IMG/VR virus record: IMGVR_UViG_3300023175_002400
Coordinates: 1-41,696 of that record
Reading direction: 5' to 3' (one strand)
DNA: 41,696 nt
DNA from: a virus
Shown here one piece after another: positions 1 through 41,696 of this stretch. Positions within the stretch are counted from its first letter, which is position 1, and every line of letters starts with the position of its first letter. The position numbers and the translations under genes are program-made. The notes beneath the pieces were generated by a model. It worked only from the letters and a program-made list of their open reading frames with translations. It did not search any database and had not been told where the DNA came from.

Positions 1-25
1 GAAAGCATTTAATACTCCATTGTTT

Positions 26-217
26 TTAAGTATATTTATACTTTAACTCTTTTAAAGTTAAAAACTCTGGAGTCCAACCATCAAAACCACCACCATAATT
101 TAGATGATTCATACTTTTTCTAGCACCATCTTGTTCCTCAAAACAACATATAATTTGATCTGTTTCTATCTCTAGAATACAGTACTTACGATTTCTTCTT
201 ACAATTTTATACTTCAC
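26..217 (-). CDS. Small hypothetical protein, 63 aa
   Basis: I do not recognise a family. The protein is small, without a signal peptide or membrane segment. It has two adjacent cysteines near residue 24 and a Gly-rich NYGGGFDGW stretch in the second half. Its start overlaps the last 11 bases of the gp41 helicase gene, so it is probably translated by coupling at the end of the uvsX-gp41 operon. The overlap and tight packing support a real gene; nothing supports a specific function. Confidence 0.6.
   Translation of the reverse strand: MKYKIVRRNRKYCILEIETDQIICCFEEQDGARKSMNHLNYGGGFDGWTPEFLTLKELKYKYT
33..40 (-). promoter_or_regulatory. Putative T4-type late promoter box
   Basis: The minus strand reads TATAAATA here, the T4 late promoter -10 box used by a gp55-type sigma factor. 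About 15 bases downstream is a GGAG sequence, then an ATG at position 8 that opens a reading frame leaving the window. The box lies in the last codons of the gene ending at 26. In AT-rich DNA such an 8-mer can arise by chance; the Shine-Dalgarno plus ATG next to it raises confidence only moderately. Confidence 0.4.
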
Positions 218-1574
218 TGAATAATTCCTTCAAACGACTATTATCAAAGTTCTTTTGTGATAATGGACCATCAACAATATCTTCTTGTGCATTATCTTCT
301 GCATTATAGAGACGCATTTTATCTCTATCAACACCAACAACAAATCTACGATTAGAACTTGGGTCGGAATATCTATTTTTAAGTTGTTTAACCATAATCT
401 GATTAAGTGACTCTAACTCTTCTGTTGAGATAAGTGCAAACATAAAATCTGCAGTTGCTGGAAGTCCAAAACTTTCAGAAGTATCTTCTAATCCTAAATC
501 AGAATTTGAATATCCACTTCTAGTTGTTTGAGTTGCAGATACAATAGGAACATTGTATTCCACTGCTAGACCTCGTAGTTCTTCAGCAATTGCTTTAATG
601 AAAGTATAAGAATTTGCATTAGAGTTAGATTTCAATCTTGTGGATAAACAAATATTAAGATAATCAATATAGATAATATCTGGCACAAAACTTTTCTTAA
701 TTTTAAGTTCATTCAAAAGATGGCGAAAATTACCAGAACCTGCACAAGCAGTTGGATATTCTTTGATAATCAACTTACCCTTTGTTTTTTCCTTTAGTCG
801 TTTCATCTTTTTATCATATGAATTTTTTGACAGTGATGATAAATCTTCAACAGAAATATCAAGTAAATTAGCATCTATTCTTTCAGCAATCTTTTCTTCT
901 GCCATTTCCATAGTAATATAAAGTACATTTAATCCTGCAGTCAGATTAGCAGAAGCACAATGACACATAAATAAACTTTTCCCAACGCCAGTTCCTGCTA
1001 GAGCAATGTTCAAAGTTTTCCTTGGTAATCCACCACGAGTGATTTCATTAAAATAATCTAAATCAAATTCAACCCTAACTTCTTTACGATGATAGAAATC
1101 AAACCGTTCCTCGTAGTTTTCAATAAAGTCGTGACCAATATGTGAATCAAATGAAACAGCAAGTGCATTTGATAAAATATCTGGAATAGCACCTTTTGTT
1201 TTCTTACCTGTTTTATCATCCAAAATAGAAATACTCTCCATTATAGCATTATACACAGACTTCTCTTGACAAAACTTTTCTGTTTGGTTAAGTAACCAGT
1301 CCAAATCTGTGTCATATCGCTTATTGATATTATCAACTATTTCTTTACAAGTTTGAAAGGAATCTTCATTGATTCCTTCCTTATTCGTAAGGTCAATATA
1401 TAGTGCCTCTTTTGTTGGAAAAGAATTATAGTTTTTTACATAGTCATCAATTAGATTGAATACAATCTTTTCATTTTTATCAGAGAAATACTCTTCTTTG
1501 AGGAAAGGAATTACTTTTCTTCCATAAGTCTCATTAAAGATTAAGTTATCAAAAATAACTCTTTCTATGCTCAT
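207..1574 (-). CDS. 41: Replicative DNA helicase, T4 gp41 (DnaB-like)
   Basis: This is the hexameric 5'-3' replicative helicase that unwinds the fork and pairs with the gp61 primase to form the phage primosome. Its 455 aa are close to the 475 of T4 gp41. The N-terminal region (LIFNETYGRKVIPFL, SEYF-like block) resembles gp41. The RecA-type ATPase domain shows Walker A GTGVGKS at residues 194-200 and a Walker B-like IYIDYLN at 301-307. The start ATG overlaps the uvsX stop codon (ATGA), so the two are translationally coupled. The gene lies downstream of DNA polymerase and uvsX, the order common in T4-like phages. Confidence 0.96.
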   Translation of the reverse strand: MSIERVIFDNLIFNETYGRKVIPFLKEEYFSDKNEKIVFNLIDDYVKNYNSFPTKEALYIDLTNKEGINEDSFQTCKEIVDNINKRYDTDLDWLLNQTEKFCQEKSVYNAIMESISILDDKTGKKTKGAIPDILSNALAVSFDSHIGHDFIENYEERFDFYHRKEVRVEFDLDYFNEITRGGLPRKTLNIALAGTGVGKSLFMCHCASANLTAGLNVLYITMEMAEEKIAERIDANLLDISVEDLSSLSKNSYDKKMKRLKEKTKGKLIIKEYPTACAGSGNFRHLLNELKIKKSFVPDIIYIDYLNICLSTRLKSNSNANSYTFIKAIAEELRGLAVEYNVPIVSATQTTRSGYSNSDLGLEDTSESFGLPATADFMFALISTEELESLNQIMVKQLKNRYSDPSSNRRFVVGVDRDKMRLYNAEDNAQEDIVDGPLSQKNFDNSRLKELFSEV

Positions 1575-2614
1575 TCTACTTCATCTTCCTCTATAATATT
1601 AGAAAAACCAACTTTATATTTCTTCTCAATATATTGTGAAAAATCTGTCTCTTTGAACATTTTCATCCAAAGTTCTTTATTATTCACAATATCTTTTGCT
1701 CTCATATTAGGTTCCTGAATTTCTCCAGTTTCTCTATCTACAAGAGCATACCATCCATTCTTTGGTTTTACAATATATTCTCCTTCAAGTGCAACATCAA
1801 ACAAACCTGACCATTTATTAATACCACCTTCCCAAGAAATAGTAATGGGAATTTTACTCTTTTCTTTTACATAACGAGATTTTTCAATATTGATAATGAA
1901 ATGATAACCTGCTATCTCAGAACCATCTTTATCTTGTTGTCTTCCAAGAATCCAAATATTGTCTGCTGAATAATAACTTCCTGTACCACCACCAACGATA
2001 TCTTTTGGAAACATTCCAATTTCTTTATAAGTATGATTGACAACTGCCATTGGAATATCTTTCAATGATAGATGTGGTGTTACCATACGAAACAAAGATT
2101 TTAATTGTTTTGCTCTTGTCATATCAGCAACAGATTTACCATCTAGAGCGTCTTCAACTTCTTTCTTTGAAGCAAGATTGCCAATTGAATCTACAAGGAT
2201 AAAAACCTTATCCCCTCGTTCAATATCCTTCATCTGTTTCATAATATCATGTTTTAGTTCTTCAACATCTGTGATTGGTGTATGGATTACTGAATCCAAA
2301 TCGATACCAAATGTTTCAAAGTATGATTGCGGTGTTCCAAACTCTGAATCATAAAATAAAACAACACCATCCTCATACTTTTTTAGAAAAGCAGATGCTA
2401 ATAACAAAGAAAACCCAGTCTTGAAATGTTTCGACGGCCCAGCTAACATTGTTAAACCAGGAGTTAAACCACCATCAATAGAACCACCAAGTGCCACATT
2501 AATCATAGGCACTGAGGTTTGAATCATATCTTTTTTAGTGTAAATCTTACTTTCTGTAAGGGTAGATGTGTAATCAATAGTTGAATTTTTTATCAACCTG
2601 TCTTTTAAACTCAT
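1571..2614 (-). CDS. uvsX: UvsX RecA-like recombinase
   Basis: UvsX forms filaments on single-stranded DNA and drives strand exchange for recombination-dependent replication, loaded by UvsY (encoded at 36627-37061). The T4-type Walker A variant GPSKHFKT is at residues 59-66, where T4 has GPSKSFKS. A Walker B-like VFILVDSIGNL follows near residue 140. At 347 aa it is somewhat shorter than T4 UvsX (about 390 aa), mostly at the C-terminus. The C-terminus is acidic (IIEEDEVE), as in RecA proteins. Its stop overlaps the gp41 start by four bases. Confidence 0.96.
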   Translation of the reverse strand: MSLKDRLIKNSTIDYTSTLTESKIYTKKDMIQTSVPMINVALGGSIDGGLTPGLTMLAGPSKHFKTGFSLLLASAFLKKYEDGVVLFYDSEFGTPQSYFETFGIDLDSVIHTPITDVEELKHDIMKQMKDIERGDKVFILVDSIGNLASKKEVEDALDGKSVADMTRAKQLKSLFRMVTPHLSLKDIPMAVVNHTYKEIGMFPKDIVGGGTGSYYSADNIWILGRQQDKDGSEIAGYHFIINIEKSRYVKEKSKIPITISWEGGINKWSGLFDVALEGEYIVKPKNGWYALVDRETGEIQEPNMRAKDIVNNKELWMKMFKETDFSQYIEKKYKVGFSNIIEEDEVE

Positions 2615-2626
2615 ATCTTTCTCCAG

Positions 2627-2878
2627 TCAATGTGAATCTATAAACTTATCTAATTCTTTTATAAAAAGTTCTACTCTTTCTTTTCTATCAGGCCAATAAA
2701 TATATTCCTTTTGTGGTTCTTTCATTAAATTTTTGAGAAGCGGCATAATCATTTCTCTTACTTTATTCAGTTTATGCGATTCATTCTCAACTACTTTTTT
2801 AAGTTTCTCTTCTTCTATTTTGATTTCATCCTCAGACATTAAACTGAAACCGAAATCATAGATATCTTCATCAGACAT
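2627..2878 (-). CDS. Conserved small phage protein between gp43 and uvsX, 83 aa
   Basis: This is a soluble, mostly helical acidic protein that starts inside the last codons of the DNA polymerase gene (8-base overlap). The C-terminal half, with a YIYWPDRKERVE segment, resembles a small protein that I recall at the same place in T4-like cyanophages, between polymerase and uvsX. No catalytic motif is visible. Its conserved position suggests a role connected to replication or recombination, but that is inference. Confidence 0.75.
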   Translation of the reverse strand: MSDEDIYDFGFSLMSEDEIKIEEEKLKKVVENESHKLNKVREMIMPLLKNLMKEPQKEYIYWPDRKERVELFIKELDKFIDSH

Positions 2879-5351
2879 TAAAAAAATCCTCCAATGTTAA
2901 TTTCTTCTCATAATCCCACCTAATAATACTTGTAATAGATTTTAGTGGTTCTATGAAAGATTTATCGAACTGTTTTTCATAATCAATATATTGGTTCAAT
3001 CCCAATTCATCAGGCAAACTATCTAGGTTAGAAATTACGGTGTCTTGTATTTTATTTGGTAGTTTTAAATAACAATACTTAATTTTATCACCACTCATTA
3101 TTGGTTGTAGATTTCTCAATCCATACTTTTTCAGCAAATTATTATACAACAAAGATGCTTTAATGTGAATGGGTGTTCCTTTCACATATATGTTACTTCT
3201 ATCATAATATTTGTCAACATTATTTGCTCCACGAGGAAAAGCAATATCGTCAAATGGAAGATTTTTATACTCTTCTCTTATTTGTGAGATATAGTTTTGT
3301 AAAGATATTTCGCTTTCATTCATAATAATCTCAAGTGCTTTGCGAATATATTCTCTACAAACCTGTGGTGTTGATGAACGAACTGCTTCAATACCCTGCA
3401 TTTTTAACTTAGGTGAATCATATTGAACACCTTCAACATTCCAAGCATTTAGAATATACATCTTCTTTGCTTTCCAAATGCCTTTATTAGCAATAGTTTC
3501 ACGTTTCATAAACATCTTCTGTTGATATACATTCATATAATCAGCAAGTTCTTGATAACATTTGTCAAGATATGGTTGAATCTTCTGCTCACAAAATTGA
3601 TCTATTGCTGACACAATCTTGACATCATCATTTACATCAATTCGTTTTACAAGTTCTTTCATTTCAATATAGATTGAGTCTGTATCAGATGCTATAACAT
3701 AGTCAACATTATCAGTCTTTAACATTTTATTCATAAATTCATTCATTCGTTTTTCAATCCAACGAATAGAAAGTTGTCCAGACTTAGTAATAGATTCTGC
3801 TAGATCAAAATTAAACCAACGAAAATATTTATTTCCTAATGCACCGTAAGCAGAGTTTAACTGAATCTTTTTTGCCATTTGCATATTATGATATTTGGCA
3901 ATTTGCATACCAGTTGCAGCATCTTTTGTTTCCTCAAACTTTTTCTTTAGTTCAATCATTTTCTTTTTATATTCAGATCTATCATTATACATTTTTTCCA
4001 TCAATGCAGGAAGAAATCCTTGATAATCATTTTTATAAACACAACCATTACCTGAATAGATATATCCAGGTTCATAATCAATTGGTTTCTTTGAAATAAG
4101 TTCATCTGTGTTATGCCACATAGGAACTTTCTTCACAAACTTCTCTGGTGAAATATTATACTGCATAATCAAATGTGGATAGAGTGAATTTAAATCAAAA
4201 GATACAACCCATTCACTCATACCAACTTTTGGATCTTTCACAAAACCACCAACCAAACTTTCATTATTATCTTTTATAACAAGTTTAGGTACAACTGTTT
4301 TTCTATCCAATAGGTAGTTGTGAATAATAACATCCCAAGGACGAACTGTTGTAAGAGTATCAACAAAGTTTACTTTTGCATCATATGCAAGTGCCATTAC
4401 TTGTTCAATAAACTTAAGTTTTTCTTCCAATCTATCAACAAGAACAACATCGTGAATATTGTATTCAATAAACTTTTGGAAGTTATTCTTATACAATTCT
4501 AACAAAGAACCATATTCAGAATAATCAATTTTCTTCTCACCAAGTTCTACTGATGCAATATAGTCAAGTTTATAACTCTCTTGATTACCAAAAGTAAACT
4601 TACGATATAACTGGTAATAATCAAGTGTTGATATTCCCATCAGAACAAAATTCTGATTCTCTTTGCCTTTGTAATGAACCTTACCTTCATTAATCATTCT
4701 CCAAGGAGACAAATTTCTTGCAAGGTCTTCACCACAAATATTACGAATACGGTTTACTAGATATGGAATATCAAAAAACTCTATGTTCCAACCAGTGATA
4801 ATATCTGGTTTGATAAAAGGACGATTCCAAATATCAACAAACTTATAAAGAAGTTCTTTCTCATCTTTACATCTAAAGTATTTTGTGTTGGGATCATCAG
4901 TTACAAACTCACCACACCCAAACACCAAATTCAATTTATTCTTTCTGATGGTGATGGCAGTTATTTCTTTATCTGCTAGTTGTATATCTGGAAATCCTTG
5001 ATCAGCAATACATTCAATATCAAGAGATACAACAGACATCTTTGATGGATCATATTGCACATCACCAGAATAATTATCATAGATATACAAATACTGAAAA
5101 TTCTCCAACCCGTAATAGTTGAAATTTTGTATATCTTTATATTTGGTGACAAATTCTCTTGCTTCAGAAATGCTGTTAAACATTATCTTTGAAGCTGGTT
5201 TTTTATCTACAGTTTTATAGTTACCATCCTTGTCATCAACAAACAAATATGGTTTATAATATTCATATTTTTGAAATGCTTTACCGTTCTCATATCCACG
5301 AACGTAAACCTTGTTCCCCCGAGAGAAAACATTCGTATAGAATTTAGACAT
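2871..5351 (-). CDS. 43: DNA polymerase, family B, T4 gp43
   Basis: This is the replicative polymerase with 3'-5' proofreading. In order: Exo I DIE at residues 111-113, Exo II NIEFFD at 189-194, Exo III YNIHD at 297-301, polymerase motif A DLNSLYP at 386-392, motif B KKIQLNSAYG at 494-503, and motif C SDTDS at 555-559. All catalytic carboxylates are present, and the protein is a single unsplit chain of 826 aa (T4: 898). The C-terminal tail should bind the gp45 clamp encoded at 29706-30365. No intron, intein or frameshift is seen. Confidence 0.98.
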   Translation of the reverse strand: MSKFYTNVFSRGNKVYVRGYENGKAFQKYEYYKPYLFVDDKDGNYKTVDKKPASKIMFNSISEAREFVTKYKDIQNFNYYGLENFQYLYIYDNYSGDVQYDPSKMSVVSLDIECIADQGFPDIQLADKEITAITIRKNKLNLVFGCGEFVTDDPNTKYFRCKDEKELLYKFVDIWNRPFIKPDIITGWNIEFFDIPYLVNRIRNICGEDLARNLSPWRMINEGKVHYKGKENQNFVLMGISTLDYYQLYRKFTFGNQESYKLDYIASVELGEKKIDYSEYGSLLELYKNNFQKFIEYNIHDVVLVDRLEEKLKFIEQVMALAYDAKVNFVDTLTTVRPWDVIIHNYLLDRKTVVPKLVIKDNNESLVGGFVKDPKVGMSEWVVSFDLNSLYPHLIMQYNISPEKFVKKVPMWHNTDELISKKPIDYEPGYIYSGNGCVYKNDYQGFLPALMEKMYNDRSEYKKKMIELKKKFEETKDAATGMQIAKYHNMQMAKKIQLNSAYGALGNKYFRWFNFDLAESITKSGQLSIRWIEKRMNEFMNKMLKTDNVDYVIASDTDSIYIEMKELVKRIDVNDDVKIVSAIDQFCEQKIQPYLDKCYQELADYMNVYQQKMFMKRETIANKGIWKAKKMYILNAWNVEGVQYDSPKLKMQGIEAVRSSTPQVCREYIRKALEIIMNESEISLQNYISQIREEYKNLPFDDIAFPRGANNVDKYYDRSNIYVKGTPIHIKASLLYNNLLKKYGLRNLQPIMSGDKIKYCYLKLPNKIQDTVISNLDSLPDELGLNQYIDYEKQFDKSFIEPLKSITSIIRWDYEKKLTLEDFFNV

Positions 5352-5361
5352 TTAGATCTTT

Positions 5362-5589
5362 CTAGTGATATTCTTTTCTAAGTTTTTCTTTAGAAGTTAC
5401 AAATAAATTCTTCATATTAGATGTAGTAATAAAAACTGGTGAAAGTCCTACCATCCTAAAATAATATGCTTCATCTAGCAAATCCTCAAAAGTATTTCTT
5501 TTTTCATTGGAAAGATCTTTTGCACATTGTATGATGGTTTCTTCAGGGACTATTTTTAAGTTTGTTAACTTTATTTCATCATCATACAT
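5362..5589 (-). CDS. Small hypothetical protein upstream of gp43, 75 aa
   Basis: I do not recognise a family. The sequence is soluble and charged, with no cysteine cluster or membrane segment. A GGA-containing ribosome-binding sequence precedes the ATG by about 11 bases. The gene ends ten bases before the polymerase gene and is probably co-transcribed with it. Upstream is TTGACA (minus strand, 5604-5609) 17 bases from TATGAT, but this overlaps the start codon and I do not call it a promoter. Confidence 0.6.
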   Translation of the reverse strand: MYDDEIKLTNLKIVPEETIIQCAKDLSNEKRNTFEDLLDEAYYFRMVGLSPVFITTSNMKNLFVTSKEKLRKEYH

Positions 5590-5611
5590 TACTTTATTCC
5601 TTTTGTCAATA

Positions 5612-5749
5612 CTAATCTTGTAGAAATATTTTAGAATCTCCAGGATTATTTGTAGATTCTACCTTGGAACATTTTTTACACATTTTCTGTGTTGGTGCAA
5701 ATACTTTCTTACAAACAGGACACTTCCATCCTTCTTTGATAACAGACAT
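5612..5749 (-). CDS. Zinc-ribbon-like mini-protein, 45 aa
   Basis: Two CxxC knuckles (C10/C13 and C24/C27) separated by ten residues form a likely zinc ribbon, so this is probably a small nucleic-acid- or protein-binding factor. An upstream in-frame start would add 20 hydrophobic residues encoded across the hsp20 terminator. I prefer the ATG at 5749 because AAAGG lies seven bases before it. It is the first gene after the terminator and opens the operon leading to DNA polymerase. The function is unknown. Confidence 0.65.
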   Translation of the reverse strand: MSVIKEGWKCPVCKKVFAPTQKMCKKCSKVESTNNPGDSKIFLQD

Positions 5750-5769
5750 ATTAATACCTTTCGTTTGAT

Positions 5770-5806
5770 AAAAAAAGAACCTTATCACAAAGGCAATAAG
5801 GTTCTT
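5770..5806 (-). terminator. Rho-independent terminator after hsp20
   Basis: On the minus strand an 11-bp perfect stem (AAGAACCTTAT pairing with ATAAGGTTCTT, arms 5775-5785 and 5796-5806, 10-base loop) runs into a T tract at 5771-5776. It follows the hsp20 stop codon by about 27 bases and should end the hsp20 transcript. Confidence 0.88.
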
Positions 5807-5816
5807 CACTATTAAC

Positions 5817-5824
5817 TATTTATA
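5817..5824 (-). promoter_or_regulatory. TATAAATA late-promoter-like box after hsp20
   Basis: The minus strand reads TATAAATA between the hsp20 stop codon and the terminator hairpin. A transcript started here would begin roughly at the hairpin itself, so it could give a late message for the zinc-ribbon gene with a 5' stem-loop, or the box could be a chance match. It is uncertain. Confidence 0.3.
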
Positions 5825-5832
5825 GAATATAT

Positions 5833-6270
5833 CTATTCCTTTTCAGGAACAGGTTCAGTAATATCAACCTTTTTAGGTTTACGACTTTCTGGAATAATGT
5901 TTTCTAAAAATACCTTCAACATACCATTAGTTAATTCCGAACTTTGAACCTCTACAGTATCAGCAAGTTCAAAAGATCGTTTGAATGCACGATTGGCAAT
6001 ACCCTTATGGACAAAATTTTCTGATTCATCAGTCTTAGATTTACCAGAAAGAACTAGAGTATTTTCCTTCACTTCAACTTCCAGTTCATTTTTACAGAAA
6101 CCAGCAACTGCCACTTCAACCCTATATTTGTTTTCGTCTAACTTAACAATATTATAGGGAGGGAATGAATACATTGCTTTTGAATAATCTGTGTTCAAAC
6201 TTTGAACACGATTAAACATCTCATCAAAACCAACTGTGAAAGCTTTAAATAGTGGATCGTTTTTAGTCAT
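5833..6270 (-). CDS. hsp20: Small heat-shock protein, Hsp20/IbpA family
   Basis: This is an ATP-independent holdase chaperone of the alpha-crystallin family. The N-terminus (SFPPYNIVKLDENKYRVEVA) and the alpha-crystallin domain, roughly residues 38-130, match the IbpA type, with the conserved sequence VAVAGFCKNELEVEV near residue 53 and a C-terminal extension. The length (145 aa) is typical. A strong AGGAGA lies just before the ATG. The gene has its own consensus sigma-70 promoter, a 5' hairpin and a terminator, so it is a single-gene unit. Hsp20 genes are a recurring marker of marine T4-like phages and may assist capsid assembly; that role is inferred. Confidence 0.95.
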   Translation of the reverse strand: MTKNDPLFKAFTVGFDEMFNRVQSLNTDYSKAMYSFPPYNIVKLDENKYRVEVAVAGFCKNELEVEVKENTLVLSGKSKTDESENFVHKGIANRAFKRSFELADTVEVQSSELTNGMLKVFLENIIPESRKPKKVDITEPVPEKE

Positions 6271-6298
6271 TTGTTTCTCCTTTGTTTAAGCAAGAAAA

Positions 6299-6321
6299 TA
6301 TGTCAGTAACTCACTGACATA
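6299..6321 (-). promoter_or_regulatory. Hairpin in the hsp20 leader
   Basis: There is a perfect 9-bp inverted repeat (TATGTCAGT and ACTGACATA, arms 6299-6307 and 6313-6321, 5-base loop) between the promoter -10 box and the hsp20 ribosome-binding site. It could be a leader stem-loop that stabilises the mRNA, an RNA thermometer-like element or an operator dyad. It is followed by only four T on the minus strand, so it is a poor terminator. Confidence 0.6.
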
Positions 6322-6324
6322 CTA

Positions 6325-6353
6325 TATATAACATTTTTATAAGGAAATGTCAA
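6325..6353 (-). promoter_or_regulatory. Sigma-70-type promoter for hsp20
   Basis: On the minus strand there is an exact TTGACA (6348-6353), a 17-base spacer, and TATATA (6325-6330). The -35 box overlaps the stop codon of the upstream gene. The start point would lie just inside the 9-bp hairpin, about 45 bases before the hsp20 ATG. Confidence 0.82.
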
Positions 6354-6574
6354 GCAGATATAGTTAATGATTTTATGACCATACAATTATTATGACAATC
6401 TTTCATCTCATCTATTGATAAAGATTTACCAAAATATCTACCACATTCTTTACAACTCATATATCCAACAACGTGTTTTTTACCCTCAACAATTTCATTT
6501 TTGTATTCTACTTCAAATGGGTTTGGTAAAAGTAATTGTTTATATCTACGATTTGTAACTATACCATCCATCAT
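6350..6574 (-). CDS. Hypothetical protein with a CxxC pair, 74 aa
   Basis: I do not recognise a family. A CKEC pair near the middle and a C near residue 60 (NNCMV) suggest a small metal-binding fold, but there is no second clear CxxC. I chose the ATG at 6574 over an in-frame TTG two codons upstream; GGGA lies nine bases before the ATG. Its stop codon overlaps the -35 box of the hsp20 promoter. Confidence 0.6.
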   Translation of the reverse strand: MMDGIVTNRRYKQLLLPNPFEVEYKNEIVEGKKHVVGYMSCKECGRYFGKSLSIDEMKDCHNNCMVIKSLTISA

Positions 6575-6640
6575 CTTCAAAATTCCCTAGATAATAATAA
6601 TGAAATGTTGGCATCTCACTGGAATATTATGCAATCAATT

Positions 6641-6868
6641 CTATAAGAAAGGGCATTTCATATCCATAATCCAACCAATGAACACAAGAATAGCAAACAC
6701 TGGCCAAAATATTCCTATTAAAATAAGACCAACACAAGCCCACAATTGAATTTTAACAACATCGTTTCTTGTTGTTACAAATAAACCATTATGAACTGTA
6801 AAAATACACAACAATGATACTGTTGTTACTAATGCAATTATTGAATATATAATCAGAAATGTTGTCAT
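6641..6868 (-). CDS. Small membrane protein, two transmembrane helices
   Basis: This 75-aa protein has a hydrophobic helix at about residues 3-25 and a second at about 41-67, joined by a short polar loop, and ends in a short charged tail. It starts 16 bases downstream of the tRNA-Arg 3' end and may be cut from the same primary transcript. A holin-like or envelope role is possible from topology alone, but no family is recognised. Confidence 0.65.
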   Translation of the reverse strand: MTTFLIIYSIIALVTTVSLLCIFTVHNGLFVTTRNDVVKIQLWACVGLILIGIFWPVFAILVFIGWIMDMKCPFL

Positions 6869-6884
6869 TTAGCATATCCTATAT

Positions 6885-6960
6885 TGGCGATCTCCCCAGG
6901 ACTCGAACCTGGAACCTACTGCTTAGAAGGCAGTTGCTCTATCCATTGAGCTAGGAGACC
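6885..6960 (-). tRNA. tRNA-Arg (anticodon TCT)
   Basis: The full cloverleaf can be drawn: 7-bp acceptor (GGTCTCC with GGAGATC, one G-T pair), D stem GCTC/GAGC, anticodon stem ACTGC/GCAGT with loop CTTCTAA, T stem CCAGG/CCTGG with loop TTCGAGT, discriminator G and an encoded CCA. The length is 76 bases. It decodes AGA, a codon frequent in this AT-rich genome. One base separates it from the upstream tRNA-Met. Confidence 0.97.
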
Positions 6961-6961
6961 A

Positions 6962-7038
6962 TGGTAGACGTGGAGGGACTTGAACCCCCAACCGATCCGT
7001 TATGAGCGAATGGCTCTAACCAATTGAGCTACACGTCT
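6962..7038 (-). tRNA. tRNA with CAT anticodon (Met, or Ile if lysidine-modified)
   Basis: The cloverleaf has acceptor AGACGTG/CACGTCT, D stem GCTC/GAGC, anticodon stem ATTCG/CGGAT with loop CTCATAA, T stem GGGGG/CCCTC, discriminator A and encoded CCA; 77 bases. The A-T first pair argues against an initiator of the usual bacterial type (unpaired C1-A72). Elongator Met and the AUA-reading Ile2 cannot be separated by eye. Its 5' 23 bases are also the last codons and stop of purS. Confidence 0.94.
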
Positions 7039-7240
7039 TTATTTCATAATCTTCCATTACCTCATTTGTAACTTCTTTGGCAATCTTATCAATATCTTTT
7101 TCATTACATTCAATATGAATAATCTTACCAATGCGAACAGATTCTACTCCACCATATCTATCATTCAAGACTTTGGTAACAGCATTACCTGCTTTATCAA
7201 GAATACCATTTCTTAAAGTTACATACACTTCATATTTCAT
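7016..7240 (-). CDS. purS: PurS, FGAM synthase small subunit
   Basis: PurS is the small subunit of the three-part phosphoribosylformylglycinamidine synthase (PurS-PurL-PurQ) in purine synthesis. The N-terminus (MKYEVYVTLRNGILDKAGNA, then RIGKIIHIE) matches the family closely, and the length of 74 aa is normal. The natural end would be near MEDYEI. The last residues, KTCSSIG, are encoded by the first 23 bases of tRNA-Met, and the TAG stop is in the D-arm. The start overlaps the upstream gene by four bases. No purL or purQ is in this window, so it would act with host subunits or genes elsewhere in the phage. Confidence 0.88.
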   Translation of the reverse strand: MKYEVYVTLRNGILDKAGNAVTKVLNDRYGGVESVRIGKIIHIECNEKDIDKIAKEVTNEVMEDYEIKTCSSIG

Positions 7241-7545
7241 GTGTTTCTACACATCCACATATAATCTTTTTTACAAGATTTATATTGCCTCAGATACCAT
7301 CTGTCACGAAAATGCTTATATTCTTCTCTCCAATGTGAACAATATCGTCTTGCTCTACGATGACAAATTTGCCTACGACGATATCTTTGCCAATGTTTAT
7401 CATTTTTATCAATCCTAAAATCAAATCCTTTAGGTCCAATATTCAATTCAAAACTTGGTCCTGCTCTTACAGCAGAAACACCGAATGCAATAGTAATAGC
7501 AGCAACTGCTGCAATTGTCAACAAAACTTTTCCTGTAGTGTTCAT
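7237..7545 (-). CDS. Exported Arg-rich small protein
   Basis: The N-terminus (about residues 1-28) is a signal peptide or membrane anchor with an Ala-rich hydrophobic core ending in VRAG. The mature part, residues 29-102, is strongly basic and aromatic, with RYRRR and HRRARRY runs and five cysteines that could form disulfides. It is predicted periplasmic. The stop overlaps purS and the start overlaps asnB (ATGA at both), giving a tight asnB-this gene-purS operon. No family is recognised. The polycationic nature suggests binding to envelope polyanions or nucleic acid; that is inference. Confidence 0.75.
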   Translation of the reverse strand: MNTTGKVLLTIAAVAAITIAFGVSAVRAGPSFELNIGPKGFDFRIDKNDKHWQRYRRRQICHRRARRYCSHWREEYKHFRDRWYLRQYKSCKKDYMWMCRNT

Positions 7546-9098
7546 TTTATTATATCCTCTAATAAACTTATATTTTTCAATGCATTTTTAAAATTACTTT
7601 TTTCATTCCTAGAATTCCAAGGAGATGCCCAACCAACTTTTATATTTTTATTTATGACCCAAGAAGGAAGATCATCTTTAAATAATTCTCTTAATAGATA
7701 TTTGTATGTCCCCGATCTAAAATTATTTCTTTTCTTTTGAAGTTTATATTTTCCAGATATATTAAGACAGTTTTTTACTAATTCTTGGTATAAAAATGGA
7801 CTTCTAGATTCCATAGAAAAATTAGAAGCTAAGCTATCAGAAGATAAACAAAAGGAATCTATTGATAACATAATCCTAATAAAAAAATTATTGTTCATTT
7901 CGTCCTTTCCAAGAACGTGTTTAGGAAACCATTCATAAAACTCATCATGTAAAATTTCATATTTAAATTTTGGAAAGTTTGGATTTTTGTAAAGATCATG
8001 ACCACTATATCCAGTAAAAATTTCATCACCACCATCTCCATTTATTATTACCTTACATCCAAGATCGTGTGCTTTTTTATATGTTAAGTATCTAACCACA
8101 TACCTATTGTCATCAAAAAATGGTAACAAACTACATTTGATAGAATCTTTTACTGAATCTCTTAACTCAGAAATTGATATTGTTTTATCATAGAAAGGAA
8201 TATTATAAAACTTAGATGTTTTTTTTGCATAATTAACTTCTTCCGTATAGTTAAGCATACTATCATAATCTTCATCTTTTTTTAAATCATATAACGATTT
8301 ATATCCACATGAAAGTGAAAATAAATCCATATCTAAATTCTTAGAACAATTTAATATTGTAGTAGAATCCAATCCTCCAGATAAAAGAACACATGTGCTA
8401 TTATTATTATATACCGTATTAACAATAGATTTCTCTATCAATTTCTTTATTTTTTTATCATTTGGTTTTTGGTTTTCCATTTGAAAATCAAATAAAGAAC
8501 CACGACTTATTATTTTATTTTTTTTAACAGAAAATTTTATATATTCTCCTGGAACTAATTTTTTTATATTTTTATAAAATGTATCACGCCCTTGCCAAAA
8601 CCTATCATTAAAAAGAAATCTTTTAATGGATTCTCTATCTTTCTCTAAGTCTATACCGACACTTTTAAGAGAATATATACTACTACTAAAAACCAATCCA
8701 TTATCTAAATTATAAAATAAAGGCCTTTGACCATAATGATCTCTAGCAATAGTGATAGTTTTAGTTTTTTTCTCATACCAACATAATGAAAACGCACCAT
8801 TAATATTTCTTAAATATTCTATACCATAATAATCTAACATTTCTGATAAATATTTTGTATCTAAGTAACATTCTTTATATATTTGGCCATTAAATACTAA
8901 AACATTTCCTTTAGGAGAAATATATGGTTGAGTTGTTTCTTCTATAGGAAGATTTGATATATTTAAAAGATTGTGTCCTAGTGATACAAAATCATCAATA
9001 TAAATGTCATTAGCGTCTGGTCCTCTATTTTCAGACACTAGTATCATGTTCTTTATGTGTTTGTAATTTTTAAATGAGAACCCATGTATTCCACACAT
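7542..9098 (-). CDS. asnB: Asparagine synthase, glutamine-hydrolysing (AsnB-type)
   Basis: This enzyme is predicted to hydrolyse glutamine and amidate a carboxylate activated with ATP, normally aspartate to asparagine. The N-terminal class II glutaminase domain starts with the catalytic Cys2 (MCGIHGF) and has the RGPDA, NGQIY and GAFS motifs. The synthetase domain has the pyrophosphate loop SGGLDST at residues 240-246 and NGDGGDE at 353-359. All key residues are present. At 518 aa it is slightly shorter than E. coli AsnB (554 aa). AsnB-like proteins in surface-glycan clusters can amidate other acids, so the substrate is not certain. A consensus promoter lies 50 bases upstream. Confidence 0.93.
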   Translation of the reverse strand: MCGIHGFSFKNYKHIKNMILVSENRGPDANDIYIDDFVSLGHNLLNISNLPIEETTQPYISPKGNVLVFNGQIYKECYLDTKYLSEMLDYYGIEYLRNINGAFSLCWYEKKTKTITIARDHYGQRPLFYNLDNGLVFSSSIYSLKSVGIDLEKDRESIKRFLFNDRFWQGRDTFYKNIKKLVPGEYIKFSVKKNKIISRGSLFDFQMENQKPNDKKIKKLIEKSIVNTVYNNNSTCVLLSGGLDSTTILNCSKNLDMDLFSLSCGYKSLYDLKKDEDYDSMLNYTEEVNYAKKTSKFYNIPFYDKTISISELRDSVKDSIKCSLLPFFDDNRYVVRYLTYKKAHDLGCKVIINGDGGDEIFTGYSGHDLYKNPNFPKFKYEILHDEFYEWFPKHVLGKDEMNNNFFIRIMLSIDSFCLSSDSLASNFSMESRSPFLYQELVKNCLNISGKYKLQKKRNNFRSGTYKYLLRELFKDDLPSWVINKNIKVGWASPWNSRNEKSNFKNALKNISLLEDIIK

Positions 9099-9101
9099 AT
9101 T

Positions 9102-9221
9102 CTATCCACAAACTGGATTGTTGTAACAAATGGCAAATATTAGAAATAATATACCATTTAAGATTAACACTGTCAAGGTAAAAATACCAAAAAACATTAA
9201 AATATTTTTAATTAAAGCCAT
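9102..9221 (-). CDS. Membrane micro-protein, 39 aa
   Basis: The start ATG at 9221 lies inside the last codons of the upstream gene (10-base overlap), and the TAG ends three bases before asnB. The protein is one long hydrophobic stretch after ALIKN, with a short Cys-containing tail (CYNNPVCG). The coupling geometry matches the rest of this operon. The asnB promoter sits inside it, which could mean either a dual-use sequence or that the frame is fortuitous. Confidence 0.55.
   Translation of the reverse strand: MALIKNILMFFGIFTLTVLILNGILFLIFAICYNNPVCG
9148..9176 (-). promoter_or_regulatory. Sigma-70-type promoter for asnB
   Basis: On the minus strand there is an exact TTGACA (9171-9176), a 17-base spacer, and TATATT (9148-9153). 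It is 50 bases upstream of the asnB ATG and would drive asnB, the Arg-rich exported protein, purS and the two tRNAs. Confidence 0.8.
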
Positions 9222-9529
9222 TTTGGAATACCATTTTCATCTATTTCATAGACTCCTTGTGGGTCATCTTTATATTCTTGTGGTTCTACATCCGATGGCA
9301 AATCATCATATACATTTGATTTCTTTTTATAATAATCTTTTGTATGTTGTTCAAATGTGTTCCACAAATCATTATATTTAAAATGATAAAATCCAATGAT
9401 ATGTGAGATTTCAGTATCAATTTTATACCTATCTTTTTGTTCTATTTTTGATACAAAAGTTTCCAAATCATCTAGGATGTTAGCAAACTGAAGAATCTTT
9501 TGTTCCAAATCAAAAATTGTATCAGACAT
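9212..9529 (-). CDS. Hypothetical acidic protein, 105 aa
   Basis: I do not recognise a family. The first half is helical with a likely coiled-coil segment; the second half is acidic (DDLPSDVEP) and ends GIPKWL. I chose the ATG at 9529 because AGGAAAC directly precedes it; a longer in-frame start at 9559 lacks this. It overlaps the membrane-protein gene upstream by eight bases and the 39-aa micro-protein downstream by ten. Confidence 0.65.
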   Translation of the reverse strand: MSDTIFDLEQKILQFANILDDLETFVSKIEQKDRYKIDTEISHIIGFYHFKYNDLWNTFEQHTKDYYKKKSNVYDDLPSDVEPQEYKDDPQGVYEIDENGIPKWL

Positions 9530-9701
9530 TGTTTCCTCTATTGAAAAATTTATAACCACAATATAATACTGCTAAGATATGTGAAACTAATAATGGAGTA
9601 TATACTAGACCGTCTACCATCCAAGAAATGAATAAAAACATATTACCAATAAGAATAATTGGAATGATATTTTCAATAAAATATAATTCAAATTTAGTCA
9701 T
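9522..9701 (-). CDS. Small membrane protein, 59 aa
   Basis: The protein has two hydrophobic segments, at about residues 12-28 and 33-50, around a short MVDGLVYTP loop, and a basic-polar tail. It is too short for many ORF callers. Eight-base overlaps with the genes on both sides argue that it is translated. No family is recognised; the topology resembles small phage membrane proteins such as holin-like or rI-like ones, but nothing more can be said. Confidence 0.6.
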   Translation of the reverse strand: MTKFELYFIENIIPIILIGNMFLFISWMVDGLVYTPLLVSHILAVLYCGYKFFNRGNNV

Positions 9702-9834
9702 TCAACACACTTTCCAGAAATTTTATTTCTTTTTTATAATCTTGAATCTTTTTTTTAGTATTATTAATCTTAAGTTTCATTTCATTAATATTATCTTGAA
9801 GAAGTTGTCTAATATACATCTCACTAGACTTCAT
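9694..9834 (-). CDS. Coiled-coil mini-protein, 46 aa
   Basis: The sequence is almost wholly a charged heptad-type helix (NNTKKKIQDYKKEIKFLES). I chose the ATG at 9834, with AGGAAA just upstream, inside the end of the glutaredoxin gene; a longer start at 9888 would lie deep within that gene. The function is unknown. Confidence 0.5.
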   Translation of the reverse strand: MKSSEMYIRQLLQDNINEMKLKINNTKKKIQDYKKEIKFLESVLND

Positions 9835-10063
9835 CTTTTCCTCGCAAACGGTCAAATAACTCAGTATATCCACCAATGAATTCTTCATTGATAAGAACTA
9901 CAGGAAAAGTTTTTTGTGTGGGATATTTTTCTTTGATTTCTTCACGAGTAAAATCTCTATCCAAATGTTTTTCTGTATATTTTATATTATTCATTTTTAG
10001 TAGTGCTTTTGCATTATTACAAAAAACACATTCAGATTTTGTATATAAAACTACATTTTTCAT
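9824..10063 (-). CDS. grx: Glutaredoxin
   Basis: This thiol-disulfide oxidoreductase has active site CVFC at residues 12-15, a cis-proline motif TFPVVLI and the glutathione-binding GGYTEL. The length of 79 aa fits phage and bacterial glutaredoxins. In T4 the analogous NrdC reduces ribonucleotide reductase. Here it sits in the nucleotide cluster with a class II RNR whose C-terminal Cys pair needs such a reductant. It overlaps the deaminase gene upstream by four bases. Confidence 0.93.
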   Translation of the reverse strand: MKNVVLYTKSECVFCNNAKALLKMNNIKYTEKHLDRDFTREEIKEKYPTQKTFPVVLINEEFIGGYTELFDRLRGKDEV

Positions 10064-10506
10064 AACAAGTCATATCCTCCATTGTCTAATGTATAGTATA
10101 CTTTTTTTATATTAAATGTTGATATTGCTTTCATACATCCATCACAAGGTTTAGCAAGACCAAATACAAATTTCTTTTTATAAATTTTTACTCTACAAAT
10201 ATAAAGTATAGAATTTGAAAACTTTTCTAAATCTATTTTATTTATAGCATTTTTAATAACATCTGTCTCTGCGTGAAGATAAATAGCATCTTTATTCTTA
10301 CAATATCTTTTTTGAAATGGATGTGTCTTACTTCTATTTACGCCAATTGAAATCAAATTATTTCTATACACTATACCTGCAGCGATTCTTGCTTGTGCTA
10401 CAGGTTCTACATTAATTGCTATTTGGGATAGTGTATTAATATATCTTGAGTGTCTAATTTTTCCTGATTGTTTTGGTGATATATTGCTAATATTTTTGTA
10501 TACCAT
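10060..10506 (-). CDS. Zinc deoxycytidylate/cytidine deaminase-like protein
   Basis: The zinc-dependent deaminase signature is present: HAE at residues 78-80 (proton-shuttle Glu) and PCDGC at 120-124 (two Cys ligands). The 148-aa length and neighbours (MazG, glutaredoxin, ThyX, RNR) suggest dCMP deaminase, which would supply dUMP to ThyX. The fold is clear; the exact substrate (dCMP, cytidine, or a related nucleotide) is not. The start lies inside the upstream mazG gene (20-base overlap) with only a weak ribosome-binding site. Confidence 0.82.
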   Translation of the reverse strand: MVYKNISNISPKQSGKIRHSRYINTLSQIAINVEPVAQARIAAGIVYRNNLISIGVNRSKTHPFQKRYCKNKDAIYLHAETDVIKNAINKIDLEKFSNSILYICRVKIYKKKFVFGLAKPCDGCMKAISTFNIKKVYYTLDNGGYDLL

Positions 10507-10879
10507 TTTCTACAATTTTTTCAAGATTAGGTTCAAAATAATCTGGACCTTTTAGAATCTTTCCGTCGTTACGATAGATTGGATGTCCATTTCTATCAAG
10601 CTTAGACATATTGCTGTTATGAACTTCTTCAAAGCATTTATCTAAGTCAATACCAAATGCAGCACCTGCACCATATGTAACATAAAGAATATCAGTAAGA
10701 GCATCAGCAACTCCAACCATATCTTCTTTTCCCATTGCTTCTTTCAACTCTTCTAACTCTTCTTCAATAAGAGAAATCCTAAGTTTCTGGACTTTTTCAT
10801 CTGGAAATTCTGGATTATACTTCACTTCTTGACCAAAGTTATTCATAAAATCCATAACACGAATAAAATTACTTACCAT
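10487..10879 (-). CDS. mazG: MazG-like nucleotide pyrophosphohydrolase
   Basis: The all-alpha NTP pyrophosphohydrolase pattern is seen as EEELEELKEA in the first helix pair (about residues 38-47) and DALTDILYVTYG (about 63-74), which supply the Mg-binding acids. The C-terminal SNMSKLDRNGHPIYR block is typical of the phosphoribosyl-ATP pyrophosphohydrolase-like group common in marine phages. It probably hydrolyses dNTPs or (p)ppGpp-like nucleotides to monophosphates. Length 130 aa. It overlaps the gene upstream by 11 bases and the deaminase gene downstream by 20. Confidence 0.9.
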   Translation of the reverse strand: MVSNFIRVMDFMNNFGQEVKYNPEFPDEKVQKLRISLIEEELEELKEAMGKEDMVGVADALTDILYVTYGAGAAFGIDLDKCFEEVHNSNMSKLDRNGHPIYRNDGKILKGPDYFEPNLEKIVENGIQKY

Positions 10880-11066
10880 CTAAAATTTTCCTTGCTATAT
10901 TTAATAAACTACCATAGGAACCATTATCTTTAGTTATAGATTCAGTCCTATCAATCATACTATAATACTGATTGATAGAAATCACCTTATTTGTATGTTT
11001 TTCAAACAACACAAATAACTCATCACCTTTACCAGAACTATTAACTACAATTTTGATATGTTCCAT
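10869..11066 (-). CDS. Small hypothetical protein, 65 aa, first gene of the mazG operon
   Basis: I do not recognise a family; it is a soluble alpha/beta-looking sequence without cysteines. It begins 16 bases after the inferred start of a perfect consensus promoter and has AGGAGA before its ATG, so it should be strongly expressed early. It leads the operon mazG-deaminase-glutaredoxin. Confidence 0.7.
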   Translation of the reverse strand: MEHIKIVVNSSGKGDELFVLFEKHTNKVISINQYYSMIDRTESITKDNGSYGSLLNIARKILDGK

Positions 11067-11088
11067 TTAAATCTCCTATTGTAGTCAG

Positions 11089-11117
11089 ATTATATCAAGG
11101 TAAGTTCTATTTGTCAA
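11089..11117 (-). promoter_or_regulatory. Perfect-consensus sigma-70 promoter for the mazG operon
   Basis: On the minus strand there is TTGACA (11112-11117), a 17-base spacer, and TATAAT (11089-11094), identical to the E. coli consensus. It overlaps the end of the GIY-YIG-like gene and serves the operon starting at 11066. Confidence 0.9.
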
Positions 11118-11502
11118 TCATTAAATTAGACTTTCTTGCTCTCACCATTATCCATTGGTTATATGAGTTTTTATCAAGCAGAACATCACGAGAAAATTGT
11201 TCTTTTGCTTCATAATAACTCATCTCAGTTTTGTTTCTACACATTCTGATTATTGTTTTTCTTATTTTATTACCAGATTCAATGTGTTCATTTAGTAAGT
11301 CGTTAGAACCAGTATAGTCTTTCCAATCCGATTCAACAAGCATTCTTTTTTTCTTTTTATTCTTCTGATATACTTTTGTTTTCTTTAGTGATTTCTTACC
11401 AATATAATACATATTATTATCTAGATTTTCAATTAGATAAACAAAACCAACATATCCTTTTATATCATCTTCAGTAATATCTTTATTATTATATAACCAC
11501 AT
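11107..11502 (-). CDS. GIY-YIG-like endonuclease family protein
   Basis: The N-terminus carries a GIY-YIG-type core: GFVYLIEN near residue 19 and YYIGKKSL near residue 31, followed by the SDWKDYTGSN block that I recall from short phage proteins of this kind. The length (131 aa) fits a lone nuclease domain or a degenerate member; I cannot clearly place the catalytic Arg and Glu, though R- and E-containing helices follow. It may be a free-standing homing endonuclease or a repair nuclease. A perfect hairpin covers its translation start. Confidence 0.68.
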   Translation of the reverse strand: MWLYNNKDITEDDIKGYVGFVYLIENLDNNMYYIGKKSLKKTKVYQKNKKKKRMLVESDWKDYTGSNDLLNEHIESGNKIRKTIIRMCRNKTEMSYYEAKEQFSRDVLLDKNSYNQWIMVRARKSNLMIDK

Positions 11503-11530
11503 AATACCATCCTTTCATCAATGGTATTAT
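11501..11530 (-). promoter_or_regulatory. RNA hairpin over the start of the GIY-YIG gene
   Basis: A perfect 10-bp inverted repeat (ATAATACCAT and ATGGTATTAT, arms 11501-11510 and 11521-11530) encloses a 10-base loop. On the minus strand the AAAGG ribosome-binding sequence is in the loop and the first two bases of the start codon close the 3' arm. Such a structure could restrain translation, as is known for the T4 I-TevI gene. There is no long T run, so it is not a strong terminator. Confidence 0.6.
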
Positions 11531-11737
11531 TTATTCCTCTTCTTCTGCCTCTATTTCAGCAACATAATCTTGATAAGCATCAGAAAATTCTTCATTATTA
11601 TCTAAAAGATATTCTAAAATTTCATTATCAACCTCAAATAAATGTGAAATGAATTGTTGATAAATGTCATATCTCTCTTTAGAATCTGATATATTATCCT
11701 CCATTATTAAAAATAATTCTCTTAAAAGTTCTTTCAT
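11531..11737 (-). CDS. Small acidic protein, 68 aa
   Basis: This is a very acidic helical protein ending in EIEAEEEE. No family is recognised. The start has AAGGAA seven bases upstream. Its 3' end abuts the hairpin before the GIY-YIG gene and it lies three bases after the 212-aa gene upstream. DNA-mimic or scaffolding roles are conceivable from the charge only. Confidence 0.6.
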   Translation of the reverse strand: MKELLRELFLIMEDNISDSKERYDIYQQFISHLFEVDNEILEYLLDNNEEFSDAYQDYVAEIEAEEEE

Positions 11738-11740
11738 AAA

Positions 11741-12379
11741 TTATTCCTTATTTTCTAGATTATTATCTCCGTAAAAATATTCATCATTTGTGCTTATATT
11801 TCTACTATTTTCTACAGAATATATAGATAAATCTATTTCATAACCTGGATTTTTCTTTATTCTTTTAAAAATAAAAGACTCATCATACCAAATTATTCTA
11901 TTATTTGGATAAGCATAATAATTACCAGTTTCTACTTTAAATAAATGTGCACATTTGTGTTCTGGTGATTCAGAAAAATTAAAATCTGTTATTGATTTAT
12001 TTTCCCAAGACCAATCTAAAGTAAACATATATATTCCATTTACCCTTTTTCCATCAGGTCTTATAAGTTCAGCTTTTAAATTATCAAGTCTAGATCTTTT
12101 TTGAACATCTATATAAGGTGAAAATGAATTCCAGTACATAATTTGATTTAAAGGTTCTATTTCTGAATCTGGATTCCAACAAAAAGCATGTAAAGGTCTT
12201 CTTGTCCAATTTACACCATTTTCTAATAATGCTTCAAATAAAGGAACTCTTTTTTCAATTGATGATACTGTATGAACATCACACTTAGTCACTTCTTTAT
12301 GTCCTTTTTTATGATTATAAAGAAACTCATTTCTTATATAACAAGGCCAATCTGGCAATGGATGATTTAAATAAGACAC
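11741..12379 (-). CDS. Hypothetical protein, 212 aa, Trp/Tyr-rich
   Basis: I do not recognise a family. The sequence is aromatic-rich and of mixed beta type (HAFCWNPD, YMFTLDWSWENK, NRIIWYDESF), soluble, with no signal peptide or known catalytic signature. It starts right after the RNR terminator, so it is the first gene of its transcript, but I see no consensus promoter before it. The regular composition and intact length support a real gene. Confidence 0.75.
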   Translation of the reverse strand: MSYLNHPLPDWPCYIRNEFLYNHKKGHKEVTKCDVHTVSSIEKRVPLFEALLENGVNWTRRPLHAFCWNPDSEIEPLNQIMYWNSFSPYIDVQKRSRLDNLKAELIRPDGKRVNGIYMFTLDWSWENKSITDFNFSESPEHKCAHLFKVETGNYYAYPNNRIIWYDESFIFKRIKKNPGYEIDLSIYSVENSRNISTNDEYFYGDNNLENKE

Positions 12380-12390
12380 ATATTTCTCCT

Positions 12391-12420
12391 AAAAAAAAGG
12401 GGCAGATTTCTCTGCCCCTA
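12391..12420 (-). terminator. Rho-independent terminator after the RNR gene
   Basis: The minus strand has stem GGGGCAGA/TCTGCCCC (arms 12399-12406 and 12411-12418) with a GAAA tetraloop and eight T (12391-12398). It stands seven bases after the RNR stop codon and is the strongest terminator in the window. Confidence 0.95.
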
Positions 12421-12427
12421 TTTAGTT

Positions 12428-14311
12428 CTAGATTTCACAGTTATCTGCAGTACAAGCTAATGTCTGTGCTCCTTCCACATTATCTTGATTCTCTTCAAAT
12501 GAAGTCCAATCAAAACTTTCTGGCATAATTTCTAATAATTCATTATACTTTTCCTCTGATACTGTTTCATATGGTGCTTGTCGATATGTTCCACCATCGT
12601 GAGGTAAAAATGATACACCAGACATCTCATCAAAATGTTCCCAGACCCAAGCACCAACTGTTGGCCATTCATCTTCTTTTACTGAAATAGTAACAGAAGG
12701 TTTATGTTCACACCAATGTCTTTGATACATCAACCAAAGTTCTAGATGGTCAATTGCAGAAATATCACCTCTTGATAATGCACTTTCTGGTGCTTTCTTT
12801 GGAAATGTAAACACTGTAGTTGCATATGGTTTAGTTACATCTGGTTCATTTGGAACGCCTGCATCAATAAGAAATTGTGTCAACGGGTCTTTATTATCAT
12901 TACGAACACGACGATAATAATATGGATCGTGTCTTGCGTGAATACCAGAAGCAGAATCTGTTAACTGAGAAACTGTGCCTGATGGTTTGACGCATGTAAC
13001 AGAAGCAGACTGTGGAATACCTAACATTTCAGAAAATTCTTTATTAGTATCAACAGCAACTTGACGCAACATCTCTAATCGTCCTGGTAATGATGGATCT
13101 TTGTAATCATTCAATAAAGGACAATCATAGATACCAGTAATAGAAACACCAAGCAATCTTTCTTCCTCAGTATTCTTTTTCCAAATCTTTCTTAGATATG
13201 GAAAGTTAGTAAAAGTGGATTGAATAGTTCCAAGAACCGCTGCAAGTTTTACTTTTTCAATTAAATCATTTTCTGTATCATCTGCACGAGCAATAACCTC
13301 TGTAAGATTACAGAATTGATATGGTCGTAGAATAATTTCGGAACATGGATTCGTTCCGAAATCATGATCAGGGTCACGTCTACCATTTTTCTTACAAACA
13401 TTTTTAGATGCTTCACGTGAGAAGATTCCACGTTCACCTGATTTAGATTCATATAATGATAACCATTCTTGCATAAACTGATGAACATCTGGTTTCTCAG
13501 TATATACAGCAGAATTATTTGAAAGTGCTCGTTGAACATTTTGTTCCCACCAAGCACCTGATTTAGCATTCCTCATACGATCATCAGATAGATTTGAAAG
13601 TGAAATCATAGCAGAACGACGAACACCACCAACAACTACTACTTCGCCAATTTTACACATAATATCGTGACATTCAATAGATGTTAGTTTTCTACCTTTT
13701 GCACTTTTGAAAACATTTACAACAAAATGAAACAATTCATCTAATGGTGCTGGTCCAGAAGAGCGACCACCAAATGTTTTTAGAACTGTTCCTGCAGGAC
13801 GAAGTTTTGATAGATCCCATTTTGGCAATTCACCAGAATAAAGTAGAGCAATAAGCATACGTAGTGCTTTACCCCAACCTTCTTTTGAATCACGTACAGT
13901 GATAGTTGTATCTGTATCATAAATCTCTTCAGGAATTTCTGGTAGTTTATTTACATATTGCCTTTCAACAGAGAATCCTACACCTGTACCATTCATAAGG
14001 ATTACCATTGCTTCATCAAAAGCTTTTGCGTCATCAATTGGTAGATAAGAACAATTGTATCCTGCAGTGTTATCTCTATCAAGTGCAAGACCTGCAGTCA
14101 TCATTGCTCTCATTGAGGGCATTACTTTCATATCAGCAATAGCATTTTTAATATTATTTCTAACTTCTGTTGTCAAAACATTATTACTGATTTTACTAGC
14201 AACAAAACTCACAAATCGATCAACAGTTTCATCCCAATGTTCTCTTCTTTTTAGTTCAGGTAGATATCTTGCATAACGTGATTTGTGAATATATTGTTGA
14301 TAAAGGTCCAT
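12428..14311 (-). CDS. nrdJ: Class II (adenosylcobalamin) ribonucleotide reductase
   Basis: This monomeric B12-dependent reductase makes deoxyribonucleotides. It aligns with the Lactobacillus leichmannii RTPR type. GYNCSYL supplies C87 (counterpart of C119), NPCSEI supplies the thiyl Cys323 (C408), and FCNL supplies Cys334 (C419), exactly 11 residues later as in RTPR. The C-terminal shuttle pair CTADNC is C620/C625. Length 627 aa versus about 740 for RTPR, as in the shorter phage forms. It needs cobalamin from the host and ends at a strong terminator; ThyX is upstream in the same operon. The glutaredoxin or host thioredoxin would reduce it. Confidence 0.95.
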   Translation of the reverse strand: MDLYQQYIHKSRYARYLPELKRREHWDETVDRFVSFVASKISNNVLTTEVRNNIKNAIADMKVMPSMRAMMTAGLALDRDNTAGYNCSYLPIDDAKAFDEAMVILMNGTGVGFSVERQYVNKLPEIPEEIYDTDTTITVRDSKEGWGKALRMLIALLYSGELPKWDLSKLRPAGTVLKTFGGRSSGPAPLDELFHFVVNVFKSAKGRKLTSIECHDIMCKIGEVVVVGGVRRSAMISLSNLSDDRMRNAKSGAWWEQNVQRALSNNSAVYTEKPDVHQFMQEWLSLYESKSGERGIFSREASKNVCKKNGRRDPDHDFGTNPCSEIILRPYQFCNLTEVIARADDTENDLIEKVKLAAVLGTIQSTFTNFPYLRKIWKKNTEEERLLGVSITGIYDCPLLNDYKDPSLPGRLEMLRQVAVDTNKEFSEMLGIPQSASVTCVKPSGTVSQLTDSASGIHARHDPYYYRRVRNDNKDPLTQFLIDAGVPNEPDVTKPYATTVFTFPKKAPESALSRGDISAIDHLELWLMYQRHWCEHKPSVTISVKEDEWPTVGAWVWEHFDEMSGVSFLPHDGGTYRQAPYETVSEEKYNELLEIMPESFDWTSFEENQDNVEGAQTLACTADNCEI

Positions 14312-14320
14312 AAACCGCTC

Positions 14321-14506
14321 CTACTTCTTTACATCTAATTTATCTAGTGCTTCTTTAAATTCTTTTAGTAGTTTTTCTACTCTTATTTTTGATTCTTGTG
14401 CTTCCTCCAACTTTTTCTTTTGTATTTCTATATCTAATTTTGCTTGCTCTAGATCAGTTTTGTATTGCTCGTATCGTTCTATCAGCACACCTCTAGCTGT
14501 TTTCAT
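14321..14506 (-). CDS. Coiled-coil mini-protein, 61 aa
   Basis: The protein is a single charged helix with heptad periodicity (DLEQAKLDIEIQKKKLEEAQ) between thyX and the RNR gene, nine bases before the latter and immediately after thyX. No family is recognised; an oligomerising or adaptor role is all that the sequence suggests. Confidence 0.6.
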   Translation of the reverse strand: MKTARGVLIERYEQYKTDLEQAKLDIEIQKKKLEEAQESKIRVEKLLKEFKEALDKLDVKK

Positions 14507-15163
14507 TTATATCTCCAGAGTTTCTAAAAATGGATATACTTTAACAAGAACATCCCAACACTGTTGAGCAACTACACGATGCTCTTTCTGTGTTTCTGGA
14601 CCCATACGAAGTTGACAATAGTGAATCCAATCACGAACAGTACCATTCATATACATACGAGACATAGTAAGACCTTCTGGTAAAACAGCACGAGCTTGTT
14701 CTTTCGCAATACCATTTTCTATTGCCCATTTATAAGCAAGTTTTGTTTCATGAATAAGTTGATCTTGTTTTATTTTCCAGGATTTAGTCATTTCATTGTC
14801 TTCATCAACCTCAATAGAATTTTGTCTATTTTTAGCATCCTGAAGACGAAATTCTCTTGTTTCAAACCCAAGTTCATTTGGGTCAGCGTATCGTTGAGAA
14901 AATTCCTGAAAATGAAATGACCTATGACGAAGAATCTGTCTAGCAATATCACGAGTTGTATTTATCTCAAGAACAACATTACACATCTCAAAAACAGACC
15001 AATGTTTATTTCTAACACAATAATTTAAAAGTTTTTCTGCTGTTTCTGAATTATTTTGATTAGATGGATTTGACACTCGTGCACAGTATGCCATAATATC
15101 TTGTGATGTTATACCAGCAATCTCTTTTGATTGTGTATATGCAATCAATTTTACTTCACTCAT
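14507..15163 (-). CDS. thyX: FAD-dependent thymidylate synthase ThyX
   Basis: ThyX converts dUMP to dTMP with methylenetetrahydrofolate, NADPH and FAD. The signature RHRSFHFQEFSQRY at residues 79-92 is a form of the ThyX motif RHRxxSxxxxSxR. The C-terminal part (QARAVLPEGLTMSRMYMNGTVRDWIHY) is also typical. The length of 218 aa is normal. It sits directly upstream of the RNR operon members, consistent with dNTP supply for a very AT-rich genome. The start codon overlaps the preceding stop (TAATG). Confidence 0.96.
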   Translation of the reverse strand: MSEVKLIAYTQSKEIAGITSQDIMAYCARVSNPSNQNNSETAEKLLNYCVRNKHWSVFEMCNVVLEINTTRDIARQILRHRSFHFQEFSQRYADPNELGFETREFRLQDAKNRQNSIEVDEDNEMTKSWKIKQDQLIHETKLAYKWAIENGIAKEQARAVLPEGLTMSRMYMNGTVRDWIHYCQLRMGPETQKEHRVVAQQCWDVLVKVYPFLETLEI

Positions 15164-15345
15164 TATACTTTTTTACACCTCATATATTCTGGTTTTAATT
15201 TTACACCAAGTAATTTGATTTCTTTTTTATCTTTTACATAATTAATAACTCTTGTGCAAGCTTTATAAGATTTAAAATTTTTAATAGACAAATATCCATT
15301 AATATTTGTACCACCGATTACTACTATTAAAACAAATGTTTTCAT
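15163..15345 (-). CDS. Small exported or membrane-anchored protein, 60 aa
   Basis: The N-terminus KTFVLIVVIGG is a short hydrophobic segment that could be a weak signal or anchor, followed by a basic soluble part with two cysteines (C30 and C57 approximately). I chose the ATG at 15345: GGAG lies six bases upstream and the ATG overlaps the primase stop (ATGA). The function is unknown. Confidence 0.6.
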   Translation of the reverse strand: MKTFVLIVVIGGTNINGYLSIKNFKSYKACTRVINYVKDKKEIKLLGVKLKPEYMRCKKV

Positions 15346-16355
15346 AATTTGCTCCATTTAACTAGTGTTAATTTTGCTTTTAAACCACTAAAAGTATTAT
15401 TAGTGATTATGTTTCTTATTTCTTCTGATGACATTCCAGACATCACCATATCATTCACGTCCTTGTACTTTATACTTTCTGGCCATATACAAACATTGTA
15501 ACCCAATTCAATTGCCTTGTCAATCTTTTTTATTGTTTCTATTGAGCGAGGTTCATTGTCATACACTACTGTTAACTTTTCTTTACAATAACCATCTAGA
15601 ACAGATACAATATCTCCACCTGCAGTTGCTATTGAATTTTCAATAAACATACTATCAATAGGACCTTCAAACACAAAAACTTTTTCACCGAACTTAACTG
15701 TATCTAAACCATAAATCTTTGGTACTGTTTCATCTAAAATGATGGTTATATACTTAGGCAGAGAACTTTTCATACTTCTTCCTTGAAGAGCATGAACTTT
15801 CTTGTTTGAATCTATAAATGGTATTAATAATCTAGTTTCATCATTTTTTATACAAGCAAATTTGTGTGGTATTATTTCATTTATAAATCCTTTAAAATTT
15901 GGACATTCAAAAAGTTTAAAGTGTTGATTGTTTGGAATCTTTCTAGACACTACATACTTTTTGATTGGATGTGTTATTGGTAATGAACTTATCTTTTTTA
16001 GTTTTTTCAGTGGTTCAAAATCTAAAAACTTTGGTGCTTTCATTTTTTGAGTAAAAGAGGTTATGTTTTCATTAGTTTGATATTTTTTATTTTGAAACTT
16101 TTCAAACAAATATTCTTTATACACTGTTTCATCAATCTCTTTTAAAAACTTAGCAAATGGCATAGAGACTGAACAATTATGACAGTGAAATATATAATAT
16201 TCACCTTTCTCATAAACATAACCCCTTGCCTTTCTTTTGTTTCGTTTAGAATCTCCACAAATAGGACAAGAAAAGTTGTAGACAGTTTTATCTGTCTTTT
16301 TAAAATTTCTCAATTGTGGGGATATCAGTTCTACATATTTAGATTCAATAAACAT
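15342..16355 (-). CDS. 61: DNA primase, T4 gp61
   Basis: This primase makes RNA primers at the fork together with gp41. The N-terminal zinc finger uses CPIC (C30, C33) and HCHNC (C58, C61). The TOPRIM-type core has KVFVFEGPIDSMFIE (the conserved Glu) and a following acidic VVYDNEP segment. Length 337 aa, as T4 gp61 (342). It lies between the RecB-like exonuclease and thyX genes, as in marine T4-like phages. Confidence 0.94.
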   Translation of the reverse strand: MFIESKYVELISPQLRNFKKTDKTVYNFSCPICGDSKRNKRKARGYVYEKGEYYIFHCHNCSVSMPFAKFLKEIDETVYKEYLFEKFQNKKYQTNENITSFTQKMKAPKFLDFEPLKKLKKISSLPITHPIKKYVVSRKIPNNQHFKLFECPNFKGFINEIIPHKFACIKNDETRLLIPFIDSNKKVHALQGRSMKSSLPKYITIILDETVPKIYGLDTVKFGEKVFVFEGPIDSMFIENSIATAGGDIVSVLDGYCKEKLTVVYDNEPRSIETIKKIDKAIELGYNVCIWPESIKYKDVNDMVMSGMSSEEIRNIITNNTFSGLKAKLTLVKWSKL

Positions 16356-16356
16356 A

Positions 16357-17013
16357 TCAACCTACAAAAGTTTTAATAACTTCATTCACATAATGTTTTC
16401 GTTGTTTTATAAATATCTGTGGATTTTCGTGGTCTACTGCCATTAATATTACAATCTGTGGTATTTTTATTTTATAATGATATTCAAACATCATAGAATA
16501 AATTGTTGATTGTAAAAAATAGTTTTGTATCCATTTTTCTTTTTTAATTTTACGAGAAGTTTTATAATCTATAATTGATGGAACACCATCATATTCAGCA
16601 ACTAAATCTGTTCTTCCAGCTGCTCCTAAAACTTTAGAATATAAAGCCAACTCTGTACCATATACATTATCAACATATTTGTCAAGCATAGGTTTTATTT
16701 GATTAAAAGAATCTATGTTGACAGGCATTTCTTTTTTCTTATAATCTTCTTCATTCAAAACATATCGTTCAGCAATATTATGAAATGCTGTTCCACGAAT
16801 AGATGCCTGTGTTGTTATTTTTTGTGCTTGTTCTTCACCAACTCTTTTCTTCCATTCAAACAAAGCAGTCTTGTCAGATTTCTCCGACAAGACTGTTGTG
16901 ACTGACTTTAGCTTATCCCCATCGGGTAAAACATAGTGTCTTTTATTATCTATGTTCTCAGTTGTCAGTTCAATTGGTGTAACAAGCTTATGATTAAATA
17001 GCTTGCGTTGCAA
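16357..17013 (-). CDS. PD-(D/E)XK exonuclease, Cas4/RecB-like
   Basis: The nuclease core is visible in the second half: GRTDLVAEYDG (metal-binding Asp), IIDYKTSRK (the D-x-K pair), and a following QSTIYSMMF helix with the Q-x3-Y-type motif. This is the RecB-family nuclease found beside primase and PhoH in marine T4-like phages. The only plausible start is a TTG at 17013, inside the phoH gene (20-base overlap); no ATG precedes the conserved region. There is no Cys cluster, so no iron-sulfur centre as in true Cas4. Confidence 0.82.
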   Translation of the reverse strand: MQRKLFNHKLVTPIELTTENIDNKRHYVLPDGDKLKSVTTVLSEKSDKTALFEWKKRVGEEQAQKITTQASIRGTAFHNIAERYVLNEEDYKKKEMPVNIDSFNQIKPMLDKYVDNVYGTELALYSKVLGAAGRTDLVAEYDGVPSIIDYKTSRKIKKEKWIQNYFLQSTIYSMMFEYHYKIKIPQIVILMAVDHENPQIFIKQRKHYVNEVIKTFVG

Positions 17014-17713
17014 TTTTAAGTCTGTCCTTTTGTATAATATAATCTTTCACAAGACTAGATCTAACAATATCATTCTCATCAAAATCAATAAATTCAAACG
17101 ATTTCATTTTTTGAATAATACGTAGAAAATCTAGTAATCCACCTCTATCAGCTTTCTTTATGAAATCTGATTGTCTAAAATCACCACAAAACATAATTCT
17201 ACAATTTTTACCAATTCTAGTAATTACAGAATCAAGTTCGTGTAAAGTACAGTTTGCAATTTCATCGACTATAATAATAGCATTATTAAATGTGACACCT
17301 CTAATAAATGAAGTTGTCATAAATTCAACTTGATTTTTATTTTTCATATAGTCGTATGCATCAGACCTTCCAAACAATTCTGTGAAAATGGCATAGTAGG
17401 GGGATTCATATGCCTTTGCTTTTTCTTTAGTATTGCCTGGAAGGAACCCCATGTCTCTTGTTGGAACAACACTTCTTATAATAACAATTTTATCATAATT
17501 AGAGTTGTTGTTTAATAGTTCATCAAGTCCAAGATACAAAGATATAAAACTTTTACCAGTTCCAGCTATACCGTGTAACATAAGATTTTTACCGTCATCA
17601 TAAGCATCAAATGCTACTTGCTGGTTTTCAGTTAATGGATTTATTGTCCTTATGTTGAATGATGGTTTCTTTAATTCTTTTCTTAGTACTCTTTTTTCTC
17701 TTCTTGATGACAT
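16994..17713 (-). CDS. phoH: PhoH-like ATPase
   Basis: This is a P-loop ATPase related to PhoH and to the N-terminal part of superfamily 1 helicases. Walker A is GIAGTGKS at residues 48-55, Walker B is AIIIVDEIAN, and a sensor-like IMFCGDFRQSDF follows. PhoH genes are widespread in marine phages, where despite the name the role is uncertain and probably concerns RNA or nucleotide metabolism. The length of 239 aa is typical. AGAAGG precedes the ATG. Confidence 0.95.
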   Translation of the reverse strand: MSSRREKRVLRKELKKPSFNIRTINPLTENQQVAFDAYDDGKNLMLHGIAGTGKSFISLYLGLDELLNNNSNYDKIVIIRSVVPTRDMGFLPGNTKEKAKAYESPYYAIFTELFGRSDAYDYMKNKNQVEFMTTSFIRGVTFNNAIIIVDEIANCTLHELDSVITRIGKNCRIMFCGDFRQSDFIKKADRGGLLDFLRIIQKMKSFEFIDFDENDIVRSSLVKDYIIQKDRLKIATQAI

Positions 17714-17726
17714 GTATTACCTTCTT

Positions 17727-17966
17727 CTAGAAAGTGTTGATGGTTGAACGTGAAATCCCCCTAGAATGTTTACTCTTCATGTCCTTTAATAAATCCCTAA
17801 ATCCTGCATCTGGTTTCTTTCCTGATACACCAGACACAATACTAGGAGCACTGACTAATTGAACTATGTGAGGATTTTCTTTTAAAAATGAATCTAACTC
17901 AGAGATAGACATAAAATCAGTAAACTCTTCATTTGTTAAATTATTTTTAAAACTGTATGTTGGCAT
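17727..17966 (-). CDS. FmdB-like small protein lacking zinc cysteines, 79 aa
   Basis: The opening MPTYSFKNNLTNEEF resembles the first strands of the FmdB-type zinc ribbon, but the usual CxxC pairs are absent. The tail GFRDLLKDMKSKHSRG then STINTF matches a small protein that I recall next to phoH in T4-like cyanophages. The start is coupled to the upstream stop (TGATG). The function is unknown; it may keep the ribbon fold without metal. Confidence 0.72.
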   Translation of the reverse strand: MPTYSFKNNLTNEEFTDFMSISELDSFLKENPHIVQLVSAPSIVSGVSGKKPDAGFRDLLKDMKSKHSRGISRSTINTF

Positions 17967-18136
17967 CAGTAATCATCCTCATAAGACATAAGCTCTTGTA
18001 TATTTTTAGTCTTCAGTGCAGTTTTTATTTTCCTTTGTTTTCTCCTTTTTTTCTTTTCTTCTCTCAATAGAATATCATCATTATATTCATCATATTCATA
18101 ATCAAAATCTTTAAATCTATTTTTAACTCTACCCAT
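17966..18136 (-). CDS. Small charged protein, 56 aa
   Basis: The protein has an acidic, Tyr-rich first third (DFDYEYDEYNDD), a very basic centre (REEKKKRRKQRK) and an acidic end. It overlaps the upstream gene by eight bases and its TGA shares a base with the next ATG. This geometry argues for translation. It is likely nucleic-acid- or protein-binding and disordered; no family is recognised. Confidence 0.6.
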   Translation of the reverse strand: MGRVKNRFKDFDYEYDEYNDDILLREEKKKRRKQRKIKTALKTKNIQELMSYEDDY

Positions 18137-18545
18137 TTTGAATCATTCCTGGAAATGCCTCTTTAACGTGTTGAATAGTAATGCCCTTAAATGGCAGCTT
18201 CTTTTCTTTCACAGCACACAGTAGAGTCGCATCTTTTGGATCTACTTGCTCTAAAAGCTCGATAAACATTTGTTCTCTTTTTGCAGTAGGTAAATCGTGA
18301 AATCCTTCTACAAAGTAAAGTATTTTTCTTGCTTCATTTATGAGAATACCTTCTTGGTCTACTAATTCAGTAGGTGTATACGGCGGATCGCCTTCTGGAA
18401 GTAACCATTTTACTGATTCATCAAACACACCTTGTAGAATAACTCTGATGACATAACTGTCATTTGCTCTAAGTGCATCCACTTTTTCTTTTGTTCTTCT
18501 TAGTTTACCAATTTTTTCCAAGACTTCATAGGTAGAGGTTTGCAT
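18129..18545 (-). CDS. Conserved T4-like phage protein, DUF6433-like
   Basis: The segments KWLLPEGDPPYTP, YFVEGFHDLPTAKREQMFIELLE and a C-terminal KEAFPGM block resemble a 130-150-aa protein conserved in T4-like marine phages, which I recall as DUF6433. It is all-helical and soluble. No enzymatic motif is visible. Its position next to the RNase H gene and near phoH suggests a part in DNA metabolism, which is inference. Confidence 0.75.
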   Translation of the reverse strand: MQTSTYEVLEKIGKLRRTKEKVDALRANDSYVIRVILQGVFDESVKWLLPEGDPPYTPTELVDQEGILINEARKILYFVEGFHDLPTAKREQMFIELLEQVDPKDATLLCAVKEKKLPFKGITIQHVKEAFPGMIQNG

Positions 18546-18556
18546 TTATAACTCCA

Positions 18557-19396
18557 TTAAAATTCAGAAATATTTTCAGTTAAATTTTTAAGTTTTTTTT
18601 CAATAAAATAATTCATCATTTTTGATCTATCATCGGTTTGATTTTTATTTTTCTCATCGTCAATTTTTTCAACAATATTATCAGGTATATAGTTCAAATC
18701 TATAAGTGTTTTATTTCTTTGATATCTTTTACCCAATTCTTTTTCTATAGAATTATCATCAAGTGATAGATAATAATCCAATCTTTTTCTTGTCATAGGT
18801 TTTTGTCTTTTTCCTACAACAAAAGTATCATCACTTGACAACACATTTGGAATGCCATCAGATGAATCACCCTTTAAAATATGTTCGAGTAAATATGTTT
18901 TAGGATCTTTATTAGAAATCCATCTTTTTCTCACAGGATCATATTGTTTTACTTTATCAGTATGTAACTGAATAAAATCTTTATCTGCTGAAAGAATCAG
19001 AATATTTTCTTCCTTATTTTGCTTTACCAAGGTTGCGATGATATCATCTGCCTCAGCACCTTCACATTTTAGAACTTTATATGGAAGATATTGTTTAATC
19101 TCTTCCGTTATACTGTTTATGAACTCAAAAATAGTCTTCCAGTCTAGTTCTGAATTTTCTCTATTTTTCTTTCTAGATCTTTTATAATATGGAAAATGAT
19201 TATATCTCCAACAGTTTGAACCGTCACAGCATAAAATCATTTTTCCATATTCACTCTTAAATTTCATATTATAAGATCTTAAAGAATTCAAAATCATATG
19301 TCTTACCATATTTTCTTCTAATTTTGCATTAGTATGATTTCCAATTTGCATCATTAAGTTAGAAAGCATAACCTGACTTGTATCAACAATAATCAT
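18557..19396 (-). CDS. rnh: RNase H / 5'-3' flap exonuclease (T4 Rnh)
   Basis: This FEN-1-type nuclease removes RNA primers and flaps during lagging-strand maturation. The acidic metal-binding motifs are all seen: MIIVDTSQ at the N-terminus, CCDG near residue 58, EGAEADDIIA near 122-131, SADKDF near 145, and KGDSSDGIPN near 175. Length 279 aa (T4 Rnh: 305). It is placed with the replication genes rather than the adjacent sugar cassette. A TATAAATA box lies 13 bases before the ATG. Confidence 0.94.
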   Translation of the reverse strand: MIIVDTSQVMLSNLMMQIGNHTNAKLEENMVRHMILNSLRSYNMKFKSEYGKMILCCDGSNCWRYNHFPYYKRSRKKNRENSELDWKTIFEFINSITEEIKQYLPYKVLKCEGAEADDIIATLVKQNKEENILILSADKDFIQLHTDKVKQYDPVRKRWISNKDPKTYLLEHILKGDSSDGIPNVLSSDDTFVVGKRQKPMTRKRLDYYLSLDDNSIEKELGKRYQRNKTLIDLNYIPDNIVEKIDDEKNKNQTDDRSKMMNYFIEKKLKNLTENISEF

Positions 19397-19400
19397 ATTC

Positions 19401-19799
19401 TTATTGGATATTTATATCCTCTCCTATTTTATCAGTGTCAAATTCTAAATCTAATTTTTTAGTCAATGCATATTCGTCAGTTTCTTCTTCTTTTTCAAAA
19501 ACCTTCTCTGCTAAATCCTGAAAAGGATGTTTTACATCATAATATTTACAAAGTAAAGATCTTAATGATTCAACTATTAGATTAATATCCTTTACATCAT
19601 TATCTTCAATTGCTTCTGAGGGAGGAAATCCTGCTATATCAATATTATTAAATAATGATGGTAGTATAATCATTAAAGCTTCATTGATATGATTTACTTT
19701 TATGTCTAAAATGTTTGATGAAAGTATTTTTTCATCATAGTCTGTTTTTTGTTGTATCTTTTCTATTGGAAATTGAATTACGTTATTATTTTCTGACAT
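19401..19799 (-). CDS. Hypothetical protein, 132 aa
   Basis: I do not recognise a family. It is a soluble acidic protein with an N-terminal IQFPIEK segment and an acidic C-terminus. A perfect consensus promoter ends five bases before its ATG, so the inferred transcript would start at or within the first codon. The gene would then be leaderless, or use a later start, or the promoter may serve the RNase H gene four bases downstream. Confidence 0.65.
   Translation of the reverse strand: MSENNNVIQFPIEKIQQKTDYDEKILSSNILDIKVNHINEALMIILPSLFNNIDIAGFPPSEAIEDNDVKDINLIVESLRSLLCKYYDVKHPFQDLAEKVFEKEEETDEYALTKKLDLEFDTDKIGEDINIQ
19409..19416 (-). promoter_or_regulatory. TATAAATA box before the RNase H gene
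   Basis: The minus strand reads TATAAATA 13 bases before the rnh ATG, inside the end of the preceding gene. It matches a T4 late promoter box, but RNase H is not a typical late gene and the leader would be very short, so this may be chance. Confidence 0.25.
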
Positions 19800-19804
19800 A
19801 TGAT

Positions 19805-19833
19805 ATTATATTCCTTATTTCTGTAATTGTCAA
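19805..19833 (-). promoter_or_regulatory. Perfect-consensus sigma-70 promoter with no leader
   Basis: On the minus strand there is TTGACA (19828-19833), a 17-base spacer and TATAAT (19805-19810). The downstream ATG at 19799 is only five bases from the -10 box. An AAGGA sequence lies within the spacer and would not be transcribed from this promoter. Confidence 0.85.
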
Positions 19834-19836
19834 GAA

Positions 19837-20817
19837 CTATTCGTAACTCATAATTTTAGTTCCTTCGTCATAGAATTTGAAAGGAAAAATCTTACAATTT
19901 GTTTTATTTTTAAGAGTATGAATAACTTCCTCTCTTTTATCTTCCTTTACATAAAATACAAAGAATCCTCCACCACCAGCACCTAACAATTTGCCTCCAA
20001 TAGCACCAGATTCTTTTGCTATATTGTAAATATTATCCAAATAATCCTCTGTAATATCATTTACAATCTGTCTCTTATTTATCCAAGATTGATGTAAAAG
20101 ATCACCAAAAGAGTCTAAATCTCCAGATAAAATATATTTTATTCCTTCAAATGCCAAATCTCTATTCTGTCTAACTTTATTAAATTTTTCATCATTTAAC
20201 ATAGCATCAGATTGTTTTTGAAGAAAATCATTTCCAACTCTACCTCTTCCACTGTACACTAACAATAAATTATCATTTAATCTTGGAATATTATTATTAT
20301 ATATTTTCCTAACTCTAACATTTCCATCACTATAGAATCTTAGTAAGTTAAACCCACCATAAGAAGCTGCATATTGGTCTTGCTTTCCTACAGGATATCC
20401 ACACCTATTCATCTCAATATCACAAGCACGTTTTGCTATTGTTTCTTTTAATGCATCTGTATTATTTATCTTAAATAGACTATTAACAAGACCTACAGTA
20501 AAGGCAGAAGACGAACCAAGACCAGAACCATTTGAAAATATATCTGATAAAGATGCTATTGTTATTTCAGAATCTATATTAAAAAGTTTAAGAGATTCTT
20601 TTGAAATAATATGCTTCATTTCTTCAATGTTATCTGATTCATCAACAACATCAAACATAGTTTTAATAGGAAGATTTGGTGTTTTTCTCACAATAACGTG
20701 AATAAACTTATCTATTGTTACAGAAAGAGCAGCACCATCTTCTCTTTTGTAGAATGCAGGGGTATCACTACCCCCACTAAAGAAACTAATTCTTAAAGGT
20801 GTTTTCGAAACTATCAT
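19837..20817 (-). CDS. hddA: GHMP sugar kinase, HddA-like heptose-7-phosphate kinase
   Basis: This is predicted to phosphorylate D-glycero-D-manno-heptose 7-phosphate at C1. The GHMP signature GSGLGSSSA is at residues 97-105, the N-terminal RISFFSGGSDTP and central GYPVGKQDQYA blocks are typical of the HddA/mevalonate-kinase-like sugar group, and GGKLLGAGGGGFFVF closes the domain. Length 326 aa, as HddA. It is the last gene of the sugar cassette and overlaps the glycosyltransferase by four bases. Fucose-type kinase relatives cannot be excluded by eye, but the GmhA and GmhB partners favour heptose. Confidence 0.88.
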   Translation of the reverse strand: MIVSKTPLRISFFSGGSDTPAFYKREDGAALSVTIDKFIHVIVRKTPNLPIKTMFDVVDESDNIEEMKHIISKESLKLFNIDSEITIASLSDIFSNGSGLGSSSAFTVGLVNSLFKINNTDALKETIAKRACDIEMNRCGYPVGKQDQYAASYGGFNLLRFYSDGNVRVRKIYNNNIPRLNDNLLLVYSGRGRVGNDFLQKQSDAMLNDEKFNKVRQNRDLAFEGIKYILSGDLDSFGDLLHQSWINKRQIVNDITEDYLDNIYNIAKESGAIGGKLLGAGGGGFFVFYVKEDKREEVIHTLKNKTNCKIFPFKFYDEGTKIMSYE

Positions 20818-21812
20818 TGTGAATCATATACAAACACTTCTGATGGTTTGCCTCTAGATTCTTTTTCTTTATATTCATCAAGAAGATTTTTCATCATAAG
20901 TTCCCACATACCTTTAATTCTCTGAATATTATATCGAGAATCTACAAATGTTTTATTGAAGTTAATCATATCTTTGTGGTTGTTGCTTTTAACAAACTCA
21001 ATAGCAGCATTCAAATGATTTACAAACACATTTGCGTGTTTTCCTTTATCACTATTTCCCTGATACATAATATTCAAAGAACCAGAAGTTTCTGCTAATG
21101 CACCATAGTTTGGATGTACACAAACAAGACCAGCAGACATTGCTTCTAACATTGCTCTACAGCTTGTCTCTACCCAGGTAGAAGGATAGGCAAAAATATG
21201 TGATTTGTTTAGGTGTTCTTTTAGTTCATTGTTTGGAACAAATCCGTGATATGTCATATTTGGATGTTCTCTAATCTCATCATATAATGGTTCGAACTGT
21301 TTATCCATTTCGTCCCAACCATAAATTTTAAAACTTGAAAACACATCAAGATGAATATTCTTATGACGTTCTGTCAAATATTTAAACACTGGAACAAGAA
21401 TCTCTAGTCCTCGTTGTGGTGTTGATGTATATACCAATCTAATTGTGTCATTATCTTTTTGTAAACAAGATTCTGGTGCTGGTTCAATACCACTTTCCAA
21501 AACAATAGATTTATCATCATATGGAAGATTGTGAACTAGTTGATATCTTTGATATTGCCAGTCACTAATAAACACAAACTTATGAAAACTATCTAAAAAT
21601 TCTTTATCTTTGAATTTTGCTGATTCTGGGTCTTCTGGCAAATCGTGGCACCAGAAAACTCTAATTTTTTCCCAATCAAAATCTCTTTGTCTGGAACAAA
21701 TAATTTGAAACTCTTCAAGAAGTTTTGGGTCAATAATATCACCAAGCATTCTTTTAGCAATTTCAGTTCCACCATTTGCATTTTCTGAAATTTCGTTCTC
21801 TTCAAATCCCAT
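20814..21812 (-). CDS. Glycosyltransferase, GT4 (group 1) type
   Basis: The C-terminal half has the GT-B nucleotide-sugar site: LVYTSTPQRGLEIL, a HGFVPNNEL block, and the E-x7-E-type YPSTWVETSCRAMLEAMSAGLVCV. The N-terminus is short for a GT-B enzyme (332 aa in total), but NGGTE, WCHDLP and FISDWQ are typical. It probably transfers the sugar made by this cassette. The acceptor (host lipopolysaccharide, virion protein or DNA) is unknown. It starts at a TAATG junction with the transaldolase. Confidence 0.85.
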   Translation of the reverse strand: MGFEENEISENANGGTEIAKRMLGDIIDPKLLEEFQIICSRQRDFDWEKIRVFWCHDLPEDPESAKFKDKEFLDSFHKFVFISDWQYQRYQLVHNLPYDDKSIVLESGIEPAPESCLQKDNDTIRLVYTSTPQRGLEILVPVFKYLTERHKNIHLDVFSSFKIYGWDEMDKQFEPLYDEIREHPNMTYHGFVPNNELKEHLNKSHIFAYPSTWVETSCRAMLEAMSAGLVCVHPNYGALAETSGSLNIMYQGNSDKGKHANVFVNHLNAAIEFVKSNNHKDMINFNKTFVDSRYNIQRIKGMWELMMKNLLDEYKEKESRGKPSEVFVYDSQ

Positions 21813-22543
21813 TAGTCTATCCTGTATCCTGATTTTACTGCATCATCGTAAAACATTTGAACTGTTTCAATTGAAAACAAATCTAAATCTTTTCCGAATT
21901 TATCTACCTTTTTAATTAAATCTGGTGACATTGTAATAATTTCACAACCAGATTTTTCTGCTTGAACATAATTATATGCTTCTCTTGAAGAAGCCCAAAG
22001 AAACTCAATAGGTGTTCTTGGTTTCACTAATTTTCTATATAAAATAGATTCACTAATAATTTCTTCTGGATTTACTCCAGTATCTGCTATTCTACCAGCA
22101 AATATTGATATAATCATCGGAGTTTCAGAAACAACTCTTTCTATAACATCTACAACTTGATCTGTTGTAAAAACAGCTGTAACATTTAATTTTACATTTT
22201 CAAAATTAAGAGTATCAATAACATCATAGTTATTAATCCCTTTTGTATTTTGAATTGGAATCTTTACATAAACATCATAGTCTCGCTCTTTACCCCAAGA
22301 ATCAATTTTTCTTGCTTGATGAATCATTTCTTCTTTTTCATCAGCAAACACTTCTAGACTTAAAGATGTATTTGGTCTATTTTCTGCTAGATATTTAATA
22401 ACTTTTTTTGAAAATTCTTCGTAATTTTCAACACCTGCTTCCCGCATCAGTGTTGGATTTGTAGTAAATCCTACTACTTTTTCGTTCTTTGAAAGCTCAA
22501 CGATACTATCATAATCAGCACCATCAGCAAATAATTTAACCAT
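21812..22543 (-). CDS. Transaldolase-family protein (TalC-like)
   Basis: This class I aldolase-fold enzyme has FADGADYDSI and GFTTNPTLM at the N-terminus, the Schiff-base Lys in VYVKIPIQN, NVTAVFT and SIFAGRIADTG. At 243 aa it is nearer the short TalC/fructose-6-phosphate aldolase group than full-length transaldolase. In this cassette it could supply sedoheptulose 7-phosphate from pentose phosphate intermediates, feeding the GmhA-type isomerase. I chose the ATG at 22543 with GGAG upstream; an in-frame TTG adds four residues. It overlaps the phosphatase gene by eight bases. Confidence 0.87.
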   Translation of the reverse strand: MVKLFADGADYDSIVELSKNEKVVGFTTNPTLMREAGVENYEEFSKKVIKYLAENRPNTSLSLEVFADEKEEMIHQARKIDSWGKERDYDVYVKIPIQNTKGINNYDVIDTLNFENVKLNVTAVFTTDQVVDVIERVVSETPMIISIFAGRIADTGVNPEEIISESILYRKLVKPRTPIEFLWASSREAYNYVQAEKSGCEIITMSPDLIKKVDKFGKDLDLFSIETVQMFYDDAVKSGYRID

Positions 22544-23048
22544 ATTTATCTCCAATAAGTTTACAAGCGTCTAATACATTATCAACTGCATAATGTGGCA
22601 TAGTATATAGACATTTATCATAGGTTCCAAGAAAAATAGTAATCAAGTTCATTCTATTTCCTGCCATAACATCTTTCCATCTATCACCAATCATAAATGA
22701 TGATTCTACATCAATATCATATTTATCAATCAAATGTTCTAACATACCAGTATTTGGTTTATATAGTTCTGAGTTTCTATCAAAAGCAATCATAATATCA
22801 TCTATTTCAAGTTCCATTTCTAAATGTTTTGTTATTTCATTTAGAGTATCCATAGTCATTTTTTCATCTTTTACATCAGGTTGATTAGTGACTACAAATA
22901 TTAAATATCCTAAATCTTTAACAAGTCTAACTGCTTCTGTTGCACCATCAATAAATTTAAACTCTCCAAAAGTCCAAGGTGCTCTATTATCAACTAGATG
23001 ATTCAGTGTTCCATCTCTGTCAAAAAATATTGCTTTTTGTTTTACCAT
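22536..23048 (-). CDS. gmhB: HAD phosphatase, GmhB-like (heptose bisphosphate)
   Basis: This is predicted to remove the 7-phosphate from heptose 1,7-bisphosphate. The HAD motifs are DRDGT (D10 nucleophile, D12), VVTNQPDV, KPNTGML (motif III Lys) and MIGDRWKDV (motif IV). Canonical GmhB has a four-ligand Cys/His zinc loop before the KP motif; here that region reads AFDRNSELY with no cysteine, so this is a zinc-less form. I chose the ATG at 23048 inside the isomerase gene end; an upstream start would add 16 unrelated residues. Histidinol- or other sugar-phosphatase activity is possible. Confidence 0.82.
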   Translation of the reverse strand: MVKQKAIFFDRDGTLNHLVDNRAPWTFGEFKFIDGATEAVRLVKDLGYLIFVVTNQPDVKDEKMTMDTLNEITKHLEMELEIDDIMIAFDRNSELYKPNTGMLEHLIDKYDIDVESSFMIGDRWKDVMAGNRMNLITIFLGTYDKCLYTMPHYAVDNVLDACKLIGDKYG

Positions 23049-23623
23049 TTTGTTGGATTCACTTGTAAATCTGGATGTGAAACTAAACAATGCCAAATAA
23101 CTGCTTGAAATGCTTCTGAGTGTGGAGTAACTCTATTTTCTTTAATGTACGGAACTACAACAGAAGCATTAGAAGCACGAACAGCATAACCATTAGGTTT
23201 TCCCACAATAGAAAGAACTGTTCCACCTTTTTTTCTAGCATAGTCAATCGCATTGATAAGATTAACTGATACATTTTTTTCTTTGCTTCCTCCACCAACT
23301 GAAAGAACAAACACACAATCATATTCACTAAATCTTGAAACTTTTAAATACTCAACAAATGTAGTTTCAAACCCTTCATCATTTGTTCTTGCTGATAATT
23401 CACTTACATTATCTGTAGGAGCATATGCCTCAATACCACAAAGTTTTCTTAAATCATTTACCATATGAGAAGCATTTGCTGCTGAACCACCAACACCTAA
23501 AACAAATACTCTACCCATATCTTTATAATCTTTTAGATAAGCAACCATTTTATGAATTGATTGTCTGTCAATTCCCAGTGCAATATCTTGAACTTCATAC
23601 ATATAATTATTGATGTGATTCAT
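23042..23623 (-). CDS. gmhA: SIS-domain isomerase, GmhA-like sedoheptulose-7-phosphate isomerase
   Basis: This is predicted to convert sedoheptulose 7-phosphate to D-glycero-D-manno-heptose 7-phosphate. The SIS phosphosugar motifs are VLGVGGSAANASHM and VLSVGGGSKEKNVS. The C-terminal HSEAFQAVIWHCLVSHP supplies the Glu/His helix of GmhA proteins. The length of 193 aa is standard. It overlaps the nucleotidyltransferase by 17 bases and the phosphatase by seven, so the three steps are translationally coupled. Confidence 0.9.
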   Translation of the reverse strand: MNHINNYMYEVQDIALGIDRQSIHKMVAYLKDYKDMGRVFVLGVGGSAANASHMVNDLRKLCGIEAYAPTDNVSELSARTNDEGFETTFVEYLKVSRFSEYDCVFVLSVGGGSKEKNVSVNLINAIDYARKKGGTVLSIVGKPNGYAVRASNASVVVPYIKENRVTPHSEAFQAVIWHCLVSHPDLQVNPTKW

Positions 23624-24029
23624 TAATTCTATTCCTCAATTCACTTGAACTAAAAGTATGTTTTCTAGATGTAAAGTATATAGTTATATTTCTTTCATTA
23701 CATATACTTTCTCCAGTTATATCAATTCCTGAATTATTATACTCTTCTCCTAAAAATCTAATACCAATATCCTCAACACACAGTAGGTTTTCTAAATCTT
23801 GCTCTGTGTCATATGGAATGACATCATCTACATATTCACACCCTTTTAGTTGTAAATATCTTTCATAAACACTCTGAATTGGTTTATTTTTTGTTGTAGG
23901 TCTGTCAATAGTTGGATCGGTGTGTAATCCCACAATCAAATATTCACAGTGTTCTTTACATTCTTTTAACATCGCAATATGACCTGCGTGAAGCAAATCA
24001 AAAGCACCGCAAGTAAACCCTATTATCAT
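23607..24029 (-). CDS. Cytidylyltransferase-fold nucleotidyltransferase, HldE C-domain/TagD-like
   Basis: The HxGH motif (HAGH, residues 14-17) after GFTCGAFDLL, the PTTKNKPIQSVYERY segment and the C-terminal SSSELRNRI (ISSTxxR-like) mark the nucleotidyltransferase superfamily. At 140 aa it is a lone domain. In this cassette it most likely activates heptose 1-phosphate to a nucleotide-heptose (ADP-heptose if HldE-like). Glycerol-3-phosphate cytidylyltransferase is the main alternative, since the family assignment by eye cannot fix the substrate. Confidence 0.85.
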   Translation of the reverse strand: MIIGFTCGAFDLLHAGHIAMLKECKEHCEYLIVGLHTDPTIDRPTTKNKPIQSVYERYLQLKGCEYVDDVIPYDTEQDLENLLCVEDIGIRFLGEEYNNSGIDITGESICNERNITIYFTSRKHTFSSSELRNRINESHQ

Positions 24030-24031
24030 TA

Positions 24032-24286
24032 TTAATAACCATCTATAATTTGAACATATCTAACATTAGCAATATCAAAAGTGAAATATTCACCATTCAT
24101 TACATTAAATGCTGAAATAAGTTTTTTATTTTCCTCGTGAAACTTCTTCTCTTCCTTATAATCTTCTTCAATATATCTTTTAGGTAAAAGATCTGGTTTA
24201 AGTGTAAGTCTTACTACACCTTCATTGAAAGTGATTTCAATAACATTATGTCTTAAATCTTTTAAGACTTCATTTCTATTGAACAT
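24032..24286 (-). CDS. Small conserved phage protein, DUF2693-like, 84 aa
   Basis: The pattern of an N-terminal VLKDLRHNVIEITF strand pair, TLKPDLLPKRY, and a C-terminal FTFDIANVRYVQI resembles small T4-like phage proteins of the DUF2693 kind, which I assign with modest confidence. It looks like a small beta fold. It lies in the sugar cassette but is probably unrelated to it. Confidence 0.6.
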   Translation of the reverse strand: MFNRNEVLKDLRHNVIEITFNEGVVRLTLKPDLLPKRYIEEDYKEEKKFHEENKKLISAFNVMNGEYFTFDIANVRYVQIIDGY

Positions 24287-24287
24287 A

Positions 24288-24980
24288 TTATTCTTTCCTG
24301 TAACTTGCTTTAATATTTTGTTTTTCTAATATTTTAAATCCATTGTTAAATAAAGATTCTTCAGTTTTGTCGTGGTCATACATCCAAATATCGTCGTAAA
24401 CAAAAACAGTTCCTGATACAGACCTTTCTAAAAAGAAATCTGTTTCTAAAGTTACTGATTTATTATCGTGAGGACCATCAAAAAATACAAATGCATATTG
24501 ATTTAAAAGTGTTTTTTCATCATTATATACAGGAACACCATCTGAATATCTATTGAAAAATTCGTAGTCTTCTAAACAAAAGAAATTAAAATTAAGACCA
24601 GCATCATAAGCATAGTAATATAACGATGGGATGACACGATTCCTCATTTTATTATCATAATCAAATGTTTGCTTAGATGTAATTTCTTTTGACTGAGGAT
24701 CGCCTTCAATTTTTCTTTCAGGATTATGTAGAGTCATATTAAGATTAGTACAATCAATCTCAATATTACCATATGGGTCAATACAGAACATTGACCTATT
24801 TGTATTATTGTTACCAACAAGAGTATCAATAATCATTTTAGCAGAACCACCTCTCCGTGTGCCAATCTCAACAATTGCACCTTCAGTATTTTCTACTTTA
24901 GCAACAGCATTTACAAGAATTTCATACTCCTGCGAATCTGTTCCAAAAACTTCCTCATCACTAAATCTAATAATAGTCAT
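24288..24980 (-). CDS. Class I SAM-dependent methyltransferase-like protein
   Basis: The Rossmann motif I is VEIGTRRGGSA (residues 37-47), followed by FCIDPYG (motif II acidic residue), YAFVFFDGPHD and TVFVYDDIWMYD. This is the arrangement of Methyltransf_24-type enzymes, often found in surface-polysaccharide clusters. Length 230 aa. It is the first gene of the sugar cassette and starts just after a terminator, so its promoter must lie within or just past that hairpin; none is obvious. It could methylate a sugar or glycan end. Confidence 0.78.
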   Translation of the reverse strand: MTIIRFSDEEVFGTDSQEYEILVNAVAKVENTEGAIVEIGTRRGGSAKMIIDTLVGNNNTNRSMFCIDPYGNIEIDCTNLNMTLHNPERKIEGDPQSKEITSKQTFDYDNKMRNRVIPSLYYYAYDAGLNFNFFCLEDYEFFNRYSDGVPVYNDEKTLLNQYAFVFFDGPHDNKSVTLETDFFLERSVSGTVFVYDDIWMYDHDKTEESLFNNGFKILEKQNIKASYRKE

Positions 24981-24992
24981 ATTTTCTCCAAA

Positions 24993-25024
24993 TAAAAAAA
25001 GGTAGCATAAGTTATATGCTACCT
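24993..25024 (-). terminator. Rho-independent terminator before the sugar cassette
   Basis: The minus strand has a 10-bp perfect stem AGGTAGCATA/TATGCTACCT (arms 25000-25009 and 25015-25024), 5-base loop, then seven T (24994-25000). It overlaps the stop codon of the last micro-protein and separates the tRNA/micro-protein transcript from the sugar cassette. Confidence 0.92.
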
Positions 25025-25110
25025 GTTAATCTTAATATTGTCAATACTAATGTTGTAAAAGATGTTAAAAATAACAAAAACATTAAAACATAAAAACAAG
25101 CATCATACAT
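25012..25110 (-). CDS. Membrane micro-protein, 32 aa
   Basis: A single hydrophobic helix (FYVLMFLLFLTSFTTLVLTI) takes up most of the chain, followed by a short basic end. The ATG is two bases after the previous stop codon and the TAA lies in the terminator loop. No family is recognised. Confidence 0.5.
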   Translation of the reverse strand: MYDACFYVLMFLLFLTSFTTLVLTILRLTGSI

Positions 25111-25111
25111 T

Positions 25112-25228
25112 TTAGATATTTAGAGCTAGAGAAAAACAAGTAATAACAGTTAATAAAATAAACATTTTACCGATTAAGATTGCTGAAAATTTATCTTCCT
25201 GTTTTTGTTTTAACATGTAATCTTGCAT
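25112..25228 (-). CDS. Membrane micro-protein, 38 aa
   Basis: A charged N-terminus (QDYMLKQKQEDK) is followed by one hydrophobic helix (about residues 15-37). A strong GAGGAGA precedes the ATG by eight bases, which is the best evidence that it is translated. No family is recognised. Confidence 0.6.
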   Translation of the reverse strand: MQDYMLKQKQEDKFSAILIGKMFILLTVITCFSLALNI

Positions 25229-25240
25229 TTTTAATTCTCC

Positions 25241-25348
25241 TCATAAGTTAATTAGTTTATATCCTAAAAATAGCATAGCACTACCAGTAACAAGTAACAC
25301 ACTTGTTACTGCAAAAAATGATTCGTATTTTCCTAATTTTCTAATCAT
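25241..25348 (-). CDS. Membrane micro-protein, 35 aa
   Basis: A basic start (MIRKLGKYE) precedes a hydrophobic helix at about residues 11-33. AAGGAAAG lies before the ATG. The gene follows tRNA-Asn by 20 bases and begins the set of three micro-proteins. No family is recognised. Confidence 0.55.
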   Translation of the reverse strand: MIRKLGKYESFFAVTSVLLVTGSAMLFLGYKLINL

Positions 25349-25368
25349 TTACTTTCCTTATTTAAGTT

Positions 25369-25443
25369 TGGCTCCCCAGGATGGATTCGAACCACCGACC
25401 GGACGGTTAACAGCCGTCTGCTCTGCCACTGAGCTACTAGGGA
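25369..25443 (-). tRNA. tRNA-Asn (anticodon GTT)
   Basis: The cloverleaf has acceptor TCCCTAG/CTGGGGA (one T-G pair), D stem GCTC/GAGC, anticodon stem GACGG/CCGTC with loop CTGTTAA, T stem GGTGG/CCATC with loop TTCGAAT, discriminator G and encoded CCA; 75 bases. It decodes AAT/AAC, frequent codons here. Confidence 0.97.
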
Positions 25444-25450
25444 ATATTTC

Positions 25451-25536
25451 TGGTACGGACGGCCAGACTTGAACTGGCACGACTTTAAGTCGAGAGATTT
25501 TAAGTCTCTTGTGTCTACCTATTCCACCACGCCCGC
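25451..25536 (-). tRNA. tRNA-Leu (anticodon TAA)
   Basis: This 86-base class II tRNA has acceptor GCGGGCG/CGTCCGT, anticodon stem GAGAC... with loop CTTAAAA, a long variable arm (CGACTTAAAGTCG forms a stem), T loop TTCAAGT, discriminator A and encoded CCA. It decodes TTA, the main Leu codon of AT-rich genomes. Confidence 0.97.
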
Positions 25537-25538
25537 AT

Positions 25539-25546
25539 TATTTATA
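25539..25546 (-). promoter_or_regulatory. TATAAATA box at the tRNA-Leu 5' end
   Basis: The minus strand reads TATAAATA two bases before the tRNA-Leu 5' end, overlapping the stop codon of the 57-aa gene. A transcript from it would start inside the tRNA, so it cannot make the full tRNA; it is probably a chance match, or serves only the micro-proteins downstream. Confidence 0.15.
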
Positions 25547-25715
25547 GAATATCTATAACACGACCTGATGAATCAATTGCCCTAACTCTTTTACCTGATG
25601 AATTAAAGCTTACTTGTTTCATACACTGGATGATATATGGTTGAATGTTATCAACCACTTGTTGTGTAATCCAGTTCCCCATAGTGTCTTGGTATTGAAT
25701 TTGTACTTGATTCAT
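25542..25715 (-). CDS. Small hypothetical protein, 57 aa
   Basis: This is a Gln-rich soluble protein (MNQVQIQYQDTMGNWI) ending SSGRVIDIL. A strong AAGGAGAGGT precedes the ATG, and a perfect consensus promoter is located 28 bases upstream of the start, so it should be well expressed and co-transcribed with tRNA-Leu and tRNA-Asn. The W and GKRVRAID part recalls small beta-rich phage proteins, but no family is recognised. Confidence 0.72.
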   Translation of the reverse strand: MNQVQIQYQDTMGNWITQQVVDNIQPYIIQCMKQVSFNSSGKRVRAIDSSGRVIDIL

Positions 25716-25742
25716 ATCACCTCTCCTTCATTTAATATATAT

Positions 25743-25771
25743 ATTATATCATTATTAAGTATCATTGTCAA
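25743..25771 (-). promoter_or_regulatory. Perfect-consensus sigma-70 promoter for the tRNA operon
   Basis: On the minus strand there is TTGACA (25766-25771), a 17-base spacer and TATAAT (25743-25748). It drives the 57-aa gene, tRNA-Leu, tRNA-Asn and the three micro-proteins, up to the terminator at 24993. The -35 box lies in the last codons of the upstream small gene. Confidence 0.9.
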
Positions 25772-25913
25772 GCTTTTTTTTCCTTATAACTTTTGAATGG
25801 CTGTCTGCCATCATAGCAAATTTAAATCTATATACAAAATCATACTCTTTAGGTTCATATACTTTAACTATAGTCACAAACTCGTTAATTGTGCCAACGA
25901 CCTCGGTGGTCAT
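25755..25913 (-). CDS. Putative small protein, 52 aa
   Basis: The frame continues past the end of the M15 peptidase gene and codes for a soluble peptide with VYEPKEYDFVYRFKFAMMAD in the middle and a basic KVIRKKKL end. The start at 25913 overlaps the peptidase gene by 29 bases and has no good ribosome-binding site; GTG codons upstream are alternatives. It fills the only space before the tRNA-operon promoter. The call is tentative. Confidence 0.42.
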   Translation of the reverse strand: MTTEVVGTINEFVTIVKVYEPKEYDFVYRFKFAMMADSHSKVIRKKKLDNDT

Positions 25914-26496
25914 CGATGTGGATATGATTAAATCGGCCTGAGTATGTCCCAACACCACCACCCCATGTTGTTTTCAGATAACGTGCAACCTGTCTATATT
26001 TTCCCCGTGGTGGATTAAAGTCCACTGCTCGGCAATATCTATGCATTGAAGGTCTACCAGTTTTTCTTACTGTTGCACCTGGACGACAAGATGATGAAAT
26101 GCGAATTTTACCAAACTTAGATTCAACAACACGTAATTTATTTGCTACAGAAACTGGCATTCTGTGTCCTTTAAATTTTGTTAACCCAGAACGTGCCACT
26201 CTACTTTTTCGTGATTTGTAAATTCTTTTCTTAGCATACCTTCTTTTTTTGGAATATACTTTTTTCTTAGCGTATCTTTTTCTCTTAGAATATACTTTTT
26301 TCTTAGCATATCTTTTTCTCTTAGAATATACTTTTTTCTTAACAATTTTTTGTTTGTAAAATACCGGTTGTCCATCAACCCATTTAATGGCCGCTTCTGC
26401 TTTTGTTGATGTTAGTGCAACTAACACAAACACTAAAACAATAAGAAATCCTACTCCAATTGAGTAAAAACGATTAAACACTTTCTTTCTCCTCAT
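25885..26496 (-). CDS. Exported M15-type peptidase with basic tandem repeats
   Basis: An N-terminal signal peptide or anchor (about residues 1-36, hydrophobic core IGVGFLIVLVFVLVAL, AEA end) is followed by three 12-residue basic repeats (KKKVYSKRKRYA type, residues 53-88) plus a degenerate fourth. The C-terminal domain is of the M15/YcbK zinc peptidase kind: SSCRPG, SMHRYCRAVDF (H152, D159) and NHIHID (H191, H193, D195). It probably cuts peptidoglycan peptides in the periplasm and could be a lysis enzyme or an envelope remodeller. The repeats may bind lipopolysaccharide or nucleic acid. It is the third of three consecutive exported proteins. Confidence 0.85.
   Translation of the reverse strand: MRRKKVFNRFYSIGVGFLIVLVFVLVALTSTKAEAAIKWVDGQPVFYKQKIVKKKVYSKRKRYAKKKVYSKRKRYAKKKVYSKKRRYAKKRIYKSRKSRVARSGLTKFKGHRMPVSVANKLRVVESKFGKIRISSSCRPGATVRKTGRPSMHRYCRAVDFNPPRGKYRQVARYLKTTWGGGVGTYSGRFNHIHIDDHRGRWHN
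26233..26340 (-). repeat. Three tandem 36-base repeats in the peptidase gene
   Basis: Units occupy 26305-26340, 26269-26304 and 26233-26268, with a degenerate fourth unit to about 26197. Each codes for a KKKVYSK(R/K)(K/R)RYA block. The first two units are nearly identical in DNA, which points to recent duplication and possible copy-number variation. They lie within coding sequence with no spacers, so they are not a CRISPR array. Confidence 0.92.
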
Positions 26497-26500
26497 TTGT

Positions 26501-26857
26501 TTAACTTACTGGCCAATACACACATCGTGCATAACCAGAACTTTCTTTTGCTTTTTCATCATAAGAATATGGATGCTGCTCAAAATTACCAATACAAATA
26601 TGAACATTAGAATCTTCCGAATGCAACATCTTAACTAACTTAGAATTATCTGGAACAAATGCTGTCCCGTGTTTTGAAGTCATTAACCAACCTTTATTTG
26701 ATTTATGACGAACCATTTTAATTACAGGAGCACAGTCTTTTTCATTACAACACCATTTATCATACCAACTATGTGAATATGCTTCTTGAATATAAACAAA
26801 TCCAATAAAATACAAAAAGGTAATAAGAATTAAAATAAACTGTGCTCCTTTACTCAT
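26501..26857 (-). CDS. Exported Cys-rich protein with WCCNEKDC motif
   Basis: An N-terminal hydrophobic segment (FILILITFLYFIGFVYI, about residues 6-24) is a signal or anchor, directly followed by SHSWYDKWCCNEKDCAPV. The same WYD-CC-x3-DC pattern is, as I recall, common in exported proteins of alphaproteobacteria and their phages. More cysteines occur in HICIGNF and YARCVYW, suggesting disulfides in the periplasm. The function is unknown. It overlaps the nuclease gene by four bases and precedes the peptidase gene by four. Confidence 0.75.
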   Translation of the reverse strand: MSKGAQFILILITFLYFIGFVYIQEAYSHSWYDKWCCNEKDCAPVIKMVRHKSNKGWLMTSKHGTAFVPDNSKLVKMLHSEDSNVHICIGNFEQHPYSYDEKAKESSGYARCVYWPVS

Positions 26858-27345
26858 TTACACCAATCCTTCTTCTTACCTTTCCCGCCAATATATACGG
26901 CAGCGTGTTTATTGTCAATTAATAATTTGCTAAGAAGTTTACCATCCAAGGAGATATCCCCAACTATTCTTCCTCCAAACTTACCCCACTTTTTGAGAAT
27001 GATTCTTACTTCCCTAGCGTTCTGGATTTGTTCTGTGGTAAACTCTTTTGCTTTTTGTGCTTTCTTTCTCTCTAAATCACACTTTGCAAGGTGATTTTTC
27101 TCTGGAGTATCAACACCATCAATTCTTAATTTGAGAGTTTTTTTGAGAGGGTCTGGTAAGAATTTTGCTTCAAATTCTACTGTGTCTCCATCTACAATTT
27201 TAACAATTTTATAGTTATATTTTTTGTTATGTAGGAATATAAGAGATGATACTGATTCTAATCCTTGGACATCAGCATACCCTAGATAACCGGCACAAAA
27301 AATTCCTCCTGCTACGATAGTAGCAAAGATAGTTTTCTTTCTCAT
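26854..27345 (-). CDS. Exported thermonuclease (staphylococcal nuclease family)
   Basis: After a signal peptide (about residues 1-25) comes an SNase domain: KIVDGDTVEFE, LRIDGVDTPE (R74, D79, E82) and a GGRIVGDISLDG segment carrying the second catalytic Arg. The key residues are present, so it should cut DNA or RNA with calcium. It is predicted periplasmic or membrane-tethered. I chose the ATG at 27345, with GAGG just upstream, over a TTG five codons earlier. It is the first of three exported proteins in a row. Confidence 0.87.
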   Translation of the reverse strand: MRKKTIFATIVAGGIFCAGYLGYADVQGLESVSSLIFLHNKKYNYKIVKIVDGDTVEFEAKFLPDPLKKTLKLRIDGVDTPEKNHLAKCDLERKKAQKAKEFTTEQIQNAREVRIILKKWGKFGGRIVGDISLDGKLLSKLLIDNKHAAVYIGGKGKKKDWCK

Positions 27346-27346
27346 T

Positions 27347-27703
27347 TTAATCCTCTTCAATATTCTCTACATCATCAGCAATCACATATTGTGCATCACT
27401 ATCTAATGGTTGATTAAATTCCAATACTTTTCTTACATTGATGATTCTTTCTTCAACACTTTTAATAGTTTTTCTAGTGTTTTCATCATTAAAATCATCT
27501 TCTAAATCGTGAAGTGCTGCTTGTAAATTAGTATCAGCACAATAATCCACGTGAAATTTTCTTCCATCCTTATCAGTATATCGCTTCAAAGGAGGGAACA
27601 AAATTTCCTGGATTTGTTGAAGTTTTTCTTCTGCGGGAGTTTTAGGTTCTTTTTTATTAAAAGAATACAGGTGTGTTAATAGTGGTGTATCAAAAATTTT
27701 CAT
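27347..27703 (-). CDS. Hypothetical protein downstream of regA, 118 aa
   Basis: I do not recognise a family. The sequence is soluble and acidic with a helical C-terminal half (NLQAALHDLEDDF, IKSVEERIINVRKVL). The order gp44-gp62-regA-this gene suggests membership of the replication operon. Its end abuts the nuclease start. Confidence 0.68.
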   Translation of the reverse strand: MKIFDTPLLTHLYSFNKKEPKTPAEEKLQQIQEILFPPLKRYTDKDGRKFHVDYCADTNLQAALHDLEDDFNDENTRKTIKSVEERIINVRKVLEFNQPLDSDAQYVIADDVENIEED

Positions 27704-27717
27704 AATATATTTACCTA

Positions 27718-28119
27718 TTATCTATTTCGTTTTCTGCCGATATTATATTTTGCCTCTAGAACCCATTCACTTTTTTCTTTGTGAGGAATAATTTTAATTT
27801 GTCCCATAGGTGCTCTAGGAGATTCAATTTTTTCTAGGTTTACAACTGAAACCAAATCCCATTCTTTTAGAAGATTTACGATAGTATTTCTTCTACCTTT
27901 ATCTTCATCAGAGAAATCAGTTGATTTTCCATCAAGAGCAAATAACTCTTTAAAATGTACAATATAATATTTACCCTGTTTATGTAAAATATGACAGGAT
28001 TGATAAAGTTTATTTTCTTTTCTAGAAGCAATACCAATGCGAGTTAAAGTCTCCTTTATTTTAAGGAAATCTTCGTCTTCAGCAATAGTCACTTCAACAA
28101 GATTATCTAGATTGCTCAT
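27718..28119 (-). CDS. regA: RegA translational repressor
   Basis: RegA binds the translation start regions of early phage mRNAs, including clamp-loader messages in T4. The match to T4 RegA is strong: FLKIKETLTRIGIA, LYQSCHILHKQGKYYIVHFKELFALDG and a final KYNIGRKRN. Length 133 aa (T4: 122). It sits just after gp62, as in T4, with an ATGA overlap, so it may regulate its own operon (45-44-62-regA). Confidence 0.96.
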   Translation of the reverse strand: MSNLDNLVEVTIAEDEDFLKIKETLTRIGIASRKENKLYQSCHILHKQGKYYIVHFKELFALDGKSTDFSDEDKGRRNTIVNLLKEWDLVSVVNLEKIESPRAPMGQIKIIPHKEKSEWVLEAKYNIGRKRNR

Positions 28120-28493
28120 TTTTCTCCACCTTTTTGTAATTTTTCTTTAATTTTGTAGAGTTGTTCCTTAGTCAGAACTTTAATCGCTTGTTCTGCTTTC
28201 TTACGATTATATTTATAATAATCACAAACTAAAGAAATGTCATCAAAAGGTAAAGTTTTATCTCTTTTAAAGAATCTTTTTCTTGCTTTTATAGAATAAA
28301 AAAGATATTCATAATGCATTTTATCTTCTAGATGTCTATTCATATTCATTTCATTTGAATAAAGAATAGTATCTAGATAGTTAGAAAGAACTTTATTTGT
28401 TCTTCCTGCTATATATTTTTCTTCGGAATTAACTTCTAAATATTTTTTATCTCTTGTTATACTATTTTCATATCTCCAATCATACTTATTCAT
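28116..28493 (-). CDS. 62: Clamp loader small subunit, T4 gp62
   Basis: This is the fifth subunit of the gp44/62 complex that loads the gp45 clamp. It shows the family pattern LYSNEMNMNRHLEDKM, SIKARKRFFK and a C-terminal KAEQAIKVLTKEQL...GGEK. Length 125 aa, shorter than T4 gp62 (187) but like the marine phage forms. Its position between gp44 and regA supports the call. Confidence 0.85.
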   Translation of the reverse strand: MNKYDWRYENSITRDKKYLEVNSEEKYIAGRTNKVLSNYLDTILYSNEMNMNRHLEDKMHYEYLFYSIKARKRFFKRDKTLPFDDISLVCDYYKYNRKKAEQAIKVLTKEQLYKIKEKLQKGGEK

Positions 28494-28743
28494 CGTCTAA
28501 ATTATCTTCAATTACTTCATTTTGTTGTTTCATACCCTCAGTAACAATAGTATTGAACTCTTTTTGTGTCATTTCAACTCTATTGTCTGTGTTTATTTCT
28601 TGTTTACAATATGCAATTTCAGCATCATTCCAAGTTCCTGTGCTACCAATTTTATACTGATATACATATCTATTACCAAGAGGATTATCTTGATAAACAT
28701 CAAGAACATTTAAAACTCTAACAGCTGTAATATTTTTTGTCAT
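28486..28743 (-). CDS. Hypothetical protein between gp44 and gp62, 85 aa
   Basis: I do not recognise a family. It appears as a small beta-type N-terminal half (AVRVLNVLDVYQDNPLGNRYVYQYKIG) and an acidic helical end. It is inserted between the two clamp-loader genes, overlapping gp62 by eight bases. T4 has no gene here, so it is an accessory insertion that keeps operon continuity. Confidence 0.65.
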   Translation of the reverse strand: MTKNITAVRVLNVLDVYQDNPLGNRYVYQYKIGSTGTWNDAEIAYCKQEINTDNRVEMTQKEFNTIVTEGMKQQNEVIEDNLDDE

Positions 28744-28750
28744 AATAACC

Positions 28751-29692
28751 TCACTTATCTAAAATTTCACATTCTACCATAACTTCAACTAAAAATGCCA
28801 TAAAGTTAATCTCTGCATCTGCAACAAATGCATTTTGATACTGATATTTACCAAGTAAAATAATTAGGTGTGGTAAAGTTTGCTTTGTAAAATATTCAGC
28901 ACCGTGTTCATAAAACTGTCTATATAATTCATTCATATCACAATCTGAGTTGTTGTACAACCAATTCCTTAACATTGGATAATTTTTCTGTTTAAGAATT
29001 GAAATTAACTCTGTAATAGAAGTTTCTTTTACATCAACAAGAATACCAGTATCAATTTTTCCTGATGAAGAATATCTTTGTAGTTCGTTTAAAACTCTTC
29101 TAAAATCAGGAAAATATTTTTGAATAATTTCAGCAATCACACTTCTTTCATATTCTATACCTTCATTTTTAAGAATCATTTCAATTCTTTTCATAAAACA
29201 CATAGCAAGTTTAACTTTATCATTTTTGTTAAAGTTAAAATCAATCACTGTGCATCGTGAATGTAGAGGTTGAATGATTCTGTTTTTGAAATTACAGGTA
29301 AGAATAAATCCACAATTTTTAGAGAACTCTTCCATAAAATTACGAAGAGCAGGTTGTGTTGAATTAGCATTTAGATAATCTGCTTCATCAAGAATAATAT
29401 ACTTCTTACCACCATATAGAGATACTGTTGAAGCAAAATTATGAATTTCATTTCTAAGAGTATCAATATTACCATTTAAAGAACCATTGATAACTAGATA
29501 TTCACATTCCAGTTCAGTAAGAACTGCTTTTGCAACACTTGTTTTTCCAACACCAGAGGTTCCAGATAAAATCATATTTGGAATCTCTTTTTTATCAACA
29601 AAAGATTGAAAAACAGATTTCATATTATCAGGCAAAATAGTATCTTTTACAGACTTTGGTCTGTAAAGTTCAGTCCACAAAAACTGTTCCAT
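28751..29692 (-). CDS. 44: Clamp loader large subunit, T4 gp44
   Basis: This AAA+ ATPase opens and loads the sliding clamp. Walker A is SGTSGVGKT at residues 43-51, Walker B is IILDEADYLN (DEAD, 102-105), and the SRC arginine-finger motif is present in QPLHSRCTVIDF. The C-terminal collar domain follows. Length 313 aa (T4: 319). It lies 13 bases after the gp45 gene. Confidence 0.96.
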   Translation of the reverse strand: MEQFLWTELYRPKSVKDTILPDNMKSVFQSFVDKKEIPNMILSGTSGVGKTSVAKAVLTELECEYLVINGSLNGNIDTLRNEIHNFASTVSLYGGKKYIILDEADYLNANSTQPALRNFMEEFSKNCGFILTCNFKNRIIQPLHSRCTVIDFNFNKNDKVKLAMCFMKRIEMILKNEGIEYERSVIAEIIQKYFPDFRRVLNELQRYSSSGKIDTGILVDVKETSITELISILKQKNYPMLRNWLYNNSDCDMNELYRQFYEHGAEYFTKQTLPHLIILLGKYQYQNAFVADAEINFMAFLVEVMVECEILDK

Positions 29693-29705
29693 TTTATTTC
29701 CTCAA

Positions 29706-30365
29706 TTAATTCATCACACTTTGATGATCATAACGAATCCAATACTCAATAACATTACCATAGAACTTTGCAACACCTTGTCCTAAAACAATTCTATAGT
29801 CATCACCAAGTATTTTAATATTTTCTGCTAAGAAAATTGCTTTAAAGTTATTATCGGTTTCACCAACAATAATCTCAAAGTTATTACCAGAGTCTAATTT
29901 CACATCACAGACAATCATTTTTAGTTTACCATCTTTTCCTTCAAATACAATATTAGGAACAGATAGAACAGATAATGCTTTTTCTGCATCTTTTAGATTT
30001 TGTGATGTTATGTTGAACTCTGCTACTTGTGGATCGGTAGTCAGTTTATGTTCTGGTATGACACATTTACTAATAAGTTCTTCATCTACATACATATAAT
30101 TGATAGATCTGTTACCATCAGTAATAGTAACATATGATTCTTGGAAAATCAACTCTGGTTCGTAAAACATTGATAAACAAGAGATAAATTTACTTAAATC
30201 ATAAACTGCAAAGTCTCGTTCAAATGGAACTGGAAGATATGCCTCTGCAATAGTATTTCTTGATTCTGAAATAACACCAATTTTATTTCCCTTTTTTACA
30301 GAAAGGGATAAACTGTTTTGTGCAAAGTTTTTCAAAATATTAATAATATTTTTATCAATTTTCAT
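29706..30365 (-). CDS. 45: Sliding clamp, T4 gp45
   Basis: This trimeric processivity clamp tethers gp43 and, in T4, also activates late transcription through gp55 and gp33. The protein (219 aa; T4: 228) shows the gp45 pattern: LKNFAQNSLSLSVKKGN, YDLSKFISCLSMF and a C-terminal GQGVAKFYGNVIEYW. The neighbours 44, 62 and regA are in the T4 order. Confidence 0.94.
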   Translation of the reverse strand: MKIDKNIINILKNFAQNSLSLSVKKGNKIGVISESRNTIAEAYLPVPFERDFAVYDLSKFISCLSMFYEPELIFQESYVTITDGNRSINYMYVDEELISKCVIPEHKLTTDPQVAEFNITSQNLKDAEKALSVLSVPNIVFEGKDGKLKMIVCDVKLDSGNNFEIIVGETDNNFKAIFLAENIKILGDDYRIVLGQGVAKFYGNVIEYWIRYDHQSVMN

Positions 30366-30379
30366 AATATAATCCTAAT

Positions 30380-31231
30380 TTATTTCTTTTTAGCTTTAGA
30401 AAGATTAGAAGGGTCTGCTGTTGCTGCAGCACCAATTGCTGCAAGGTCTGCAAGAGAACCACCAAAAATATACGAACCAACATGTTGAAGTTGCATCCAA
30501 GGACATAGCCAAGTTTTAAGTCCTGCTTCTTGTGCTTTTTGACAGAACCAATAATCTTCTGATAAATATCGCTTTGTTTTTGGATCAATTTCTGCTTGGA
30601 AATATTGCATAATTTCACGAGATCCATCAAAATGTTCTGTTCTTACATGATCTGGTTTATACATATACTCTTTATATGATTCTTGAAATTTAGACATTGC
30701 ATTTTTTGTAACCATCATAAATCCAGTTCCAATTTCTAAAACTTCCACTGGATCAGATAGCTTAATTTGATTTTGACCACTTTTTGGATTAAACACATAA
30801 TCTCCTACAAACTTTTCTAGAACATTACTTTCTTCATCAGCAACTCCTTTATCTACTGCTCTTTTAATTTTTTCCCAAGAAATACACTTCTTAGGATATG
30901 GCCCACCAATAATATCATAGTCTTCATTTTGAGACTGAAGTGCCATAAGTGCAATAACATCTTGTGGATTGAATCCAATATCAGAGTCAATAAACATAAG
31001 ATGGTTTGCATCAGACCTCATAAATTCATCACAACAATAGTTTCGTGCCCTAGTAATCAAGGATTCATTAAACATAAAATATAATTGTAATGGAATTTGG
31101 TGTTTAGCACAAAATGCTGATAGATCTGCTACACTCTTGGTAAACATACCAGCACACTGTCCGCCATACATGGGCGTAGCAATAAACAGTTTATTTTTTC
31201 TAAGAGTTTCTATTTCAATTTTTATTTCCAT
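30380..31231 (-). CDS. GT-A glycosyltransferase-like protein in the replication operon
   Basis: A GT-A-type core is seen: KLFIATPMYGGQ at the N-terminus, a DxD-like LMFIDSDIGF near residue 95, EIGTGFMMVTK near 165 and SEDYWFCQKAQEAG near 220. The Gly/Ala-rich C-terminal tail is low complexity. Related proteins occur in T4-like cyanophages, as I recall, close to gp45. Whether it glycosylates DNA, a virion protein or an envelope target is unknown. It overlaps the deformylase-like gene by 17 bases. Confidence 0.75.
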   Translation of the reverse strand: MEIKIEIETLRKNKLFIATPMYGGQCAGMFTKSVADLSAFCAKHQIPLQLYFMFNESLITRARNYCCDEFMRSDANHLMFIDSDIGFNPQDVIALMALQSQNEDYDIIGGPYPKKCISWEKIKRAVDKGVADEESNVLEKFVGDYVFNPKSGQNQIKLSDPVEVLEIGTGFMMVTKNAMSKFQESYKEYMYKPDHVRTEHFDGSREIMQYFQAEIDPKTKRYLSEDYWFCQKAQEAGLKTWLCPWMQLQHVGSYIFGGSLADLAAIGAAATADPSNLSKAKKK

Positions 31232-31712
31232 AAAGTTTTTTCCTTTTTTTCTTCGCCTGTTCTAAATGATAAGCAGATGCTTTTGTATAAAATAGAATTC
31301 CATTCAAATGGTCTAACTCTTGTTGTATCAATCTTGAAGTCATACCAATATATTTGTTTGTTGCTATATCACCATTAGGTTGTTCATACCTAACTTTAAT
31401 ATTAGACGGTCTCTTTATCTTAACTGATAATCCAGGATAAGTCAAGCTTGTTTCTTCTAGATAAACTGTTTCATTTGTTTCATCTACAATTCTTGGATTA
31501 AAACAACAGATAACTGGATTAGACATAATAACAAATGCTCTGTAAGGCAAACCAACATGGTTTGCTGAAAGACTTAATCCATTATTATGAATCATAGTCT
31601 GAGTTAAATTATGTGCTAATTCTATTGGGTCTGTTTGTGGTTCAGAAAAATCAAATCTATCCATCTTTTCTTTAAGTATAGGATTTGTTTTGTCTACAAT
31701 ATCTAATATCAT
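31215..31712 (-). CDS. Peptide deformylase homologue with altered metal site
   Basis: The fold is clear from GLSLSANHVGLPYRAF, NPRIVD, TSLTYPGLSVKIKRPSNIKV and RLIQQELDHLNGILF. All three catalytic motifs are changed: the Gln of GxGLAAxQ is His52, the metal ligand Cys of EGCLS is Ser89 (codon AGC), and the first His of HExxH is Gln131 (codon CAA); Glu132 and His135 remain. A normal Fe/Zn deformylase site cannot form. It could be a non-catalytic ribosome-tunnel or peptide binder. Length 165 aa. Coupled by ATGA to gp46. Confidence 0.85.
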   Translation of the reverse strand: MILDIVDKTNPILKEKMDRFDFSEPQTDPIELAHNLTQTMIHNNGLSLSANHVGLPYRAFVIMSNPVICCFNPRIVDETNETVYLEETSLTYPGLSVKIKRPSNIKVRYEQPNGDIATNKYIGMTSRLIQQELDHLNGILFYTKASAYHLEQAKKKRKKLYGNKN

Positions 31713-33418
31713 TGTACTATCTTACTAAAGTTTTTCTGTTTTTTAAATCGAATAATGTTGTCAAATTTTTCATTTAACTGTTCTGTTTTGTGTGAAATGA
31801 TAAACACATTTGTTTTGTCTCCAAATTCATTCAATAGTTTCATAAAATCTTCAGTTGCTTCACTATCAAGAGAACTATCAAAAACTTCATCCATAATCAA
31901 TAGATTTGTATTGATAGAATTTCTTAATTGAGAAATCATTCTCCAAGTAAAAAGTATTGATAGATTTATTTTCATCCTTTCACCTTCTGAGAAAGATGAA
32001 TATGAAAACTCGTCTCTATGTCTACTTTTAATAACCTCATTAAATTCTTCATCTAATTCAAACTTAACAAAGAAATTTAAATCAGAAAGATACTTATTAA
32101 TAAGTTTGTTGATTATAGGAATATATTTTTTAATAATCCTAGACTTGATTCCATTATCTTTCAATAACACAGATGATGCAGAATACAAATCTTTATTTTT
32201 TATCAACTCATTATATATATCATTAATTTTTATCAATTCTTCTTCACTATCTTTTATTTCTTCATTACTAATAGTAGATTCTTTTTTCTTTATGCTTTTT
32301 ATTTCTGCTTCAATAGATTTTTTCATTCTCTCTGTTGAAGATAAATCAAAACTAATATCTCTAAATTGGTCTTTTACTTTTGATAACTTTTCTTTACTTT
32401 CATTTAAACTTTGCATTTCCTTTTCATTGTTGAATATTTTTTCTTTTAGAAGAAATAAACCGTCTTTATATTCTTTAAGTTTATCATTTTTATCACCAAT
32501 AGATTCTAATTTAAAACTTTCTTCTATTCTCTGTTTACAGGTTGGACAATCATCATTTGTTTCCAAGAATGTTATTTCTTCAGAGACCATATCTATTTTA
32601 GAATTTATTTTTTCTCTTAGCAGTAATAGATTTGTATTCTCATTTGTAATCTTTTTATCATCTGAAACATCTTGAGATAATTCGTGATATTCCTTCTCAA
32701 CTTTTTTCAGTTCCTCTTTTTTAGAAATGATAATTTCATCAATCTTTTCAATTTCTTTTTCTTTTTTTTCTACACTTTCTTTGCTTTCCTGTTCTCTTTT
32801 TTCAATATACTTTTTGATTATAATAATCTTTTCTTCTATATTTCTTTTTTGTTCTTCTACTCTAATAAAATCCTCTTTATTTTTCTGAACTTTATCTTTT
32901 AGAACGCTGTTCATAGTTGTGAAAATTTGTAAATCTAAAAGTGTTTCAACAATCTCTCTTCTCTGTGCAGCAGGCAATTGCATAAACGGAAGAAATGTTG
33001 CTGACCCAAGAACAACAACTTGACAAAAAGATTTATAACCTATTTTTAGAATATGCTTTTCTAAATATTCTTGATAGTCTTTAGAATCTGCATTTTGATT
33101 TATTAAATCATTATTCTTATAGACCTCAAAAATATTTGGTTTAATTCCTCTTACAATCCTATATTTGTTTTTGTATAGAGAAAATTCAAGTTCAACAACA
33201 GCACCTTTATTGTTAATAGAATTAACAAGCTGTCCTTTATTAATTTTTCTGAATGGTTTGTTATAAAGAGCAAAAGTAAGTGCATCGAGAATGGTAGATT
33301 TTCCTGCACCATTCTCACCTATTATAAGTGTATTTTTATTTTTTGATAGATTAATTTTAGTATAAACATTACCAGTGGAAAGAAAATTCTTCCATTTTAT
33401 ATTTTCAAAAATAATCAT
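31709..33418 (-). CDS. 46: Recombination nuclease ATPase subunit, T4 gp46 (Rad50/SbcC-like)
   Basis: With gp47 this forms the end-processing nuclease for recombination-dependent replication. Walker A GENGAGKS is at residues 34-41. A long coiled coil carries the zinc hook CPTC at 291-294. The ABC signature SFSEGE and Walker B LLIMDEVFDSSLD are near the C-terminus. Length 569 aa (T4: 560). ATGA overlaps link it to gp47 and the deformylase-like gene. Confidence 0.97.
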   Translation of the reverse strand: MIIFENIKWKNFLSTGNVYTKINLSKNKNTLIIGENGAGKSTILDALTFALYNKPFRKINKGQLVNSINNKGAVVELEFSLYKNKYRIVRGIKPNIFEVYKNNDLINQNADSKDYQEYLEKHILKIGYKSFCQVVVLGSATFLPFMQLPAAQRREIVETLLDLQIFTTMNSVLKDKVQKNKEDFIRVEEQKRNIEEKIIIIKKYIEKREQESKESVEKKEKEIEKIDEIIISKKEELKKVEKEYHELSQDVSDDKKITNENTNLLLLREKINSKIDMVSEEITFLETNDDCPTCKQRIEESFKLESIGDKNDKLKEYKDGLFLLKEKIFNNEKEMQSLNESKEKLSKVKDQFRDISFDLSSTERMKKSIEAEIKSIKKKESTISNEEIKDSEEELIKINDIYNELIKNKDLYSASSVLLKDNGIKSRIIKKYIPIINKLINKYLSDLNFFVKFELDEEFNEVIKSRHRDEFSYSSFSEGERMKINLSILFTWRMISQLRNSINTNLLIMDEVFDSSLDSEATEDFMKLLNEFGDKTNVFIISHKTEQLNEKFDNIIRFKKQKNFSKIVQ

Positions 33419-34461
33419 TCTTTATCGATTGCCTCATTATATAGATCTACTATAACTCTTTCAAGCTCATCTTTCACAATAGAACCAGTATTAGAACTAT
33501 GTATATATTTTTTAAATATATCAAGTGTAGATTCTGCTTCTAACACTAAATCTTCTTCATTTATCTCAATGACTTCATCTATAATTTGATATTTGTAAGG
33601 AGAATAGTTTTCAAGAAGTTCAATAAACGAATCAAAAGCAAAGTTGTCTGTTTTGTTTTTTACAATAATTTTAACTATCTTGTTTTTAAAATCTTTTTCT
33701 TCTAAGTTTTTTAAGTCAATATTGTTTTCATCATATTCAAATTTATGGTGAATGGTATATTCATTAGGTATAAAGGTTAGGTCTCTGGTTTTTAGGTCAA
33801 ATATATGAAATCCTCGTGGGTCATTACAATCAGACCACATAAATTCAGAATGACTACCAAGATAAAATATATTACCACCAGAAGTTCTATGATGAAAGTG
33901 CCCAGAAAATACCATATCAAATTTAGAAAAAAGTTTTCTATCAAATCCGTGAGACATAGGAGAACCAACAAACATAGGAAATCCTGATATTTCTAAATGT
34001 CCCATAGCAATTTGACATTTTGTTTTTTCTATAATTTCAAATGTTTTCTTTTCATTATCTTTACACACCCAAGGTAAAAATAATATATTACATCCATCTA
34101 CAGAAACTTCTTGTGGATCAATATAACTTTTCACATTATCATAATCTTTTAAAAGCAAATCTAAAGCATTTACATCATTTGTATTTTTAAAATAAGTATC
34201 GTGATTTCCACAAATCAAATCCATAGTGATATTTTTATCACACATTTTATCAAGAAAATCTTCTCTTAATCTTTTAAGAGTATAGAAATTGATATACTTT
34301 CTTCTATCAACCAAATCACCAAGATGAATAACTTGGTTGATATTATTGTCTTCTAAATATGGAAAAAACTGATTGTCTAAAAACAGTTTATTATATTCAT
34401 AGAAAATTGGAGAGTCATTTCTAACTCCCCAATGTGTATCTGATATTATTGCTACTTTCAT
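33415..34461 (-). CDS. 47: Recombination nuclease, T4 gp47 (Mre11/SbcD-like)
   Basis: The metallophosphoesterase motifs occur in order: SDTHWG, HLGDLVDRR, CGNHDTYF, AMGHLE and SGHFHH, all with intact metal ligands. Length 348 aa (T4: 339). It acts with gp46 on double-strand ends. The start is coupled to the 52-aa gene upstream by ATGA. Confidence 0.97.
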   Translation of the reverse strand: MKVAIISDTHWGVRNDSPIFYEYNKLFLDNQFFPYLEDNNINQVIHLGDLVDRRKYINFYTLKRLREDFLDKMCDKNITMDLICGNHDTYFKNTNDVNALDLLLKDYDNVKSYIDPQEVSVDGCNILFLPWVCKDNEKKTFEIIEKTKCQIAMGHLEISGFPMFVGSPMSHGFDRKLFSKFDMVFSGHFHHRTSGGNIFYLGSHSEFMWSDCNDPRGFHIFDLKTRDLTFIPNEYTIHHKFEYDENNIDLKNLEEKDFKNKIVKIIVKNKTDNFAFDSFIELLENYSPYKYQIIDEVIEINEEDLVLEAESTLDIFKKYIHSSNTGSIVKDELERVIVDLYNEAIDKE

Positions 34462-34616
34462 TTTCTCTCAAATTTTTTAATAACGGTATTACAATAATCT
34501 CTAATTTCTTCTAGTCTTTGGATGTGATAAAGTCTATCGCTTTGTTTTACAATCTTTGAAACTACTTTATCTCCAATATCTTTAACTGCCACGGGCACTA
34601 AGTGATCTCTTTTCAT
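34458..34616 (-). CDS. Conserved small protein between gp55 and gp47, 52 aa
   Basis: The protein begins MKRDHLVPVAVKDIGDKVV and continues as a charged helix. I recall a closely similar small protein with an MKR(E/D)HLIPVA start at this same place in T4-like cyanophages. It starts 34 bases inside the end of the gp55 gene and ends in an ATGA overlap with gp47. The function is unknown, but position and sequence appear conserved. Confidence 0.75.
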   Translation of the reverse strand: MKRDHLVPVAVKDIGDKVVSKIVKQSDRLYHIQRLEEIRDYCNTVIKKFERK

Positions 34617-35118
34617 CTAACACACCTTTCTTACTTAGGCTATTTAATCTAGCACGGTTTTTTCTCTCTGTCAATTTATTTTCATAATTTTTTATTATTT
34701 CATCAGAAAATTCATTTGATTTTACACTTGATTTATCATTTTCAACAACTGTTTCTGGCATTACATACATATTTACTAAGTTTTTATGTTTCAATACTGT
34801 TTGTTTACTTTCCTTTTCAATTCTTCTTAAAAAAGCATTCCAAGCAGTTTGTGTAAAATATGCAAATGGATTATTTGATTTTTCAACATTAAATGATTTT
34901 ACAGATGCAACACAGTCACACACTGCATCAGAAATCATATCCTCTTTATATGTATATCCACAAAAATTAGGTTTTCTTGAAAGATTGTTACATATAAGAA
35001 GTATTGCTTTGCCTATGTAGTTAGATATTTCTACTTCTTTGTTAGTTTTATATGCAGAATGATATTTAACCATTTCCGAATACAGTTCTTTATTGTTTAT
35101 ATAATTTTTCTTTCTCAT
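34582..35118 (-). CDS. 55: Late-transcription sigma factor, T4 gp55
   Basis: This sigma-70-family protein recognises TATAAATA late promoters. The pattern LSRKPNFCGYTYKEDMISDAVCDC, SNNPFAYFTQTAWNAFLRRI and KEKKQ-like ESKQTVLKHK matches gp55 sigma region 2. Length 178 aa (T4: 185). Its presence agrees with the TATAAATA boxes found before gp22 and gp23 here. AAGGG lies upstream of the ATG. Confidence 0.94.
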   Translation of the reverse strand: MRKKNYINNKELYSEMVKYHSAYKTNKEVEISNYIGKAILLICNNLSRKPNFCGYTYKEDMISDAVCDCVASVKSFNVEKSNNPFAYFTQTAWNAFLRRIEKESKQTVLKHKNLVNMYVMPETVVENDKSSVKSNEFSDEIIKNYENKLTERKNRARLNSLSKKGVLDEKRSLSARGS

Positions 35119-35130
35119 TGCATTTTTCCC

Positions 35131-35158
35131 TTGACAAGATTTAAACCGTGTGTATAAT
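35131..35158 (+). promoter_or_regulatory. Plus-strand sigma-70-like sequence antisense to uvsW
   Basis: On the plus strand TTGACA (35131-35136), a 16-base spacer and TATAAT (35153-35158) lie in the short gap between gp55 and uvsW, pointing into the 3' end of uvsW. No plus-strand gene follows. It could give an antisense RNA, or be a chance match. Confidence 0.4.
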
Positions 35159-35178
35159 AAGACTGTGTCTTTGAAAGT

Positions 35179-36627
35179 CTAAGTATTAATATTGATTTTA
35201 TATGTTTTGTATTCAAATTGTTCTTCATTGTATATCTTAACTCTTTCAATATAATGTAACAAAGTAAAGTTCTTACGCTGTTTCCAAGATAGATCATCAG
35301 ATATATCATATAGAACAGCTTGTTCTTTGTTATCTGATAACCTTAGCCCTCTACCAATAGATTGTAGATTTCTTACTTTAGACTTAGATGGACTAGAAAA
35401 TATAATATTATGTAAATTCTTAATATTAATTCCAGTAGAAAAGGTTCCATAAGAAGCAATAATAATAGAGTTATTATTCTTTTCTACTAGATTACGAATC
35501 TTTTCTCTATCGTTTCCATCAATACCCCCATGAACAAAATAAATATCTTTATCACTATGTTCATTAGAAATCATATCATACAACACTTTTCCGTGTTTGT
35601 CAACATACTGAAATAATAATAAAGTATTACCTTTTAATGATAAAGATAAATTAGTAATAAACTTGTTTCTTTCTTGATTGGATACAAGAAAATCCATTTC
35701 TTGTTGAAACGAATACTTAGAACATTCTTTTTTAATATCATCAGGATATTGTAAAGAGATACACTTAATCATAAAATTTGATAAATGTTTTTGTTCTATA
35801 AGCTCTGATGTTGTGATTATTTTCTTTACAGGTCCAAACAATCCTTCTAGCACAAGTTGATGTGTTTCAGATCCGTCAAGGGTTCCGGTGAATCCAAATC
35901 TATACTTACAGGTTTCTAACTTTGTCATTATAGAAGTAAGAGATTTGGCTTTAAACAAATGTGCTTCATCTCCAATTACGACATCGAATTGGTTGAACCA
36001 GTCTTTTGATTGTTTGAAGATTGATTGCCAAGTTGAAATCACAAACTGTGATTTTATATTTTTATCTTGACCTTGGTAGATTTTGTGAATATTGTCTGGA
36101 TCGCTGTAACCATAACTAAGAAAATCTGATGTCATTTGATGAATAAGAGAAGTAGTAGGGACAATTATTAATGTTCTCAAGTTATAAAATCTTGAGAGTA
36201 AATAAATAATCAAACTTTTTCCACTTCCTGTCGGAGATAATAACATTTTTCTTCTAGATCTCACACATCTTACAAACGCCTCTAATTGATATTCTCTTGG
36301 TTGAAATGGTAAATTTAAACTTTTAACAAAATCAAGAGTCTCTTTTACAGACATATTATCAGAACTAAAATCAGATAATAATTCTAATTTATAATCTCTA
36401 CTTTTGCAAAATATTTCTAAATGTTCTGTTAATCCACCATATAATAAACAGTTCATTGGATTGAAAAGGTAAATATTTCCATCCCAAAGTTTATTTTTAT
36501 AAGCAGGCATAAATTGATAGTTTGGAACTTTAAAAGTAAAGTAATCTTTTATTTCATATCCTACACCAGGTTCACATATAACTTTATTGTAAACCTCGTT
36601 CACTTTTTCTAATTTTATAATTTCCAT
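35179..36627 (-). CDS. uvsW: UvsW helicase
   Basis: This superfamily 2 helicase unwinds R-loops and branched DNA and shifts replication to the recombination-dependent mode. Motif I is SPTGSGKS (around residues 131-138), motif II is DEAH (220-223), followed by GFTGTLDG (motif III) and QSIGRGLRLSD (motif VI). Length 482 aa (T4: 503). It shares one base with uvsY (TAATG). Confidence 0.96.
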   Translation of the reverse strand: MEIIKLEKVNEVYNKVICEPGVGYEIKDYFTFKVPNYQFMPAYKNKLWDGNIYLFNPMNCLLYGGLTEHLEIFCKSRDYKLELLSDFSSDNMSVKETLDFVKSLNLPFQPREYQLEAFVRCVRSRRKMLLSPTGSGKSLIIYLLSRFYNLRTLIIVPTTSLIHQMTSDFLSYGYSDPDNIHKIYQGQDKNIKSQFVISTWQSIFKQSKDWFNQFDVVIGDEAHLFKAKSLTSIMTKLETCKYRFGFTGTLDGSETHQLVLEGLFGPVKKIITTSELIEQKHLSNFMIKCISLQYPDDIKKECSKYSFQQEMDFLVSNQERNKFITNLSLSLKGNTLLLFQYVDKHGKVLYDMISNEHSDKDIYFVHGGIDGNDREKIRNLVEKNNNSIIIASYGTFSTGINIKNLHNIIFSSPSKSKVRNLQSIGRGLRLSDNKEQAVLYDISDDLSWKQRKNFTLLHYIERVKIYNEEQFEYKTYKININT

Positions 36628-37061
36628 TATACACCTGATGTAAATTTAATCCAATCAATAGCAGATTTGATATTGTATCCTCTGTTATTCAAAGATTTTA
36701 TAATGGATTGTAGAAGGTCTATTTTCTCTTGTTGATAACTTATCTTTAGATTTAGATTGATAATATCTTTATCACCTTCAAGATACATAGGTATTTCGGA
36801 TTTTATAACCATACCTTTGGATGGAAGTTCCCATCCTTTTTTCAATGTTTCTTCGTTGTGACCCTGTGTATAAAATTCGTATTTTTCTAACCTTAATAGT
36901 TTAAGATCTGATTCATTTTTCTTAAATAATAACTTTTCCTTTATCAAATATTCATAGTATTTTTGATGTAATTTTGCTATCTTTATAGACTCATCGGCAA
37001 GCTCAGTCACATCTATTTCTGAGTCAGTTTTCCACTCAGACATAATCTCATCAATGTTCAT
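36627..37061 (-). CDS. uvsY: UvsY recombination mediator
   Basis: UvsY loads UvsX on gp32-covered DNA. The protein (144 aa; T4: 137) has the family features: an N-terminal IDEIMSEWKTDSEID, then LHQKYYEYLIKEKLLFKK and the C-terminal QSIIKSLNNRGYNIKSAIDWIKF. The uvsY-uvsW order is as in T4. Confidence 0.95.
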   Translation of the reverse strand: MNIDEIMSEWKTDSEIDVTELADESIKIAKLHQKYYEYLIKEKLLFKKNESDLKLLRLEKYEFYTQGHNEETLKKGWELPSKGMVIKSEIPMYLEGDKDIINLNLKISYQQEKIDLLQSIIKSLNNRGYNIKSAIDWIKFTSGV

Positions 37062-37069
37062 AACAATCC

Positions 37070-37591
37070 TTATATATTTTGAATTTTATAATGGGTATAT
37101 TTGAAAGTTGCACTACTACTTATATAGTTCACAGAAGTATCTGTTGAATTAAATTTTAATTCTGTTAAAGATACCGGATGTGCATCTACAAAAGTTACTT
37201 CATAGTTTGCTATTTTTGTACTGGATAAAACTAATACAGTAATGTCAGACAACAGACCTTCGCCTGTTATTCTAGGAACATCTGATAATTTTTTATATTG
37301 GTCGTATGATTCTGGAAAACCTAAACCCAATATCCAATTGTGTATCTCTAGATAATTTTGTAAGTCTTCATCCACCTTAAAACTTATCTGTAAAGGTTCA
37401 AATGATAGGTGATCGCCAGTTTGTGGAATTCTTACAAATGGGTTGGGTGTGTCTACATGTGGAAGAGAAATAGCAGGTATGTTCACAGACTGAACGAAAA
37501 AATTAACATGTGGTGCCTTCTTAATTTGAAATCTAAAATTAAGAGGGGATAAAAAGTTTTTATTTTCTGGTGTATTATCTACTGCTGACAT
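37070..37591 (-). CDS. Tail tube-type protein, gp19/gp54 superfamily
   Basis: This structural protein has the gp19-like pattern PLNFRFQIKKAPHVNFFVQ, VNIPAISLPHVDTP, GDHLSFEPLQISFKVDEDL and YLEIHNWILGLGFP. It could be the tail tube monomer or a tube-initiating baseplate protein; the length of 173 aa fits gp19 (163) better than gp54 (320). It follows the capsid terminators and has an AAGGAGA ribosome-binding site. Confidence 0.85.
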   Translation of the reverse strand: MSAVDNTPENKNFLSPLNFRFQIKKAPHVNFFVQSVNIPAISLPHVDTPNPFVRIPQTGDHLSFEPLQISFKVDEDLQNYLEIHNWILGLGFPESYDQYKKLSDVPRITGEGLLSDITVLVLSSTKIANYEVTFVDAHPVSLTELKFNSTDTSVNYISSSATFKYTHYKIQNI

Positions 37592-37609
37592 ACCATTCTC
37601 CTTATGGTA

Positions 37610-37617
37610 TATTTATG
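37610..37617 (-). promoter_or_regulatory. CATAAATA, variant late promoter for the tail tube gene
   Basis: The minus strand reads CATAAATA 18 bases before the tail tube-type ATG and just after the gp23 terminator. It differs from the TATAAATA late box by one base. Position after a terminator and before a structural gene supports it. Confidence 0.45.
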
Positions 37618-37621
37618 ATAT

Positions 37622-37648
37622 AAAAAAAAGGGAGTATAAAACTCCCTT
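37622..37648 (-). terminator. Rho-independent terminator downstream of gp23
   Basis: The minus strand has stem AAGGGAGT/ACTCCCTT (arms 37628-37635 and 37641-37648) with a TTTAT loop, running into eight T (37622-37629, partly paired). It is the last of the hairpins between gp23 and the tail tube-type gene. Confidence 0.9.
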
Positions 37649-37689
37649 AGTATATTCCCGTTTTAGTTATTATTTTTTTATTGGGAATA

Positions 37690-37716
37690 GAATAGGGGGA
37701 GAAAAATCTCCCCCAA
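37690..37716 (-). terminator. GC-rich hairpin right after gp23
   Basis: The minus strand has stem GGGGGAGA/TCTCCCCC (arms 37695-37702 and 37707-37714) with a TTTT loop, eight bases from the gp23 stop. Only a mixed TATTCTATT follows, so it may act as a 3' mRNA-stabilising hairpin or a weak terminator ahead of the canonical one. Confidence 0.75.
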
Positions 37717-37722
37717 GCAGTA

Positions 37723-39087
37723 TTACATTAGGTTATTAACAATAACTTTTCTGTAGTACTTGTTAGAGTTAATTGCAAGACCATCATCAGTAAATGGTGT
37801 TAAACCTTTTGCGAATGGGTTTGCAATCATACCGTAACGAGTTTTGAACCCTACCTTTGGCTGGAAGGAGAGAGGATCAACTGCTCTGACCATCTGTAGA
37901 GGAACATATGGGCAGTAGAACAGACCAGCATCAAATGCTGATGAACCCTTATAACCAACAGTCATATAGTTACCACCGACAGCATATGGATCGATGTAAA
38001 CTTTTAGACGACCGTTAAGAACACCAGCAAAAGTATTGCCTGTGTCATCAACTTCTAGGTTATTTGAATTTAGTGCTGGTGCATAATCAAGAACACCGGC
38101 CATTTGTAGAGCTGAAGCAACATCTGATGAACAAAGCACCATGTTGCCTTTCCCTCTACGAGTCTCTCTTGCGATTCTGTTCGCTTCTCTTTCGAGTTGG
38201 AACATAAGACCCTTGAACTTTTCAACTGACCAACGACCGTTTGAATCTGTGTCTAGATCAAAAACACCAGAAGTAGTAGTGTTTAGGTCAGCACCAGTTT
38301 CAGCAGTAATGTTAATTGTACGAATAACTTCACGGTTGATTTCAGCAAGAATTTCAGAAGAAAGAATGTTGCTGAGTTCAGTTTCAGCATCAAGACCGTG
38401 GATTGCCTTTAGGTCTTGTGCTAGTTCCATAGTGTATTCTGCTTTTAGAGCACGAGTCTTAGCAGTCACAGTTAGTTTCTCAATAGAGAAAGCCATTTCT
38501 GGGAATGCTGTATTACCATCAGTACCAAGAGTTTCAGCTTGTGCTGTTGACATACCAGAACCAGTGTTGTATGTGTTAACAGCTGTTAATGGAGAAGTGT
38601 TAGAAGCACCAGGAATACCTGAGTTTTCTACATGTTGCTGACCAAAAGTATTGGCACCAGAAACAACAGAAGAAAATGCAGTATTAACTTCGTTGAAGAA
38701 AGTTTCGTCACCAGCTTGGTTAGCATAACGTGAACGCATTGCGAAAATAAGACCAGTTGGACCAGTCATTGGCTGGACACCACAAATGTCGTATGCAACT
38801 AGGTTTGGCATTGCACGACGAACAAGTGAAATAAGAACTGGATCAAAGATATCAACAGCACCGTCTGCTGCTGTTGAAGAAGAAGCACCCATAATGTTTG
38901 TAGCAGCTGGGTTAGCTTCTGTTAGAGTTTGATAACTACCGTGTGCTGCATCTTCTCTTAGTGCTTTTTCAGTATTTTCTAGAACTAGAGCAGTAACAGA
39001 ACGACGGTGTGTATCTTTAATGGAACCAACTGAGTCACAGTCTAGGACTGGAGCCCACTTATTTTGAATATCCTCGGATAAATACAT
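37723..39087 (-). CDS. 23: Major capsid protein, T4 gp23
   Basis: This is the precursor of the main capsid subunit. Its N-terminal part (about residues 1-60) would be cut by the gp21 protease during maturation. The family pattern is seen in NIQNKWAPVLD-like DIQNKWAPVLDCDSV, LVRRAMPNLVAYDICGVQPMTGPTG and GFKTRYGMIANPFA. Length 454 aa, shorter than T4 (521), as in marine T4-like phages. The codon use is less AT-biased than that of the neighbours, as expected for a highly expressed gene. A late promoter lies 33 bases upstream. Confidence 0.97.
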   Translation of the reverse strand: MYLSEDIQNKWAPVLDCDSVGSIKDTHRRSVTALVLENTEKALREDAAHGSYQTLTEANPAATNIMGASSSTAADGAVDIFDPVLISLVRRAMPNLVAYDICGVQPMTGPTGLIFAMRSRYANQAGDETFFNEVNTAFSSVVSGANTFGQQHVENSGIPGASNTSPLTAVNTYNTGSGMSTAQAETLGTDGNTAFPEMAFSIEKLTVTAKTRALKAEYTMELAQDLKAIHGLDAETELSNILSSEILAEINREVIRTINITAETGADLNTTTSGVFDLDTDSNGRWSVEKFKGLMFQLEREANRIARETRRGKGNMVLCSSDVASALQMAGVLDYAPALNSNNLEVDDTGNTFAGVLNGRLKVYIDPYAVGGNYMTVGYKGSSAFDAGLFYCPYVPLQMVRAVDPLSFQPKVGFKTRYGMIANPFAKGLTPFTDDGLAINSNKYYRKVIVNNLM

Positions 39088-39119
39088 TATTATTCCTTTC
39101 TATAAGATGTATTTTAGAC

Positions 39120-39127
39120 TATTTATA
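39120..39127 (-). promoter_or_regulatory. Late promoter for gp23
   Basis: The minus strand reads TATAAATA 33 bases before the gp23 ATG, in the gap after gp22, followed by an AAGGA ribosome-binding site. This is the expected position for a strong T4-type late promoter. Confidence 0.85.
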
Positions 39128-39132
39128 ATATA

Positions 39133-40167
39133 TTAATTTTTGACTGTTCTTTGTAATGCATTAACATATTTCTGCATTGATGGATGAACATAGGATTCAT
39201 TCAACTCTGTTTCTTCTTCAAAAACTTCTTCCTCAAGATTAGAAGAAACTTGTTGTTTCTGAGTACCGAAATAATTTTCTTTAATGATTTCTAATTTTTT
39301 ACCATACTCATCAACATCACCATCAAATTCAATTCCCTCAGCGAATGATAAAAATTTATCTTGTTGCATTAAAGTTAAATCTGATGAAACATCATCAATT
39401 ACCTGTTTTTTTACAGATTCAGAAAGAACATTTTTCAATTCTGAGTTTTCATTAATAGAATCATTGAGTCTGTTTTCGAGGTGTTCAACTTTTTCAGCTA
39501 GTTCTTCTACAATGTCAACTTTGTCCTCTGGCATTTCAATATAATTTTGTTCAAATAGTCCTTTTAGACCTTGAATAAATTCTTCATTTACTTCATTCTT
39601 CAATGTAGATTCAATGGCAACTTCATTTTCTGACATCCAATTTTCTACAACATAGTTTAAGTAGTTATCCAACTTATCAGTGACTTCTTCAGTGAAGTAT
39701 GACAATTCTTCGTTTAGTGCTTCTTCAAACTGCTCTTCTAGCTCTTGAGTTACAGTTGTAACTTTAGCGTTTACAGCAGCTTCAAAAAGAACAGTAGCTT
39801 TTTCTTTAAATTCTTCTGATAATTCTTCACCAGCAAACATTTCGGCAACATCTTCTTTCATAGAACCAGATGCTGCAGATGGTTTAGCTGCAATAGTAGA
39901 TGCATTTTTAGCAGCTGCATCATCAGGAATGTTATCTGCCCAGTGACCAAACTGAGCCATAACCTGATCAAACATATTTGCAACTTGTTCTTTTGGCATA
40001 GCTGCCATTGCTGACATCATACCATTCATCATTGATGATTTGGAATCTGCCATTTGAGTGTCTGTAACTTGACCTTTTGCTTTAATAGATTTAGCAGCAA
40101 TGGTTTCGTTACCAGAATCTGGGGAATCCATTTCATACTTTTCATCTAAGATTTCTTCTTGAGACAT
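39133..40167 (-). CDS. 22: Prohead core scaffold protein, T4 gp22
   Basis: This internal scaffold is degraded by gp21 during head maturation. It is a very acidic, helical protein with long coiled-coil stretches (EELAEKVEHLENRLNDSI) and an Ala/Ser-rich linker near residues 80-110, as is usual for gp22. The location between gp21 and gp23 is diagnostic. I chose the ATG at 40167, with AAAGGAGA upstream; a start at 40188 would lie within the leader of the late promoter. Confidence 0.9.
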   Translation of the reverse strand: MSQEEILDEKYEMDSPDSGNETIAAKSIKAKGQVTDTQMADSKSSMMNGMMSAMAAMPKEQVANMFDQVMAQFGHWADNIPDDAAAKNASTIAAKPSAASGSMKEDVAEMFAGEELSEEFKEKATVLFEAAVNAKVTTVTQELEEQFEEALNEELSYFTEEVTDKLDNYLNYVVENWMSENEVAIESTLKNEVNEEFIQGLKGLFEQNYIEMPEDKVDIVEELAEKVEHLENRLNDSINENSELKNVLSESVKKQVIDDVSSDLTLMQQDKFLSFAEGIEFDGDVDEYGKKLEIIKENYFGTQKQQVSSNLEEEVFEEETELNESYVHPSMQKYVNALQRTVKN

Positions 40168-40195
40168 ATTTGTTTCTCCTTTGAGCATTTATATC

Positions 40196-40203
40196 TATTT
40201 ATA
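40196..40203 (-). promoter_or_regulatory. Late promoter for gp22
   Basis: The minus strand reads TATAAATA 28 bases before the gp22 ATG, between gp21 and gp22, with a strong ribosome-binding site after it. The spacing is nearly the same as for the gp23 late promoter. Confidence 0.82.
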
Positions 40204-40207
40204 AAAT

Positions 40208-40882
40208 TTATCTTTTTAATGATAAAGAGGAAATATAATCTTCAAAGATTGATAGTTTACTCTCTTCAATTTGTGACATTGACATTTTTCCAATTGATTT
40301 TTTAGTATTATTCAATTTTTCTTCTAGCCAACTGTCACTAACTGGATCATAAATCCATTCTACATTTTCCATAATACCTTGAACAAATGCTCCTGGAGCA
40401 GAAGGATCAGCGACAATATCAGCAGCTGTAGCAATTCTGTAATCATCTTGTACAACCATAACACCTGTTTTTTTACAGGGTTCAACTCTACCCATACCTC
40501 TACAAGATACACCAAGACTTGCACCTGAATTTAAAAGACCTTTAGCAATTTCACCCATTGGTGTTTCTGTTAGTCTTGCTTTACCAATATAATTATTGCC
40601 ATCTCTTTTTAATTCAGTGATGATATGTGAAACTCTATCAAGATTAATCTGTGGACCTTTTGGATGTCCAAGCTCACCATATGCTCTTTTTTGTTCTACT
40701 ATCTCTTTACAATATCTTTCTGCTTCTTTTTCAAGAGTAGAGATAGGATATATTCTGCCGTTTTTATTTTTTTGTTCGCCGACTAAGAATACACCACGAA
40801 TGTAATTATTCTTTTTACCAGAAGCTTCATCTGCTTCTGTGATATATTCTACTTCTTCTGTTAGTTCTTTGATTAGTTTCAT
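40208..40882 (-). CDS. 21: Prohead core protease, T4 gp21
   Basis: This serine protease cleaves scaffold and capsid precursors. The herpesvirus-assemblin-like pattern is visible: GVFLVGEQKNKNGRIYP, ELGHPKGP (His) and GASLGVSCRGMG (Ser), followed by DIVADPSAPGAFV. Length 224 aa (T4: 212). The N-terminal ELTEEVEYITE segment may be removed by autocleavage. Confidence 0.95.
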   Translation of the reverse strand: MKLIKELTEEVEYITEADEASGKKNNYIRGVFLVGEQKNKNGRIYPISTLEKEAERYCKEIVEQKRAYGELGHPKGPQINLDRVSHIITELKRDGNNYIGKARLTETPMGEIAKGLLNSGASLGVSCRGMGRVEPCKKTGVMVVQDDYRIATAADIVADPSAPGAFVQGIMENVEWIYDPVSDSWLEEKLNNTKKSIGKMSMSQIEESKLSIFEDYISSLSLKR

Positions 40883-40883
40883 C

Positions 40884-41111
40884 TTAGTACCTAAAAGCTA
40901 TTGGAGCTGCTACCATACCAGTTCCTGTTAAAGTTTCTGTGGGTTCTTTTTCTACAATAACTGCTTCTGTGTTAGTTACCGTTACATTACCAACACTACC
41001 TACATTAAGAACAGCAGCTGCACCAGTGTTAATGACTCTAACTAAATTAGAATTAGCAACAGTATTTGCTGTTCCTATAGATATTTCAGGTCCTAATACT
41101 TTTAAAATCAT
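40884..41111 (-). CDS. Small structural-type protein upstream of gp21, 75 aa
   Basis: The protein is beta-rich and Thr/Val-rich (GPEISIGTANTVANSNLVRVINTG, then TETLTGTGMVAAPIAF). I recall similar small proteins of about this length among the structural genes of T4-like cyanophages. There is no catalytic motif. It starts one base after the stop codon of a short open frame that has no start of its own (see the frameshift finding). Confidence 0.7.
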   Translation of the reverse strand: MILKVLGPEISIGTANTVANSNLVRVINTGAAAVLNVGSVGNVTVTNTEAVIVEKEPTETLTGTGMVAAPIAFRY

Positions 41112-41112
41112 T

Positions 41113-41213
41113 TTACACCCTTAATATTCCTTGATATGGTTCTGTTGTATTTACAGTTGGACTTGCTGTGCTAACTGCATCACTCTTATCATAGTAGTAT
41201 ATATTACTATTAT
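41113..41213 (-). other. Open frame without a start codon, possible -1 frameshift extension
   Basis: Between the stop of the gene ending at 41214 and the next ATG, the -1 frame stays open for about 33 codons with a protein-like sequence (YYYDKSDAVSTASPTVN, then EPYQGILRV) and a TAA two bases... immediately before the next gene. No ATG, GTG or TTG opens it in frame. It could be read by a -1 slip at the A9 run at 41220-41228, or from a rare ATA start. Confidence 0.45.
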
Positions 41214-41696
41214 TTATTCTTTTTTTTTCTTAGATTTTCCCTTAGCTTCTAGATAAGCAGCTAAAGCCATTTTCTTTCTTTCGTCTTTTGATTTTCCTTC
41301 AAATTGAGGAGCATCAGAATCTTGAAAATCTTTTATCCAGGCACCAACACCATCAGAAACTTTTAATTTTTCATCAAGTTGTTCCACTTCTTCATAAACT
41401 TTCCTGTCCTCGCCAGCTGGATAACCTTGATATCCGTGTTGTTTATCAACATCTGATGCGAGAATCGGTTTAATATTTACTGCTTTGAATGGAACATCAC
41501 CGTCATTTTGAACTGGATAATCGTGAACTTCTACTTCGTGTTTAGCAACGAATTTTTTAGCACCTTTATCATCACTACCAATGTAATAGTCGTCATTTTG
41601 ACCAAGAGTAACCTTTTCAACTTTTCTCTTGCCGTATAGACTATCGTAATTTTTTGGTGTTGTATCAGGTAGTCTTGCTACAATATCTCTTAGGTG
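41214..41696 (-). CDS. Partial conserved phage gene, C-terminal 160 aa
   Basis: The gene continues beyond the right edge. The visible part has a beta-type first half (KVEKVTLGQNDDYYIG, KHEVEVHDYPV) and a C-terminal module VGAWIKDFQDSDAPQF followed by GKSKDERKKMALAAYLEAK. I recall the second module from T4-like marine phage proteins of unknown function. It ends in a lysine run encoded by AAG and nine A, then GAA TAA. Its place upstream of gp21 suggests a head or prohead role; that is inference. Confidence 0.7.
   Translation of the reverse strand, partial: HLRDIVARLPDTTPKNYDSLYGKRKVEKVTLGQNDDYYIGSDDKGAKKFVAKHEVEVHDYPVQNDGDVPFKAVNIKPILASDVDKQHGYQGYPAGEDRKVYEEVEQLDEKLKVSDGVGAWIKDFQDSDAPQFEGKSKDERKKMALAAYLEAKGKSKKKKE

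Follow-up and report, generated by a model that had tools for sequence, protein, structure and literature searches.

Our analysis points to an ordinary catalytic family in an unusual arrangement in a T4-like phage: an M15-type peptidase carrying a variable, probably exported polycationic tether that appears to be common to two unrelated wall enzymes, the other being of the RlpA type. We consider it fairly probable that the protein is exported and acts on the wall as an accessory peptidase, with a cationic envelope tether that can be exchanged between enzymes, and it is unlikely to be the sole lysin of the phage.

The window, by which we mean the whole stretch of DNA analysed (G000), is a 41,696-base virus record, a fragment with a GC content near 0.30. 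Family searches identified a T4-like major capsid protein Gp23 at 37723-39087 (E 1.6e-151) as well as a T4-like scaffold protein, RegA, the clamp-loader A subunit and a late sigma factor; the window genes left unnamed by these searches include some that we take to be gp41, gp43, gp44, gp46, gp47, UvsX and neck genes in T4 nomenclature. The best-ranked cultured capsid for Gp23 was that of Stenotrophomonas phage DLP6 (69.8%), followed by Pelagibacter phage Mosig (64.5%) and marine single-cell records, with Methylophilales phages (63.9%) and Sinorhizobium phages (63.5%) further down. The phage group studied here is known from metagenome contigs alone.

The M15 gene and its polycationic tether

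The earlier note had placed an exported M15 peptidase at 25885-26496; an ORF of 203 aa occupies these coordinates, and export of its product is probable by inspection. The gene comprises the following features.

25885..26496, minus strand: coding sequence of a putative exported M15 peptidase, 203 aa, ATG start (ORF; PF08291, E 2.1e-9; 11 relatives aligned)
26392..26496, minus strand: probable Sec signal peptide, residues 1-35, predicted cleavage between AEA and A (read from the sequence; similar N-termini in relatives)
26332..26391, minus strand: N-terminal module AIKWVDGQPVFYKQKIVKKK, residues 36-55, common to exported RlpA-type proteins (pattern matches, DNA alignment)
26233..26340, minus strand: three 36-bp units coding for KKKVYSKRKRYA, KKKVYSKRKRYA and KKKVYSKKRRYA, residues 53-88 (Tandem Repeats Finder, lag analysis)
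26197..26232, minus strand: degenerate fourth unit, KKRIYKSRKSRV (sequence)
25888..26193, minus strand: M15_3 catalytic domain, residues 102-203 (profile match, alignment, structure model, dN well below dS)
26041..26043, minus strand: H152 codon, putative zinc ligand (invariant in 12 of 12 rows; H-x6-D as in YcbK according to the available part of PMC3927764)
26020..26022, minus strand: D159 codon, putative zinc ligand of H-x6-D (invariant in 12 of 12 rows)
25918..25920, minus strand: H193 codon, putative zinc ligand in H-x-H (invariant in 12 of 12 rows)

The window ORF matched Peptidase_M15_3 (PF08291) with 37.9 bits against a cut-off of 23.2. Its signal peptide, as judged by inspection, has an n-region RRKK, a long hydrophobic stretch and then the AEA site. 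SAR endolysins are defined by an uncleaved signal-arrest-release anchor; in the M15 protein an AxA site follows the hydrophobic stretch.

The three putative zinc ligands are intact, as the earlier note had stated, and R138 and H191 are likewise invariant in the 12-row alignment, which left out L011 (cut by a contig end) and L022 (14 residues). Protein identity to the window M15 ranged from 49 to 100% among the 11 aligned relatives, and the last 102 residues were conserved at 72-100% identity in a 10-sequence alignment. The dN/dS value was about 0.05-0.16 in six of nine relatives, no ratio being formable for L004 (dN 0), L010 and L012 (dS saturated). The M15 catalytic domain is thus under strong purifying selection. 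Three positions ahead of the last His stands Asn (His in L009), where Ply500-type M15 enzymes have Asp, and this substitution is what might suggest a catalytically dead relative that merely binds. We regard that as very improbable, given the invariance of the three ligands and R138 and the strength of the selection; moreover, four cellular M15/DUF882 relatives that we inspected also lack the Asp at this position.

The AlphaFold model of the full protein was of low confidence (mean pLDDT 66.3, and below 50 over tether residues 60-101), and that of the catalytic domain was moderate (mean pLDDT 74.6). Neither model gave a Foldseek match in the PDB at E<=0.001, nor did a PDB sequence search with the M15 profile give a match. 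With a second structural aligner, however, ranks 1-32 of the 50 rows listed for the domain model were hedgehog, the 1lbu DD-peptidase, VldE or VanXY (Z 6.0-7.7, a range under 8 that can reflect a common arrangement and is not by itself proof of fold), and the first unrelated row stood at Z 5.7. The LAS-type rows above all unrelated ones included VanXYg, and the zinc DD-peptidase 1lbu aligned over 95 residues with Z 7.2 and rmsd 3.5. The domain is therefore predicted to have a fold of the M15/hedgehog (LAS) type.

The window protein falls below the cut-off for the MepK family (NF053624; 18.4 bits against 185). MepK/YcbK (KPN_00953) is a periplasmic endopeptidase of M15 type that, like the window protein, has H-x6-D and a final His; in the part of the YcbK article available, YcbK lacks the H-x-H that the window protein has (PMC3927764).

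Three near-identical 36-base basic units had been proposed between the signal peptide and the peptidase domain, and both Tandem Repeats Finder and codon shuffling bear this out, with the degenerate fourth unit in addition. The array was called at 26226-26341 with period 36, 3.2 copies and a score of 190, the best other array in the window scoring 57. The units, with the consensus KKKVYSK(R/K)(K/R)RYA, lie at 26340-26305, 26304-26269 and 26268-26233 and differ per 36 bases by one (units 1 and 2), five (1 and 3) or six (2 and 3) changes. At lag 36, 65 of 72 positions in the linker matched, and the maximum in 5,000 codon shuffles was 52; since none of the 5,000 reached the observed value, the 36-base periodicity is not an effect of codon composition.

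Linker residues 37-101 include 31 K/R and only one D/E. In 12 tethers (L011 included; L001, identical to the window protein, left out) the length ranged from 29 to 67 and the net charge was positive in every case, at 0.39-0.46 per residue in 10 sequences and 0.23 and 0.32 in the other two, the lengths and charges of L008, L009, L010 and L012 being approximate because of poor automatic cleavage guesses. A wall hydrolase with an N-terminal Lys/Arg-rich extension is also the design of Artilysins, in which, according to the available portion of the source, a polycationic nonapeptide KRKKRKKRK is added to an endolysin by engineering (PMC6023083). Artilysins, however, are engineered and applied from outside, whereas the window M15 is natural, produced inside and putatively exported, with a tandem-repeat tether of about 65 residues.

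Variation among relatives

M15 loci were found 12 times in a first scan of viral contigs and 13 times in a second, which added one fragment. Close relatives agree with the earlier suggestion that repeat number may vary between strains. L004/L016, one relative that is 99.1% identical to the window over 8,525 bp, has a tether that is net 18 bp shorter, which can be read as the loss of one 36-bp unit and the gain of an 18-bp half unit. L006 is 95.8-97.4% identical in the genes upstream of M15, yet it carries a different, shorter tether. The positive charge of the tether is thus kept while the repeat number varies between close relatives.

The near identity of the units in DNA, their variable number and the predicted disorder of the tether would all fit neutral replication slippage in a disordered spacer, with the charge as a by-product and no binding role. 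That net charge is positive in 12 of 12 sequences, including tethers that have no repeat, and that the same module precedes RlpA (see below) make this explanation quite unlikely.

The gene itself is absent from one relative. L199 matches window 24167-25929 and 26771-30943 at 98.3% identity and has none of the 841 bases in between, a gap covering M15 except for its last codons, together with the greater part of the neighbouring gene for a Cys-containing protein; as this is one short contig, the gap could be a deletion or an assembly fault.

Beyond this group, relatives were distant. The full-length M15 protein had no match at E<=0.01 among 50,697 phage records, and the nearest cultured-phage M15 matches were weak, several being annotated as endolysin. 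The M15 endolysins of Proteus and Klebsiella phages such as Pm5460 belong to the same catalytic family (about 32-37% identity in the domain); the Pm5460 enzyme, however, has 117 aa and no visible signal peptide or tether, whereas the window M15 is tethered and putatively exported. A 'peptidase M15 family protein' of Rhizobium phage RHph_N46 (QXV73925.1) is probably exported and has the same H-x2-C-x3-D form of the motif as the window protein, but it has 145 aa, lacks the cationic repeat tether and is 30.5% identical over the domain; the record of this large phage also annotates a separate 'lysozyme-like protein'. Among plasmid records there were 10 remote M15 matches with 30-41% identity and E 0.03 to 0.6, including alphaproteobacterial DUF882/M15 proteins, one with a lipoprotein-like N-terminus. 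Two scans of cellular genome contigs for a cellular origin of the M15 protein returned no confirmed relative, the second being a weak test in that its viral-contig twin also returned none despite the known carriers there; we think that low-complexity masking removed them from that scan.

A module common to M15 and RlpA-type genes

The first 20 or so residues past the M15 signal peptide, A[IV]KWVDGQPVFY..K.VKKK, also open an exported RlpA-type protein. The case came from the relatives of the Cys-containing protein: on L196, a probably exported protein of 168 aa carries AVKWVDGQPVFYTKKVVKKK and basic residues after its signal peptide and a DPBB/RlpA domain at its end (DPBB_1, E 1.8e-19; PDB 4avr, E 1.7e-22). 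Twelve viral contigs carried a match to a degenerate DNA pattern encoding KWVDG.P.FY, six in M15 genes and six in RlpA-type genes, one of the latter ending at a contig edge before the DPBB domain; two additional RlpA genes carry KWIDGQPVFY. The window M15 protein has no DPBB domain, so that only the N-terminal module is common to the two. RlpA (rare lipoprotein A) is present in T4-like alphaproteobacterial phages such as phiM12, according to the available text of PMC10783043. The phiM12 match covers residues 79-168 only, that is, the RlpA domain and not the module. RlpA has a catalytic fold (DPBB) different from that of M15, and in the present group it carries the cationic module.

At the DNA level, the M15 gene of L011/L202 is 86% identical to RlpA genes over 71 nt (E 1.5e-16, against eight loci); for the module of the window itself, the identity to L216 over 71 nt is lower, at 79% (E 3.6e-8). 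In both kinds of gene the shared DNA starts at the same position, some 9 bases ahead of the predicted mature N-terminus, and the signal-peptide DNA further upstream shows no relationship, with 3-6 of 15 positions matching in each block from -90 to -16. Most simply, the module would have been recombined or exchanged between M15 and RlpA genes. Being common to an unrelated wall enzyme, a link that the window by itself could not reveal, it looks like a reusable envelope tag. Literature searches, mostly of open-access articles, found no description of a cationic module common to phage M15 and RlpA proteins.

The species represented by the window probably encodes both tagged enzymes, since L225 (G031) is 99.8% identical to window 1-4896 (4,896 bp) and carries an RlpA gene at 8209-8688, about 3.3 kb past the left end. 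An RlpA gene stands at the same place in L227 (G032; 98.2% and 98.6%) and in the more distant L228 (G033; 76-92%). M15 and a module-bearing RlpA were found on one contig in none of the eight RlpA records, all of them fragments, in a search that had no positive control. Near the RlpA gene of L225, at 6700-6894, we also noticed a 64-aa protein that starts with a hydrophobic segment and contains the basic stretch KVKKIKVKRHYVKRNY.

A bolder proposal, to which we give somewhat less than even chances, is that phages of this T4-like group possess a natural, mobile polycationic tag for envelope retention, which recombination moves between exported wall enzymes of unrelated kinds (M15 and RlpA). One phage species would then have several tagged enzymes in the periplasm at the same time early in infection, and repeat slippage would set the dose of charge.

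Neighbourhood, lysis genes and the role of the M15 protein

A run of genes on the same strand ends in M15: clamp-loader A subunit, RegA, a 118-aa protein, a nuclease, the Cys-containing protein and M15. The features immediately upstream of M15 are as follows.

26501..26857, minus strand: Cys-containing, probably exported protein, 118 aa, no family (family searches; adjoins M15 in L001-L006 and L008)
26854..27360, minus strand: staphylococcal-nuclease-like, probably exported protein (PF00565, E 3e-6; phrog_452, E 9.9e-17)
26890..26918, minus strand: sigma-70-type box pair, 11/12, just upstream of the Cys and M15 genes (inside the nuclease coding sequence)

The Cys protein matched no family and nothing in plasmid records; it has relatives at 11 viral loci, two of them partial, and in L196 and L197 its gene is present without M15 beside it. 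The window has 14 sigma-70-like boxes that match at 11 or 12 positions, whereas 20 simulations averaged 3.65 and reached at most 9; the conservation of the box pair near M15 may be a coding constraint, because it lies inside the nuclease gene. The late-promoter sequence TATAAATA occurred 9 times in the window against 8.9 expected, a chance level that makes it uninformative overall. Taken together, the gene order and promoter-like sequences favour early or middle expression of M15. An early promoter is ascribed to T4 gene e as well (PMC9004378), and since a T4-type lysozyme gene can be early too, the position of M15 is compatible with a lysis role.

The operon-like order with probably exported nuclease-like and Cys-containing proteins, the early-type position and the occurrence of the M15 gene in different genomic contexts could also indicate a periplasmic superinfection-exclusion or wall-modifying factor, acting with the neighbouring exported nuclease against incoming phages and not in lysis. 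However, such a factor has no known homologue, and our literature search showed no such peptidase. Furthermore, in L007, L012 and G001 (109972-111461) a GH114-related protein (by Pfam in G001 alone) adjoins M15 instead of the nuclease and Cys genes. We think a role in exclusion unlikely.

Several other genes and elements of the window were noticed. A tRNA pair Asn-Leu lies just downstream of M15 (25369-25536, minus strand) and a pair Arg-Met at 6885-7038 (minus strand). PurS-like and asparagine-synthase-like genes (7016-7240 and 7542-9098, both minus strand) are apparent phage metabolism genes, and at 7237-7545 (minus strand) there is a probably exported Arg/Tyr/Cys-rich protein of 102 aa with no convincing family and with relatives in L227 (97%) and L228 (57%). 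By Pfam, the minus-strand run at 19837-24029 encodes GHMP kinase, glycosyltransferase, transaldolase, HAD phosphatase, SIS-domain and cytidylyltransferase-like proteins, a sugar-nucleotide-type run that to us reads like a heptose pathway. Compared with window 12445-13832, L020 shows two extra stretches, each about 1.2 kb long, in what is presumably a ribonucleotide-reductase-like gene; they lie near 12976-12984 and 13343 and could be introns, inteins or homing elements.

The earlier note saw no other lysis gene in the window, and we too found no other lysis family there among the 41 of 62 genes searched (Pfam and/or PHROGs), the remaining 21 being mostly T4-like core by similarity; the window is, however, a fragment. 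L226 (G002), which overlaps its right end at 99.2% and 97.5%, encodes a 92-aa holin-like protein about 11.5 kb beyond that end (phrog_3427, E 6e-5), a weak assignment in that Pfam GTA_holin_3TM gave 20.1 bits, below the cut-off of 24.8. G001, a 126-kb relative whose M15 is 49-50% identical, has a separate, free-standing CHAP/TIGR02594 protein of 173 aa (111.3 bits against a cut-off of 70.55), a holin-like protein below the cut-off (22.1 against 24.8 bits), an exported RlpA that lacks the motif, a nuclease whose N-terminus is signal-like and the GH114-type protein adjoining M15; a PF00959 lysozyme was not found in G001. Its free-standing form suggests that the G001 CHAP protein may be the endolysin. 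Its best PHROG, however, was 'baseplate hub subunit and tail lysozyme' (E 2.5e-32), against E 5.8e-4 for 'endolysin', and its cultured-phage matches bear names of both kinds. On L039, a CHAP relative adjoins relatives of three consecutive structural-region genes of G001. The CHAP proteins of the relatives may be tail-associated.

Among 30 chosen records, M15 occurred in 13 (one of which, G025, holds 14 residues of it) and TIGR02594 in seven (six above the cut-off), with both in G001 and G017; because the records were picked for having M15, CHAP or a gene related to window gene 30380-31231, these tallies are not frequencies. In the contigs closest to the window (G002, G019-G021 and G027-G029, fragments of 5-26 kb) we found neither CHAP/TIGR02594 nor another endolysin. 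L035, a T4-like contig (gp32, gp59, late coactivator) with a GC content of 0.32, encodes a 430-aa GH-like + CHAP protein, and its name has the same metagenome number as the contig of G002, which is only suggestive of its belonging to the window's species. A canonical endolysin elsewhere, which would speak against the lysin proposed in the earlier note, was thus seen in relatives only.

These data bear on whether M15 is the main lysin, a Sec-exported, holin-independent endolysin whose cationic tether would also disturb the outer membrane from inside. In layout the protein is similar to exported endolysins as well as to Artilysins. Endolysins exported by way of a cleavable signal peptide have been described, such as Lys44 of fOg44, according to the available parts of PMC7143992 and PMC6023083, and an autolysin-like enzyme, gp67 of the marine T4-like phage Melnitz, has been proposed as a lysin in the portion of PMC9004378 available. 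The endolysin annotation of several weak cultured-phage matches, the lack of an endolysin of another type in the closest contigs and the possible tail association of the relatives' CHAP proteins argue in the same direction. We keep this rival because no other endolysin has been shown in this species. Its standing as sole lysin is lowered by the weak holin-like gene beyond the right end, the separate CHAP proteins of M15-bearing relatives, the GH-like + CHAP protein of L035, the absence of M15 in L199 and the position of the gene after RegA, so that we consider a main-lysin role unlikely. Of the envelope-targeted lysin with a polycationic tether first proposed, the probably exported M15 protein with such a tether stands, whereas the argument that it is the lysis gene for want of another is weakened.

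We favour, instead, an accessory exported wall peptidase. The M15 protein would be exported by Sec and its signal peptide removed, after which the C-terminal zinc M15 (LAS-fold) domain would cut stem peptides or cross-links of the host peptidoglycan in the periplasm. The Lys/Arg/Tyr-rich tether, with its KWVDGQPVFY motif first, may keep the enzyme, by electrostatic attraction, on a negatively charged surface of the envelope, whether peptidoglycan, LPS or membrane. The tether would change by gain and loss of repeat units and may be exchangeable between enzymes, given that the module also opens an exported RlpA of this phage group. The M15 gene would serve an accessory, probably early or middle wall-remodelling function, its product being made beside an exported nuclease; it may contribute to lysis or change the wall for some other purpose.

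In summary, a natural phage protein was found that resembles the Artilysin layout and whose cationic module is apparently common to a second wall enzyme. In the M15/RlpA tether, both repeat slippage and the exchange of a domain can be read within one phage group. Should the module indeed serve as an envelope tag, it would be a natural, testable example of how a phage places and times its wall enzymes, and would raise the question of why a phage exports wall enzymes early, well before lysis.
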